From Nemophila menziesii (taxonomy: Eukaryota; Streptophyta; Magnoliopsida; Boraginales; Hydrophyllaceae), in assembly GCA_029959085.1 (NCBI GenBank), contig JARWIR010000047.1:5208001-5272000 (forward strand): a stretch of 64,000 bases of DNA. The letters are read 5' to 3'. The position numbers were made by a program, and so were the translations under genes. Shown piece by piece: positions 1-64,000 of the stretch (the stretch's first letter is position 1; every line of letters begins with the position of its first letter). The notes below the pieces were generated by a model. That model was given only the letters and a program-made list of their open reading frames with translations. It was not told the origin of the DNA and did not search any database.

Positions 1-70
1 TGGGTTCGCTTTAAAGGCTAATGGTGTTATTTATCTCGAAGGATGAAGCACCTTCACTCGTTGGAGGCAT
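1..70 (-). pseudogene. 5' end of element A second ORF (MPPRK-type), runs off window
   Basis: The minus strand opens with ATG at base 70 and reads MPPTSEGASSFEINNTISL before a stop, homologous to the MPPRKEGASSFKRKNTISL start in the copies at 39337-39522 and 49451-49654. A stop appears within this short stretch, so the copy is dead. In better copies this ORF continues into a segment with the LPYG-like motif of plant transposon proteins (see 9714-10668). The function of that protein is unknown. Confidence 0.5.
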
Positions 71-869
71 GGTGAGGCTTGATATAGCAAGAGAGAGTGA
101 TGGAGATGGGTTTTATAATTAATTAGAGATGGGTTTTTGAAGGAAGTAGATGAAATGGGTGGTTTTAAGAGAGGGAGAGCAGAAAATAAGAGTAGAGGTT
201 AAACATGCTGAAAAATTCTCCCTTGGAGATTCAGAATTCGTGAAAGGTATGCCGCTCCTATGACCGGTATGTCGGTCAGTAATAACATGAAAACAATATT
301 ATCACGTCGGCATGGCACTCGTATGGTCAGTATGTCGCTCATTTCTCGGCTTAAGGACTCGAAAATGATATTTTTTACTTTTTCAAAAGTACCCGAAACC
401 AAGCAGAACACTCCCTATTAGTTTAAGATTATTCAAAAACCCCTAAATTTATTTTTGAAAAGTATAAATTAGAGTGACTAGAAAAGAAGAATTTTTTGCA
501 AAAAGTTCCTTAAAATTTCTATAAAAGTCAAAAAGACCCATATAAGGACTAAAGAATGTTAACCACTATAACTATGAAAAGGATAAGAACACTAACATAT
601 ACGAGAAACAAGTAAACAAACAAATTAGGCAAATAAAACAAGATAAGGATAAAAATAACCAGGATTTTCCTTTTACATGATTTGAACATCCTTTAGAAAA
701 TCATTTAATTTATTGACACTCATTACCTATAAACACAACAAGAAATTTAAGGTATCCAAGGTAGAGTGTATCCGAAGGAATTATTAGTACTTTTTATGAT
801 CCATGTCGGTTTTTATAAAAGAGGTATTAATGAACTGAATTAAAGTTGTTTGTGATCAAAACATGTTGA

Positions 870-1690
870 GACACGACGACTGAATTTTCCACAATAAGTG
901 TAATACATTCGTTGTGTTGAGGAAAATGACGAAATGATTTTTTCTCATTAGTTTGTTTTACCAAAATTTCACTCTAAGATAAAAAATATCAAGAAATCTA
1001 AATTCATTAAAAGGTTAAAATTTAGATTATAATGATTTTCCAAGAGTTTAAATATTATTGAGAAAGTATCATCCACCTTTTTAAAAGCTAAGACATTTTC
1101 TTTTAAGAGATTTTGGTTTTCATCAAAAGATAAATTTCGTTCAAGACAAATTTTTCCATTGTTTCCCAAAATTTCTTTTAAAGTAGGACAACAATTTAAC
1201 CATCTCTTTTGCTCAATTTTAACTCTTCTAATAAAAGATTATTCAAGTTTATTTTAGAATGAGTACATCGAGAAGGGATGCGATATACTTGTCATCATGA
1301 TAATCATAAGAAACTGACAAAGAGTTGTGATAGAGTACCTCATGGTTTGATTTTCAATTACCACGACTTTCATCTTTTCCAATATCTAAAACCCCATATA
1401 AGTACTCCGAACGATCCTGAATTTATTTTGCCGAATCATATTCTAACAATATTATTATATACATGTCTTAGGATATACAACATGGATTTGCGCTATGGGT
1501 GAGTTTAGCTTTATCATCATCGATAAGTTCATCTTCTTTCTTTTATCTCTTGAGTTAACACATGAACACCCCCTTCATTGATTTTTTCTTAGTATGGCAA
1601 AATGGTCATTCTATAATAATTCTACAAAGATCAGGATCTTCGAGTTTCATAAATTCTTCCATTCTTCTTCTGCAAGCAAATGATTAAATT
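870..1690 (-). pseudogene. Decayed copia-type gag of element A, copy 1
   Basis: The minus strand, read across frames, gives MEEFMKLEDPDL near the PBS, then a degraded YDSAKEIWDRLEYLYG-type block, and from 1169 an open stretch MGNNGKICLERNLSFDENQN followed by LKENVLAFKKVDDTFSII. These match the UBN2/gag-polypeptide family of Ty1-copia elements: an N-terminal capsid-like region followed by a charged, heptad-like segment. Several frameshifts and stops separate the blocks. The zinc-knuckle part, present in other copies, is degraded here near 870-960. Confidence 0.55.
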
Positions 1691-1734
1691 TCATATCGTT
1701 TACTCTACTAACGATTAAGATACCGTAGATTTAT

Positions 1735-1746
1735 GCTATGATACCA
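1735..1746 (-). promoter_or_regulatory. Primer-binding site (initiator tRNA-Met), element A copy 1
   Basis: The minus strand reads TGGTATCATAGC, one mismatch from TGGTATCAGAGC, the complement of the 3' end of plant initiator tRNA-Met. It lies immediately inside the LTR and ahead of gag, which fixes the element's orientation. Confidence 0.75.
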
Positions 1747-3192
1747 ATTAAAACTCCTAGAGTGGATGAATATGATACTAAAATAATTAATAGCTAATTA
1801 AAAGATTGAAGTAAAACTTATAAGTCAATACATATCAAAATCTTACATGATCATGCAAGAGATAACTAGAGGTTTGATATAAAAGTAATACGATCATTCA
1901 ATATACAATAAGTAAATAGATAAGGGATATATAGTACACAATGATGTATAGTGGTTCAGTTATCCATACTCAAATACCTAAGGTAACCACCTTAGGATGT
2001 TCAAGCTTCTTAACTAAGATTTTGGGTCTATCTTAACCGGGGTGAGTACACAATACTCGTACAACCACTTCGATACCACAAAGAAACTCTTGTTCTATAT
2101 CAATACAAGGAAATTGAGCATACTCCATATACTCACACTCTCTATTTATCTATCTATTACAAAGACTAGTCCTAAGAGGATATAAGCAAGTGTTTGATGG
2201 GTTGAAATTACTTAGATATGAACTCTTAAAGAGTAGTTATAACTTTAAACTTCAAAACTTCACTTGAGTGGATTGGAGTTTTAATTCTTCTTGGATTAAT
2301 TCATTGATCCGGTGAATATGACAAGTTGAATGATCAAGTTTTGATTGCTAAACTTTAATAGCTTGAGACATATAACAAATAAATAAACTTGTAATAGTTG
2401 TGCTGGTAAGAGGTAAGAAATTTCACATCAATAAGCTCTCTATTATACCCCACTTTCTACCTCTGGCCAGTATACTGATCGGGTTTATCTTCTTATCCAA
2501 TGGGCAAAATCCGGTGTGGCATGTGACCGCTGGATAACGGCCACCGGCTAGCCAGACACCGGTATGCCAGTTTCATTTTGAAAAGTAAGCTTGAAACGAT
2601 TACTCAAGTGAGTTAAAATGCATTTATATATATATGAAAATATGTTAAGTGTAATGCATTATTTCGTGGATATTAAAATACTATATGAAAAATATATAAA
2701 TAAGATGAAAAGGACGTTAAACCAACAAACATATATTCATGTAATTTAATTGTGAATGCAGACCTAAAGATTAGATTTTATATTGTGGGTTGAGTAAAAT
2801 TTAACATAGGATTATTTTTGCTTGAGCTCTGTGCTCTTGCAGTATAGATGTTTCCAAGAAAAAACAAATAATAATCAAATTTAAAATATTAAAATAAAGT
2901 ATGCGAGAGCTAAATTAATTATTTACATTAGATCTCAATATATAACATTCAAATAAGATCAATATCATTCAAATATTTACAATACCATTTTGTGAAAAAA
3001 TAATATAATAAGTATGAAGTTTTAGTATTGTATGCACTAATAATTATATTGATGGAGTTTATTATCATACTATTATTTATTAATATTTAAACTTGCGTCT
3101 AATATTTGCTAACTATTTTTGATGGTTATGGAGTTCATTATCATACTATTATTGTTTTGTTTAGTTAATATTTTAACTCAAATATATAACAA
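1747..3192 (-). repeat. LTR of element A, copy 1 (about 1.45 kb)
   Basis: The inner boundary is the PBS. The outer boundary is inferred from where homology with the copies at 41116-42600 and 51312-52797 stops, near a TATAACACA-type end there. It contains the motif GTGTGAGTATATGGAGTATGC (minus strand), also present in the forward copies. Near the outer end the block GAGTTyATTATCATACTATT occurs twice about 76 bases apart (about 3055 and 3131). The exact TG/CA termini are not certain. Confidence 0.55.
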
Positions 3193-3579
3193 ATTGATGA
3201 TTTGTTTTAAAAAAAGAGAGACATAGGATAAAAATATTGAAGTAGTGGAGCTAATGGGAGAAGTTAAGTATCACATGATTATTTTTAAATTCTCAACACA
3301 TGGCACAATTTGATCACTTGAAGAGTCATAGATTTTTACTTCTCTCATATAATATAGATTAGATATTGCCTTTATCTGAGGGTACTATGAAAAAAAATGG
3401 TCAATTGTTTAATTAATCAAAGAAACAAAATGAGTTTTTTTATAATTTTAAATAATTTGGTAAAATTAAACGCATGAAATACCATTTTTGAAAAGTTTAC
3501 ACTATCAATTGTGGTTTAATATATATAATAAAGTCTAATATTCTTGATAAATACATGGAAAAGGGGTTTAATAAAATCT

Positions 3580-5270
3580 CCCTCATAATAAAAGATTTTT
3601 ACTACTATAGGATTCTTATAGGGGCATTAAGTAAAAGGATTTATATAGTAAGAAAAAAATTCATATAGTGTAATTTTTGAATAATGCAGAGACTTTTAGT
3701 GTAATCAAGACAAAAGAGTAATGAAAATTTATAATGTATAAGATCTATGTTTAATTTTGGTATAGAAACCCATAATAAAATTAATTCAAAAAAATGAATT
3801 TAAAAATAGATCGTCGTGCATAGGTACTTAATATGAAATTAAAATAAGAAATCTCACCTTAACTAGTTGTTATAACAATCTTTTGGGATAATATAGATCA
3901 TTATACTTCAAGCACGTAATTTTAATTTGTAGGCATATATATCAAGATACGGAAATAGGCTAGGCAAATGACATATACAGAGAAAAAATATAAAAAGTGA
4001 GAAAATGGAGTTTAGAAATTATTTGTGTCAAGGTATAAAAATGAAAAAATACAAAATTTTACCAACAATTTTAACAAATACCAAGCAAAGCTATATACAT
4101 AGAAAAATGTGTCTATAGGTATATGAATTTTGCATATTTTGGTATTAATAATAGTTGGTAAATCTTGCAACATATTCATGTGTATAATTACTGTACTGTA
4201 ATGGATGATAAAAATATACAATTGTGCCAACATCTGGAGGTATTGACACACAAAAGTTGTACTAATTTTTCTGAACAACCCTAAAACTATGCGACAAAAA
4301 TGACATTCCTCCAAAATAACCCATTTAAGTAGAAAATAGTTTATATAGTAAGAATTTTTTTAAATATATTACAACTTTTGCATATTGCGGTGACTTTAGT
4401 GCAATTAAGGAAAAAATTCAATAAAATACATATATAGTACAACATTTTGAACAATACAAGGACTTATATTGCAATCAATTAAATACAAAGTAAATTTAGG
4501 TGTCTATAGTGCTATTATTTTTACAATATACAAATTTATAATGCAATACATTAATAAAAAGTTATAAAACAAACTTATAATGAAATTAAATTTAAAAATT
4601 TAATATAGGAACCTTTAGTACTAATTTTTTCATGTTCAATTATTTGATAGAAGAAAAAGTTTTGCATCATTTACTTTGGTACTATTGGATTTTTATTATT
4701 ATATGATTTTATAGTAAAAATTTGTAAAAAAGGATTTATATGGTAAGAAAAATATGTTATATAGTGCAATTTTTACATAATGCATGGACTATAATGCAAA
4801 ACAATTATAACTTCTTCATCTTTTTATAAAGATCATTTACACGACTAAAAATTTTAGTTATTAAAAAACAAAGAACTAAAGTTGTAGGTGCACAAGGATG
4901 ACGCAATTAAAATAAACATTTATATATCATTATACTTTAAGTACAGACATTTGATTTGCAAATATACAGATATTAAGATAGGAAAACAGACCAAAAAATG
5001 ATATAAACACTGAGAAATTGGATCTTAGAAAATTATGGGCGCCCTAATAAAAAAATGAAAGATCCATTTTTTTACCATCCATAATAACAACACACAACAA
5101 AAAGAAATAAATAGAAAAATGCATGTACACAAATATGAATTATGTATTATTTGGTATTACGAGTCATTGTTAAATTTTGCAAGACTTCTTGAGAATAATT
5201 AATATAATGCTATGGATGTTGAAACTACACAATTTCGTCAACACATAAAAAAATATTAACAAACAATAGT
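3580..5270 (+). repeat. Degenerate direct duplication, period about 1.03 kb
   Basis: About 3580-4320 resembles about 4670-5270. Paired landmarks: GGATTTATATAGTAAGAAAA (about 3638) with GGATTTATATGGTAAGAAAA (about 4732); the TAATGCA...GACTTTTAGTG phrase; and TTGGTATTA near 4139 and 5153, each followed by a TTGCAA block and then CAATT-GTCAACA. Within it the phrase TATAGTGCAATTTTT-AATGCA-GGACT recurs several times. It has diverged considerably, so the duplication is old. Confidence 0.5.
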
Positions 5271-6411
5271 TTTCCTAATCTTTCCTAATTATTCCAACAA
5301 TAACCTATTCCTAATAATATTGAAGAAAGATAATATTTTCTTTATAATAAAGAAAAGTACTTACTACAATTAAAAAGATATAAAATCAACATCAAAATCA
5401 ATGATGACCAAAACGAGTTTTTTTTTTAAATTTAGTGGTGTATTAGTGAACTATGAAAGTAAATAGTGAAATTGATGGAAAGCCAAATTGTAATTAAACA
5501 AAATATGAACATCATTGCACGTACTCTATTATATACTTAAAATAATCAATATATTTAATAGAATACTAACTCTATCTGTGAAAATTATTCTTTGTTTAAA
5601 ATTATTTAATGTTGTTTATATCTATATAAACCAAACCAAATATTAAATATTGATTAGTGCCACCGAAAATTAAACAGATTTGTTTACCCATTGGGTAACA
5701 TTAGTGCAACTCAAGTTTCCGATCCAAAAAAAAAACCTAAGATCATAAATTAAAAAATATAAAAAATTAAAAAGAAATTGTAACTTTTAAATTTTAGGAT
5801 CGGATTTAGCCTTAATTAGATATTACAGAAGAAAATATGTTATCTGATTTCCACCCTACTTTGATATTAGAAAAGAAAATATGGATTCATTCTAAAAACT
5901 TAGTATTATAAATTATCTAGTCTCCTTTAATATCTAGTAAATTTTTTTGACAAAAAAAATATACATCTTTTGAATTTCTTAAACTTTTCTGTCTTCTATA
6001 AGATCCTGGAAAAGTATGAAAAGGTGATTTAACTTCAAATATATAATATGATGTTTAACTAAGTATGTGATATAAAAGAAAATTACATCTAGAAGTATTG
6101 CTTAAAGATCATATTTGAAAATGATGGACAATTCTAACCTAAGGTTTGTGAAAAGGTATTTTATCTTGAATTTCCAACATTTCTATCTTTACTTAAACAT
6201 ATCATTAAATATTTTTGATCTTCCACACTTACAAATTCAGGAGCACCTTTCAGACTAGAACAATAATTAAAACTATAAAAATATTATTTAACTGTACAAC
6301 TTAAGGAAAAAAGTATGTAATTAATAATTCTAATCTCAAAAATTAAATACTACGAAATATGCACATGTTGTTTTAACTTATAAGCTATAAGATTTCATTG
6401 ATAAAAAAACT

Positions 6412-6571
6412 CATAAAGGAATTCATGAAAAAAATAATTATACATTACCTTCCATTAACATAGTAACATATAAAAATGTAATTTGGATCAGGACACTAGA
6501 ATTCATAAAAAGAAAATCATACATTATATTTCATTACCAGAGTAACATATCTCAATGCAATTTGGATATGG
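6412..6571 (+). repeat. Two-copy tandem repeat of about 83 bp
   Basis: The blocks starting GGAATTCATGAAAAAAATAA and TAGAATTCATAAAAAGAAAA each continue with a TACATTA, then CCATTA or CATTACC, then AGTAACATAT and AATTTGGAT. They are adjacent and in the same direction. Confidence 0.5.
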
Positions 6572-7849
6572 ACCTTGAATTTGTTTAAGGGAGTAACATA
6601 ATTTATTCTTGCATACCCAACTATAGCATATTTATTTTATGATTAAGTTAATGAAAGATATATTATGAGAGATTACACATTATATGTGTTTGTGTGTGTA
6701 TTTTAAATGATTAATATTATATTATTTAAATAATATTTTTTTGTAGTAGACTAATGTGGTGATGGAGATTTTAACTATTAAGTTGAAGATTATTATTTCA
6801 GTAAATGATTTATTTTATCTTTTATAAATTAAAATAAAGGTATACTAGATAAAAGTTAAATGGGTTATCATGGTGAAGTAACTATTAAAAATTATTTTAT
6901 TTGTGCTAGTGATAAGAGAGAAAAAATATTTTTCATTATTGAGTGATAATATTTATACAAGATTTAAAGTTATATTGTAAAAATATTCTTAATTTAATAT
7001 AATGGAAAATTTGTATGATAATTTTCCACAAATAACAAGTATAATAGAAATAATAATAACATATCTTGCCTAAAAGTTATATTTAATTTCCGCTAGATCA
7101 CAAAATTTAATCAGTAAGAAAATCAATTTTAAAAAGAAATAAGAAGCTCAATTGCTAACAACGAGGTCTAGTAACTTTTGTTTAACAACTCAATTACTCA
7201 AAAAATCAATATTATTTGTAAACTAAGATTACAACTTTTTGTAATCAAATTCGAGTAATGATATTTACTATCAATATTATACCACCCAACATACCACCCA
7301 TAATGTGGCTAGATTTGATTAGAATTAAATTCTCAATATCTTAATTTTATCAATCTAAATCAATTTATTGCAATAAAACACGCTAGATAATGGATGATAC
7401 ATTTGGTAGTATGATATTAGATTATATATATCATTTCACTTTTTAATGGTATAAGAATAACACAAACATATTGACTATCTATACATAAATAAGCATACAA
7501 TTATAATAACAAAACTCATTTGTGCATTTTTTTACCACTATTATCAATATTTTAATTTTAAAAAATAGTTTTTTTAGGAACTTTTAACATATTAATTAAT
7601 CTTTATTTTTTTGTAAATGATATTTTATATAAATTTTATTAATAAAAAAATTATTTTATTTTATGTAAATAATATTTTGTATACATACTACTGGACGAAA
7701 TTAAACACTTATTATTTCTTATTATCTCCTAATATATCATACATAAACAATTAATTAACTTAATTTAATATAGATAAATTTAACATAAAACCATATATAA
7801 TAAAATAAAAATAACAATAAAAATATGATAAAATTCAACTTGTCATTAC

Positions 7850-8485
7850 GAATCAATCATGAGTTAATCCAAGAAGAATTCAAAGTCCAATCCACTAAAA
7901 TGGAGTTTTAAAGTTTAAGGTTATATCTACTCGTTAGGAGTTCTTAGCTAAGTTATTTCAACAAATTAAGAACTTGCTTATATCATATTAGATCTAGTCT
8001 TTGTAATATATGGGTTAATAGAGAGTGTGAGTATATGGAGTATGCTCGGTTTATTTGTGTTTCAATAACATAAGAGTTTGATTCGTGGTATCGAAGTGGT
8101 TCTGGGGTATTGTGTACTATCCCCGATTAAGAGAGATATGGAATTTTAGTTAAGAAGTTTGAAATTACTAAGATGGATACGATTAAGAGAGATATGGAAG
8201 TTTAGTTAAGAAGTTTGAAATTACTAAGATGGATACCTTAGGTAGTGGAGTAAGGATAACTGAACCACTATACATCTTTTTGTACTTTCTATCCCGTATC
8301 TATTTACTTATCGTATATTGATCCGTTACTTTTATATCAAACCTCCAGATAACTCTTGCATGATCCTGTAAGAGTTTGATATATATCGACTTAGAAGTTT
8401 ATCTTCAAACTTATATTTGTCTAAATTTTTTAATTTGGCAATAATTATTTTAGTATCATATTCACCACTCTCTATGATTTTTAAT
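7850..8485 (+). repeat. Partial LTR of element A, copy 2
   Basis: Homologous, in reverse complement, to 1747-2320: shared blocks include TTAATCCAAGAAGAATTCAA, the GTGTGAGTATATGGAGTATG motif and GGTATCGAAGTGGTT. It is truncated at its outer end and contains a private 56-bp tandem duplication (8125-8236). Confidence 0.6.
8125..8236 (+). repeat. Perfect-looking 56-bp tandem duplication inside LTR
   Basis: The block beginning GATTAAGAGAGATATGGAA and ending ACTAAGATGGATAC occurs at 8125-8180 and again at 8181-8236 with almost no difference. The LTRs at 11578 and 26705 carry it once, so the duplication arose in this copy. Confidence 0.85.
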
Positions 8486-8497
8486 TGGTATTAGAAT
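8486..8497 (+). promoter_or_regulatory. Degenerate primer-binding site, element A copy 2
   Basis: TGGTATTAGAAT is a decayed form of TGGTATCAGAGC (initiator tRNA-Met) at the LTR/internal junction. It is absent from the deleted copies at 11578 and 26705. Confidence 0.65.
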
Positions 8498-8605
8498 CTA
8501 ACTCTACGGTAATAGCTTAATCGTTAGTAGAGTAAGAATTGAAGAGTTTATGACACTCGAAGATCTCAATCTTTGTAGACAATTATTATTTCTCTTGTAG
8601 AGGAA

Positions 8606-9460
8606 GAATGGAAGAATTTATGAAACTCAAAGATCCCAATCTTTGGAGAACGGTTATGGAAGGTCCATTTATGCCATACAAAAAGAAAATCAATGAAGCT
8701 AGAGTTCATGTGTTAACTCAAGAGATAAAGGAGACGATGAATTTACCGACGACGATTAAGCTAAACTCAACCATACTGAAAAAGCCATATATATATTTTA
8801 ATATGGGGAATATCTGAAGACATGTTTAGAAAAATATTATTAGAATATGATTCAGCAAAAGAAATGTTGGATCATTTGGAGAACTTATATGGGATTGTCG
8901 ATAATGTAAAAGATGAATGTAAAAACGGTGATGAAAGTAATAATAATTCAAAATCAAACCATGAGGTAGTAATCTATCATAACTCTTTTTTATGTTCTTA
9001 CGATAATCACCACGACATGAATATCGCATCCCTTCTTGATGTCCTCGTTCTCATATCAACTTAAATAATATTTTATTAGGAGAGATAAAAATTCAGCAAA
9101 AGAGATGGTTAAGTTCTTGTCCTACTTTAGATGAAATTTTGGGAAATAATGAAAAATCTTGTTTCGAACGTATTTTCTCTTATAATGAAAAGAAAAAAGG
9201 TGGATGATAGTTGGTCAATCATTTCTAAACTCTTGAAAAATTATTCTTATCTAAATTTTACTCATTTAATGAATTTAGATTTCTTGAAGAAAAAATATTT
9301 TGGAGTGAAATTTTGGTAAAGCAAAGAAATGAGAAAAAATTGTGTTTAACATTGTTTTGTCATTTTCCCCAACACAACAAAAGTGTTTGCATGTATTGTG
9401 GAAAAGTCAGATATCGCGGTTCAATATTCTTTTACCACAAACAACTTAAATCCGGTTCAT
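8606..9460 (+). pseudogene. Copia-type gag remnant of element A with decayed zinc knuckle
   Basis: The open stretch at 8608-8817 reads MEEFMKLKDPNLWRTVMEGP and then VHVLTQEIKETMNL. A shifted frame at 8822-9064 gives FRKILLEYDSAKEMLDHLEN and LYGIVDNVKDE. These are the UBN2 gag hallmarks: the L-x-P-x-LW block and the D-S-A-K-E-x-x-D-x-L-E-x-L-Y-G block. Further on (9131-9319, 9313-9460) come KKVDDSWSIISKLLKN and a zinc-knuckle relic, CMYCGKVRYRGSIFFYHKQL. The canonical C-x2-C-x4-H-x4-C has lost its histidine (Y) and its last cysteine (F). Frameshifts separate the segments, so no intact protein can be made. Confidence 0.7.
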
Positions 9461-9713
9461 TAAAAAAAAATTCCTTATCTTGTTTTATTTGCGTAATTTG
9501 TTGGTTTACTTTTTTCTCCTTTTGTGTTAGAATTCTTATTCTTCAGCATTTTTAACCTCTTATCTTCTTATTCCAAAACCCTACACGCTCTTATTTTCTG
9601 CACTACCTCTCTCTGAAAATCACCACTTTCATCTTCTTCTTTCAAAAAACATATTTCGAAGTCATTAAAAAAACCCATCTCCATCAGTCTATATTGCTCT
9701 ATCAAGCCTCACC

Positions 9714-10668
9714 ATGCCTCCAAGGAAATAAGGTGCTTCATCCTTCTAGAGGAAGAACACCATGAGCTCTTCAAGCAGACCCACTCCTCCTTGTCACGGT
9801 AACAATCCACTCGTAAAACCGCAAGAAAAATCCTCACTTCATACTTTTTTGATGGTAGAAGCTTCTATATGTTCATTCAGGTTAAAGTTTTAATCAATAG
9901 CTTTTGTAAATAATTCTATTCTAAGCTTGTTTATGATTGTGAAACTACTTGCATTTCGTCTAAACTTAGTAATAAACCCATTAACATCATGGAGTCCTTT
10001 TAGCCTCCTTTTTTCAATTTAAAAAAATTTGTTTTGATAGTTTTTGGAATGTTGGGTGGGGTACTCTTGATGTGGACCTTATTCTTGTGTTACATTTTTC
10101 ATGGAGGCTCACCTATTCAGTCTCTCATCAAATGCTTGGAAAGTTTATAACTTTTTTCCCGATATTTAAATCTCATATAAAATTATTTTACATGGTCTTT
10201 TTTGTAAGGAAAAACACGATGCTATGATTATCTCTTACGAAACTTACATTATTTATCTTTTTTTTTTATTTTGAGCAAATAAACTTTCCGGTAATTATGA
10301 TTAAAATTATGAATATTTCCCCCCAAAACGCTCTTATTGTCCCCTACGGTTTAGCTGTCTCCTCTATTTTTTTAAACCTTGGTCTAAATCTCTCTCTTTC
10401 GCAAACAAACTTTTTTAATCCAAATTGGATTTTTTACTACAAAGTCGTTAGAAAAAAATGTTTTTTATCTACCATAATGAGGTTACTGCCGAGAAACACC
10501 TCGAACATTGAGGGGATGAAGAACTTATTTCTAGTATCAAAACTTTTGCCTCTCATTTCGAAAGTAGTCCTGTTCTGCCCTTCTCTGATGCGTAATGAGC
10601 CAATCCATAATCCTTCTATAAATTACCATTCCTCTCACTTATCATGTCTCAAAGCCATATTAATATAA
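9714..10668 (+). pseudogene. MPPRK...LPYG-type plant transposon protein remnant
   Basis: ATG at 9714 follows a pyrimidine-rich leader (CATCTTCTTCTTTC, then TCAAGCCTCACC) shared by all copies. MPPRK is followed at once by a TAA here; later frames give SSSSRPTPP, then MEAHLFSLSSNAWKVYNFFP (about 10100-10160) and LHGLFCKEKHDAMI. An open stretch at 10297-10668 includes NALIVPYGLAVSSIFLNLGL. The VPYG(L)xxxxIFxxxG(V/L)xL motif is the best-known mark of the putative plant transposon protein domain found in gypsy-type and related plant elements. Its biochemical role is unknown. Several stops and frameshifts make this a pseudogene. Confidence 0.55.
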
Positions 10669-10680
10669 TTCATATAATTC

Positions 10681-11577
10681 CCAAAGAAAGTTAGATAGAA
10701 AGAAAAAAGAATTCATATATTATACATGAGGCAAAACACAAGTTATGGGAAATTTAGTTCATACCTAAAGTAAATAAACTAAAAGAATTAAACAATGACT
10801 TCATGTTGCTCTATTCAATAACTCTAATGATATAAAACATAAGTACTAACTTATAAGAGGCAATGATTGTTTACAAAGGTTTAAAGGGTGTATTTATAGG
10901 TATTTAGAAGATCTAATTCGTTTTCTTGGAGTAGAAGACAAGTAATTTGGACTCCTAGTCCAACTCAAATTCTTAACCCAAAAATATAAAAAAGGTAATA
11001 ATCTGTCGTTGTTTTGTTTTTGTCGTAACGTCTTTGGTATAGCTCGAAATTATGCGTTCCATATGTTAAAACTGATCGTCTCGGAAAGCTCTTCGCGTTT
11101 GCTTCACACACTTTTTCCAAATGACCAGCCAATCTTGAGTTATGAGCCATTTTGTGGTCGTGGGTGCTAGAATTCATATTTACTTGACAACCTTATCTTT
11201 CCATAATTATCTTTTCCTTCTTTTATCTCTAATTTCCATGCATATATCTATTAAGATTTGATTTGACATCTAATTAATTTCCATATATTTCTAAAGCTTC
11301 ACACTAAATACATAAATTAAACCCAATTTGCTCTAAAAATAATAAATCATTAAATCAAGACAAGAAATAGTAAAGTGCAATAATACATAAGAAAATCGAG
11401 TATAAGACTTCCTAAAACACCAAAAATGATGTCTCCATCTAATATTAAATTATCGCATACGGGGAGAAATCAAGACCCCCAACTCAAAGTTTTATCGTCC
11501 CGATACAATAAAGATAAAAACAAATGGAAATCTCTAAATACACACCTAGATCAATTAAGCACAGTGAGAAAGACAGT
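10681..11577 (-). mobile_element. Fragment of gypsy-like element C: partial LTR, polypurine tract and adjoining interior
   Basis: It matches 60540-61530 along its length. On the minus strand the interior side ends in a polypurine tract (GAGTTGGGGGTCT, about 11486-11473), followed by an LTR start TGATTTCTCCCC (from 11472). A TATA-like CCTATAAATACACC lies at about 10900-10887. The outer LTR end is missing and the interior is cut at 11577 by the element A LTR. No coding sequence remains. Confidence 0.55.
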
Positions 11578-13480
11578 GTGAGTATATGGAGTATGCTCGG
11601 TTTATTTGTGTTTTGGTAGCACAAGAGTTTGATTCGTGGTATCGAAGTTGTTCTGGGGTATTGTGTACTAACCCAGTTAAGAGAGATATGGAAGCTTAGT
11701 TAAGAAGTTTGAAAATACTAAGATAGCTACCTTAGGTAGTGGAGTAAGGATAACTGAACCATTATACATCGTTGTGTACTTTCCATCCCGTATCTCTTTA
11801 CTTATCGTATATTGACGATTACCTTTATATCAAACCTCTAGTTAACTCTTGCATGATCTTGTAAGAGTTTGATATATTGACTTAGAAGTTTTTCTTTAAA
11901 CTTATAATTGTCTAAATTTTTTAATCAAGCATTAATTATTTTAGTATCATATTCACCCCTCTCTAGGATTTTTAATTTGTAAAATTCCTTATCTTGTTTT
12001 ATTTGCGTAATTTGTTGGGTTACTTGTTTCTCCTTCCGTGTTAGTGTTATTATCCTTTTCTTAGTTATAGTAATTAACATTTTTTAGTTCTTCTATGGGT
12101 ATTCTTTTTCTTTTTAGAAATTGTAAGGATATTTTAGGAAAAAATTGTTTTCTTCTATCTTGATCTCTCTAATATATACTTTTCAAAACAAAAATTATGT
12201 TGGGGGAATTCTGAACAATCTGAAACTATTTTTTAGTGTTCGGGTTGGTTTCGGGTACTTTTGAAAAAGTAAAAAATTGCATTTTCTAGTCCACAAGTCG
12301 AGAAATTAGTGGCATACTGGTCGCGAATTCTGAATCAACAAAGGACGGATTTTTCAGCATTTTTAACATCTTATCTTCTTATTCCAAAACCCTACACGCT
12401 TTTATTTTCTTCTCTACCTCTCTCTGAAAATCACCACTTTCATCTTCTTCCTTCAAAAAGCTATTTCTAAGTCATTAAAAACCCATCTCCATCAGTCTAT
12501 ATTGCCCTATAAAGCCTCACCATGCCTCCAAGGAAAGAAGGTGCTTCATCCTTCTAGAGGAAGAACACCATGAGCTCTTCAAGCAGACCCACTCCTCCTC
12601 CTCATGGTAACAATCCACTCGATGTCAAACCTTTAGAAAAATCCTCACTTCGGACTTTGTTAATGTTACAAGCTTCTATACGTTCATTCAGTTTCAAGGT
12701 TTAATCATTATCTTTTGTAAATAATGCTATTCTAAGCTTGTTTATGATTGTGAAACTACCTGCATAATGAGAACTTATTTCTAGTATCAAAACTTCTTCC
12801 CCTCATTTCGAAGGTAGTCCCGTTCCTCCCTCCTCTGATGCGTAATGAGCCAATCCATAATCCGTCTGCAAATTACCATTCCTCTCACTTATCAAGTCTT
12901 ATTAAACTAATTCATAAATTTCGTGGAAGGTAAGTTCGAGGTTTTTGAAAAAAAAGATGGAAAACCTTATAGACGAAGTATCATGTATGAGAACCAAAGT
13001 GTGATGAATTAGTCAATCTCTTAGTCACCGTTCATGAAGCCGCTCTCCCCGTGAATATTGTTAAGTTGCAGATGTTGTTGTTTTGGTTTTATCTCTTGGT
13101 TTTGTTTTGTTTTTATTGCATCTTTATTTACGTTTTTTAGTACTCTCTTGTTTAGTTGTAATTCTGTTTGTTATGAATGGTTTATAATTTGGTTTTATCT
13201 AGCTTGTAATATCTTGATACTCTACTTTATGATCATTTATCTAATATTATTTAGTTAAGTTTTTTGTTTTAAATGGTTTTATCTTGTTTTGGGTATTAGC
13301 TTGATATTACCGAGTGTTATGATATTATTGTTCGTCACTAATATATATCTTTATCTTGAAGGTGACTTTGAAAATTGAACCCTCTTAGTTGGAAAATTTT
13401 CATTTTTTTTCCTTTTACATTGAAAATTTGCATTTTAAATCCATTTTTCTTGAAAATTGCATAATAGTTCTTGTGGTGCA
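11578..13480 (+). mobile_element. Element A, copy 3: deletion derivative lacking PBS and gag
   Basis: The LTR (11578-11980) joins directly to sequence downstream of the gag zinc knuckle: CTAGGATTTTTAATTTGTAA continues into AATTCCTTATCTTG, which in copy 2 lies at about 9470. The PBS and all of gag are gone. A second deletion inside the MPPRK ORF removes material corresponding to about 9950-10520. Both deletions have identical endpoints in the copy at 26705-28615, so those two are copies of one deleted element made by segmental duplication. Confidence 0.65.
12522..13085 (+). pseudogene. Deleted MPPRK-type ORF, element A copy 3
   Basis: ATG at 12522 reads MPPRKEGASSF then a TAG; the frame continues as RKNTMSSSSRPTPPPHGNNP. 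After the shared internal deletion (junction near 12765) come the C-terminal block MENLIDEVSCMRTKV and a trace reading VHEAA and IVKLQMLL (to about 13085). The C-terminal block resembles the coiled tail of plant transposon proteins of this type. Not functional. Confidence 0.5.
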
Positions 13481-14793
13481 TTTTAAATCTAGATTGTTGG
13501 GTTTGCAGCCATGATGTGGTTAGACTTTTTATTATATTTGATCATAAAATATCTAAACCCCATTGAAGGTATTATGAAATTTATTTCAATTATTAAGATC
13601 AAGAATGTGGCATCAATGAGAATATGGATATTTTAAGTGTGTAGTTACCCTTTCTCTCAATGCCAATAATTACTATGTTTAATAATTTTTGTTTTAAAAT
13701 TTGACGTTTTTTATCCCCATAAATCAAGACCAATTAGAGTAAACCTTTAAGCTTAGCTAGTGATAACAAAAGAAGTTTGATATTTTTTTAATTTATATAC
13801 TCTAAATTTTCATATATTCTCTTAGTATCAATCCATATAGGTTGACCTTCAACATCAATGTTTCGGGTATCATCATGATATTTTTTGTGTTAATTATTAT
13901 TATTATTATTATCATTATATATAAATAAATTTAAAATAATAAAATATATTAATTTTATAGGAAAATTGTGTAATATTTCTTCTATAGGGATTACTGTTAT
14001 TTTATACATATATGTTTTTTCCAAAATGATAATTCTTTTGTTAACTTTCACCACTCCAATGGGTGCTACCCCTTATGATGATGGTGTAAATAAATTCGTA
14101 GTTATGAATTTTATTAAACAAATTGGGTGTGAGGAATTGTACTAATTAAATTAGGTGTTTATATTTTATGTATATAAATTAAGATCTAACATGTAATATG
14201 GTGAGGCTAACCTAAATTAGTATACTCATGAAAAAAGTAGCAACGAAAATTTTATGATATCCGGATAACTGAGAAAATGTAACATTGATTTTGGATAATT
14301 CGAGTTGTTACTCTGAATGACGTACAAAATTAGCCAAATGAATTTCTTTGTATATTTCATATGTGATTAAAATATTAGTTATTTAAACTTCTGCCAAATA
14401 TATTCTTTTGTAAATATTTTACTTTACTTGAGTCTGTGATTATATTGTTGTGTTTATTAATTTATTTCTGAGATTTCTTTTGTGACGCAACATAGATAGG
14501 TTTTTTTGTTTATTAATTTATTTTTGAGATATTTTATGACGCAACCTAGATAGGTTTTTCAAATTTGTGACCTGATGCGTGTGGTGAGCACTTTGCAACT
14601 CTGATATGCTAGACTATCCCTATTTATGTAATATCTACTTCTAACAACATTGGTAAGGTATTTTTCTTCAACATAGAACAATTTTATATCTTATTAGATG
14701 TTGTACTATCATATATATGAATTATGTTTGTGACTTTGTATAAAATGACAAAAAAATTGAAATGGTTGAACAACTATAACACAATCCTCATTA
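13480..14793 (+). repeat. Older R unit (a), shortened
   Basis: It is co-linear with 29460-30760. From about 13480 the blocks ATCTAGATTGTTGGGTTTGC, GGTTGACCTTCAACATCAAT and the GGGTGCTACCCCTTATGATG coding trace are shared. Relative to that copy about 0.86 kb is missing at 13475 (GTGGTG joined to CATTTTAAATCTAG). A 57-bp tandem (TTTATTAATTTATTT-TGAGAT-TTTATGACGCAACC-TAGATAGG) sits at about 14455-14560 in both copies. Confidence 0.6.
13979..14145 (+). pseudogene. Trace of unrecognised membrane-anchored protein, R unit copy 1
   Basis: Frames read a hydrophobic stretch (about 20 residues ending LLLTFTTPMGA), then TPYDDGVNKFVVMNFIKQIG and C, then a stop. The same layout is seen at 29936-30124, 18225-18586, 23823-24088 and 33370-33627. 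I do not recognise the family. The layout (hydrophobic segment, small residues, then a charged soluble part with a conserved Cys-x-Gly) would suit a signal or membrane anchor. Alternatively this is one exon of a larger membrane protein. Confidence 0.3.
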
Positions 14794-14798
14794 CTAGT

Positions 14799-15535
14799 TG
14801 TTGGAAAAATAACAATATCACTGGTTTTCAAATAGAAAAATGGAGTTCCAAAAGAAAAATAAAAGATAATTTTCAATTAAAGTAACATTACACTATTACA
14901 ATAAATTGAAAATAACAAAAACTTACACGGAATAAAGAAAAGATTAAACAGTATATAACTTGCGTTAAAAAGATATTTCGGTCATGCCGGTTATCTCTAA
15001 CAAATTCTACTCTAAATTATATCTGAAATTTGAGAGAGAAGTAGAGTAGTCTTTTCTTGTTCTTAGTTTTCGTCTACATACTATTCTATATTCTATTCTC
15101 TATAGAATAGTTTTTTCCTATTCTCTCTAGGATAATTTTTCCATTCTCTCTAGAATATTTTTTTTCTCTTCTCTTCTCTCTAGATTTTTCCATTCTCTCA
15201 AGAATAATCTTTTTTCTTCTCCTCTTGAAATGAAAGTGACAAAGTCACTATTTATAGAAGAAAAAGCAAGACAAGAAGACCGTCACATTAATGCTCATAT
15301 TAATGTCGTTCGTTTTTTCTTTATCAAGTTTTTGTAACTCCCATAACAACTAATACATAAAGAACCATTAATCCATAATGAAGAATAAGGAATAATTTGA
15401 AATTAAATAATTCTAATGGTTTTTTTTCCCCAAATAATAAAGTGGGACTATTATACACAAATGGTATTTTCCACTTCTTTCAAAAACATGAAAGAATTAA
15501 TAAAATAAATTCTCTTTATTTAAAAAATTCCAACA
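14799..15535 (-). mobile_element. Solo LTR, 737 bp, with 5-bp target duplication CTAGT
   Basis: It begins TGTTGGAAAAATAAC and ends AAAAAATTCCAACA, a perfect TG...CA with TGTTGGAA inverted ends, flanked by CTAGT at 14794-14798 and 15536-15540. The sister sequence at about 30750-30770 has a single ACTAGTTAC and no insert, a clean empty site. A TATA-like CTATAAATAG (minus strand, 15257-15248) suggests the LTR is read on the minus strand. Downstream of it is a tandem of AGAGAATGGAAAAA-type blocks. The ends and length suit a Ty1-copia LTR left by LTR-LTR recombination. Confidence 0.88.
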
Positions 15536-18224
15536 CTAGTTACATATAAAAAGATAGAGTCTTCCTTTCTTTACCTTCGAGAAAGATATTTATAGACTAA
15601 TTATAAAGATAGTATCATTTAAATCATTTCTCTTCCCTGATTGTATATAAAATTACCAATATGTCCAGTTTTAAATGCACTAAATTCTGGAATACCCGAG
15701 AGTTAACTATGATTGCAACCTTTATTGTCAATCAAGAATCGATATGTCGCTTATATTGAATAGTGGTACTTGACATTAATAGGGATAACAATATCTTGCG
15801 AAACCTGGACGGTCTGAATTTTCAATATCTTGACATTGACGTCCTTAAATACATATAGTTTTGATGTTTTGTACAAGAATTTTTTAAATGGTTTGTAGGG
15901 AAGTTCTTTCACGTCTTACATGTCTATATTAGCGTAAATGTAGACTGTATTACGACAAAAATCTTCATCATCTTCCTAATTAATTTGTAAAATCGACTTG
16001 ACAACTGAAATTTTAAAGGAAAAAAATTGGTACTTACTATTAAATTAAATATTAAACATTCAAGTTTTCATACATAAAAATATTAAATAGTTTCATGGTT
16101 TGATTAAATTAAATTTCAAAGAAAAAAAGAAGAACTTTTGAGCGATGTAACCAAGTTAAATGTTGTGTCAAGTGTATTGAGAAACAAATACATATTAGTA
16201 TTGATTAACTGAGAAATGAAAAGTTTTGGAGATAATATTAATGTAGTAACCTTAAAATATTATGGAGATATCTCTTGAGAGTTAATTTATGTTGGAATAC
16301 ACTTATTATAGTATTACTCCCCTTTTAGGGGTTCAGTGAATCTTCTCTAACCAACCATATGTCTCAAATGTTTCGAAAAAGACTAAAAAATTTAAATCCA
16401 GATTCTATTTTAACAAATAATTATTATTTGATAATAATAAATAAAAGCTTAAATAAAATAAAATTATTCTTCGGTATATAGTAATCTGTGCAGGCCCATG
16501 TGGTAGGTATTAAGGGAAAGGAGGATGGGTTTAATGAACCCCCTTATTCTTTTATTTTTTTAACCTTTACACAGTATTAATGTGTTACTGGAGTATCTCA
16601 CGAATGAGCTTCGCTTGGCTTGATTATTAAACAAGCAATATGTTGAGTTCGGTATTAACTCGTTTAACATAAAAGAATCATGGACGAGTATGTCTTGGGA
16701 TGAGCTTAAGCTCATTGCGAGTTGTTAGTTAATTTAAAACCTATACTTTCTCTGTTCTTTTTTGTTAGCTTTAATTTAAAAGATTTTAAATTCAATACAA
16801 TATGTAAAATTCATGAAATATAAAAGGAAAATATTATCTCAGGATTTTAGCATGACCAATTTCGTACGTCATGCTTGCGAGACAACAATTATTAACTTAT
16901 TTGTTGAATCGAGAATTAGGGTCCATGTATAAATGGTGTGCCAAAAACTATGTGGTGTGTGAGAAATTTGAAATAAAGTGTCGGTTAATACTATAGAGTG
17001 GCGAGTAATAATGAAGGTTGTCATGTGAAAGTCGTCGACTGCATAAAGTGATTTAGTGTTCAAATCTAGTATATAATTTAATAATAAAGAAGGTGAGGTC
17101 ATAGATATATTTTCTATTAAGTGGAAGTTCTGAAGAAGACTGTATGCTTTCATTAATAGAGAATAAATGCACGATTTAGGACCTATATTTCCATTTTTTT
17201 ATAATAATTTAGAAAATTTCATGCAATTTTAGCATAATATAGACATTAAGTACAAAAATTTCGATGCATAACTAAAAATTCTTGAATTCTCGAGTACAAA
17301 ATTTGTATAACGACATTCTAAATTACAAAATTACGATTTGCTAAATAGTATATAGTGATGCATTAACCTTAAATTTAAGTATAATAAAATAGAATCATGC
17401 AACTATGGTGGCAGCTATAGTTTTTGGGATTTATTAGGGGTGGCTACCCGACTATGTTTGTTCCAATTACACAGATTATTTCTCCATGATAACCATAATT
17501 TCAACATCCCTCATTGCATTCTGTATGAGGATCAAAACATCTAAGATCGATGTAATTATGAGAAAGTGCAACAGTTATCTTGACGTGACAACTTGACTAG
17601 CATGATTTGGTTGATATCTCCATTTCATCCTTTGTTTACAAAATTTACTCAATTAGTCTATATACATTAGTAAAAAATTAAGGTTGTGATTATATATACA
17701 TATTAAATTTATTACTTTCTGATTAATTTTGTAAGAAGATTAAGACACTTGGAAATTCGAATGTTAGGTTTACAAGCATGGTGTGGTTGGACTCTTTATT
17801 TGTATATGATCATAAAATAGCTGACCTCCATTGCAAATTTCATGAAATTTGATTTCAATGATTAAGAGTCATGAAGTATCATAGAGAATAGTGATATTGG
17901 AAGAGTGTTGTTGCTTCTTCTTTTAATGTCAATGATTTCTACTTTTTTTAATTTAATAATTATTCTTCCAATAGATCAAGGACCGTCAATGTAAACCTTA
18001 ATGGCTCAATTAAAGATAATAAAAATATTTGACTTTTTAAATTTATATAATTTTATTTTTGATATATTCTCTTAAAATCAATCTATAAAGGTTGACCTTA
18101 AACATTAAGGTTTTGTGCATCATCATATTTTTTTTGTATTAATTATTAAAAAAATATTAATAAACCAATTTAAAAATAACAAAAATAAATTCATTTTATA
18201 GGAAAATTGAGAAATATTTCTTCC

Positions 18225-18586
18225 ATCAGGTGTTACGGTTATTCTTTGCCTCGTGCTATTTTCAATTTTTTTGTTAAAGGTTACCACTCCAATTGGTGCT
18301 TCCCCATGATGGTGTAAACGAATTAATTGTGATTGATTATATTGAAAAAATTGATTGTGATGGATTTTATGTATATATATTAAGACCTGACATGCAAGAA
18401 AAGAACAAGGAAAATATTATAATTAGTTATGAGAAAAAGAATGATTTATTTATACGTCAACAAATAAATTACAGTGTATGGTATGATGCATCGTCACTAC
18501 CAGAGAAAGACTTGCGCCACTCAAACCCCACTAACACTATCCTGTCGAGAACTATTTCATATTGTATCTTATTCTCAAAACCATAA
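18225..18586 (+). pseudogene. Unrecognised membrane-anchored protein trace, R unit copy 2
   Basis: A hydrophobic stretch (VTVILCLVLFSIFLL) is followed, after a one-base frameshift in CCCC, by HDGVNELIVIDYIEKIDCDG and FYVYILRPDMQEKNKENIII, then SYEKKNDLFIRQQINYSVWY. This is the longest version of the family in the window: here the codon that is a stop at 24086-24088 is CAA. No catalytic motif is recognised. The charged C-terminal part is predicted soluble. It could be one exon of a bigger gene. Confidence 0.3.
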
Positions 18587-19037
18587 TTCTTTGATAACTT
18601 TATCTAATAAAAAGAAGTGCGAGAATTAAGAATTATACGAATGCTCTCGATGAATTTTACATTCGTAACACAAAGCAATTTTTCCAATATTAATTTCTTT
18701 ACAAATATCACAAATTGATCCTGCAACAAATATCATGTATGTTGATTCATTTAAACATTATTAGGTGATTAAAATAGTATTTAATATATTTTGTTAAAGT
18801 ATTTTCAAATAACGTACTTAATCTCTTCCTTTAAATATCTATCTGATATGTATAATATTGACCATGAAACGTATGTGGTCAATGTATCCTACCAAAGTAG
18901 ATTATGGGTGAAATCTAGATATTTAAGATGAGTTATTTTGAAATTAAGACTAAAATATGAGATAAATAAGATATATTCGGCAAAACAAATTACAATTTTT
19001 AAATAATAGGGTTCTTATCCAATTTTTCGGTGTTGAC

Positions 19038-19286
19038 ATGAGTAATTTGGTTGTAGGTATTGAATCAATATATTTACTGGCCAAGATAATAATTTTGAGA
19101 AATTATGGTGTAGTTAATATTCTAGACACTCCCCGATACATGGCAAATAAGTTGGGAACTAATCTGGTCCATAACAATAATTTAGGGAAGGCAATGACTT
19201 ATTTTTTTAAGTGTACTAATTATGTATTTGTTTGGAAAACTCCTCAAACAAGGGTTGCTCTCTTTTATCCCCAAATAATCGAATGA
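19038..19286 (+). CDS. Unrecognised 82-residue open frame in R unit
   Basis: Starts MSNLVVGIESIYLLAKIIIL and ends TPQTRVALFYPQIIE at a TGA. It is preceded by a TTTTTCGGTGTTGACATG tract that in sister copies reads TTGACAG or TTGACAAG, like a 3' splice site, so it may be a last exon rather than a free ORF. The copy at about 24690-24930 has a stop after RYMEN, and the copy at 34235-34400 has lost about 90 bases. No known domain is recognised; composition is mixed hydrophobic and basic. It may be a relic that happens to remain open. Confidence 0.25.
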   Translation: MSNLVVGIESIYLLAKIIILRNYGVVNILDTPRYMANKLGTNLVHNNNLGKAMTYFFKCTNYVFVWKTPQTRVALFYPQIIE

Positions 19287-19972
19287 TTATGATTTGTAAC
19301 TTATTTTTGTTTAACTGGTAATATAAACTAAATTGTGAATTTCCCATAATTTAGTTTAATTTATTCAATTAAATTTTGTCTAATTACCTGTATGTTCTAG
19401 TTTTAATATAAAAAAAAATATATACAAATTACAATTATAGATATTAATTTTTTTCCAAATTACCTTCATGTATGGAGTATACTCATTATCTTAGTTAAAA
19501 AATGTAATAGATATATGAGCTTGAATTTTGTGTAGATAATTTCTAGATCGCATATTGGGGCGGTGTAGCTTTTAGGACATAATGACCTATAATAATATTT
19601 TGATATCCCAAATGGGTCTTTTTAACGTTCTAAATAATATCACGTTAAAATTTATGTTCATTTTTAAATAACAAATTAGACACTAATATATAAACTTATT
19701 CAATAGATATGTATAATCAAGATATTAAAACCAATTCTTTAAATGGAAAAGTGGTTATGAATGAATTATAATTATAAGTAGTAATTAGAATTTTATAATT
19801 GAGTTGTAATTTCTAACCTTTACTATATTATTCAAAATATCATGATCAACAATTTTTTTATCGGTTTAGAATTATATTTAACGGTAAATTGAAGGAAAAT
19901 AAAACCAATTTAAATTCCATTAATATTAAACTGAATTTATAATTAAAAGTTATATACAATATTAGGTAACTC

Positions 19973-21143
19973 ACATCAGGTAAAAGCCTTGGAAAAGTTA
20001 AGTGTATCTATGCCTTAAAACGATTCTTCAATCCCCTTCCACACAAAATGTTATTGTTCATTCCATGCAAAATGTTACTACTTCTACCATTGCCCGGTTT
20101 GTGTACATATATATATATATACATATACATAGAGAGGTATAGAGAAAAAGGGAGAGATATATCTCTCAATTTGTCATTTATCATAGTTTGCAATGGATAT
20201 CTAAACCCACCCTAAGGAATATAACTTTGGGAACATCTTTAATTTTTATATTTTTTTAACGTCGTCACAAACAATAAACTATGTTTATTTTTAAAATCTA
20301 GAAGTGTTCCCATAAAATGATATATTTACGCGAAAGTGAAATTCATCTAACAAAACCTGATTATTTTTCTCGCCCGGCCCATAGTAGGTAAAGTGCAGGC
20401 CCATTGAGACAGAGTCAAAAGTTTAAATTTCAAATATTTTGACATAATAACGGGAATAAATTTTGTTGAATATATAGCTATTTGTGTAGCAAAAAAACCT
20501 TATATTAAGTAATCTTGTAAGTATAGCATAAATAGAAACTCTTTACCTATTTCACTATTTCTAATCTCTTAATAGATTTTAATCTTCTTCTACTTTCTCC
20601 TACTTCTGTGTTGGGATTTTAGGAATTAGAAATATTTCCAATTCTTCAAATTCCAACACAGAAGTGGGTGAAAGTAGAAGAAGATTAAAATCCATTAAGA
20701 GATTAGAAATGGTGAAAAAGAGTAACGAGCTTATATTTATGCTATACTTACAAGATTACTTTAATATAATTTTTTTCACTACACAAATAGCTATATATTA
20801 AAGAAAATTTATTGCCGTTATTATGTCAAAATATTTAAAATTTAAACTTTTGACTCGTAGTAATTAATGGGCCCAAACTTTACCTACTAGGGGCTGGGTG
20901 TGAAAAACCATCTGGTTTGCTTAAATGCATTTCACTTTTCGTGTGTAAATGTATCATTTAATGGAAAAACTTCTAGATTTTAAAAAAAAACATATACAAA
21001 TTTAAGATGTTACAAAAGTGATATTCTTTTTGTGCGCTTAGATATCCATTTCAAACTATGATAAATGACAGATTGAGAAGGAGATATATCTCTTCCTTCC
21101 TCTCTAAATCTCACTATGTTTATATATATATATTTATATCGAT
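19973..21143 (+). pseudogene. SHH-like fragment a: inverted repeat of homeodomain end and linker, no promoter
   Basis: The left arm starts inside the exon (HQVKALEKLSVSMP) and continues with a stop in place of Q and then NDSSIPFHTK, a TA-microsatellite intron and a block ending TTCTACTTTCTCCTACTTCTGTG. After a centre near 20635 the same sequence returns in reverse complement to about 21143, where the TA repeat ends the right arm. Exons 1-4 and the promoter are missing because the R unit is joined directly to the exon at 19972. This is the shortest-spacer palindrome of the four. The SHH identity rests on the linker block and on the fuller copies. Confidence 0.65.
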
Positions 21144-21457
21144 ATAATTAATGGTCAATATTATATAAATTCGATCCACGGTTTAAAATGTCTTGATATC
21201 CTCTCTATATTTTTCAGCCGTCAGATCTATCTTATATATTTTTTTGAAGTTGAAATCCCTAAATAACTTAACCAATTCTTATCTTTATCTAATTGTAATT
21301 CAAAACTTATATCCTCACATATGTATCGTGTTGAAACAAAAAACATAAAGAAGCCTCTTCTCGCTCACCTTCCCACCAAGTCGTCCGCCTGTACAAGAAA
21401 ACCTTCGCCATTTGACAAACATTCTCCACCACCATCAACCGGCTTAAGTTAAAAACC
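21144..21457. other. Private 0.31-kb insert between palindrome a and R unit
   Basis: No match elsewhere in the window. It follows the TA repeat of the right arm and ends at TTAAAAACC before the next R unit (TTATATTGAATAGTGG at 21458). The minus strand has a 63-codon open frame with a charged middle (WWEGEREEA), but nothing supports it as a gene. Confidence 0.4.
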
Positions 21458-23068
21458 TTATATTGAATAGTGGTACTTGACATTAATAGGGATAACAATA
21501 TCTTGGAAAACCTGCACGTTGTGAATTTTTAATATCTTGACATTGACTTCTTTAAACACATATACTTTTGATGTTTTGTACAAGACGTTTTTAAATGGTT
21601 TGTAGGGAAGTTCTTCCACGTCTTACATGTCTATATTAGTGTAAATGTAAATTGTATTATGACTAAAATCTTCATCATCTTCCTAATTAATTTGTAACTT
21701 GTTGTTAAATTAAATGTTAAACATTCAAGTTTTTATATATAACAATATTAAATATTTTCATGATTTGATTAAATTAAATTTCAAAGAAATAAAGAAGAAC
21801 TTTTGATCGATGTAACCAAGTTAAATGTTGTGGCAAGTGTATTGAGAGACAAATACATATTAGTTTTGAATAACTAAGGAATAAAATGTTTTGGAGATAA
21901 TATTAATGCAATAACCTTCAAATATTATGGAGATGTCTCTTTAGAGTTAATTTTAGATGTACTACCCTTATTATAGTATTACCTCCCCTTTAGGTGTTTA
22001 GTGAGTCTTGTCTGACCAACCATATGTCTCAAATATTTCGAAAAAGACTAAAAAATTAAATCCAGATTCTATTTTCACAAATAATAATTATTTGATAACA
22101 ATAAATAAAAGTTTAAATAAAATAAAATTATTTGTCGGTATATAATAATCTATGTGGACCTATGTGGTGGGTTTAAAGGGAAAGGGGAATGGGTTTAATG
22201 AACCCCCTTATTCTTTTAATTTTTTAACCTTTACACAATATTAATGTGTTACTAGAGTATCCCACGAATGAGCTTAGATTGGCTTGATTATTAAACAAGC
22301 ACTTTTTTGAATTCGGTATTATCTCATTCAACAAAAAAAGAATCACGGACGAGTATATCTTGGGATTAGCTTAAGCTCATTGCGAGTTGTTGGTTAATTT
22401 ACAACCTATACTTCCTCTTTGCTTTTTATTCAGCTTTTATTTAAAATATTTTAAATTCAATACGATATATAAAATTTGTGAACTATAAAAGGAAAATGTA
22501 ATCTCAGAATTATAGCATGACCACTTTCGTACGTCATGCTTGAGAGACAAAAATTATTAACATATTGGTTGAATCGAGAATTACGGTCCAAGGAAAGATG
22601 GTGTGCCAAAAACTATGTGGTGTGTGAAAAATTTGAAATAATGTGTTGGTTAATACTATAGACTGACGAGTAATAATGAAGGTTGTCATGTGAAAGTCGT
22701 GAACTGCATAAAGTGATTTAGTGTTCAAATCTCATATATAATTTAATAATAAAAAGGAGAGGTCATAGATATAGTTTCTTTTAAGTTGAAGTTCTGGAAA
22801 AGACTAGATGCTTTAGTTAATCGAGAACAAATGCACGATTTAGGGCCTATATTTCTATTATTTTATAATAATTTAGAAAATTTCATGAAAGTTTAGCATA
22901 ATATAGACATTAAGTACAAAAATTTCGATGCATATCTAAAAATTCTTTAATTCTCGAGTACCAAATTTGTATAACGACATTCTAAATTACAAAATTATCA
23001 TTTTCTAAATAGTATATAGTGATGCATTAACCTTAAACTGAAGTATAATAAAATATAAACATGCAACT

Positions 23069-23242
23069 ATGGTGGCAGCTAGAGTTTTTTGGATTTATTA
23101 TGGGTGGTTGTCCGACTATGAATGTTCCAATTACACCGATTATTTCTCCATGGTAACCATAATTTTAACATCCCTCATTGCATTCTCTATGAGGATCAAA
23201 ACATCTAAGATCGATGTAATTATGAGAAAATTTACTCATTGA
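23069..23242 (+). pseudogene. 57-residue hydrophobic open frame, unrecognised
   Basis: Reads MVAARVFWIYYGWLSDYECS, then NYTDYFSMVTIILTSLIAFS and MRIKTSKIDVIMRKFTH. One membrane-spanning segment (about residues 26-40) is followed by a basic stretch. The homologous frames at 17404 and 32603 have a stop after IY, and the older one at about 29045 has a stop after FRIS but retains GWLSDY and KIDV. I do not recognise it. Its position upstream of the 23823-24088 trace on the same strand suggests both are exons of one decayed membrane-protein gene. Confidence 0.3.
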
Positions 23243-23822
23243 TATCTCCATTTCATCATTTGTTTACAAAATTTAGTCAATTGGTCTATATACATTAGTA
23301 AAAAATTAAGGTTTTGATTATATATACATTTTAAATTTATTACATTCTGATTAATTTTTTGAGTAGATTAAGACACTTGAAAATTTGTTGGGTTTACAAG
23401 CATGGTGTGGTTGGACTCTTTATTCGTATTTGATGATAAAATATCTAACCTCCATTGAAAGTTTTATGAAATTTGATATCTATGATTAAGATTCCTGATG
23501 TATCATAGAGAATAGTTATATATGAAGTGTGTAGTTGCTTCTTCTTTTAATGTCAATAATTTCTACTATTTTTATTTTAATATTTTTTTCTTCCAATTAA
23601 TCAAGGAATGTCAATGAAAACCTTAATGGCTCAATTAATGATAATAAAAATGTTTAATACTTTTTAAATTTATATAATTTTATTTTTGATATATTCTCTT
23701 AAAATCAATCTATGTAGGTTGAGCTTAAACATTAAGGTTTTGTGCATCATCATGATTTTTTTGTATTGATTATTATTAAAATATTATTAAGCCAATTTAA
23801 AATAACAAAAATAAATTTATTT

Positions 23823-24088
23823 TATATCAAAATTGTGAAATATTTCTTCCATTAGGTGTTACTATTATTCTTTTCCTCAGGTGTTTTTTAATTTTTTTGT
23901 TAACTGTTACCACTCTAATGGGTGCTTCCCATGATGGTATAAACGAATTAGTTGTGATTGATTATATTGAAAAAATTTACTGTGATGGATTTTATGTATA
24001 TAAATTAAGACCTATTATGCGAGAAAAGAACAAGGAAAATATTATAATTAGTTATGAGAAAAAGAATGATTTATTTATACGTCAATAA
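23823..24088 (+). pseudogene. Unrecognised membrane-anchored protein trace, R unit copy 3
   Basis: One continuous frame reads FLPLGVTIILFLRCFLIFLL, TVTTLMGASHDGINELVVID, YIEKIYCDGFYVYKLRPIMR and EKNKENIIISYEKKNDLFIR, then a stop. The leading 20-25 residues are hydrophobic with small residues after them (MGAS), like a signal peptide or anchor. The family is unknown to me. The stop codon TAA corresponds to CAA in the copy at 18225-18586, so this one is probably shortened. Confidence 0.35.
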
Positions 24089-25945
24089 ATAAATTATAGT
24101 GTATGGTCTGATCTATCATCTTGCACTTAAGTAAATTCCAGGTGTAGTCATTACCAGAAAAAGACTTGCGCCTCTCAAATCTCACTAACCCTATCCAGTC
24201 AAGAATTATTTCGTATTGTATCTTGTTCTCAAAAACATAATTCTTTAGTAACTTTAACTAATAAAAAGAAGTGTGGGGATTAAGAATTATACGGATGCTC
24301 TCGATGAATTCTACATTCGTAACACAAAGCAATTTCCAATACCAATTTCTTTACAAATATCACAAATTGATCATGCAAAAGATATCATGTATGTTGTTTC
24401 ATTTATACATTTTTTATAGATTAAAATAGTATTTAATATATTTTTTCAAAGTATTTTCATATAACGTACATAATCTCTTCCTTTAAATATCTATCGGATA
24501 TGTATAATATTGACCATGAAACATATGTGGTCAATGTACTCTACAAAAGTAGATTATGGTTGAACTCTAGATATTTAAGATGAGTTATTTTGAAATTAAG
24601 ACTAAGATATGAAACAAATAAGATATACTTGGCAAGCAAATTACAATGTTTGATTAATAGGCGTGTTATCCAATTTTTTTTGTGTTGACAGGAGTAATAT
24701 GGTTGTCGTAGGTATTGAATCAATATATTTACAGGCCCAGATAATATTTTTGAGAAATAAAGGTCTAATTAATATTATAGACACTCCCCGATACATGGAA
24801 AATTAGTCGGGAACTAATCTGATCCATAACAATAATTTAGGGAAGCCAATGACTTAATTTTTTAAGTGTACTAATTATGTGTTTGTTTGGAAAACCCCTC
24901 AAACAAGGGTTGCTCTACCCCTAACCCTAAATAATGGAATGATTATGATTTTTAACTTATTTTTGTTTAAGTATTAATATAAACTAAATTATAAATTTTG
25001 TACAATTTAGTTTAAATTATTTAAATAAATTTTGTGTAGTTACCTGTATATACTAGTTTTAATACAAAACAAAAAATTTACAAATTACAATTATATATAT
25101 TAATTTTTTTCCAAATTACCTTAATGTAAGGAGTATACTCATTATCTTAGTTAGAAAATGTAATAGATATAGGAACTTGAATTTTGTGCAGATAAAATTC
25201 TAAATCTCATATTAGTGTGGTGTAGCTTTTAGGACATAATGACCTATAATAATATTTTGATAAACCAAATGGTTAATTTTAACTCAAACACGATTCTAAA
25301 TAATATCATGCTAAAATTAATGTTCATTTTTAAATAACAAATTAAACAATAATATATAAACTTGTTCAATAGATATGTATAATCAAGGTATCAAAGCTAA
25401 TTCTTTAAATGAAGAAGTGGTTATGAATGAATTATTATTATGAGTAGTAATTAGAATTTTATATTTGTGTTTTAATTTCTAACCTTTATTATATTATTCA
25501 AAATGTCATGATCAACAATCTTTTTACCGGTTTAGAATTATATTTAACTGTAAATTGATAGAAAATAAAACAAATTTAAATTCCATAAATATTAAATTAA
25601 ATTTATAATTAAAAGTGATATACAATACTAGGTAACTCCCCAAATAGACCTTGAACTGTATTTTAATATTAACATTTGTTAATCAAACTTGATATTCGAC
25701 AAGAAGTATTCGGTGCACTTCATTAAACAACTTCTAGGTATATAGTTACACAAATTATTCTATTTCTCCACAAGACGAAATTTCCCTTGAAACAATCAAA
25801 TCTCTCATTTATCATAAGTCATGGACTGTTAACTCTCTTTTTTTGGATTATACCGCCAAATGGCCCAAAACATTGAAATTACAAGAATACCTGAACACTT
25901 AGCCAACATGATTTAGTCCATTTATCAAATTCCACAATCTACCCA

Positions 25946-25955
25946 CTATATATAA
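25946..25955 (+). promoter_or_regulatory. TATA box of SHH-like fragment b
   Basis: CTATATATAA lies 98 bases before the ATG. The spacing is the same at 35431 (98 bases) and nearly so at 56073 (96 bases), so it is likely the true core promoter element of the parent gene. Confidence 0.6.
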
Positions 25956-26078
25956 AACACCTATTTTTTCTCTTCAATCGAAATATTTCATCCCATAAAC
26001 TAATATAATACACATATTTAACCCTCCATTTCTATAATCGGCTATGGGCAGACCACTAAGCAATGATGTTCAGTCTTT

Positions 26079-26176
26079 CTGCTTCAATTCTGCAGAGGTC
26101 AGTAAATATTAACACATATATATGTAGTACTTCAATTCTGCAGAGGTCAGTAAATATTAACACATATATATGTACA
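26079..26176 (+). repeat. 48-bp tandem duplication containing the exon 1 splice donor
   Basis: The block TTCAATTCTGCAGAGGTCAG plus TAAATATTAACACATATATATG occurs twice, giving donor sites at 26098 and 26146, 48 bases apart. The copy at 35567-35660 has the same duplication (donors at 35583 and 35631); the copies at 45771 and 56169 have a single unit. Confidence 0.85.
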
Positions 26177-26704
26177 TGTTACCCACTAAGCTATTTGAAT
26201 TTCTTTTTAATTTATTAATTAAGTTCCATATTTTGTATATGATTAGCTTAGATGATATTATTTAAATTATTTTATTGTTAACTGAGTTTTTATTTAGTTG
26301 AATTTATGTGATTGAAGCTTATCTATGACTGCTCATACACATGATTTGTGTTGTAAAATATGATAATTTGATTTGATTTTATTCTTCATTTTCAATTAAA
26401 AATTTAAAAAATCAAAGAAAAAATGAGGAATTGGTTATGGTTTGATTTTTATAAGGTATTTCTTGTTATATTTTTATAATTATTTAGTTAAATTATGGTT
26501 TATGATTTTATTGTGGGTATAATTTGCTATTTAGTACAGAAAATGATTTTAAAAAACGTATATTTTTTAGCAAAATTTGTTAATATATGTTGTTTTAAAT
26601 TTTGTGGGTATGTGTTTAAAGTACAAATTAGGTGACTAAATTTAGGCCAAATTTCTTCGCTCAAGAGGGTTTGGGTTTTGAAGGTTTTGCGAGTTAATTG
26701 CATT

Positions 26705-28615
26705 TTAGGGAGTATGCTCGGTTTATTTGTGTTTCGGTAGAACAAGAGTTTGATTCGTGGTATCGAAGTTGTTCTGGGGTATTGTGTACTAACCCCGGTT
26801 AAGAGAGATATGGAAGCTTAGTTAAGAATTTTGAAAATCTAAGATGGATACCTTAGGTAGTGGAGTAAGGATAACTGAACCATTATATATCGTTGTGTAC
26901 TTTCCATCCTGTATCTCTTTACTTATCGTATATTGACGACTACTTTTATATTAAACCTCTAGTTAACTCTTGCATGATCTTGTAAGAGTTTGATATATAT
27001 TGACTTAGAAGTTTTTCTTTAAACTTATAATTGTCTAAATTTTTTAATCAGGCATTAATTATTTTAGTATCATATTCACCCCTCTCTAGGATTTTTAATT
27101 TGTAAAATTCATTATCTTGTTTTATTTGTGTAATTTGTTGGTTTACTTGTTTCTCCTTCCGTGTTAGTGTTCTTATCATTTTCTTAGTTATAGTAGTTAA
27201 CATTTTTTAGTTCTTCTATGGGTATTCTTATTCTTTTTAGAAATTGTAAGGATATTTTAGGAAAAATTTGTTTTCTTCTATCTTGATCTCTCGAATTTAT
27301 ACTTTTCAAAACAAAAATTATGTTGGGGGAATTCTGAATAATCTCAAACTATTTTGTAATGTTCGGGTGGTTTCGGGTACTTTTGAAAAAGTAAAAAATT
27401 GCATTTTCTTGTCCACAAGTCGAGAAATGAGTGGCATACTGGTCGCGAATTCTGAATCAACAAACGACGGATTTTTCAGCATTTTTAACATCTTATCTTC
27501 TTATTCCAAAACCCTACACGCTCTGATTTTCTGCTCTACCTCTCTCTGAAAATCACCACTTTCATCTTCTTCCTTCAAAAAGCTATTTCTAAGTCATTAA
27601 AAACCCATCTCCATCAGTCTATATTGCCCTATAAAGCCTCACCATGCCTCCAAGGAAAGAAGGTGCTTCATCCTTCTAGAGGAAGAACACCATGAGCTCT
27701 TCAAGCAGACCCACTCCTCCTCCTCATGGTAACAATCCACTCGATGTGAAACCTTTAGAAAAATCCTCACTTCGGACTTTGTTAATGGTACAAGCTTCTA
27801 TACGTTCATTCAGTTTCAAGGTTTAATCAATATCTTTTGTAAATAATGCTATTCTAAGATTGTTTATGATTTTGAAACTACCTGCATAATGAGAACTTAT
27901 TTCTAGTATCAAAACTTCTTCCCCTCATTTCGAAGGTAGTCCCGTTCCGCCCTCCTCTGATGCGTAATGAGCCAATCCATAATCCTTCTACAAATTACCA
28001 TTCCTCTCACTTATCAAGTCTTGAAGCCATATTAAACTAATTCATAAATTTCGTGGAAGGTAAGTTCGAGGTTTAGGAAAAAAAGATGGAAAACCTTATA
28101 GACGAATTATCATGTATGAGAACCGAAGTGTGATGCATTAGTCAATCTCTCAGTCACCGTTCATGAAGCCGCTCTCCATGTGAATATTGTTAAGTTGCAG
28201 ATGTTGTTGTTTTGGTTTTATCTCTTGGTTATCTCGCGTTTGTTTTGTTTTTATTGCATCTTTATTTACGTTTTTTAGTACTCTCATGTTTAGTTGTAAT
28301 TCTGTTTGTTATGAATGGTTTATAATTTGGTTTTATCTAGCTTGTAATAGCTTGATACTCTACTTTATGATCATTTATCTAGTATTATTTAGTTAACTTT
28401 TTTGTTTTAAATGGTTTTATCTTGTTTTGGGTATTAACTTGATATTACCGAGTGTTATGATATTATTGTTCGTCACTAATATATATCTTTTTCTTGAAGG
28501 TGGCTTTGCAAATTGAACCCTCTTAGTTGGAAAATTTTCATTTTTTTCCTTTTACTTTGAAAATTTGCATTTTAAATCCATTTTTTCTTGAAAATTGCAT
28601 AATAGTTCTTGTGGT
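26705..28615 (+). mobile_element. Element A, copy 4: same deletion derivative as copy 3
   Basis: It is co-linear with 11588-13475 and shares both internal deletions (PBS plus gag, and the middle of the MPPRK ORF). The LTR starts at GAGTATGCTCGG, about 15 bases further in than copy 3, and abuts truncated SHH intron 1. This marks the breakpoint of the large segmental duplication, not a transposition target. Confidence 0.65.
27644..28205 (+). pseudogene. Deleted MPPRK-type ORF, element A copy 4
   Basis: ATG at 27644 reads MPPRKEGASSF followed by TAG, as in copy 3, then the SSSRPTPPPHGNNPLDV trace, the shared internal deletion near 27885, and the DELSCMRTEV / VHEAA C-terminal traces. Not functional. 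Confidence 0.5.
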
Positions 28616-30763
28616 GAACTACTCATTAAACCCTTATTCTTTTAGTAATTTATTCTTTGTACAATATTACACTTATGCTTCACCTCTTTAGTGTTTTTTT
28701 ATTTTTGCTTGGTTTAATTTATTTCATTCATACTAATATTTATTGTTTGTCTAATACAATATTGGTTATTTTATAAGATATAGATACATATTGACTAATT
28801 TGAAAAAGAATATATACATTAGGAGTTATAATTATTATTATTTTAAATTTAGAAACTTCCATGCAACTTTTTCATAATATAGAAGTTAAGTAAACTAATT
28901 TTTTGGGCGCAATTAAAAATTCTTGAATTCTCTAGTACCAAATATGTATAACAAAATTCTCATAACAAAATTACCCTTTGCTAAATAGTATATAATGATG
29001 AATTAACCCTAACTAAAAGAATCACAAAATAGAATTGTGTAACTATGCTGGCCATTAGAGTATTTAGGATATCTTAAGGATGGTTGTCCGACTATATTTG
29101 TTCCATTTTTACCGATGATTTCTCAATTATAAGCATAATTTTAATAAACCTCATTGCATACTCTATTAAGATCAAAGCCTCTAAGATCGATGTAACCATG
29201 CCATTTAATTATTTATTACATTGCTTTTAATAAATTTTGTAAGACATATGAGAAGATACAACTATTATCTTGGCATGGCAGCTTTACTAAGTTCAAGAGT
29301 TTTCTAGCCATGGTTTGGTTTATATCTCTGTTTTACCATTTGGTTAAATACTTTTAAAAATTGACTCATATACATTAATAATAAATTAAAATTGTGATGG
29401 TATTTATATATTAAATATATTAATTTTTGATTTATTTTGTGAATAGATTTAGACACTTGGTGAAGCATCTAGATTGTTGGGTTTGCAGCCATATGATGTG
29501 GTTAGACTTTTTATAATATTTGATCATAAAATATCTAAACCCCATTGAAGTTTTTATGAAATTTATTTCAATTATTAAGGTCAAGAATGTGGCATCAATG
29601 AGAATATGGATACTTTAAGTGTAGTTATCCTTTCTCTCAATGCCAATGATTACTATGTTTAATAATTTTTGTTTTAAAATTTCACGTTTTTTATCCCCAT
29701 AAATCAAGACCAATTAGTGTAGACCTTTAACGCTAAGCTAGTGATAACAAAAGAAATTTGATTTTTTTTTAATCTATATACTCTAAATTTTCATATACTC
29801 TCTTAGTATCAATCCATATAGGTTGACCTTCAACATCAATGTTTCGGGTATCATCATGATATTTTTTGTGTTAATTATTATTATTATATATAAATAAATT
29901 AAAAATAATAAAATAAAATTAATTTTATAGGAAAATTGTGTAATATTTCTTCTATAGGGATTACTGTTATTTTATACCTATATGTTTTTTCCAAAATGAT
30001 AATTCTTTTGTTAACTTTCACCACTCTAATGGGTGCTACCCCTTATGATGATGGTGTAAACAAATTCGTAATTATGAATTTTATTAAACAAATTGGGTGT
30101 GATGGATTGTACAAATTATATTAGGTGTTTATATTTTATGTATATAAATTAAGATCTAACATGTAATATGGTGAGGCAAACCTGAATTAGTATAGTCATG
30201 AAAAAAGTAGCAACAGAAATTTTATGATAACCGGATAACTGAGAAAATGTAACATTGATTTTGGATAATTTGAGTTGTTACTCTGAATGACGTACAGAAT
30301 TAGCCAAATGAATTTCTTTGTATATTTCAACTGTGATTAAAATATTAGTTATTTATACTTCTGCCAAATATATTCTTTTGTAAATATTTTACTTTACTTG
30401 AGTCTGTGATTATATTATTGTGTTTATTAATTTATTTTTGAGATTTTTTTTGTGACGCAACCTAGATAGGTTTTTGTGTTTATTAATTTATTTTTGAGAT
30501 ATTTTATGATGCAACCTAGATAGGTTTTTCAAATTTGTGACCTGATGCGTGTGGTTAGCACTTTGCAACTAGGATATGCTGGACTATCCCTATTTATGTA
30601 ATATCTCCTTCTAACAACATTGGTAAGGTATTTTTCTTCAACTTAGAACAATTTTATATCTTATTAGATGTTGTACGATCATATATATGAATTATATTTG
30701 TGACTTTGTATAAAATGACAAAAAATTGAAATGATTGAACAACTATAACACAATTCTCATAAC
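28616..30763 (+). repeat. Older R unit (b), longer version
   Basis: It contains the segment missing from the unit at 13480 (28616-29465). That segment resembles, with much divergence, 17160-17800 of the young R unit: AACTATGCTGGCCATTAGAG, TCTAAGATCGATGTAA. So old and young R units are paralogues of one ancestral sequence placed in tandem. At about 30757 it holds the empty site for the solo LTR. Confidence 0.6.
29936..30124 (+). pseudogene. Unrecognised membrane-anchored protein trace, older R unit b
   Basis: Reads MCNISSIGITVILYLYVFSK, MIILLLTFTTLMGATPYDDG, VNKFVIMNFIKQIGCDGLYK and LY, then stop. The hydrophobic leader of about 30 residues followed by G-A-T is compatible with a signal anchor. 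A possible acceptor (TTTTATAGG) lies just upstream, so it may be an exon. Family not recognised. Confidence 0.3.
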
Positions 30764-33700
30764 TAGTTACATATAAAAAGATAGAGTCTTCCTTTCTATA
30801 CCTTCGAGAAAGATATTTATAGACTAATTATAAAGATAGTATCATTTAAATCATTTCTCTGCACTGATTGTATATAAAATTACCAATATGTCTAGTTTTA
30901 AATGCACTAAATTCTGGAATACCCAAGAGTTAACTATGATTGCAACCTTTATTGTCAATCAAGAATCGATATGTCGCTTATATTGAATAGTGGTACTTGA
31001 TATTAATAGGGATAACAATATCTTGCAAAACCTGCACGTTCTGAATTTTCAATATCTTGACATTGACGTCTTTAAACACATATACTTTTCATGTTTTGTA
31101 GGGAAGTTCTTTCACGTCTTACATGTCTATATTAGTGTAAATGTAGACTGTATTATGACTAAAATCTTCATCATCTTCCTAATTAATTTGTAAAATCGAC
31201 TTGATAACTGAAATTTTAAAGGAAAAAAATTGGTACTTACTATCAAATTAAATATTAAACATTCAAGTTTTTATACATAAAAATATTCAATAGTTTCATG
31301 ATTTGATTAAGTTAAATTTCAAAGAACAAAAGAAGAACTTTTGATCGATGTAACCAAGTTAAATGTTGTGTCAAGTGTATTGAGAAACAAATACATATTA
31401 GTATTGATTAACTGAGAAATAAAAAAATTTGGAGATAATATTAATGTAGTAACCTTAAAATATTGTGAAGATATCTCTTGAGAGTTAATTTATGTTGGAA
31501 TACACTTATTATAGTATTACTCCCCCTTTAGGGGTTAAGTGAATCTTCTCTAACCAACCATATGTCTCAAATGTTTTGAAAAAGACTACAAAAATTAAAT
31601 CCAGATTCTATTTTCACAAATAATAATTATTTGATAACAATAAATAAAAGTTTAAATAAAATAAAATTATTCATCTGTATATAGTAATCTGTGCCCATGT
31701 GGCAGGTATTAAGGGAAAGGGGAATTGGTTTAATGAACCCCCTTATTCTTTTATTTTTTTTAACCTTTACACAGTATTAATGTGTTACCAGAGTATCTCA
31801 CGAATGAGCTTCGCTTGGCTTGATTATTAAACAAGCAATTTGTTGAGTTCGGTATTATCTCGTTTAACATAAAAAGAATCATGGACGAGTATGTCTTGGG
31901 ATGAGCTTAAGCTCATTGCGAGTTGTTAGTTAATTTAAAACTTATACTTCCTCTGTTCTTTTTTGTCAGCTTTTATTTAAAAGATTTTAAATTAAATACG
32001 ATATGTAAAATTCATGAAATATAAAAGGAAAATCTTATCTCAGGATTATAGCATGACCAATTTCGTACGTCATGCTTGCGAGAAAACAATTATTAACTTA
32101 TTGGTTGAATCGGGAATTAGGGTCCATGGGAAAATGGCGTGCCAAAAACTATGTGGTGTGTGAGAAATTTGAAATAAAGTGTCGGTTAATACTATAGAGT
32201 GGCGAGTAATAATGAAGGTTGTCATGTGAAAGTCATCGACTGCATAAAGTGATTTCGTGTTCAAATCTAGTATATAATTTAATAATAAAGAAGGTGAGGT
32301 CATAGATATATTTTCTTTTAAGTGGAAGTTCTGAAGAAGACTGTATGCTTTCATTAATAGAGAACAAATGCACGATTTAGGACCTATATTTCCATTTTTT
32401 TATAATAATTTAGAAAATTTCATGCAATTTTAGCATAATATAGACATTAGTACAAACATTTCGATGCATAACTAAAAATTCTTGAATTCTCGAGTACAAA
32501 ATTTGTATAAAGAAATTCTAAATTAAAAAATTATGATTTGCTAAATAGTATATAGTGATGCATTAACCTTAAATTGAAGTATAATAAAATAGAAACATGC
32601 AACTATGGTGGCAGCTATAGTTTTTGGGATTTATTAGGGGTGGCTATCCGACTATGTTTGTTCCAATTACACCGATTATTTCTCCATGATAACCATAATT
32701 TCAACATCCCTCATTGCATTCTCTATGAGGATCAAAACATCCAAGATCGATGTAATTATGAGAAAATTTACTCATTGATATCTCCATTTCATCCTTTGTT
32801 TACACAATTTACTCAATTGGTCTATATACATTAGTTAAAAATTAAGGTTTTGATTATATATACATTTTAAATTTATTACATTCTGATTAATTTTTTGAGT
32901 AGGTTAAGACACTTGAAAATTTGTTGGGTTTACAAGCATGGTGTGGTTGGACTCTTTATTCGTATTTGATGATAAAATATCTAACCTCCATTGAAAGTTT
33001 TATGAAATTTGATATCTATGATTAAGATTCCTGATGTATCATAGTGAATAGTGATATTTGAATTGTGCAGTTGCTTCTTCTTTTAATGTCAATAATTTCT
33101 ACTATTTTTATTTTGATATTTTTTTCTTCTAATTAATCAAGGCATGTCAATGAAAACCTTAAATACTCAATTAATGATAATAAAAATGTTTGATACTTTT
33201 TAAATTTATATAATTTTATTTTTGATATATTCTCTTGAAATCAATTTATATAGGTTGAGCTTAAACATTAAGGTTTTGTGCATCATCATGATTTTTTTGT
33301 ATTAATTATTATTAAAATATTATTAAACCAATTTAAAATAACAAAAATAAATTTATTTTATATCAAAATTGTGAAATATTTCTTCCATTAGGTGTTACTA
33401 TTATTCTTTTCCTCAAGTGTTTTTAATTTTTTTTTGTTAACTGTTACCACTCTAATGGGTGCTTCCCATGATGGTATAAACGAATTAGTTGTGATTGATT
33501 ATATTGATAAAAAATTGACTGTGATGGATTTTATGTATATAAATTAAGACCTATTATGCGAGAAAAGAACAAGGAAAATATTATAATTAGTTATGAGAAA
33601 AAGAATGATTTATTTATACGTCAATAAATAAATTATAGTGTATGGTCTGATCTATCATCTTGCACTTAAGTAAATTCCAGGTGTAGTCACTACCAGAAAA

Positions 33701-35109
33701 AGACTTGCGCCTCTCAAACCTCACTAACCCTATCCAGTCAAGAATTATTTCGTATTGTATCTTGTTCTCAAAAACATAATTCTTTAGTAACTTTAACTAA
33801 TAAAAAGAAGTGTCGGGATTAAGAATAATACGGATGCTCTCGATGAATTCTACATTCGTAACACAAAGCAATTTCCAATACCAATCTCTTTACAAATATC
33901 ACAAATTGATCATGCAAAAGATATCATGTATGTTGTTTCATTTAAACATTATTTAGTGATTAAAATAGTATTTAATATATTTTGTCTAAGTATTTTCATA
34001 TAACGTACGTAATCTCTTCCTTTAAATATCTATCTGATATGTATAATATTGACCATGAAACATATGTGGTCAATGTATTCTACCAAAGTAGATTATGGTT
34101 GAACTATAGATATTTAAGATGATTTATTTTGAAATTAAGACTAAGATATGAAACAAATAAGATATATTTGGCAAACAAATTACAATGTTTGATTAATAGG
34201 GGTGTTATCCAATTTTTTTTTGTGTTGACAAGAGTAATATGGTTGTCGTAGGTATTGAATCAATATATTTACAGGCCCAGATAATATTTTATCTGATCCA
34301 TAACAATAATTTAGGGAAGCCAATGACTTAATTTTTTAAGCGTACTAATTATGTGTTTGTTTGGAAAAGCCTCAAACAAGGGTTGCTCTACCCCTAACCC
34401 TAAATAATGGAATGATTATGATTTGTAACTTATTTTTGTTTAAGTATTAATATAAACTAAATTATGAATTTCGTACAATTTAGTTTAAATTATTTAAATA
34501 AATTTTGTGTAGTTACCTGTATATACTAGTTTTAATACAAAACAAAAAATTTACAAATTACAATTATATGTATTAATTTTTTTACAAATTACGTTAATGT
34601 AAGGAGTATACTTATTATCTTAGTTACAAAATTTAATAGATATAGGAACTTGAATTTTGTGCAGATAAAATTCTAGCCCGCATATTAGTGTGGTGTAGCT
34701 CTTAGGACATAATGACCTATAATAATATTTTGATAAACCAAATGGTTAATTTTAACTCAAACACGGTTCTAAATAATATCATGCTAAAATTAATGTTCAT
34801 TTTTAAATAACAAATTAAACACTAATATATAAACTTGTTCAATAGATATGTATAATCAAGATATCGAAGCTAATTCTTTAAATGAAGAAGTGGTTATGAA
34901 TGAATTATTATTATGAGTAGTAATTAGAATTTTATATTTGAGTTTTAATTTCTAACCTTTATTATATTATTCAAAATGTCATGATCAACAATCTTTTTAC
35001 CGGTTTAGAATTATATTTAACTGTAAATTGACAGAAAATAAAACAAATTTAAATTCCATAAATATTAAATTAAATTTATAATTAAAAGTGATATACAATA
35101 CTAGGTAAC
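30764..35109 (+). repeat. Young R unit, copy 3
   Basis: Co-linear with copies 1 and 2. Differences: a frameshift in the ATTGATAAAAAATTGACTG stretch near 33508, loss of about 90 bases near 34290, and stops in the small frames. Followed directly by the SHH-like promoter. Confidence 0.6.
33370..33627 (+). pseudogene. Unrecognised membrane-anchored protein trace, R unit copy 4
   Basis: MGASHDGINELVVIDYI is followed by a one-base frameshift (GATAAAAAATTG), after which DGFYVYKLRPIMREKNKE continues in another frame and ends at the TAA corresponding to 24086-24088. It is inactive relative to the copy at 23823. Confidence 0.3.
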
Positions 35110-35430
35110 TCCCCAAATAGACCTTGAACTGTATTTTAATATTAACATTTGTTAATCAAACTTGATATTAGACAAGAAGTATTCGGTGCACTTCATTAAA
35201 CAACTTCTAGGTATATAGTTACACAAATTATGCTATTTCTTCACAAGACGAAATTTCCCTTGAAACCATCAAATCTCTCATTTATCATAAGTCATGGACT
35301 GTTAACTCTCTTTTTTTGGATTATACCGCCAAATGTCCAAAAAAACGGCCCAAAACATTAAAATTACAAGAATACCTGAATACGTAGCCAACATGATTCA
35401 GTCCAATTATCAAATTCCACAATCTACCCA

Positions 35431-35440
35431 CTATATATAG
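35431..35440 (+). promoter_or_regulatory. TATA box of SHH-like pseudogene c
   Basis: CTATATATAG, 98 bases before the ATG at 35529, embedded in a roughly 400-bp upstream region shared by all four promoter-bearing fragments. Confidence 0.55.
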
Positions 35441-36194
35441 AACACCTATTTTTTCTCTTCAATCGAAATATTTCATCCCATAAACTAATATAATACACAT
35501 ATTTAACCCTCCATTTCTAAAATCTGCAATGGGCAGACCACTAAGCAATGAAGTTCAGTCTTTCTGCTTCAATTCTGCAGAGGTCAGTAAACATTAACAC
35601 ATATATATGTACTGCTTCAATTTTGCAGAGGTCAGTAAATATTAACACATATATATGTGCAGGTTACCCACTAAGCTATTTGAATTTCTTTTTAATTTAT
35701 AAAATAATTTCCAGATTTTGTATATGATTAGCTTAGACGATATTATTTAAATTATTTTATTGTTAATTGAGTTTTTATTTAGTTGAATTTATGTGATTGA
35801 AGCTGATCTATGACTGCTCATACACATGATTTGTATTGTAAAATTTCATAATTTGATTTGATTTTATTCTTCATTTTCAATTAAAAATTTGAAAAATCAA
35901 AGAAAAAAGGAGGAATTGGTTATGGTTTGATTTTGATAAGGTAGATCTTGTTATATTTTTAAAATTATTTAGTTAAATTATGGTTTATGATATTATTGTG
36001 GGTATAATTTGTTTTTTAGTAAAGAAAATGATTTTAATAAACTTATATTTTTTAGCAAAATTCGTTAATATATGTTGTTTTAAATTTTGTGGGTATGTGT
36101 TTAAAGTACAAATTAGGTGATTAAATTTAGGCAAAATTTCTTCGCTCAAGAGGGTTTGGGTTTTGAAGGTTTTGAAGGTTTTGCGAGTTAATTG

Positions 36195-36420
36195 CATTTT
36201 AGGTCCCCATTTTTTTCAAACATACATATTGGACTTATATTTCGTAAAAATACATTTTAAATCCCTACATTTTGTAAAAATGCATTAAAGGCCCTATAAA
36301 ATTTAAAAAATGCACTATATGTCCCTATATTACACAAATAATTTTTTTACCATGAATTGCACTATATCCCTATATTATGTAAAAATATATATTCAATAAA
36401 TTTGAGGACTTTAAATTCAA
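36195..36420 (+). repeat. Imperfect short tandem repeats at the end of intron 1
   Basis: Units of roughly 40-50 bases with a core such as AAAAATGCAnTnnAGGTCCC or TATATGTCCCTATATTAnnn follow one another. They recur at 46375-46580 and 56765-56960 in the same intron position. The phrase resembles the 3580-5270 repeats and is probably a dispersed plant minisatellite. Confidence 0.45.
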
Positions 36421-36544
36421 GAGATAAGGATTTATTTATTCTCAAAATTAAGGTATACTTGTAATTTGTTTAAAGGTGTCAAAGGTTGAAGCTGTCCTAC
36501 AAGCACATAGCTTGCTTCAAGTGTATGGTCGAGAAATTCTATTA

Positions 36545-38465
36545 GCTCTTGTTAAGAATTTTAGGTATGTGACAATACAATATTTTTAACTTTCTTATAT
36601 AATTCATACTATCAAAACACTTGGTAATTATGTTCATCTTCTTGTTTAGCTTGAAACCTGACAGAATATGAAACGTGGTTCAATATAAGCAGGTTAGTTA
36701 TATTTTTCATTTAAAGTAATTATAATTGTGCTATATTTATATGTTTATATATAATTAATTATGATATTATTTAGTAAATATAAATTTTATTATTACACGT
36801 TTATTACTGGTTTAATAATAAGAATTATATAAGAGCAAAAGTATCAGGTAAATGTCTTGGAAAAGTTAAGTGTATATATGCCTCAAAACGATTCTTCAAT
36901 CCCCTTCCACACAAAATATTATTGTTCATTCCATGCAAAATATTACTGCTTCTACCATTTCTCAGTTTGTGTATATATATACATATACATAGAGAGGTAT
37001 AGAGAGAAAGGAAGAGATATATCTATTTCTCGGTCTTTCATTTATCATAGTTTGCAATGGATATCTAAGCCCACACTAAGGAATATCACTTTGGTAACAT
37101 TTTTTATTATTATATTTTTTTACATTGTCACAGACATTAAACGATGTTTATTTTTTAAATCTAGAATGGTTTCCATTAAATTATACATTTACACGCGAAA
37201 AGTGAAATTCATTTAACAAAACAAGATTGTTTTTCTCACATGTCCCATAGTAGGTAAACTGCAGGCCCATTAATTGCGAGAAAGTCAAAAGTTTAAATTT
37301 CAAATATTTTGACATAATAATGTGAATAATCTTTTTTGAATATATAGCTATTTGTGTAGCGAGAAACATTATATTAAAGGGATCATGTAGGCATAGCATA
37401 AATAGAAACTCTTTACTTATTTCATTAGTTCTAATCTCTTAATAGATTTTAAACCTTTTCTACTTTCTCTTACTTCTGTGTTGGAATTTGTGGAATTAGA
37501 AATATATAGTAGATATTATTAGGAGATATTTCCAATTCTTCAAATTCCAACACAGAAGTGGGTGAAAGTAGAAGACGATTAAAATCCATTAAGAGATTAG
37601 AAATGGTGAAAAAGAGTAAAGAGTTTATTTTTATGCTATACTTACAAGATTACTTTAATATAATTTTTTTCACTACAGAAATAGCTATATATTAAATAAA
37701 ATTTATTGCCGTTATTATGTCAAAATATTTGAAATTTAAACTTTTGACTCGTCGCCGATTATTGGGCCGACACTTTACCTACTACAGGTTGGGTGTGAAA
37801 AACCATCTGGTTTGGTTAAATGAATTTCACTTTTCGCGTGTAAATGTATCATTTAATGGAAAAACTTATAGATTTTAAAAAAACAAACATATACAAATGT
37901 AAGATGTTACCAAAGTGATGTTTCTTTTTGTGAGCTTAGATATCAATTGCAAACTATTATAAATGACATATTGAGAAGGAGACATATCTCTTCCTTTCTC
38001 TCTAATTCTCACTATGTATATGTATATATACATAAATATATATATATATATATGTAAACGAGATATGATACCTTTAATTGTAGTAGTAACATTTTGCATG
38101 TAAGGAACAATAATATATTGTGTGGAAGGGGATGGAAGAATCTTTTTGAGGCATAGATATACTTAACTTTTCTAGTGCTTTTATGTGATTATTTTGCTGT
38201 TACATTAAATCTTCGATTTTGAAACCATTAATTAACGTGTAATAAAAAAATTTAAAATTACGAAATAATATCATAATCAATGATATATATAAATATAGCA
38301 CAATTATCGTTAATTTAAATGAAAAAAATCATTAATTTGCTTATAATGAATCAGCTGCCGAGCTAAACAAGAAGATGAACATTATTACCAATGGTTTTGA
38401 TAGTAAGAATTATATAATAAATTTAAATATATTGTCTTGTCACATACGTAAATTTCTTAGCATGT
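36545..38465. repeat. Long inverted repeat c: SHH-like exons 3-5 and introns mirrored
   Basis: The left arm (36545-37500) and right arm (37535-38465) are reverse complements with short indels, separated by only about 35 bases. Checks: GTATGTGACAA at 36565 against TTGTCACATAC at about 38443; intron 2 block ATGTTCATCTTCTTGTTTAG against its mirror at 38365-38384; the TA-microsatellite at about 36974 and 38036; and AATTCCAACACAGAAGTGGG at 37543 against its mirror near 37480. By eye the arms are about 85% alike. The right arm lost about 18 nt of exon 3. Confidence 0.85.
38210..38227 (-). other. WFQNRR homeodomain helix-3 signature on the palindrome's right arm
   Basis: On the minus strand these six codons read TGG TTT CAA AAT CGA AGA, i.e. 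WFQNRR, the DNA-contacting helix-3 signature shared by nearly all homeodomains. The forward copies at 46982 and 57370 have TAG for TGG and G for the first R. This is the strongest sequence support for the homeodomain call. Confidence 0.8.
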
Positions 38466-38690
38466 CTATAAGGATATGTGTAGCTTCTCACCTCTCCTCA
38501 AATCAATGCTACACCTCGACTGACATGCTGGATTTATTAGATGGGTGGTGCCTTACCGCACCGCAAGCTAGTGGAAACGATACGCCAACACGAAAAAGAG
38601 GAGTGGCTTGGAAACCGAAAGAGTCATTCAAAAATGTAAATTCTCTTGAAGCTGGAAAGACTAATAATTACCTATTAACATGAATTCACT
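38466..38690 (+). pseudogene. Unrecognised exon fragment X, copy 1
   Basis: It follows the palindrome's right arm. The frame includes SHLSSNQCYTSTDMLDLLDG, then TPTRKRGVAWKPKESFKN. The copy at 48641-48830 ends ESFKK at a GTAAATTC donor-like site. The conserved core T-R-K-R-G-x-x-W-K-x-K-E-S-F-K is basic and would suit a DNA- or RNA-binding tail, but I do not recognise it. It is followed at once by decayed element A sequence in the opposite orientation. Confidence 0.35.
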
Positions 38691-39123
38691 ACCTTTTTCC
38701 ATTAGCAGTACTGGAAAGCTATAGATAGTATTCCTTCTAATCCATATTCTGATTTCAAATTGAAAATCCAAATACTATGTTTTTTAGAGTTGTTTACCCA
38801 ATACCGATTACCTGATGAGCTTCACTTATTTCTTCCTAGCATTACTTCAATCAAAAAGAACAACATTAAGGCTTCCTATTAAAGAAATTGTCGTAGTGTT
38901 TTGGCGGACAATATTCACCATTTTAATCATAATAGCAAGAAAGTGTATTTGGTCGGAATAAATACAGATACATAATGTATGTTTCGTATGGGGAAATCCT
39001 AGCATCGTGTTTTTTCTTACAAAAAAGACCATGTAAAATGATTTTATATGTGATTTGAAAATTGAGAAAAAAGTTATAAACTTTCCAAATATTTGATGAG
39101 AGATTGAATATGTGAGCCTCCAT
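38690..39123 (-). pseudogene. Middle part of element A second ORF, copy 5
   Basis: Overlapping minus frames read MEAHIFNLSSNIWKVYNFFL, then HGLFCKKKHDARISPYETYI and NTLSCYYD, shifting to LAIMIKMVNIVRQNTTTIS. These align with EAHLFSLSSNAWKVYNFF and IMIKIMNISPQNALIVPYGL of copy 2. Several frameshifts. Confidence 0.5.
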
Positions 39124-39336
39124 TAAAAAAGTAACATGGGGAATAAGGTCCCCATCAAGACTACCCTACCAACTTTCCAAAAACTATCAAAACCAATGTT
39201 TTTTAAATTGGAATAGTTTGCTAAAAAGGCTATGTGGTTGTGATTTAAATGGGTTTATTACAAACTTTAGATGAAGTGGAGGTAGTTTCACAATCATAAA
39301 CAAACTTAGAATTGATTTATTCACAAAAGCTATTGA

Positions 39337-39522
39337 TTAAACTTTATGAAACAGAAGGAAGGTATAGACGCTTGTACCATTAATAAAGTCCAGAAATAGG
39401 ATTTTTCTTCTCGGTTTGACATCGAGTGGCTTGTTACCGTGAAAAGGAGGTCTGGGTTTGCTTGAAAGGCTAATAGTGTTCTTTCTCTTGAAGGATGAAG
39501 CACCTTCTTTCCTTGGAGGCAA
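39337..39522 (-). pseudogene. N-terminus of element A second ORF (MPPRK), copy 5
   Basis: Reads MPPRKEGASSFKRKNTISLS, SKPRPPFHGNKPLDVKPRRK and ILFLDFINGTSVYTFLLFHK, then stop. This is the best-preserved N-terminus of the family, rich in serine, proline and basic residues. The leader ahead of it (CTTGCCTCC... on the plus strand) matches the other copies. The protein's role is unknown. Confidence 0.5.
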
Positions 39523-40231
39523 GGTGAGGCTTAGAGCAAGATAGAGTGTTGTAGATGGGTTTTAGATTGACTTAGAAAAGGATTTTTGAAGGAAGAAGAT
39601 GAAATGGGTGATTTATAGAGAAGGAGAGTAGAATGAGAAGAAAAGAGGTTAAAAGTGTTGAAAAATCATTCTTTGGCGATTCGTGAAAGGTATGCCACTC
39701 CTACGGCCGGTATGTCGATCAGTAAAAACCTGAAAAAAATATTATCACGTCGGCCGCCACTCATACAGTCCGTATGTCGCTCATATCTCGGCGTAGGAAC
39801 TAGAAAATGAAATTTTTTTCTTTATCAAAAGTACCTGAAACCAAGTCGAAGACTCCCCAATAGATTGAGATTTTTCAAAAATCCCTAAAAATATTTATTT
39901 TTTGAAAAGTATAAATTAGAGAGACAAAATTAGAAGAAAATATTTTTTTCCAAAAAGGTCCTAACAATTTCTAAAAAAGACAAAAAGACCAATATAAGGA
40001 CGAAACAATATCAAACACTATAACTAAGAAAAGGATAAGAATACTAACACATAGGAGAAAAATGTTATCCAACAAATTATGCAAATAAAAAAAGATAAGG
40101 ATAAAAATAACCACGATTTTCCTTTGACGTGATTTGAACATCCTTTAGAATATCATTTATTTTTTAACGCTCATTACATATAAACACAACAAGAAATTTA
40201 AGGTATCCGAAGTAGAGTGGATCTGAGGGGA

Positions 40232-41060
40232 TTAAAGTTGTTTGTGATAAAAACATGTAGAGACACGATGACTGACTTTTCCGAAATAGGTGTAAAAACA
40301 TACATTGTGTTGAGGAAAATGAGGAAACGATTTTAAACATAATTTTTTCTCATTAGTTTGTTTTACCAAAATTTCACTCCAAGATAATTTTTTTTCAAGA
40401 AATCTAAATTTAGTTAAAGGAGTAAAATTTAGATTAGGATGATTTTCAATGATTTTAAAAATGATTGAGCAAGTATCATCCACCTTTTTAAAAGCTAAGA
40501 CATTTTCTTTAAAGAGATTTTTGTTTTCATCAAAAGAGAAAATTCGTTCAAATTTTTTTTTCATTGTTTCACATAATTTCATCTAAGGTTATTTGAGAAC
40601 GATGAAATTGAGAAGGGATGCGATATACTTGTTATCATGATAATCATAAAAAAATGACAATGAGTTGTGATAGAGTACCTCATGTTGATTTTGAATTATC
40701 ATGACTTTCATCACCGTTTTTGCTTTCATCTTTTCCAATATCTACAATCCACTATAAGTACTCCAAATGATCCCAAATTTCTTTTGCCGAATCATATTCT
40801 AATAATATTATTCTAAACATGTCTTCAGATATTTAACATATTAAACTATACATGGCTTTGCGCTATGGGTGAGTTTAGCTTTATCATCGTCGGTAAGTTC
40901 ATCTTCTTCCTTTATCGATTGAGTTAACACATGAACTCCACATTAATTGATTTTCTATTGGTATGGCATAAATGGACCTTCTATAACAATTCTCTAAAGA
41001 TCGGGATAATAGAGTTTCATAAATTCTTCCATTCTTCTACCGCAAGCATAAGATTAAATT
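40232..41060 (-). pseudogene. Copia-type gag remnant of element A, copy 5
   Basis: An open stretch at 40582-40232 reads MKLCETMKKKFERIFSFDEN, KNLFKENVLAFKKVDDTCSI and then KTNEKKLCLK-type blocks, ending in CFYTYFGKVSHRVSTCFYHK. The zinc knuckle keeps its histidine and last cysteine but has F for the second cysteine. Upstream blocks (LYG..., DPDLW) are broken by frameshifts between 40600 and 41060. Confidence 0.6.
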
Positions 41061-41103
41061 TCATATCGATTACTCTACAAACGATTAAGAACCGTAGAGT
41101 TAG

Positions 41104-41115
41104 TCTATGATACCA
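41104..41115 (-). promoter_or_regulatory. Primer-binding site, element A copy 5
   Basis: Minus strand TGGTATCATAGA, two mismatches from the initiator tRNA-Met complement TGGTATCAGAGC, at the LTR border. Confidence 0.7.
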
Positions 41116-42600
41116 ATTAAATCCCCTAGAGAGGGTGAATAGGATAATAAAATAATTAAGGCCTAATTAAATTTTTTAGACAATTATAAGTTTGAAGAAA
41201 AAATTCTAAGTCAATATATATAAGACTCTTATATGATCATGCAAGAGATAACTAGAGATTTGATATAAAAGTAATACGATCATTCAATATACGATAAGTA
41301 ATGAGACAAGGGATAAAAAGTACACAATGATGTATAGTGGTTCAGTTATCCCTACTCAAATACCTAAGGTAACCACCTTAGGATTTTCAAGCTTCTTAAC
41401 TTTGCTTTTCTGTTTCTCTTAACCGGGGTGAGTACACAATAATCTTACAACCACTTCGATACCACGAAGCAAACTCTTGTTCTATATAATTACAAGGAAA
41501 CTGAGCATGTTCTATATACTCACACTCTCTATTTATCTTACTGTTACAAAGACTAGACTTAAGACAATATAAGCAAGTATTTGATGGGTTGAAATAACTT
41601 AGCTAAGAACTCCTAAATAGTAGATATAACTTTAAACTTCAAAACTTCACTTGAGTGGATTGGAATTTTGATTTTTCTAGGATTAATTCATTGATTCAGT
41701 TAATATGACAAGTTTAATGATCAAGCTTGGATTTCTAAACTTTAATAGTTTGAGACATCTAACGGATAAATAAACTTGTAATAGTTGTGTTGTTAAGAGG
41801 TAAGATATTTCACATCAATAATCTCTCTCCTATACCCAACTTTCTACCTTTGTCCAGTATACTCAAAGACTTTATCTTCTTATCCAACAGGCGAAATCCA
41901 ATGTGGCATGTGACCGTTGGATAACGGCTACCACAGACAAGCCGAGCACCGTTATGCCAGTCTGATTTTGAAAAGTAAGCTTGAAACGATTGTTAAAGTG
42001 AGTTAAAATGCATATATATATAAGAAAATATGTTATGTGTAATGCATTATCTATGGGATATTAAAATACTATATTAAAAATATGAAAATAAGATTAAAAG
42101 GACGTTAAGCCAACAAACAGATATTCATGTAATTTAATTGTGAATGCAATATGGTTAACAAATGTTAAAACCCTAAAGATTGCATATAATATCGTTGGTT
42201 TAGTCAAAATTTAACATACGACCGTTTTTGCTTGAGCTCGGTGCTCTTGCAGTATAGATGTTTCCAGAAAAATAAAAAATAATCAAATTTAAAATAACAA
42301 AATAAAGTATGCAAGAGATAAAATAATTATTTACATTAGAATAGCTTTATATAACATTCAAATAAGATCAAGATCATTCATATATTTAAATTACCATCTT
42401 GTGAAAAATAGTATAATAAGTACGAAGTTTTAGTATTATATGCACTAATATATAATTGATGGGGTTTATTATCATATTGTTATTTATTAATATTCAAAAC
42501 TGTGTCTAATATTTTTTAACTCTTTTTGATGGTTAATTGAGTTCATTATCATACTACTATTGTTTTGTTTAGTTAATATTTCAACTCATATATAACACAC
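41116..42600 (-). repeat. LTR of element A, copy 5 (about 1.48 kb)
   Basis: Homologous throughout to 51312-52797 and 1747-3192. On the minus strand it would begin TGTGTTATATATGAG at 42600; the plus strand ends ATATATAACACA, consistent with a TG...CA end, and different sequence (element B) follows. Confidence 0.6.
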
Positions 42601-42759
42601 TGAAAGAGAACGAATGGGCCCATGTATATTGATTCATTTAAAACGCTATGTAATAATTAAATTAGTATTTAATATCTTTTGACAAATTATTTGTCAAATT
42701 ACATACTTAATATTTTTCTTTAAATATCTATCGGATATGTATTCGATTAACAATGATCG

Positions 42760-43960
42760 TTATTTTTTAGGTACAATAAAAAATACACCATGTCCAATCT
42801 TATAATTAAAACCTAAATTATCTACTCTACTAACAAAAACAAGATTTCTAGCTCATTCGGGTACATGAAGACACCCTTCAAGATCTACATGACAACCGGT
42901 CTGCAAGATCAATCTATAAGCCCCAATGCCTTAAATTCGCGCCTTCCTCATATTTTCCATGACAAGTACTATTTAGATCCTCTTATAGGCCAGATCAAAC
43001 AGAACCCCTGTTCAATATGAGACAATGAGTAGTAGCACTAGAATCTAACCATAAGGTATTGTTAGTCAATTCTATAAGATTTAACAGAGCAAACAAACTA
43101 TGATTGTTACCTATCTTATCGAAGCATGCCTTCCTTTTCAAACAATCTTTCTTGAAGTATCCCATTTTCTTGCAAAAGAAACATTTGATTTCTTTACTTA
43201 TTTTATTTTCAGGCCTTTTAAAAAAACTCTTATCCTTCCTTTTACCATTTTTTCTGGGTCTTGCCATACTGTTGATGGCTCATTCAAGACCTACGAGATT
43301 AACAACTTTTGTCGTTTAACTTATTTAATCTCACTTCTTCTTCAATCAGCATAACCTTCAATCCTGTAAGGTTCCATTATCAGCAATGGTGTTGTAGTTC
43401 ACCTGGAACTGGCTAAACTGATGAGGTAGAGAGTTCTTAATAAATTTGACCAAGAATTGTTCGTGAACTTCCATTCCCAGGGTCGTTAACTACGATACCG
43501 AGTTTGACATGTGTCACATGATCACAGATTGACTAAGACCAGTCATATTTCTTTGTAGAAAGCTCACTCATAAGACTTCCTACAATAGACTTACCAGACA
43601 AATCTGATTGTGAACACTCCTTAATCGCTTTAATGAATTCCCTTGTATTTTCTATCTTGGGAATTGATTGTTTAATACTTTTCTCCATCGAAATCTTCAT
43701 GAGATTCAAGCTATGTCTATTTAATCGCTCCCAAATCTCAAGACGAAATTAGTCAACATCATAACTATCATCTATAATGGCTGGTGGTTTTCATCAGAGA
43801 GGTTGCAAAGTCCAACGACATTACACAAAGAGTAAACTTGATTTGATCAAACTATTTACCATGATTAAGCCCATTGAACTTCATGTCAGATCTAGCAGAT
43901 GCAATTTATACATCCTTATCTATTAGTGCTTTAAAAAAATTAATACAGATTCATAATATA
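42760..43960 (-). pseudogene. Gag-protease remnant of copia element B (TNT1-like), copy 1
   Basis: Minus frames give MKFNGLNHGK, WERLNRHSLNLMKISMEKSI, IENTREFIKAIKECSQSDLS, GSLMSELSTKKYDW, MEVHEQFLVKFIKNSLPHQF and QFQVNYNTIAD: the classic copia UBN2 gag order, with FIxNSLPxQFxxFxVNYNT as the signature. An open stretch at 43267-42995 carries the zinc knuckle CFFCKKMGYFKKDC (histidine replaced by Y) and the protease entry LWLDSSATTH (DSGA changed to DSSA). Further traces (DLEGCLHVPE, LGFNYKIGHGVF) run to about 42760. Many stops; not functional. Confidence 0.75.
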
Positions 43961-44720
43961 TATTATCTATTGGAAATTTATAGCATATATTTAAGCAACA
44001 TTTGATCAATACTTAAACATGTACACGTTCAGTGATACAAAAACAAAATTAACAATTAATCAAATCAACCATAAATCAAATAACCATGCAACCTTTTCAT
44101 AGTACATGTCATTGGCTAGTAAGAAATGATTAATACTGTTTATGTTACTAATTATATTCAATGATCTACCTTAGGGTGATCTTCAAAAATATAACTAAAA
44201 AACAATTGATCAATATAATGGATTATGTAATTTATGCATAAGTTAATCACGATCAATCATTAAAAAAAATTCATTTTTTTAATAATTGAATTATAATATA
44301 ACAAGTCCACTTTGGTGACAAACATGTTAATTACAAAAAAAAAAGATATTAAAACTTTTCATGGGTAAAATGATTTCATATTGTGTTAGTATTTCATAAA
44401 CACAATTACCCCAAAACGTAAAACATCCAAATCTTTAAGGTAATTATAGACATAATTCATCATAGTTAAATAAATATGACACAATTCTATATCACAGATC
44501 AAAAAAATTATAATGTGTAAGGGCATTGATAATGAAGTCATTACGTAATCATTAAACTTAATCAAAGTTTTATATTATCAATGAATTTAGATAATGAATT
44601 TTAATATTTAGTATTTAAAACGTAATGACTAAATACATAAATTTACCGGAAAAACATTATCAATACTATAACCTATTTTAAAGAAACATAATAATCGGTA
44701 AATTAAATAGATCTAGATGG

Positions 44721-44732
44721 ACTCTAATATCA
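44721..44732 (-). promoter_or_regulatory. Degenerate primer-binding site, element B copy 1
   Basis: Minus strand TGATATTAGAGT, three mismatches from TGGTATCAGAGC, next to a TG dinucleotide that would be the inner end of the LTR (44735 on the plus strand). Confidence 0.5.
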
Positions 44733-44734
44733 AT

Positions 44735-45412
44735 TGTTAATCAACTGTTATTTCTATATCATTATATAATTCACCCGTAACTAATTTAAAAAATAATAAT
44801 AGAAAAATACTAACCTTGATCCATTGATGAAGATTATTAGTATAAATTAATTCAGTAATTAAATTCATCTTTCCTTTGACCTCTTTCTTTAAATAATCCT
44901 TTTAACGGATAAATGATTAAAATCTAATTTAGTGATTTAATTACTTTTGTATTTAGTCATTATAACCTTAGGTTTTCTTATTTTGTATGAAGATTGAAAA
45001 ATGTGTTTCTTTATGTAATGACAATGATGATAATTTTATATCCAGTTGTGACGGTTACTTAAACGATATAGTATTAACAGACTTATTTTATTTTCACTTC
45101 TAACCTCGTCATGTATCATCATTCTTTACTTATCATCATTCTCAATTTAGAAGAATAAAGAAATATCTTCTTATAACGGTTATAGAAGGAATACCAAAAT
45201 TATAATTCTTTAATTGAATTTAGCCTATCATATTATCGTCTTTTATATTATAATCTTCAACATATAATATAAACTAGGACTTTACTATTAATTCGTTAGA
45301 CACATATGTCGCATAAAAATAAAAATATTCTAACAAGAACATCTTCCATTAATTTTAGGACATGAAATTAAGGAGAAGTTACAGTTATCAAAACTTAGTA
45401 AAATCTTTTAGT
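44735..45412 (-). repeat. Probable LTR of element B, copy 1
   Basis: Lies between the PBS-like site and the SHH-like promoter region. Matches 54933-55614. The plus strand begins TGTTAATCAACTG; the outer end is not sharply defined, since SHH homology resumes at TTAGTATTGGACAAG near 45408. Confidence 0.45.
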
Positions 45413-47836
45413 ATTGGACAAGAAATATTTGGTACACTTCATCCAAAAACTTCTAAGGATATAGTTACACAGATTATGCTTTTTTTTCACAAGACGAAAT
45501 TTCCCTCTAACCATCAAATCTCTTATTTATAGTAAGTCATGGACTGTTAACTCTTTTTTTAAATGTTGGATGATACCGCCAAATGGCCAAAAAGAAATAG
45601 CTCAAAACATTGAAATTAAAATAATACCTGAACAACTTAATCCAGCCCATTTATCAAAACCTACAATCTGTACACTATATATAGAACACCTATTTCTTCT
45701 CTTCATTCTAAATAGTTCATCCAATAAACTAATATAATATATCTTTAACCCTCCATTTCTATAATCTGCTATTGGCAGACTCCGTCTTTCTACTTCAGTT
45801 CTGCAGATATTAGTAAATATTAACACATATATGTACAGTTTACCCACTAAGCTATTTGAATTTTTTTTTAATTTATTGAATAATTTCCCTATTTTGTATA
45901 TGATTAACATAGAAGATTTTACTTATAATTTTTTATTGTAAATTGAGTTTTTATTTAGTGAAATTATGTTATTGAAGCTGATCTATGACTGCGCATACGT
46001 ATGATTTGTATTGTAAAATTTCATAATTGGATTTAATTTTTTTCTTCATTTTTGAATTTCTTGGGGTGGGTCTGTAATTAGAAATTCGAAAAACCAAAGA
46101 AAAATAGAGGAATTGGGTATGGTTGGATTTTGATAAGTTAGATCGTGTTATCTTATTAAAATTATGGTTTATGCTTTTATTGTGTGTATTAATTTGAGAT
46201 TTAGTAAAGAAAATGGTTTTAAAAAACTTATATTTTCTAGCAATTTTTTTTAATATGTGATAGTTTAAATTTTGTTGGTACGTGTTTAAAGCGCAAACTA
46301 GGTGACTAAATTTAGGCAAAATTTCTTTGCTGAAGAGGGTTTGGCTTTAGGGTTTTGAAGGCTTTGCGAATTAATTGTAGGTCCCTATATTTGTCAAAAA
46401 TACAGATTGGACTTATATTTTGTAAAAAAACATTTTAAATTACTACATTTTTCAAAAATGCATAAAAGGTCCCTACAAATTTACAAAAATGCACTATATG
46501 TTCCTATATTACACAAATTATTATTTTCCAATGAATCACACTAGAGATCCCTATATTATGCAAAAATAACTTATATTCAATAAATACGAAGACTTTAAAT
46601 TCAACAAATTAGGATTTATTTATTCTCAAAATTAAGATATACTTGTCATTTATTAAAAGGTGTCAATGGTGGAAGCTGTGCTACAAGCACACACCCTTCA
46701 AGTGCCTGGTCACGAAATTCTATCATATCTTCTTCAGAAATTAAGGTATGTGACAAGACAACATATTTAACTTTCTTATATAATTCTTACAATCAAAATC
46801 CTTGGTAATAATGTTCTTCTTCTTGTTTAGCTTGAAACCTGAAAGAATTGGAAATGTGGTTCAGTATAAGCAGGTTAATGATATTTTATTCATTTAAAGT
46901 AATTATAATTGTGCTATATTTATATGTTTATATATAATTGATTATCATATTATTTTGTAAATATAAATTTTACTATTACAGGTTTATTACTAGTTTCAAA
47001 ATGGAAGATTCATACCTGAGCAAATGCATCAGGTAAAAGCCTTGGAAAAGTTAAGTGTGTCTATGCCTCAAAAGGATTCTTCAATCCCCTTCTATACAAA
47101 ATATTATTGTTCATTCCATGCAAAATGTTAATCCTTCTACTACAAGAACCATTGCTCGGTTTGTGTATATATATATATATATACATACATAGAGAGGTTT
47201 AAAGAGAAAGGTAGAAATATATACCCTTCTCAATCTGTCAGTTATCATAGTTTGCAATGGATATCTAAGCGCACCCTAAGGAATATCACTTTGGTAACAT
47301 CTTAAATTTATATATTTTTACATCGTCACAAACATTAAACTATGTTTATTTTTAAAATCTAGAAGTGTTTCCATAAAATGATACATTTACACGCGAAAAG
47401 TGAAATTCATATAACAAAACAAGATTGTTTTTCTTACTTGTCCATAGTAGGTAATGTGTTGGCCCAGGTAAAGTGTGGGCCCAATCAAAAGTTTAAATTT
47501 CAAATATTTTGATATAATAACGGGAATAAATTTTGTTGAATATATAGCTATTTATGTAGCGAAAAAACATTATATTAAACTAATCTTGTAAGTATAGCAT
47601 AGAAAGAAACTATTTAATTATTTCACCATTTCTAATCTCTTAATGGATTTTAATTTTCTTCTACTTTCACCCATTTCTTTGTTGGAATTTGAGGAATTGG
47701 AAATATCTTTTTTTGTTATCAACTTGTTATAATTTTTTTTATTGATTTAGATATCTAAAGAATACTTTATATTGCTATTTTTGTTTGGTAAATTTAATTA
47801 AAATCTGACTTTTGGGTGATTATTTTGCTGAACCAG

Positions 47837-47946
47837 GTGCATCTAAGACTACAACTACAACTGAAAGTGAAAGTGAATCTAGGTATGGTTTCACAATGGA
47901 GTTTGAAGCTAGATCTTCTAGAGATGGTGCATTGTTAGTATTTTGA
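47837..47946 (+). pseudogene. SHH-like exon at SAWADEE-domain entry, forward copy
   Basis: After a TTTTGCTGAACCAG acceptor the exon reads GASKTTTTTESESESRYG, then FTMEFEARSSRDGALLVF and TGA. In SHH proteins the MEFEAxSxRDGAWYDV block opens the SAWADEE domain; here the frame diverges right after DGA, so the chromatin-reading tandem fold is missing. Confidence 0.6.
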
Positions 47947-47982
47947 ATTATTAGAGACTAATAATAGTTAAGATTAGGAAAG

Positions 47983-48174
47983 TTAAAATATTATACATCC
48001 ACTATCTCTATCAGATCTAGCTTCAAACTCTATTGTGAATACATCCCCATATTCACTTTCACTTTCAGTTGTAGTTGTAGTTTCAGACGCACCTGCTTGA
48101 GCTAAATAATCACCTAAAAATAAGTTTTTAATTAAATTTACCAAATCAGAAATTGCAAAATCACAAGTATTCAT
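47983..48174 (-). pseudogene. SHH-like exon at SAWADEE-domain entry, mirrored copy
   Basis: Minus strand: an acceptor-like CTCAAGCAG is followed by GASETTTTTESESEYGD and VFTIEFEARSDRDSG, then a stop near 47983. It remains open from 48174. It differs from the forward copy at several codons (E for K, EYGDV for ESRYG), so the two arms have evolved separately for some time. Confidence 0.6.
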
Positions 48175-48640
48175 TAGATCTCCAGATCACTCATAAAAGT
48201 AAAAATAATAGAGAAAAATGATCAAACTAATATATCTGTTCCGCTTTGACAAAAATCTAAAAGTAACAAAATTTTATAAAAAATTGACATAAGAAAAAGA
48301 TATTTCAAATTCCTCAACTTCCAAACCAGAAGTCGGTGAAAGTAAAAGAAGATTAAAATCCATTAAGAGATTAGAAATGGTGAAAAAGAGTAACGAGTTT
48401 CTTTCTATGCTATACTTACAAGATTACTTTAATATAATTATTTCACTACGCAAATAGATATATATTCAACAAAATTTATTGATGTTACTATGTCAAAATA
48501 TTTAAAATTTAAACTTTTGGCTTGATGCGATTAATGGGCCCACACTTTACCTACTACAGGCCAAGTGTGAAAAACCGAGGATTTTGATAGTAAGAATTAT
48601 ATTATAAAATTAAATATATTGTCTTGTCACATACATAAAT

Positions 48641-48830
48641 TTTTTAGCACTTCTTTAAGGATATGTATAGCTCCTCACCTCAATGCTACACTTTGACTAA
48701 CACGCCGCAGTTGGTTGCTAGGTGGTTCCTTAACACACCGCAAGTTGGCGCAAGCGATGCGCCGACACGGAAAAGAGGACTGGTTTGGAAAGCAAAAGAG
48801 TCATTCAAAAAGGTAAATTCACTGTATTTT
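48641..48830 (+). pseudogene. Unrecognised exon fragment X, copy 2
   Basis: Reads SSPQCYTLTNTPQLVARWFL, NTPQVGASDAPTRKRGLVWK and AKESFKK before a GTAAATTC donor-like sequence. It matches 38466-38690 and marks the junction of the 10-kb tandem duplication. Not recognised. Confidence 0.35.
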
Positions 48831-49004
48831 TCCATTAGCAATACTGGATAGCTATAGATAGTATTCCTGCTAATCCATATTCTTATTTTAAATTGAAAAT
48901 CCGAATACTATATTTTTTGGAGTTTTTTTACCCAATACCGATTACCAGATGAGCTTTACTTCTTTCTTGCTAGCTTAACTTCAATAAAAAAGAAAAACAT
49001 TAAG

Positions 49005-49316
49005 TCATCCTACATAAGAAATGGTCGCAGTGCTTTGGCGGGCAATATTTACCATTTTAATCATAAGAGCAAGAAAGTTTATTTGGTCGGAATCAAAAAT
49101 ATGATACATAATGTATGTTTCGTATGGGGAAATCCTAGCATCGTGTTTTTTCGTACAAAAAAGACCATGTAAAACGATTTTATATGCGATTTGAAAATCG
49201 GGAAAAAAGTTATAAAGTTTCCAAGTATTTGATAAGAGATTCAATAGGTGAGCCTCCAAGAAAAATGTAACATATGGAATAAGGTCCACATCAAGACTAC
49301 CCCACAAACATTCCAA
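49005..49316 (-). pseudogene. Middle part of element A second ORF, copy 6
   Basis: One open minus frame reads MECLWGSLDVDLIPYVTFFL, EAHLLNLLSNTWKLYNFFPD, FQIAYKIVLHGLFCTKKHDA and ends NIARQSTATISYVG. It is the most continuous version of this segment in the window. ISYVG corresponds to IVPYG of copy 2, so the frame stops just at the conserved motif. Confidence 0.5.
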
Positions 49317-49450
49317 AAACTATAAAAAAAACCAATGTTTTTTAAATTGAAAAAGGTGGCTAAAAAGGACTATGTGATATTAATGGGTTTATTACAAACT
49401 TTAGATGAAGTGGAGGTAGTTTCACAATCATAAACAAACCTATAATTGAT

Positions 49451-49654
49451 TTATTCAAAAAAGCTATTGATTAAACCTTGAAACAGAAGGAAGGTATAGA
49501 GGCTTGTACCATTAATAAAGTCCAGAAATAGGATTTTTCCTCCCGGTTTGACATCGAGTGGCTTGTTACCGTAAGGAGGAGGTGTGGGTTTGCTTGAAAG
49601 GCTAATAGTGTTCTTTCTCTTGAAGGATGAAGCACCTTCTCTCGTTGGAGGCAA
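49451..49654 (-). pseudogene. N-terminus of element A second ORF (MPPTRE), copy 6
   Basis: Reads MPPTREGASSFKRKNTISLS and continues SKPTPPPYGNKPLDVKPGGK and ILFLDFINGTSLYTFLLF, then LINSFFE and stop. Matches copy 5 closely. Confidence 0.5.
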
Positions 49655-50425
49655 GGTAAGGCTTGATAGAGCAAGATAGAGTGTTGTGGATGGGTTTAAG
49701 AATGACTTAGAGATGGATTTTTTAAGGAAGAAGATGAATGGGTGAATTGTTGAGAAGGAGAGCAGAATGAGAAGAAAACAGGTTAAAAGTGTTGAAAAAT
49801 CATGCTTTGGCGATTCGTGACAGGTATGCCGCTCCTACGACCGGTATGCCGGTCAGTAAAAACCCGAAAAAAATATTATAACGTCGGCCGCCACTCATAC
49901 GGTCAGTATGTCGCTCATATCTCGGAGTAGGGACTAGAAAATGAAATTTTTTTCTTTTTTAAAAGTACCTGAAACCAAGCCGAACACTTCCCAATAGATT
50001 GAGATTTTTCAAAAACCCCTAAAAATATATATTTTTTGAAAAGTATAAATTAGAGAGACAAAATTAGAAGAAAATATTTTTTTCCAAAAAGATCCTTAAA
50101 ATTTCTAAAAAAGACAAAAAGACCCATATACGGACTAAACAATATTAAACACTATAACTAAGAAAAGGATAAGAATACTAACACATAGGAGAAAAATGTT
50201 ATCCAACAAATTATGCAAATTAAAAAAGATAAGGATAAAAATAACCACGATTTTCCTTTTACGTGATTTGAACATCCTTTAGAATATCATTTAGTTTCTT
50301 GACGCTCATTACATATAAACACAACAAGAAATTTAAGGTATCCGAGGTAGAGTGGATCTGAGGGAATTATTAGTACTTTTTATGATCCATGTCGGTTTTT
50401 GCAAAAGAGGTATTAGTGAACCGAA

Positions 50426-51250
50426 TTAAAGTTGTTTGTGATAAAAACATGTAGAGACACGATGACTGACTATTCCACAATAGGTGTAAAAACTTTCGTT
50501 GTGTTGGGGAAAATGAGGAAACGATTTTAAACATAATTTTTTCTCATTAGTTTGTTTTACTAAAATTTCACTCCAAGATAATTTTTTTTCAAGAAATCTA
50601 AATTTAGTTAAAGGAGTAAAATCTAGATTAGGATGATTTTCAATGATTTTAAAAATGATTGAGCAAGTATCATCCACCTTTTTAAAAGCTAAGACATTTT
50701 CTTTAAAGAGATTTTTGTTTTCATCAAAAGAGAAAATTCGTTCAAATTTTTTTTTTCATTGTTTCACATAATTTCATCTAAGGTTATTCGAGAACGATGA
50801 CATTGAGAAGTGATGCGATATACTTGTTATCATGATAATCATAAAAAAATGACAATGAGTTGTGATAGAGTACTTCATGTTGATTTTGAATTATCATCAC
50901 TTTCATCACTGTTTTTGCTTTTATCTTTTCCAATATCTACAATCCACTATAAGTACTCCAAACGATCACAAATTTCTTTTGCCGAATCATATTCTAATAA
51001 TATTATTCTAAACATGTCTTCAGATATTCAACATATTAAACTATACATGGCTTTGCGCTATGGGTGAGTTTAGCTTTATCATCATCGGTAAGTTCATCTT
51101 ATTCCTTTATCTATTAAGTTAACACATGAACCACCTTAATTGATTTTTTTTTGTTGGTATGGCATAAATGGACCTTCTATAATAATTCTCCAAAGATCGG
51201 GATCATAGAGTTTCATAAATTCTTCCATGCTTCTACCGCAAGCAACAGAT
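50426..51250 (-). pseudogene. Copia-type gag remnant of element A, copy 6
   Basis: The open stretch 50677-50426 begins MDDTCSIIFKIIENHPNLDF and ends in FYTYCGIVSHRVSTC-FYHKQL; the zinc knuckle keeps C, H and the final C but its first cysteine is replaced. The N-terminal gag blocks between 50700 and 51250 are frameshifted. Confidence 0.6.
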
Positions 51251-51299
51251 TAAATTTCATATCGATTACTCTACAAACGATTAAAAACCGTAGAGTCAA

Positions 51300-51311
51300 G
51301 CTATGATACCA
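51300..51311 (-). promoter_or_regulatory. Primer-binding site, element A copy 6
   Basis: Minus strand TGGTATCATAGC, one mismatch from the initiator tRNA-Met complement, at the LTR border. Confidence 0.7.
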
Positions 51312-52797
51312 ATTAAAACTCCTAGAGAGGGTGAATAGGATACTAAAATAATTAAGTCCTAATTAAGTTTTTTAGACAATTATAAGTTTGAAGAAAAAAT
51401 TCTAAGTCAATATATATCAGACTCTTACATGATCATGCAAGAGATAACTAGAGGTTTGATATAAAATTAATACGATCATTCAATATACGATAAGTAATGA
51501 GACAAGGGCTAGAAGTACACAATGATGTATAGTGGTTCAGTTATCCCTACTCCAATACCTAAGGTAACCACCTTAGGATTTTCAAGCTTTTTAACTTTGC
51601 ATTTGTGTCTCTGTTAACCGAGTGAGTACACAATACTCTTACAACCACTTCGATACCACGAAGCAAACTCTTGTTCTATATCAATACAAGGACACTGCGC
51701 ATGTTCCATATACTCACACTCTCTATTTATCTTACTATTACAAAGACTAGACCTAAGACGATATAAGCAAGTATTTGATGGGTTGAAATAACTTAGCTAA
51801 GAACTCCTAAATAGTAGATATAACTTTAAACTTCAAAACTTCACTTGAGTGGATTGGAATTTTAATTCTTCTAGGATTAATTCATTGATTCAGTTAATAT
51901 GACAAGTTGAATGATCAAGCTTGGATTTCTAAACTTTAATAGTTTGAGACATCTAACGGATAAATAAACTTGTAATAGTTGTGTTGTTAAGAGGTAAGAT
52001 ATTTCACATCAATAATCTCTCTCTTATACCCAACTTTCTACCTTTGGCCAGTATACTCAAAGACTTTATCTTCTTATCCAATAGGCGAAATCCAATGTGG
52101 CATGTGACCGTTGGATAACGGCTACCACTGGCAAGCCGAGCACCGGTATGCCAGTCTGATTTTGAAAAGTAAGCTTGAAACGATTGTTAAAGTGAGTTAA
52201 AATGCACTTATATATATAAGAAAATATGTTATGTGTAATGCATTATCTATGGGATATTAAAACACTATATGAAAAATATGAAAATAAGATTAAAAGGACG
52301 TTAAGCCAACAAACAGATATTCATGTAATTTAATTGTGAATGCAATATGGTTAACAAATGTTAAAACCCTAAAGATTGGATATAATATCGTTGGTTTAGT
52401 CAAAATTTAACATACGACCATTTTTGCTTGAGCTCGGTGCTCTTGCAGTATAGATGTTTCCAGAAAAATAAAAAATAATCAAATTTAAGATAACAAAATA
52501 AAGTATGCAAGAGATAAATTAATTATTTACATTAGAATAGCTTTATATAACATTCAAATAAGATCAAGATCATTCATATATTTAAATTACCATCTTGTGA
52601 AAAATAGTATAATATGTACGAAGTTTTAGTATTATATGCACTAATATATAATTGATGGGGTTTGTTATCATATTGTTATTTATTAATATTCAAAAATGTG
52701 TCTAATATTTTTTAACTCTTTTTGATGGTTAATTGAGTTCATTATCATACTACTATTGTTTTGTTTTGTTAATATTTCAACTCATATATAACACACT
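51312..52797 (-). repeat. LTR of element A, copy 6
   Basis: Co-linear with 41116-42600 and ending ATATATAACACA on the plus strand. Contains the two GAGTTyATTATCATAC-type blocks near its outer end, as in copy 1. Confidence 0.6.
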
Positions 52798-55614
52798 GAA
52801 AGAGAACGAATGGGCTCATGTATATTGATTCATTTAAAACGCTATGTAATAATTAAATTAGTATTTAATATCTTTTGACAAGTTATTTGTCAAATTACAT
52901 ACTTAATATCTTTCTTTAAATATCTATCAGATATGTATTAGATTAACAATGAAAGTTATTTTTTAGGTACAATAAAAATACACCATGTCCAATCTTAAAA
53001 TTAAAACCTAAATTATCTACTCTACTAACAAAAACAAGATTTCTAGCTCATTCGGGTACATGAAGACACCCTTCAAGATCTACATGACAACCGGTCTACA
53101 AGATCAATCTATAATCCCTAATGCCTTAAATTCGCGCCTTCCTCATATTTTCCATGAACAAGTACTATTTAGATCCTCTTATATGCCAGATCAAACAGAA
53201 CGCCTGTTCAATATGAGAAAATGAGTAGTAGCACTAGAATCTAACCATAAGGTATTGTTAGTCAATTCTATAAGATTTAACAGAGCAAACGAACTGTAAT
53301 TGTTACCTATCTTATCGAAGCATTCCTTCCTTTTCAGAAAATCTTTCTTGAAGTATCCCATTTTCTTGCAAAAAAACATAAGATTTCTTTACTTATTTTA
53401 TTTTCAGGCCTTTTCAAAAAACACGTATCCTTCCGTTTGCCATTTTTTCTTGGTGTTGCCTTACTGTTGATGGCTCTTTCAAGACCTACGAGATTAAAAA
53501 CTTTTGTCATTTAACTTATTTAATCTCATTTCTTCTTGAATCAGCATAACTTTTAATCTTGTAAGGTTCCATTATCTTCAATAGTGTTGTAGTTCACCTG
53601 GAACTGGCTAAACTGATGAGGTAGAGAGTTCTTAATAAATTTGACCAAGAATTGCTCGTGAACTTCCATTCTCAAGGCCGTTAACTACGATACCGAGTTT
53701 GACATGTGTCACATGATCACAGATTGACTAAGACTAGTCATATTTCTTTGTTGTAAGCTCACTCATAAGACTTCTTACAATAGACTTACCAGCCAAATCT
53801 GATTGTGAACACTCCTTAATCGCTATAATTAATTCCCTTGTATTTTCTATCTTGGGAATTGATGGTTTAATACTTTTCTCCATCGAAATCTTCATGAGAT
53901 TCAAGCTAAGTCTGTTTAATCGCTCCCAAATCTCAAGACGAGATTAGTAAACATCATAACTATCATCTATAATGGCTGGTGGTTTTCATCAGAGAGGTTG
54001 CAAACTCCAATGACATTACATAAAGAGTAAACTTGATTTGATCAGACTATTTACCACGATTAAGCCCATTGAACTTCATGTCAGATCTAGCAGATGCAAA
54101 AGTATTTAACAAAGCTGCAACGTTTATATATCCTTATCTATTAGTGTTTTAAAACAATTAATACAGCTTCATAATATATATTATCTATTGGAAATTCATA
54201 GCATATATTTAAGCAACATTTGATCAATACTTAAACATGTACATGTTCAGTGATAAAAAAACAAAATTAACAATTAAACAAATCCACCATAAATCAAATA
54301 ATCATGCAACCTTTTCATAGTACATGTCATTGGCTAGTAAGAAACGATCTGTTTATGTTACTAATTATATTCAATGATCTACCTTAGGGTGATCTTCAAA
54401 AATATAAATAAAAAACAATTGATCAATATAATGGATTATGTAATTTATGCATAAGTTAATCACGATCAATCATTAAAATTGAATTATAATATAACAAGTC
54501 CACTTTGGTGACTAACATGTTAATTACAAAAAAAAAAGATATTAAAACTTTTCATGGGTAAAATGATTTTATATTGTGTTAGTATTTCATAAATACAATT
54601 ACCCCAAAACGGAAAACATTATAATCTTTAAGGTAATTATTGACATAATTCATCATAGTTAAATAAATATGACACAATTCTATATCACAAATCAAAAAAT
54701 TTATAATGTGTAAGGGCATTGATAATGAAGTCATTACGTAATCATTAAAATTAATCAAAATTTTATATTATCAATGAATTTTGATAATGAATTTTAATAT
54801 TTAGTATTTAAAACGTAATGACTAAATACATAAATTTACCGAAAAAACTTTATTAATACTATAACCTATTTTAATGTAAAGAAAAATAATAATCGGTAAA
54901 TTAAATAGATCTAGATTGACTCTAATATCAATTGTTAATCAACTTTTATATCTATATCATTATTTAATTCACCCGTAACTACTTTAAAAAATAATAATAG
55001 AAAAATACTAACCTTGATCCATTGATGATGATTATTAGTATAAATTAATTCAGTAATTAATTTACTCTTTCCTTTGACCTCTTTCTTTAAATAATCCTTT
55101 TGACGGATAAATGATTAAAATCTAATTTAGTGATTTAATTACTTTTGTATTCAATCATTATAACCTTGACTTTTCTTTTTGTATGAAGAGTGAAAAATGT
55201 GTTTCTTTATGTAATGACAATGATGATAATTTTATAGCTAGTTGTGACGGTTACTTAAACGATATAGTATTAACAGATTTATTTTATTTTCATTTCTAAC
55301 CTCATCATGTATCATCATTCTTTATTTATCATCATTCTCAATTTAGAAGAGTAAACAAATATCTTCTTATAACGGTTATAGAAAGAATACCCAAATTATA
55401 ATTTTTTAATTGAAATTAGCCTATCATATTATCGTCTTTTATATTATAATCTTCAACATATTATATAAACTAGGACTTTATTATTAATTCGTTAGACACA
55501 TATGTCGCATAAAAATAAAAATATTCTTACAAGAACATCTTCCATTAATTTTAGGACATGAAATAAAGGAGAAGTTAAAGTTATCAAAACTCAGTAAAAT
55601 ATTTTAGTATTGGA
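52798..55614 (-). mobile_element. Ty1-copia element B, copy 2 (minus)
   Basis: Same structure and truncation as 42600-45412: LTR about 55614-54933, PBS-like site 54930-54919, gag-protease remnant 54110-52970. A 27-base stretch (AAAGTATTTAACAAAGCTGC...) present near 54100 is missing from copy 1 near 43900. Confidence 0.7.
52970..54110 (-). pseudogene. Gag-protease remnant of copia element B, copy 2
   Basis: The same gag signatures as copy 1 (FLVKFIKNSLPHQF, FQVNYNTI) in several frames. The open part 53379-53191 reads MFFCKKMGYFKKDFLKRKEC and LWLDSSATTH. Here the last zinc-knuckle cysteine is also lost (KKDF for KKDC), in addition to the H-to-Y change shared with copy 1. Confidence 0.7.
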
Positions 55615-55795
55615 CAAAAAATATTTGGTGCACTTCATCCAAAAACTTTTAGGGATATAGTTACACAGATTATGCTATTTTTAACCAAGACGAAATTGCC
55701 CTCTAACCATCAAATCTCTCATTTATAGTAAGTCATGGTCTGTTAACTCGTTTTTTTAAATGTTGGATTATACGGCCAAATGGCCAAAAACAAAT

Positions 55796-55990
55796 GGGTA
55801 ATACTTCCATCCAATATTGGATGGTCTAATATTTAAATCACGGCCATGGATTATTAACACAAAACATATGTCATTAGATTAATATGATAGTTACTTTTGC
55901 AAGTTTAAAACATGGGTATGTGTATAAATGTAATTGGTGTATGAATGTAATTGGTGTAGGATCATCCAATATTGGATGGAATAAATTTCC
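55796..55990. mobile_element. 195-bp MITE with 9-bp target duplication
   Basis: Flanked by AAAACAAAT at 55787-55795 and 55991-55999; the sister site near 45590-45600 reads AAAAGAAAT once, with no insert. The ends are inverted: GGGTAATACTTCCATCC at the left and GGATGGAATAAATTTCC at the right, each extending into the palindrome CCATCCAATATTGGATGG. The interior has a short direct repeat GTAATTGGTGTA. A 9-bp duplication suits a Mutator-type or similar DNA transposon. No coding capacity. Confidence 0.85.
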
Positions 55991-57127
55991 AAAACAAATA
56001 GCTCAAAACATTGAAATTAAAAGAATACCTGAACAATTTAATCCAGCCCATTTATCAAAACCAATCTGTACACTATATATAGAACACCTATTTCTTCTCT
56101 TCATTCTAAATAGTTCATCCAATAAACTAATATAATATATCTTTAACCCTCCATTTCTATAATCTGCTATGGGCAGACTCCTGTCTTTCTACTTCAGTTC
56201 TGCAGATGTCAGTAAATATTAACACATATATGTACAGTTTACCCACTAAGCTATCTGAATTTTTTTTTAATTTATTGAACTATTTCCCTATTTTGTATAT
56301 GATTAACTTAGACGATCTTACTTATAATTTTTTATTGTAAATTGAGTTTTTATTTAGTGGAATTATGTTATTGAAGTTGATCTTACTTATATGATTTGAA
56401 TTGTGAAATTTCATAATTGGATTTGATTTTTTTCTTCATTTTTTAATTTCTTGGTGTGGGTCTGTAATTAGAAATTGGAAAAACCAAAGAAAAATAGAGG
56501 AATTGGGTATAGTTGGATTTTGATAAGGTAGATCGTGTTATCTTATTAATATTACGGTTTATGCTTTTGTTGTGTGTATTAATTTGAGATTTAGTAAAGA
56601 AAATGGTTTTAAAAAACTTATATTTTCTAGCAATTTTTTTTAATATGTGATAGTTTAAATTTTGTGGGTATGTGTTTAAAGTGCAAACTAGGCGACTAAA
56701 TTTAGGCAAACTTTCTTTGCTGAAGAGGGTTTGGCTTAAGGGTTTTGAAGGCTTTGCGAGTTAATTGTAGGTCCCTATATTTGTCAAAAATACAGATTGG
56801 ACTTATATTTTGTAAAAAAACATTTTAAATTTACTATATTTTTTAAAAATGCATAAAAGGTCCCTAAATTTAAAAAATGCACTATATGTCCCTATATTAC
56901 ACAAATTATTATTTTCCAATGAATCGCACTAGAGATCCCTGTATTATGCAAAAAAAACCTATATTCAATAAATACGAAGACTTTAAATTCAACAAATTAG
57001 GATTTATTTATTCTCAAAATAAAGATATAATTGTCATTTATTAAAAGGTTTCAATGGTTGAAGCTGTGCTACAAGCACACACCCTTCAAGTGCCTGGTCA
57101 CGAAATTCTATCATCTCTTGTTAAGAA

Positions 57128-58590
57128 ATTAAGGTATGTGACAAGACAATATATTTAACTTTCTTATATAATTCTTACTATCAAAATCGTTGGTAATAAT
57201 GTTCTTCTTCTTGTTTAGCTTGAAACCTGACAGAATTGGAAATGTGGTTCAGTATAAGCAGGTTAATGATATTTTATTCATTTAAAGTAATTATAATTGT
57301 GCTATATTTATATGTTTATATATAATTGATTATGATATTATTTTGTAAATATAAATTTTATTATTACAGGTTTATTACTAGTTTCATAATGGAAGATTCA
57401 TACCAGAGCAAAAGCATTAGGTAAAAGCCTTGGAAAAGTTAAGTGTATCTATGCCTCAAAATGATTCTTCAATCCCCTTCTACACAAAATATTATTGTTC
57501 ATTCCATGCTAAATGTTACTCCTTCTACTACAAGTACCATTGCTCGGTTTGTGTATATATATATATATATAAACATTCATAGAGAGGTTTATAGAGAAAG
57601 GTAGAAATATATACCCTTCTCAATCTGTCAGTTATCATAGTTTGCAATGGATTCTAAGCGCACACTAAGGAATATCACTTTGGTAACATCTTAAATTTAT
57701 ATATTTTTACATCGTCACAAACATTAAACTATGTTAATTTTTAAAATCTAGAAGTTTTTCCATAAAATGATACATTTACACGCGAAAAGTGAAATTCATT
57801 TAACAAAACAAGATTGTTTTTCTTACTCGTCCATAGTAGGTAATGTGTTAGCCCAGGTAAAGTGTGGGCCCAATCGTTGCGACATAGTCAAAAGTTTAAA
57901 TTTCAAATATTTTGACATAATAACGGGAATAGATTTTGTTGAATATATAGCTATTTATGTAGCGAAAAAACAATATATTAAAGTAATCTTGTAAGTATAG
58001 CATAGAAAGAAACTCTTTAATTATTTTACCATTTCTAATCTCTTAATGGATTTTAATTTCATTCTACTTTCACCCATTTCTGTGTTGGAATTTGAGGAAT
58101 TGGAAATATCTTTTACTGGTACCAACTTTTTATAATTTTTTTATTAATTTATATATCTAAAGAATACTTTATTTTGCGATTTTTGTTTGGTAAATTTAAT
58201 TAAAATCTGACTTTGAAAGTGAAAGTGAATCTAGGTATGGTTTCACAATAGAGTTTTAAGCTAGATCTTCTAGAGATGGTGCATTGCTAGTATTTTGAAT
58301 TATTAGAGACTAATAATAGTTAAGATTAGGAAAGTTAAAATACTATACATCCACTATCTCTAGCAGATCTAGCTTCAAACTCCATTTTGAATACATCCCT
58401 ATATCCACTTTCACTTTCAGTTGTGATCTCCAGATCACTCATAAAAATAAAAATAATAGAGAGAAATGATCAAACTAATATATCTGTTCCACTTTGACAA
58501 AAATCTAAAAGTAACAAAATTTCATAAAAAATTGATATAAGAAAAAGATATTTCAAATTCCTCAAATTCCAAACCAGAAGTCGGTGAAAG
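57128..58590. repeat. Inverted repeat e, right arm truncated
   Basis: The left arm (57128-58305) mirrors only 58325-58590: the SAWADEE-entry exon and the block CAAATTCCAAACCAGAAGTC. At GGTGAAAG (about 58590) the right arm stops and unrelated sequence begins (ATTATGAATAAATGTG), so this palindrome keeps only about a quarter kilobase of paired sequence. Confidence 0.7.
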
Positions 58591-59459
58591 ATTATGAATA
58601 AATGTGAAAATTAACAAGGAGAGAATTAGAGATGAATTAGGAAAATAGCTGAAAAGAGGATATAGGGAGATATTTTTTGATTTTGGTATATATTGACATT
58701 TAGTGAGATAATGAGATGGTCTTGTTCGAGTTTATATATTATTCTGGTAAGTGTGTACTTTTGGAGTATTTATTTTAAGAAGTAGACTAAATTAGACTCT
58801 TATTTTTATTAAATGTTAGCATACATTTTTGAATATTTTTATATATATAAGTTTTATAAGTTCACCATTCACTTTATTTCACTACACTTATTCTTTATTA
58901 TTTTACTTTTAAAATCTTTCAGCATCCATTCTCAACAACACTTTTTCTTCTAAGAAAACCAACTTATTTTTCTTTTTCTTAAGTTTTGAAGACATTATTC
59001 TTTTCAATTCTCTTCTTCTCTTTGGAACTCCACCTTTTATGGAAGCACCATTATTTGGTTGAAGTATCAAACAAAATTTCAATTGTGAAGTCCATCTATG
59101 ATGCAGCTGCAAGACCTTTTCTTTGAAAATAATGTGAGTGAATGTGTCCTAGAACTTGAGTGAATAATTTATTGCGATGGCTCTAGTTACAAAAAACAAG
59201 AGGTGACGGTCGTCGAACAAGTATATTGTTTGGTGAGGTAAATTGTAATATGAGGCTTGTTGAAGGATTAATATTTACATATTAATTCAATTATACACAA
59301 ACATGGTAAAGATTATGTAAAATTACATAATTAACCTTGATGAGTATTTAAAAGCATATCAAAAAAAATATTTGTTACTACAAAATTTAAACTATATAAT
59401 TAATTATTAAAGTAATACAAATTACTATATTATTGACATATTAATAATTTGTATCTCCT
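58591..59459. other. Non-repeated stretch after the last SHH copy
   Basis: No match to other parts of the window. It includes a pyrimidine-rich tract (about 58860-59040) and a minus-strand open frame with a lysine/arginine-rich middle (58909-59112), for which I see no support as a gene. Nothing else recognised. Confidence 0.4.
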
Positions 59460-59929
59460 TGCAGCGACCAGAGATTTATAGGGTAGATTTATGAAGTTTA
59501 TGTTTTATAATATGTATCGAGAGACAAATACATATTGATATTGATTGGTCAAGAAAGATTTTTTTTTTAAAAATAACATTTATGCAATACTCTTTAGAAG
59601 AATTAAGCATGGGGCTATCCCATGAAAGTTGGGTTTGGATGGACTACACGAATATAACACACCCTTTAGCGGTTTAGTGAGTCTTTTATGACCATCCATA
59701 AGTCTCAAATGTTCCAAAAAAGATAAAAGTTTTATAAATCCAAATTCTACTATCATAAATTATAATTTTTTTTATAATACACCAAATTTAAATTTGAAAA
59801 AAAATGTATATTGATTGAAATATAATAGTATTTGCTGACACGTGTGTTTTTCTATTCGAGAAGGGACGGGGTATCATTAAACCCTTATTTTTTATTAGCT
59901 TAGTCTTTGTACATTATTACACTTACTAG
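59460..59929 (+). repeat. Old R-unit remnant
   Basis: Matches parts of 16170-16560: GAGAGACAAATACATATTGA, GGTTTAGTGAGTC, CATCCATAAGTCTCAAATGT, and the AAACCCTTATTTTTTATTAG-CTTTGTACA-TATTACACTTA run that is otherwise seen at 28620-28677. It is interrupted at 59930 by the LTR of element C. Confidence 0.5.
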
Positions 59930-61426
59930 TGGGGGAAAATGTGTGATATATAAAAAAGATAAATAAGATAAGAAACTCTGAAAGTATTATAGATCGTTTA
60001 CAAGTTTAGTTGATAAGAAAATATTTAATCTGTTAGATCTACTTGTATTCAATAAGCGTAGATGAATTTAGATGTTTAGAATAAAATATAATGAGATGAA
60101 TAATTATCTGAAGTGAATAAAGAAGTAAAAATGCAAATAAATAAATATGAATGTAATTCTGATAAAATAGGGTTACTAATATGGATCTATTTTACTAAGT
60201 TGTTATTCTAACCATAAGGTTAATTGAGCATTATATATCAACCGGGATTCTATATTCTACCAAACCCCCTTCGGGGTGGACTTAGAAGCAACCTCTCCAC
60301 TACCACGGGAACCTGAGTAATGATCGGTGGTTAAATCAAACATTTATGGTTATCTAGATAGGATCACTACTAGACGATTATGTGGTGTGTCAATAATTGA
60401 ATTACTGATAGTCCGAAGATTAGCCAAATCTAGGGCAAAAAACAATAAGTCAAAGAACATAATAACAATATACGCCAAGCTCAAATCAATTAAATAACAA
60501 ATAGTATTATGAAATTCAAGACAAAATAATAACCCAACAATTAAACGTAAAACTTACAGAATCAATGCTTAGAAATATGGTGAAGCCACAAATCTATAGT
60601 TAATTACCCTAGATACAGAGAAGGAGAGATGTAGAAGAGAAGTTTGTCACTCTCCAACTTCGAGCTTCTTGTATTCCTCTACATGTTAGCTTGCTTCTTG
60701 AATGAATAGCTTGATACTAAGGTTGAATATTAAATTAAGGACTAAGCTAATATATAAAACTGAGAAAATACAAGTAAGGACTAAGCATATACTTGGCCAT
60801 GAGAAAGTACATGTTTACAATGGTTTAAGTGTGTATTTATAGGTGTTTAGGAAGACCTAGTTCGTTTGTTGGAGTGGAAGACAAGTAACTTCGACTCCTT
60901 GCCCAACTCAAATTCGTAACCCCTAAAATATAGAGAAGGTAATAATCTACTGTTGTTTTGTTTTTGCCATAACTTTTTCGTTACAACTCCGATTGATGCG
61001 TTTCATATGTAGAAACTGATCGTCTTAGAAAACTCTATAATTTACTTCAGACCAGTCTTCCAAATTCCTAGGCATTCTGGAGTTATGATCACTTTTATGG
61101 TAGTAGGTGCTGCAATTTAGATTTATTTGGCAACGTTATCTTTCCATACTTATCCTTTGTTTCCTTAAATTACAATTTTCATGCATATATTCTTTCCTTT
61201 ATCTCTTAAGACTTGATTTGTCGTCTAATTAATTTTCATATATCTTTAAAACTTCACACTAAATAAACAATTAAACCAAATATGCTCTTAAAATAATAAA
61301 TCATTAAATTAAGTCAAGAAATAGAAAAGTGCAATGATACATGATAAATTCGACTACTAGACTTCCTAAAACACTAAAAATGATGTTTCTACTTAAGATT
61401 AATTCGTCACAAATGGGGAGACATCA
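59930..61426 (-). repeat. LTR of element C, about 1.5 kb
   Basis: On the minus strand it begins TGATGTCTCCCC (61426) and ends ATTTTCCCCCA (59930), a TG...CA pair. A TATA-like CCTATAAATACACAC is at about 60843-60829. The inner half is homologous to 10720-11472. Confidence 0.6.
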
Positions 61427-61439
61427 AGACCCCCAACTC
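61427..61439 (-). promoter_or_regulatory. Polypurine tract of element C
   Basis: Minus strand GAGTTGGGGGTCT directly precedes the LTR start TGATGT; the same arrangement occurs at 11473-11485. Confidence 0.55.
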
Positions 61440-64000
61440 AAAGTTGTATTTTTCTGATACAGTAAATATAAACAAAGAGAAGTCTCTAAATACACACCAA
61501 GGTCAATTAAGCACAATGAGAAAGAAGATAGCTGAATAAAATATACATGTACACTTGTCATATCCACAATCAACACGGCTTGAATTCAAGAATAGAATGG
61601 ATTCACAATGAAAGAAGGAGAGGATCTTTACTCAGTTCACCAAGGAGGCTATAGATTTTTCATCGAACTTCACTAGTATCCAAATATTTACTTAACTACT
61701 CTCTATTGGCTCAATCAATTCTATATTATATAGAAAAGAATCAAAAGATGTTTAAGGTTGTAATGTTGGCTTAGGAACAGTATGATAATCATATTTGGAT
61801 AATTTAAAGTGAGCTTTTGGCTCTCTCCTCACTAGCCATCAACGAATAGCCCTAGAGCTTGAGATACTCTCATTAAACGTTCTCACTCAACCCAATGACT
61901 TCTTGATGCACAAAGTAGCATCCCCATAACCCAATTAAAGCATAATATGTTCACATAAAAATTCTTCTTTTCCGGTCCAAATATATATTCTCAATATTTT
62001 TTATTTTTTATAGCTATGACTCTCTTTTTGATGTTGATATATCATGCTATTTTTTCAACATATTTTTCTTTTCTTTTCATACTTTTCATCTTTTTTTTCC
62101 ATTTACCCTTACCCCGGCAAAGGGTTATAATATAATAAACCTGTGAAACATCAACTAAATAATGCTAGAGCATAATTAATAAGCTCAAAAATCTTTAACC
62201 AATAATATTCCCCTTAGTGGTGGACCCACCACCCCAAACTCAAGATCTAAAATAATTGTCTATGTATCGCGATTCGAGTGCGGGTCATATGGAAAAGTAC
62301 TATTATCTAAATGGATGTGGCTTATAATGTGGCTAATAAAAAGGCTTGAGAAAGGCGAGAAGGGGCTGAGAAGGATATAAAATATTTGAATTGACATGAA
62401 GCTAAAAGGCAACAAGGGGCTTATGAAAGAACTGCCTTAATCACTTTCTAAACTATGCAGTTTGGTCATTCTCTTACCTTTAGCACGTTCATAATATAGG
62501 TTTATCAACTAGCTTGGATGTCACAGCCTACACACCAGTCATGGCTCCCTAAGATCGAACATACTTTCTATCGCATTGCTAACTAATCTTTTCTTTACTA
62601 TCAATGTGTGTTTTCCTAAAAATACTCAAAGCATACAAAATAAAGCATCTCATAAACAGGCTACTTCTATCATCAACTTACTAAGCTTATGATTTCAAGC
62701 TATTAAACACACTCTACATCTACTCCTTCAAAAAAATTAATTTTTACTAAAACACAATAAACCACAAAAAAATTCAGATGAGGGACAACGAATCCCCACG
62801 TCCCAAACTCAAAAATGAGTCGTGTCCCCACGACTTGAAAAAAGACTCTATGAAAAAATTAAAATTAAAAAAATATTGCACATAGAGAAATGGTAAGGAA
62901 GAAAGAAAACATACTCTTCGAGGCATTGCCTAACTTTATCAATACCCGGAATAGGATGCAGTGCTTTCTTGTATGTAAATTTCTAGTATCACCAATTTCG
63001 CTTTCTCTTACATCCTCTTATGCTCAATCCCTATCAATCACACTCTAGAAATCTCTATCTTTTCTTCTTCTAACTTTGTCCTTGAATACTTTCTCATGTG
63101 AAGATGTTTATCCAGGAATATGTTGTTGTGGCAACAGCTACTAGCGTCCCTGAAGGTGTGCTCATATTGGCTAGAGGGATCTTGATAAAAAGAGATTATG
63201 GTGTATTCTCGATGAAAGTTGAAACCTTTTTGCTCTTTTATTTCACCAGTGCATGCTTTCCTCTACTTACTTGACCCGATTTACCTTGTAATTTATTCCC
63301 GAACTAGTACCCATCTCAATTGATTTATTCTTGATCTTACCCATTACCTTTCTTTGATACTTTATCTCCCTTAACACTTGATAGTATATGTATTCTTTTT
63401 ATCTTCTCTTTTGACCCCAACCCAAAGGTTTAAACCCTCACGAACTACCTTTTCATTATAGATAGATAAGGTGTTATTTGGGTTAGAAAAATTGTAAGGA
63501 TAATAATTCTCTATGTGGGTATGATGGAATCAAGCTTTGATGATATGATTTTAAGGATTTTTGGAAAAAGATTTTGAAATTAATGGTTTTGATTCGTTAA
63601 TTCTAGGTGTTTTGATATAATTTGGGTAATTTAATCTTCTTTCTAAAGATGTAGGAAGGATTTGGATGTAAATTAATGGTGATTTGGTAGTGTTTTGATG
63701 TTTGGTGAAGGTTTGTTGACGCTTTAATGGAGTTGGGATAGGTATGGGGAAGAAAGAGAGCCTTAAGGATTGGAAAATTCGGAATAAACTAGCCTTCCTC
63801 TTCTTTATAACCTAGAAATTTTTCTCCAGTGGCATTGACCGGCTTACTAGCGGTGTGTCTGGCTAGCAGCTCATGCTGACGTCATAAACCGTGTCGATCA
63901 ACGCGACCACGGTTTTCTTGTGTTGCTCTTGGCATAAAACCTGACTCGTAAAACAGTGTCATGGTTTTTTGGCGGGGCGCCATACCGGTGACATGACTGG

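What the first reader, a model, noticed from the sequence alone, without database searches (positions are those of the whole stretch)
36545..38465. Near-symmetric 1.9-kb palindrome made of SHH-like exons and introns
Arms of about 0.9 kb with only about 35 bases between them. Both carry exons 3-5, intron 2 and 3 sequence and the TA microsatellite. A promoter and exon 1 of the same gene lie upstream in the right orientation. Transcription through it would give a long imperfect hairpin RNA homologous to an RdDM gene.
Basis: partly seen in the sequence, partly recalled or inferred. Interest (0 to 1): 0.8.

Follow-up and report, generated by a model that had tools for sequence, protein, structure and literature searches.

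The report
Decaying gene palindrome in plant array
A broken copy of a plant chromatin gene was once duplicated head-to-head into a long palindrome, which was then multiplied in an array; its RNA could still fold into a hairpin, but the two halves now drift apart independently, so it looks more like a relic than a working silencing device.

Summary
The palindrome is real: arms 36546-37510 and 37521-38466, 83.8% identical over ungapped columns. It is not unique: its left arm recurs at 19 places in ~319 kb of one contig of a 1.5-Gb plant genome. Of 16 read, 14 have both arms. The 12 that keep the outer end of the right arm share one junction, and a tree groups left arms, right arms, and both together. 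So one inverted duplication of an SHH2-like gene (end of exon 2 to just past exon 5, 39-bp spacer) arose once and was then amplified. The finding's copy later lost the palindrome tip, exon 5 included. The parent is SHH2-type, in Arabidopsis a SWI/SNF subunit; 'RdDM gene' is insecure. RNA folding gives a strong imperfect hairpin and a TATA-type promoter is retained, so hairpin siRNAs are possible. Signs of selected function are weak or missing: no compensatory changes among sister copies, exons not better conserved than introns against the reference paralogue, stops in 14 of 15 copies read, no exact exon 21-mer to the most intact paralogue (some to others). Best reading: a neutral, decaying inverted-repeat pseudogene array. 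Expression and small RNAs could not be tested.

The parts
35238..35528 (+). 5' region homologous to that of a full-length SHH2-like paralogue; TATA-like CTATATATAG at 35431-35440
   Evidence: blastn to reference gene ref33; CTATATATA also in the upstream sequences of ref33, L031, L032, L035, C and L038 printed
35529..35582 (+). exon 1 (MGRPLSNEVQSFCFNSAE), donor GTCAGT
   Evidence: tblastn with 120 SHH2 proteins; exon projection
36476..36564 (+). exon 2 (homeodomain part), one extra codon relative to the reference
36546..37510 (+). left palindrome arm: end of exon 2, intron 2, exon 3, intron 3, exon 4, part of intron 4; collinear with the gene
36650..36692 (+). exon 3 with in-frame stop (LKPDRI*NVVQYKQ)
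36799..36955 (+). exon 4 remnant (WFQNRRY region, one codon missing; its later reading frame differs from that of L031)
37506..37525 (.). centre of the palindrome; relative to the full-form copies L040 and L041 about 300 bp on each side plus the spacer are missing here
37521..38466 (-). right palindrome arm, inverted copy of the same gene segment
38068..38236 (-). right-arm counterpart of exon 4 (WFQNRRFNVTAK* at 38165-38227)
38337..38362 (-). right-arm counterpart of exon 3 (shortened)
19972..21148 (.). copy A: palindrome truncated at both outer ends, same central deletion as the finding's copy
46732..48653 (.). copy C: keeps the original centre (exon 5 sequence in both arms, 39-bp spacer); most of the right arm deleted internally
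57115..58595 (.). copy D: left arm and original centre, only the inner part of the right arm

Best explanation
One copy of an amplified SHH2-like gene suffered a single fold-back (head-to-head) duplication of the segment from the end of exon 2 to 11 bp past exon 5, with a 39-bp spacer; the gene is broken there, and the copies read show no later exons (junction and tree shown; template switching as the route inferred). The broken, palindromic gene was then copied with its flanks by tandem segmental duplication; its left arm is found at 19 places. Individual copies were later trimmed: the group with the finding's copy lost the palindrome tip almost symmetrically, as expected if an extruded hairpin tip is cut off (inferred); another group lost the middle of the right arm. 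The arms now drift much like neutral DNA. The locus most likely has no evolved function; any transcript from the retained promoter would fold into a mismatched hairpin and could be diced as a by-product (inferred).
For: Same outer limit of the right arm, reference 1780-1783, in the 12 copies that keep it, and the same junction sequence in the seven printed, one with a small gap. Same inner limit, 3084-3086, in full-form and right-arm-deleted copies. Tree of 30 rows: left arms one group (100/99), right arms one group (100/99), both together against the five full-length genes (100/100). A stop in the projected frame of exon 3 or 4 in 14 of 15 copies; L046 is the exception. Left-right identity within a unit 84.31% (n=14) against 84.22% between units (n=177); in the six pairs of four sister units, 10 column-by-pair cases changed in both arms, 0 compensatory. 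Random re-pairing of arms within subgroups matches the true pairing or does as well in 12 of 24, 6 of 6 and 6 of 6 arrangements; the fourth subgroup has only two arrangements, the true one better. Of 80 private changes in the sister units 61 break a pair, 7 restore one, 12 do neither, and the partner followed in 0. Arm exons are 80.5% identical to ref33, introns 84.7%.
Against: Over all units, quartets show a slight within-unit excess (73171 against 73050 matched sites; 49 positive, 23 negative, 14 zero of 86), and 197 of 695 cases changed in both arms keep pairing, uncorrected for shared ancestry. Private changes break slightly fewer pairs than blind expectation, 61 against 67.2, not tested formally. 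Against L031 the arms' exons 3 and 4 (73-82%) are closer than introns 2 and 4 (59-70%), and against L035 exon 5 (88%) is closer than intron 4 (84-86%); the pooled test used ref33 only. The core promoter motif is kept in the C301 copies printed, B, C and L038. Absence of selection on pairing does not exclude small-RNA production. Several full-length paralogues (L034, L036, ref33) also carry stops, so lesions alone do not set the array apart.
Confidence: 0.74

Rival explanations
1. Hairpin-siRNA source: transcription from the retained SHH2-like promoter runs through the palindromes, dicer-like enzymes cut the imperfect hairpins, and the siRNAs silence or methylate the array itself and the SHH2-like paralogues on C323 and C1, as with PAI1-PAI4 or OGI.
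For: Strong predicted hairpins in the full-form and tip-deleted copies folded (B, L037, L039, L040, L041; shuffles only for B); perfect duplex runs of 38, 35, 22 and 21 bp in B; promoter motif retained. Many exon 21-mers of paralogues lie within 2 mismatches of B (20 for L031, 32-77 for the other non-C200 genes), and 10 of 13 palindromes, B included, share at least one exact exon 21-mer with some paralogue; L038, of B's own subgroup, shares 4-6 with each of L030, L032, L034 and L035. Engineered hairpins with 1 mismatch in 4 gave some RNAi in 33 of 33 lines, 10 strong; with 2 in 10, 28 of 41 strong and 13 almost none (PMC9263138, section 6 part 1 of 2); B has about 1 mismatch in 6 plus indels.
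Against: No compensatory changes in the sister units; exonic parts not better conserved against ref33; 0 exact 21-mers to exons of L031 in all 13 palindromes; no exact match of 19 nt or more between B and the C200 SHH2 locus. In the engineered hairpins the antisense arm matched the target perfectly, which is not so here. Right-arm-deleted copies fold less (C 505 of 1214, D 157 of 1183, L044 531 of 1253 left-arm bases paired to the right side). No RNA data.
Confidence: 0.2
2. Transposable fold-back element or MITE that carries gene pieces.
For: Near-complete palindrome with a short spacer; many copies.
Against: The left arm is collinear with the gene up to its promoter region, so nothing was inserted at its outer end; the arms are ordinary introns and exons; the copies on C301 share junctions and flanks as segmental duplicates; among the 51 places listed none outside C301 has an opposed partner nearby.
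Confidence: 0.02
3. Assembly artefact or chimeric fold-back read.
For: The array reaches to about 12 kb from the end of its contig, and repeats of this kind are hard to assemble.
Against: A fold-back artefact should give nearly identical arms (established knowledge); these differ at 16% of ungapped columns. Fourteen copies with separately diverged arms, most of them in a coherent tree.
Confidence: 0.02

Closest known systems
PAI1-PAI4 inverted repeat, Arabidopsis Wassilewskija (PMC3203196, passages)
   Same: Inverted repeat of a duplicated gene family with an upstream promoter and unlinked singlet paralogues.
   Different: PAI1-PAI4 is a tail-to-tail repeat of two genes, shown to be transcribed and to feed low levels of sRNAs; here the arms are 84% identical gene fragments in an array, and expression is unknown.
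OGI, persimmon (PMC7048303, passages)
   Same: Duplicated copy of a homeodomain gene turned into an inverted repeat.
   Different: OGI is Y-encoded and represses MeGI through small RNA; here sex linkage, small RNA and target effect are unknown. The homeodomain families differ (HD-Zip I against SHH).
ARR17 partial inverted repeats, Populus euphratica sex-linked region (PMC9636151, passages)
   Same: Inverted partial copies of a gene with a predicted hairpin.
   Different: There, mostly 24-nt reads map to the inverted segments S1 and S2; here there are no read data and matches to the most intact paralogues are poor.
Inverted-duplication origin of plant MIRNA genes (PMC3237417, passages)
   Same: Starts from an inverted duplication of a gene or pseudogene.
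   Different: No miRNA duplex is known here; no Rfam family reached its gathering score in the window.
Large sex-chromosome palindromes, willow W (PMC7023750, passages)
   Same: Palindromes with several arms and multi-copy genes.
   Different: Four willow arms share a 20-kb stretch at more than 99% identity on average, with gene conversion shown for part of it; these arms are about 1 kb and diverge freely.

Membership tests
PAI/OGI/ARR17-type gene-silencing inverted repeat | Inverted repeat made of fragments of a gene that has more intact relatives elsewhere | tested here: met
PAI/OGI/ARR17-type gene-silencing inverted repeat | Near-perfect 21-24-nt matches to transcribed parts of an intact target | tested here: inconclusive
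   B: 0 exact exon 21-mers to L031 (minimum 2 mismatches), 1 to L034; L029 minimum 6 mismatches for B, over exons 1-3 only (190 nt). Of 13 palindromes, 10 share 1-7 exact exon 21-mers with at least one of ref33, L030, L032, L034, L035, L036; none with L031 or L029. Whether those targets are transcribed is unknown
PAI/OGI/ARR17-type gene-silencing inverted repeat | Small RNAs from the arms and an effect on the target | not testable with these tools
   No RNA or methylation data
PAI/OGI/ARR17-type gene-silencing inverted repeat | Evidence that pairing or target match is maintained (my added criterion, not a published definition) | tested here: not met
   small contrary signals are told in the Against line
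MIRNA gene | Known family or precise miRNA/miRNA* foldback | tested here: inconclusive
   No Rfam match at gathering thresholds in the window; a new MIRNA would need small-RNA data
Fold-back transposon or MITE | Insertion with target-site duplication at unrelated places | tested here: not met
   Left arm collinear with the gene; shared junctions and flanks; opposed arms seen only on C301 among the 51 listed places
SHH2-type pseudogene | SHH2-type exons with disabling lesions | tested here: met
   Exons 1-4 recognised; stop in exon 3 of B; 14 of 15 copies carry a stop in exon 3 or 4; family nearer SHH2 than SHH1
Gene-converted ampliconic palindrome | Arm-to-arm identity kept high by conversion | tested here: not met
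   Within-unit arm identity 84.31%, between-unit 84.22%

The most novel reading that the evidence does not exclude
An ampliconic hairpin-RNA cluster: an array of diverged SHH2 hairpins (left arm at 19 places) that makes siRNAs policing a parallel amplification of SHH2-like genes on C323 and C1, a plant counterpart of the hpRNA suppressors of drive loci in Drosophila, with a chromatin gene as both source and target. The mismatches in the arms would help the array escape the self-methylation that silences perfect inverted repeats.
Probability: 0.06. Interest if true: 0.8.

Novelty: new member of a known kind. Interest (0 to 1): 0.33.

Why it matters
Full-form, tip-deleted and arm-deleted descendants of a single inverted duplication lie side by side, so the fate of a natural gene palindrome can be read directly. 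It is also a useful counter-example to the idea that a gene-derived inverted repeat with a promoter is by itself a silencing device: structure and promoter are there, but the expected signs of selection are weak or absent. If small RNAs were found, it would become an unusual hairpin cluster against a chromatin gene family.

Tried and rejected
Transposon or MITE origin: rejected (collinear left arm, shared segmental flanks). Assembly artefact: held very unlikely (16% arm divergence, 14 copies, coherent tree). Arm-to-arm gene conversion: rejected as a major force (within-unit identity equals between-unit). Truncated protein from exons 1-5 as the product: unlikely, since 14 of 15 copies have stops in exon 3 or 4. 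Methylation-decay signature: CpG o/e of the 13 palindromes measured is 0.39-0.77 (B 0.74), window 0.64, eight gene loci 0.60-0.88, and Ts/Tv between arms is 0.64 in six units, so no clear deamination excess. Special conservation of the 39-bp spacer: 4.6% pairwise difference against 7.7% in left arms, 8 copies, too little to claim. Species: not identified; among the 120 hits listed for the C200 gene none exceeds 73% identity. Pfam on the 7 ORFs of 110 aa or more: nothing above a curated cut-off. A recount of the array by its original centre and by its flank failed because the genome search did not complete. Recalled, from no call: the substitution rates used for the age; that the 7eez family is maize SHH2 acting with Pol IV; that SHH2 is usually one or few copies per plant; the copia motifs. 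I left the odds as they were, since these mends pull in both directions.

Full report
What is there. The repeat finder lists seven nested arm pairs between 36550 and 38462 at 83-87% complementarity, and blastn matches 36550-38462 to its own reverse complement at 76.8% over 1999 columns including gaps; over 907 ungapped columns the arms are 83.8% identical. The + strand folds at -910.4 kcal/mol against -362.5 +/- 10.5 for 12 dinucleotide shuffles, with 775 of 965 left-arm bases paired to the right arm. Both arms carry TA-rich stretches. The spacer is 10-20 bp rather than 35.

What it is made of. I took the 120 SHH2-type proteins listed by a database search (975 matched) and aligned them to the window. 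Exon 1 is at 35529-35582, exon 2 at 36476-36564, exon 3 at 36650-36692 with an in-frame stop, exon 4 at 36799-36955. The left arm begins 15-19 bp before the end of exon 2. The 5' region from 35238 is homologous to that of a full-length paralogue, and the TATA-like motif CTATATATA stands upstream of exon 1 in B and in ref33, L031, L032, L035, C and L038, the others printed.

It is one of many. The window is a patchwork of tandem segmental duplicates, for example 40231-45598 against 50425-55795 at 94.6%, and holds three more palindrome copies. The window lies at C301:5208001-5272000 of a genome of 1.517 Gb in 361 contigs; the left arm has 51 matches there, a lower bound since 40 of 61 candidates were scored. 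On C301, 19 places in one orientation lie between 5,028,010 and 5,347,014 by my count of that table (5100354 and 5100509 taken as one). I read 16 of these 19: four in the window and twelve fetched. Fourteen have both arms; L046 and L048 show only the left arm. The matches listed on C323 and C1 have no opposed partner nearby.

One origin. Against a full-length SHH2-like gene (ref33, the reverse strand of L033, C1; exon 5 at 2980-3073) the full-form copies L040 and L041 run from reference position 1783/1780 near the end of exon 2 to 3084, 11 bp past exon 5, and back. The spacer between the arms is 39 bp in the eight copies printed and shorter in L040. B, A, L037, L038 and L039 lack the tip: the left arm stops at 2770-2783 and the right arm starts again at 2782-2784, an almost symmetric deletion. 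C, L042-L045 and L047 keep the tip but lack about 1849-2500/2519 in the right arm; D keeps only the inner right arm. The 12 copies that keep the outer end of the right arm end at 1780-1783, and the junction sequence is the same in the seven printed (B, C, L037, L040, L041, L042, L044; L041 with a small gap). In a maximum-likelihood tree of 30 rows, left arms form one group (100/99), right arms one group (100/99), and both together are separated from the five full-length genes (100/100). Rows left out before the tree: D_R, A_L, A_R, L046_L, L048_L (short or one-armed) and L030 (long intron). So the inversion-duplication most likely happened once and the palindrome was then amplified. Jukes-Cantor distances between arms are 0.162-0.183 in B, L040 and L041, which at recalled rates of 0.7-1.5e-8 per site per year is about 5-13 million years.

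Does it look functional? (1) Pairing. If hairpin pairing mattered, or arms were converted, arms of one unit should match each other better than arms of different units. They hardly do: 84.31% (n=14) against 84.22% (n=177). Quartets show a very small excess, 73171 against 73050 matched sites (49 positive, 23 negative, 14 zero of 86). In the four sister units (B, L037-L039) six pairs give 10 cases changed in both arms, none compensatory; over all 14 units 197 of 695 such cases keep pairing, without correction for shared ancestry. Re-pairing arms within subgroups does as well as the true pairing in 12 of 24, 6 of 6 and 6 of 6 arrangements; the fourth subgroup has two arrangements and the true one is better by 4 sites. 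Of 80 private changes 61 break a pair against 67.2 expected blindly, 7 restore one, 12 do neither, and in 0 did the partner follow. (2) Exons. Pooled exonic columns of the arms are 80.5% identical to ref33 (95% 76.9-83.8), intronic 84.7% (82.9-86.5), so exons are not protected. The contrast depends on the yardstick: against L031 exons 3-4 (73-82%) are closer than introns 2 and 4 (59-70%), which may reflect constraint on L031 itself, and against L035 exon 5 (88%) is closer than intron 4 (84-86%). (3) Coding. 14 of 15 copies have a stop in the projected frame of exon 3 or 4. Some full-length paralogues carry stops too (L034, L036; ref33 in exon 4 by reading). (4) Target match. None of 13 palindromes shares an exact 21-mer with the exons of L031, the most intact amplified paralogue; 10 of 13 share 1-7 with some other paralogue (B one, with L034; L038 4-6 with each of L030, L032, L034 and L035); 21-mers within two mismatches are common. 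B has no exact match of 19 nt or more to the conserved SHH2 locus on C200 (L029); L040 has one of 23 nt at the edge of its exon 5.

Which gene? The joined L031 exons score 271 bits against the 7eez chain and 153 against Arabidopsis SHH1 among solved structures. In Arabidopsis SHH2 is a subunit of a SWI/SNF complex and its IP-MS found no RdDM component; SHH1 is the RdDM member (PMC9170682, passages). I recall that maize SHH2 works with Pol IV; that comes from no call. Homology to an RdDM gene is therefore only loosely right.

How it most likely works. Shown: common junctions and tree, amplification, lesions, near-independent decay of the arms. Inferred: fold-back template switching made it, tip cutting of an extruded hairpin trimmed the B group, unequal exchange amplified it. 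If transcribed, it could feed dicers: engineered hairpins with one mismatch in four gave some silencing in 33 of 33 lines (10 strong), those with two in ten strong silencing in 28 of 41 and almost none in 13 (PMC9263138, section 6 part 1 of 2), and mismatched arms escape the self-methylation of perfect repeats (same paper, passages). But in those constructs the antisense arm matched the target perfectly. So a by-product role is possible and a selected role is not supported.

Compared with known systems. PAI1-PAI4, OGI and the ARR17 repeats are the closest working systems; this locus shares their anatomy, but transcription, small RNAs and target effects could not be tested here. Willow W palindromes are kept alike in part by conversion; these are not. 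Drosophila hpRNA suppressors of drive (PMC10618873, passages) inspire the boldest reading. Paper searches joining SAWADEE or SHH2 with inverted repeat, duplication, copy number and tandem, or pseudogene and palindrome listed nothing on such an array; I saw listings and the starts of abstracts, one search listed 10 of 2411, and only the papers named above were opened, as passages or one section.

Noticed in passing
G000 contigs C323:1.47-2.56 Mb, C1:69.10-69.13 Mb, C200, C340, C166, C328, C318, C110, C68, C13: The genome holds many SHH2-like or SHH-related loci: 77 exon-level matches to one SHH2 protein, more than half of them in an array on C323. Several read copies carry stops or frame changes; L031 looks the most intact.
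   Followed up: partly
window 1-64000: The window is largely tandem segmental duplicates, e.g. 15750-19972 against 21457-25638 (87%) and 40231-45598 against 50425-55795 (94.6%).
   Followed up: partly
window 25527-26720: A further promoter plus exon 1 segment, 94% identical to 35000-36203, without exons 2-5 in the piece examined, 25901-26720.
   Followed up: no
window 35564-35659: 48-bp tandem duplication that repeats the end of exon 1 with its splice donor (94% identical).
   Followed up: no
window 42995-43279 (-), 40232-40582 (-): ORFs that by eye look like copia-type gag or protease pieces (recalled motifs); the first was not tested with Pfam, the second gave no family.
   Followed up: partly
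window 38467-38683: Sequence just outside the right arm, open in one frame, recurs beside the other right arms printed; perhaps a piece of another gene.
   Followed up: no
window 47900-48050 (copy C centre): The 39-bp spacer of the original palindrome holds its own small inverted repeat (ATTATTAG/CTAATAAT, by eye); its source was not found apart from a weak partial match in L033.
   Followed up: partly
palindrome arms, several loci: Transversions often outnumber transitions: 573 against 369 between arms of six units, 123 against 92 among sister left arms, 165 against 106 among C-type left arms, 138 against 111 between full-length genes, but 92 against 111 among sister right arms.
   Followed up: partly
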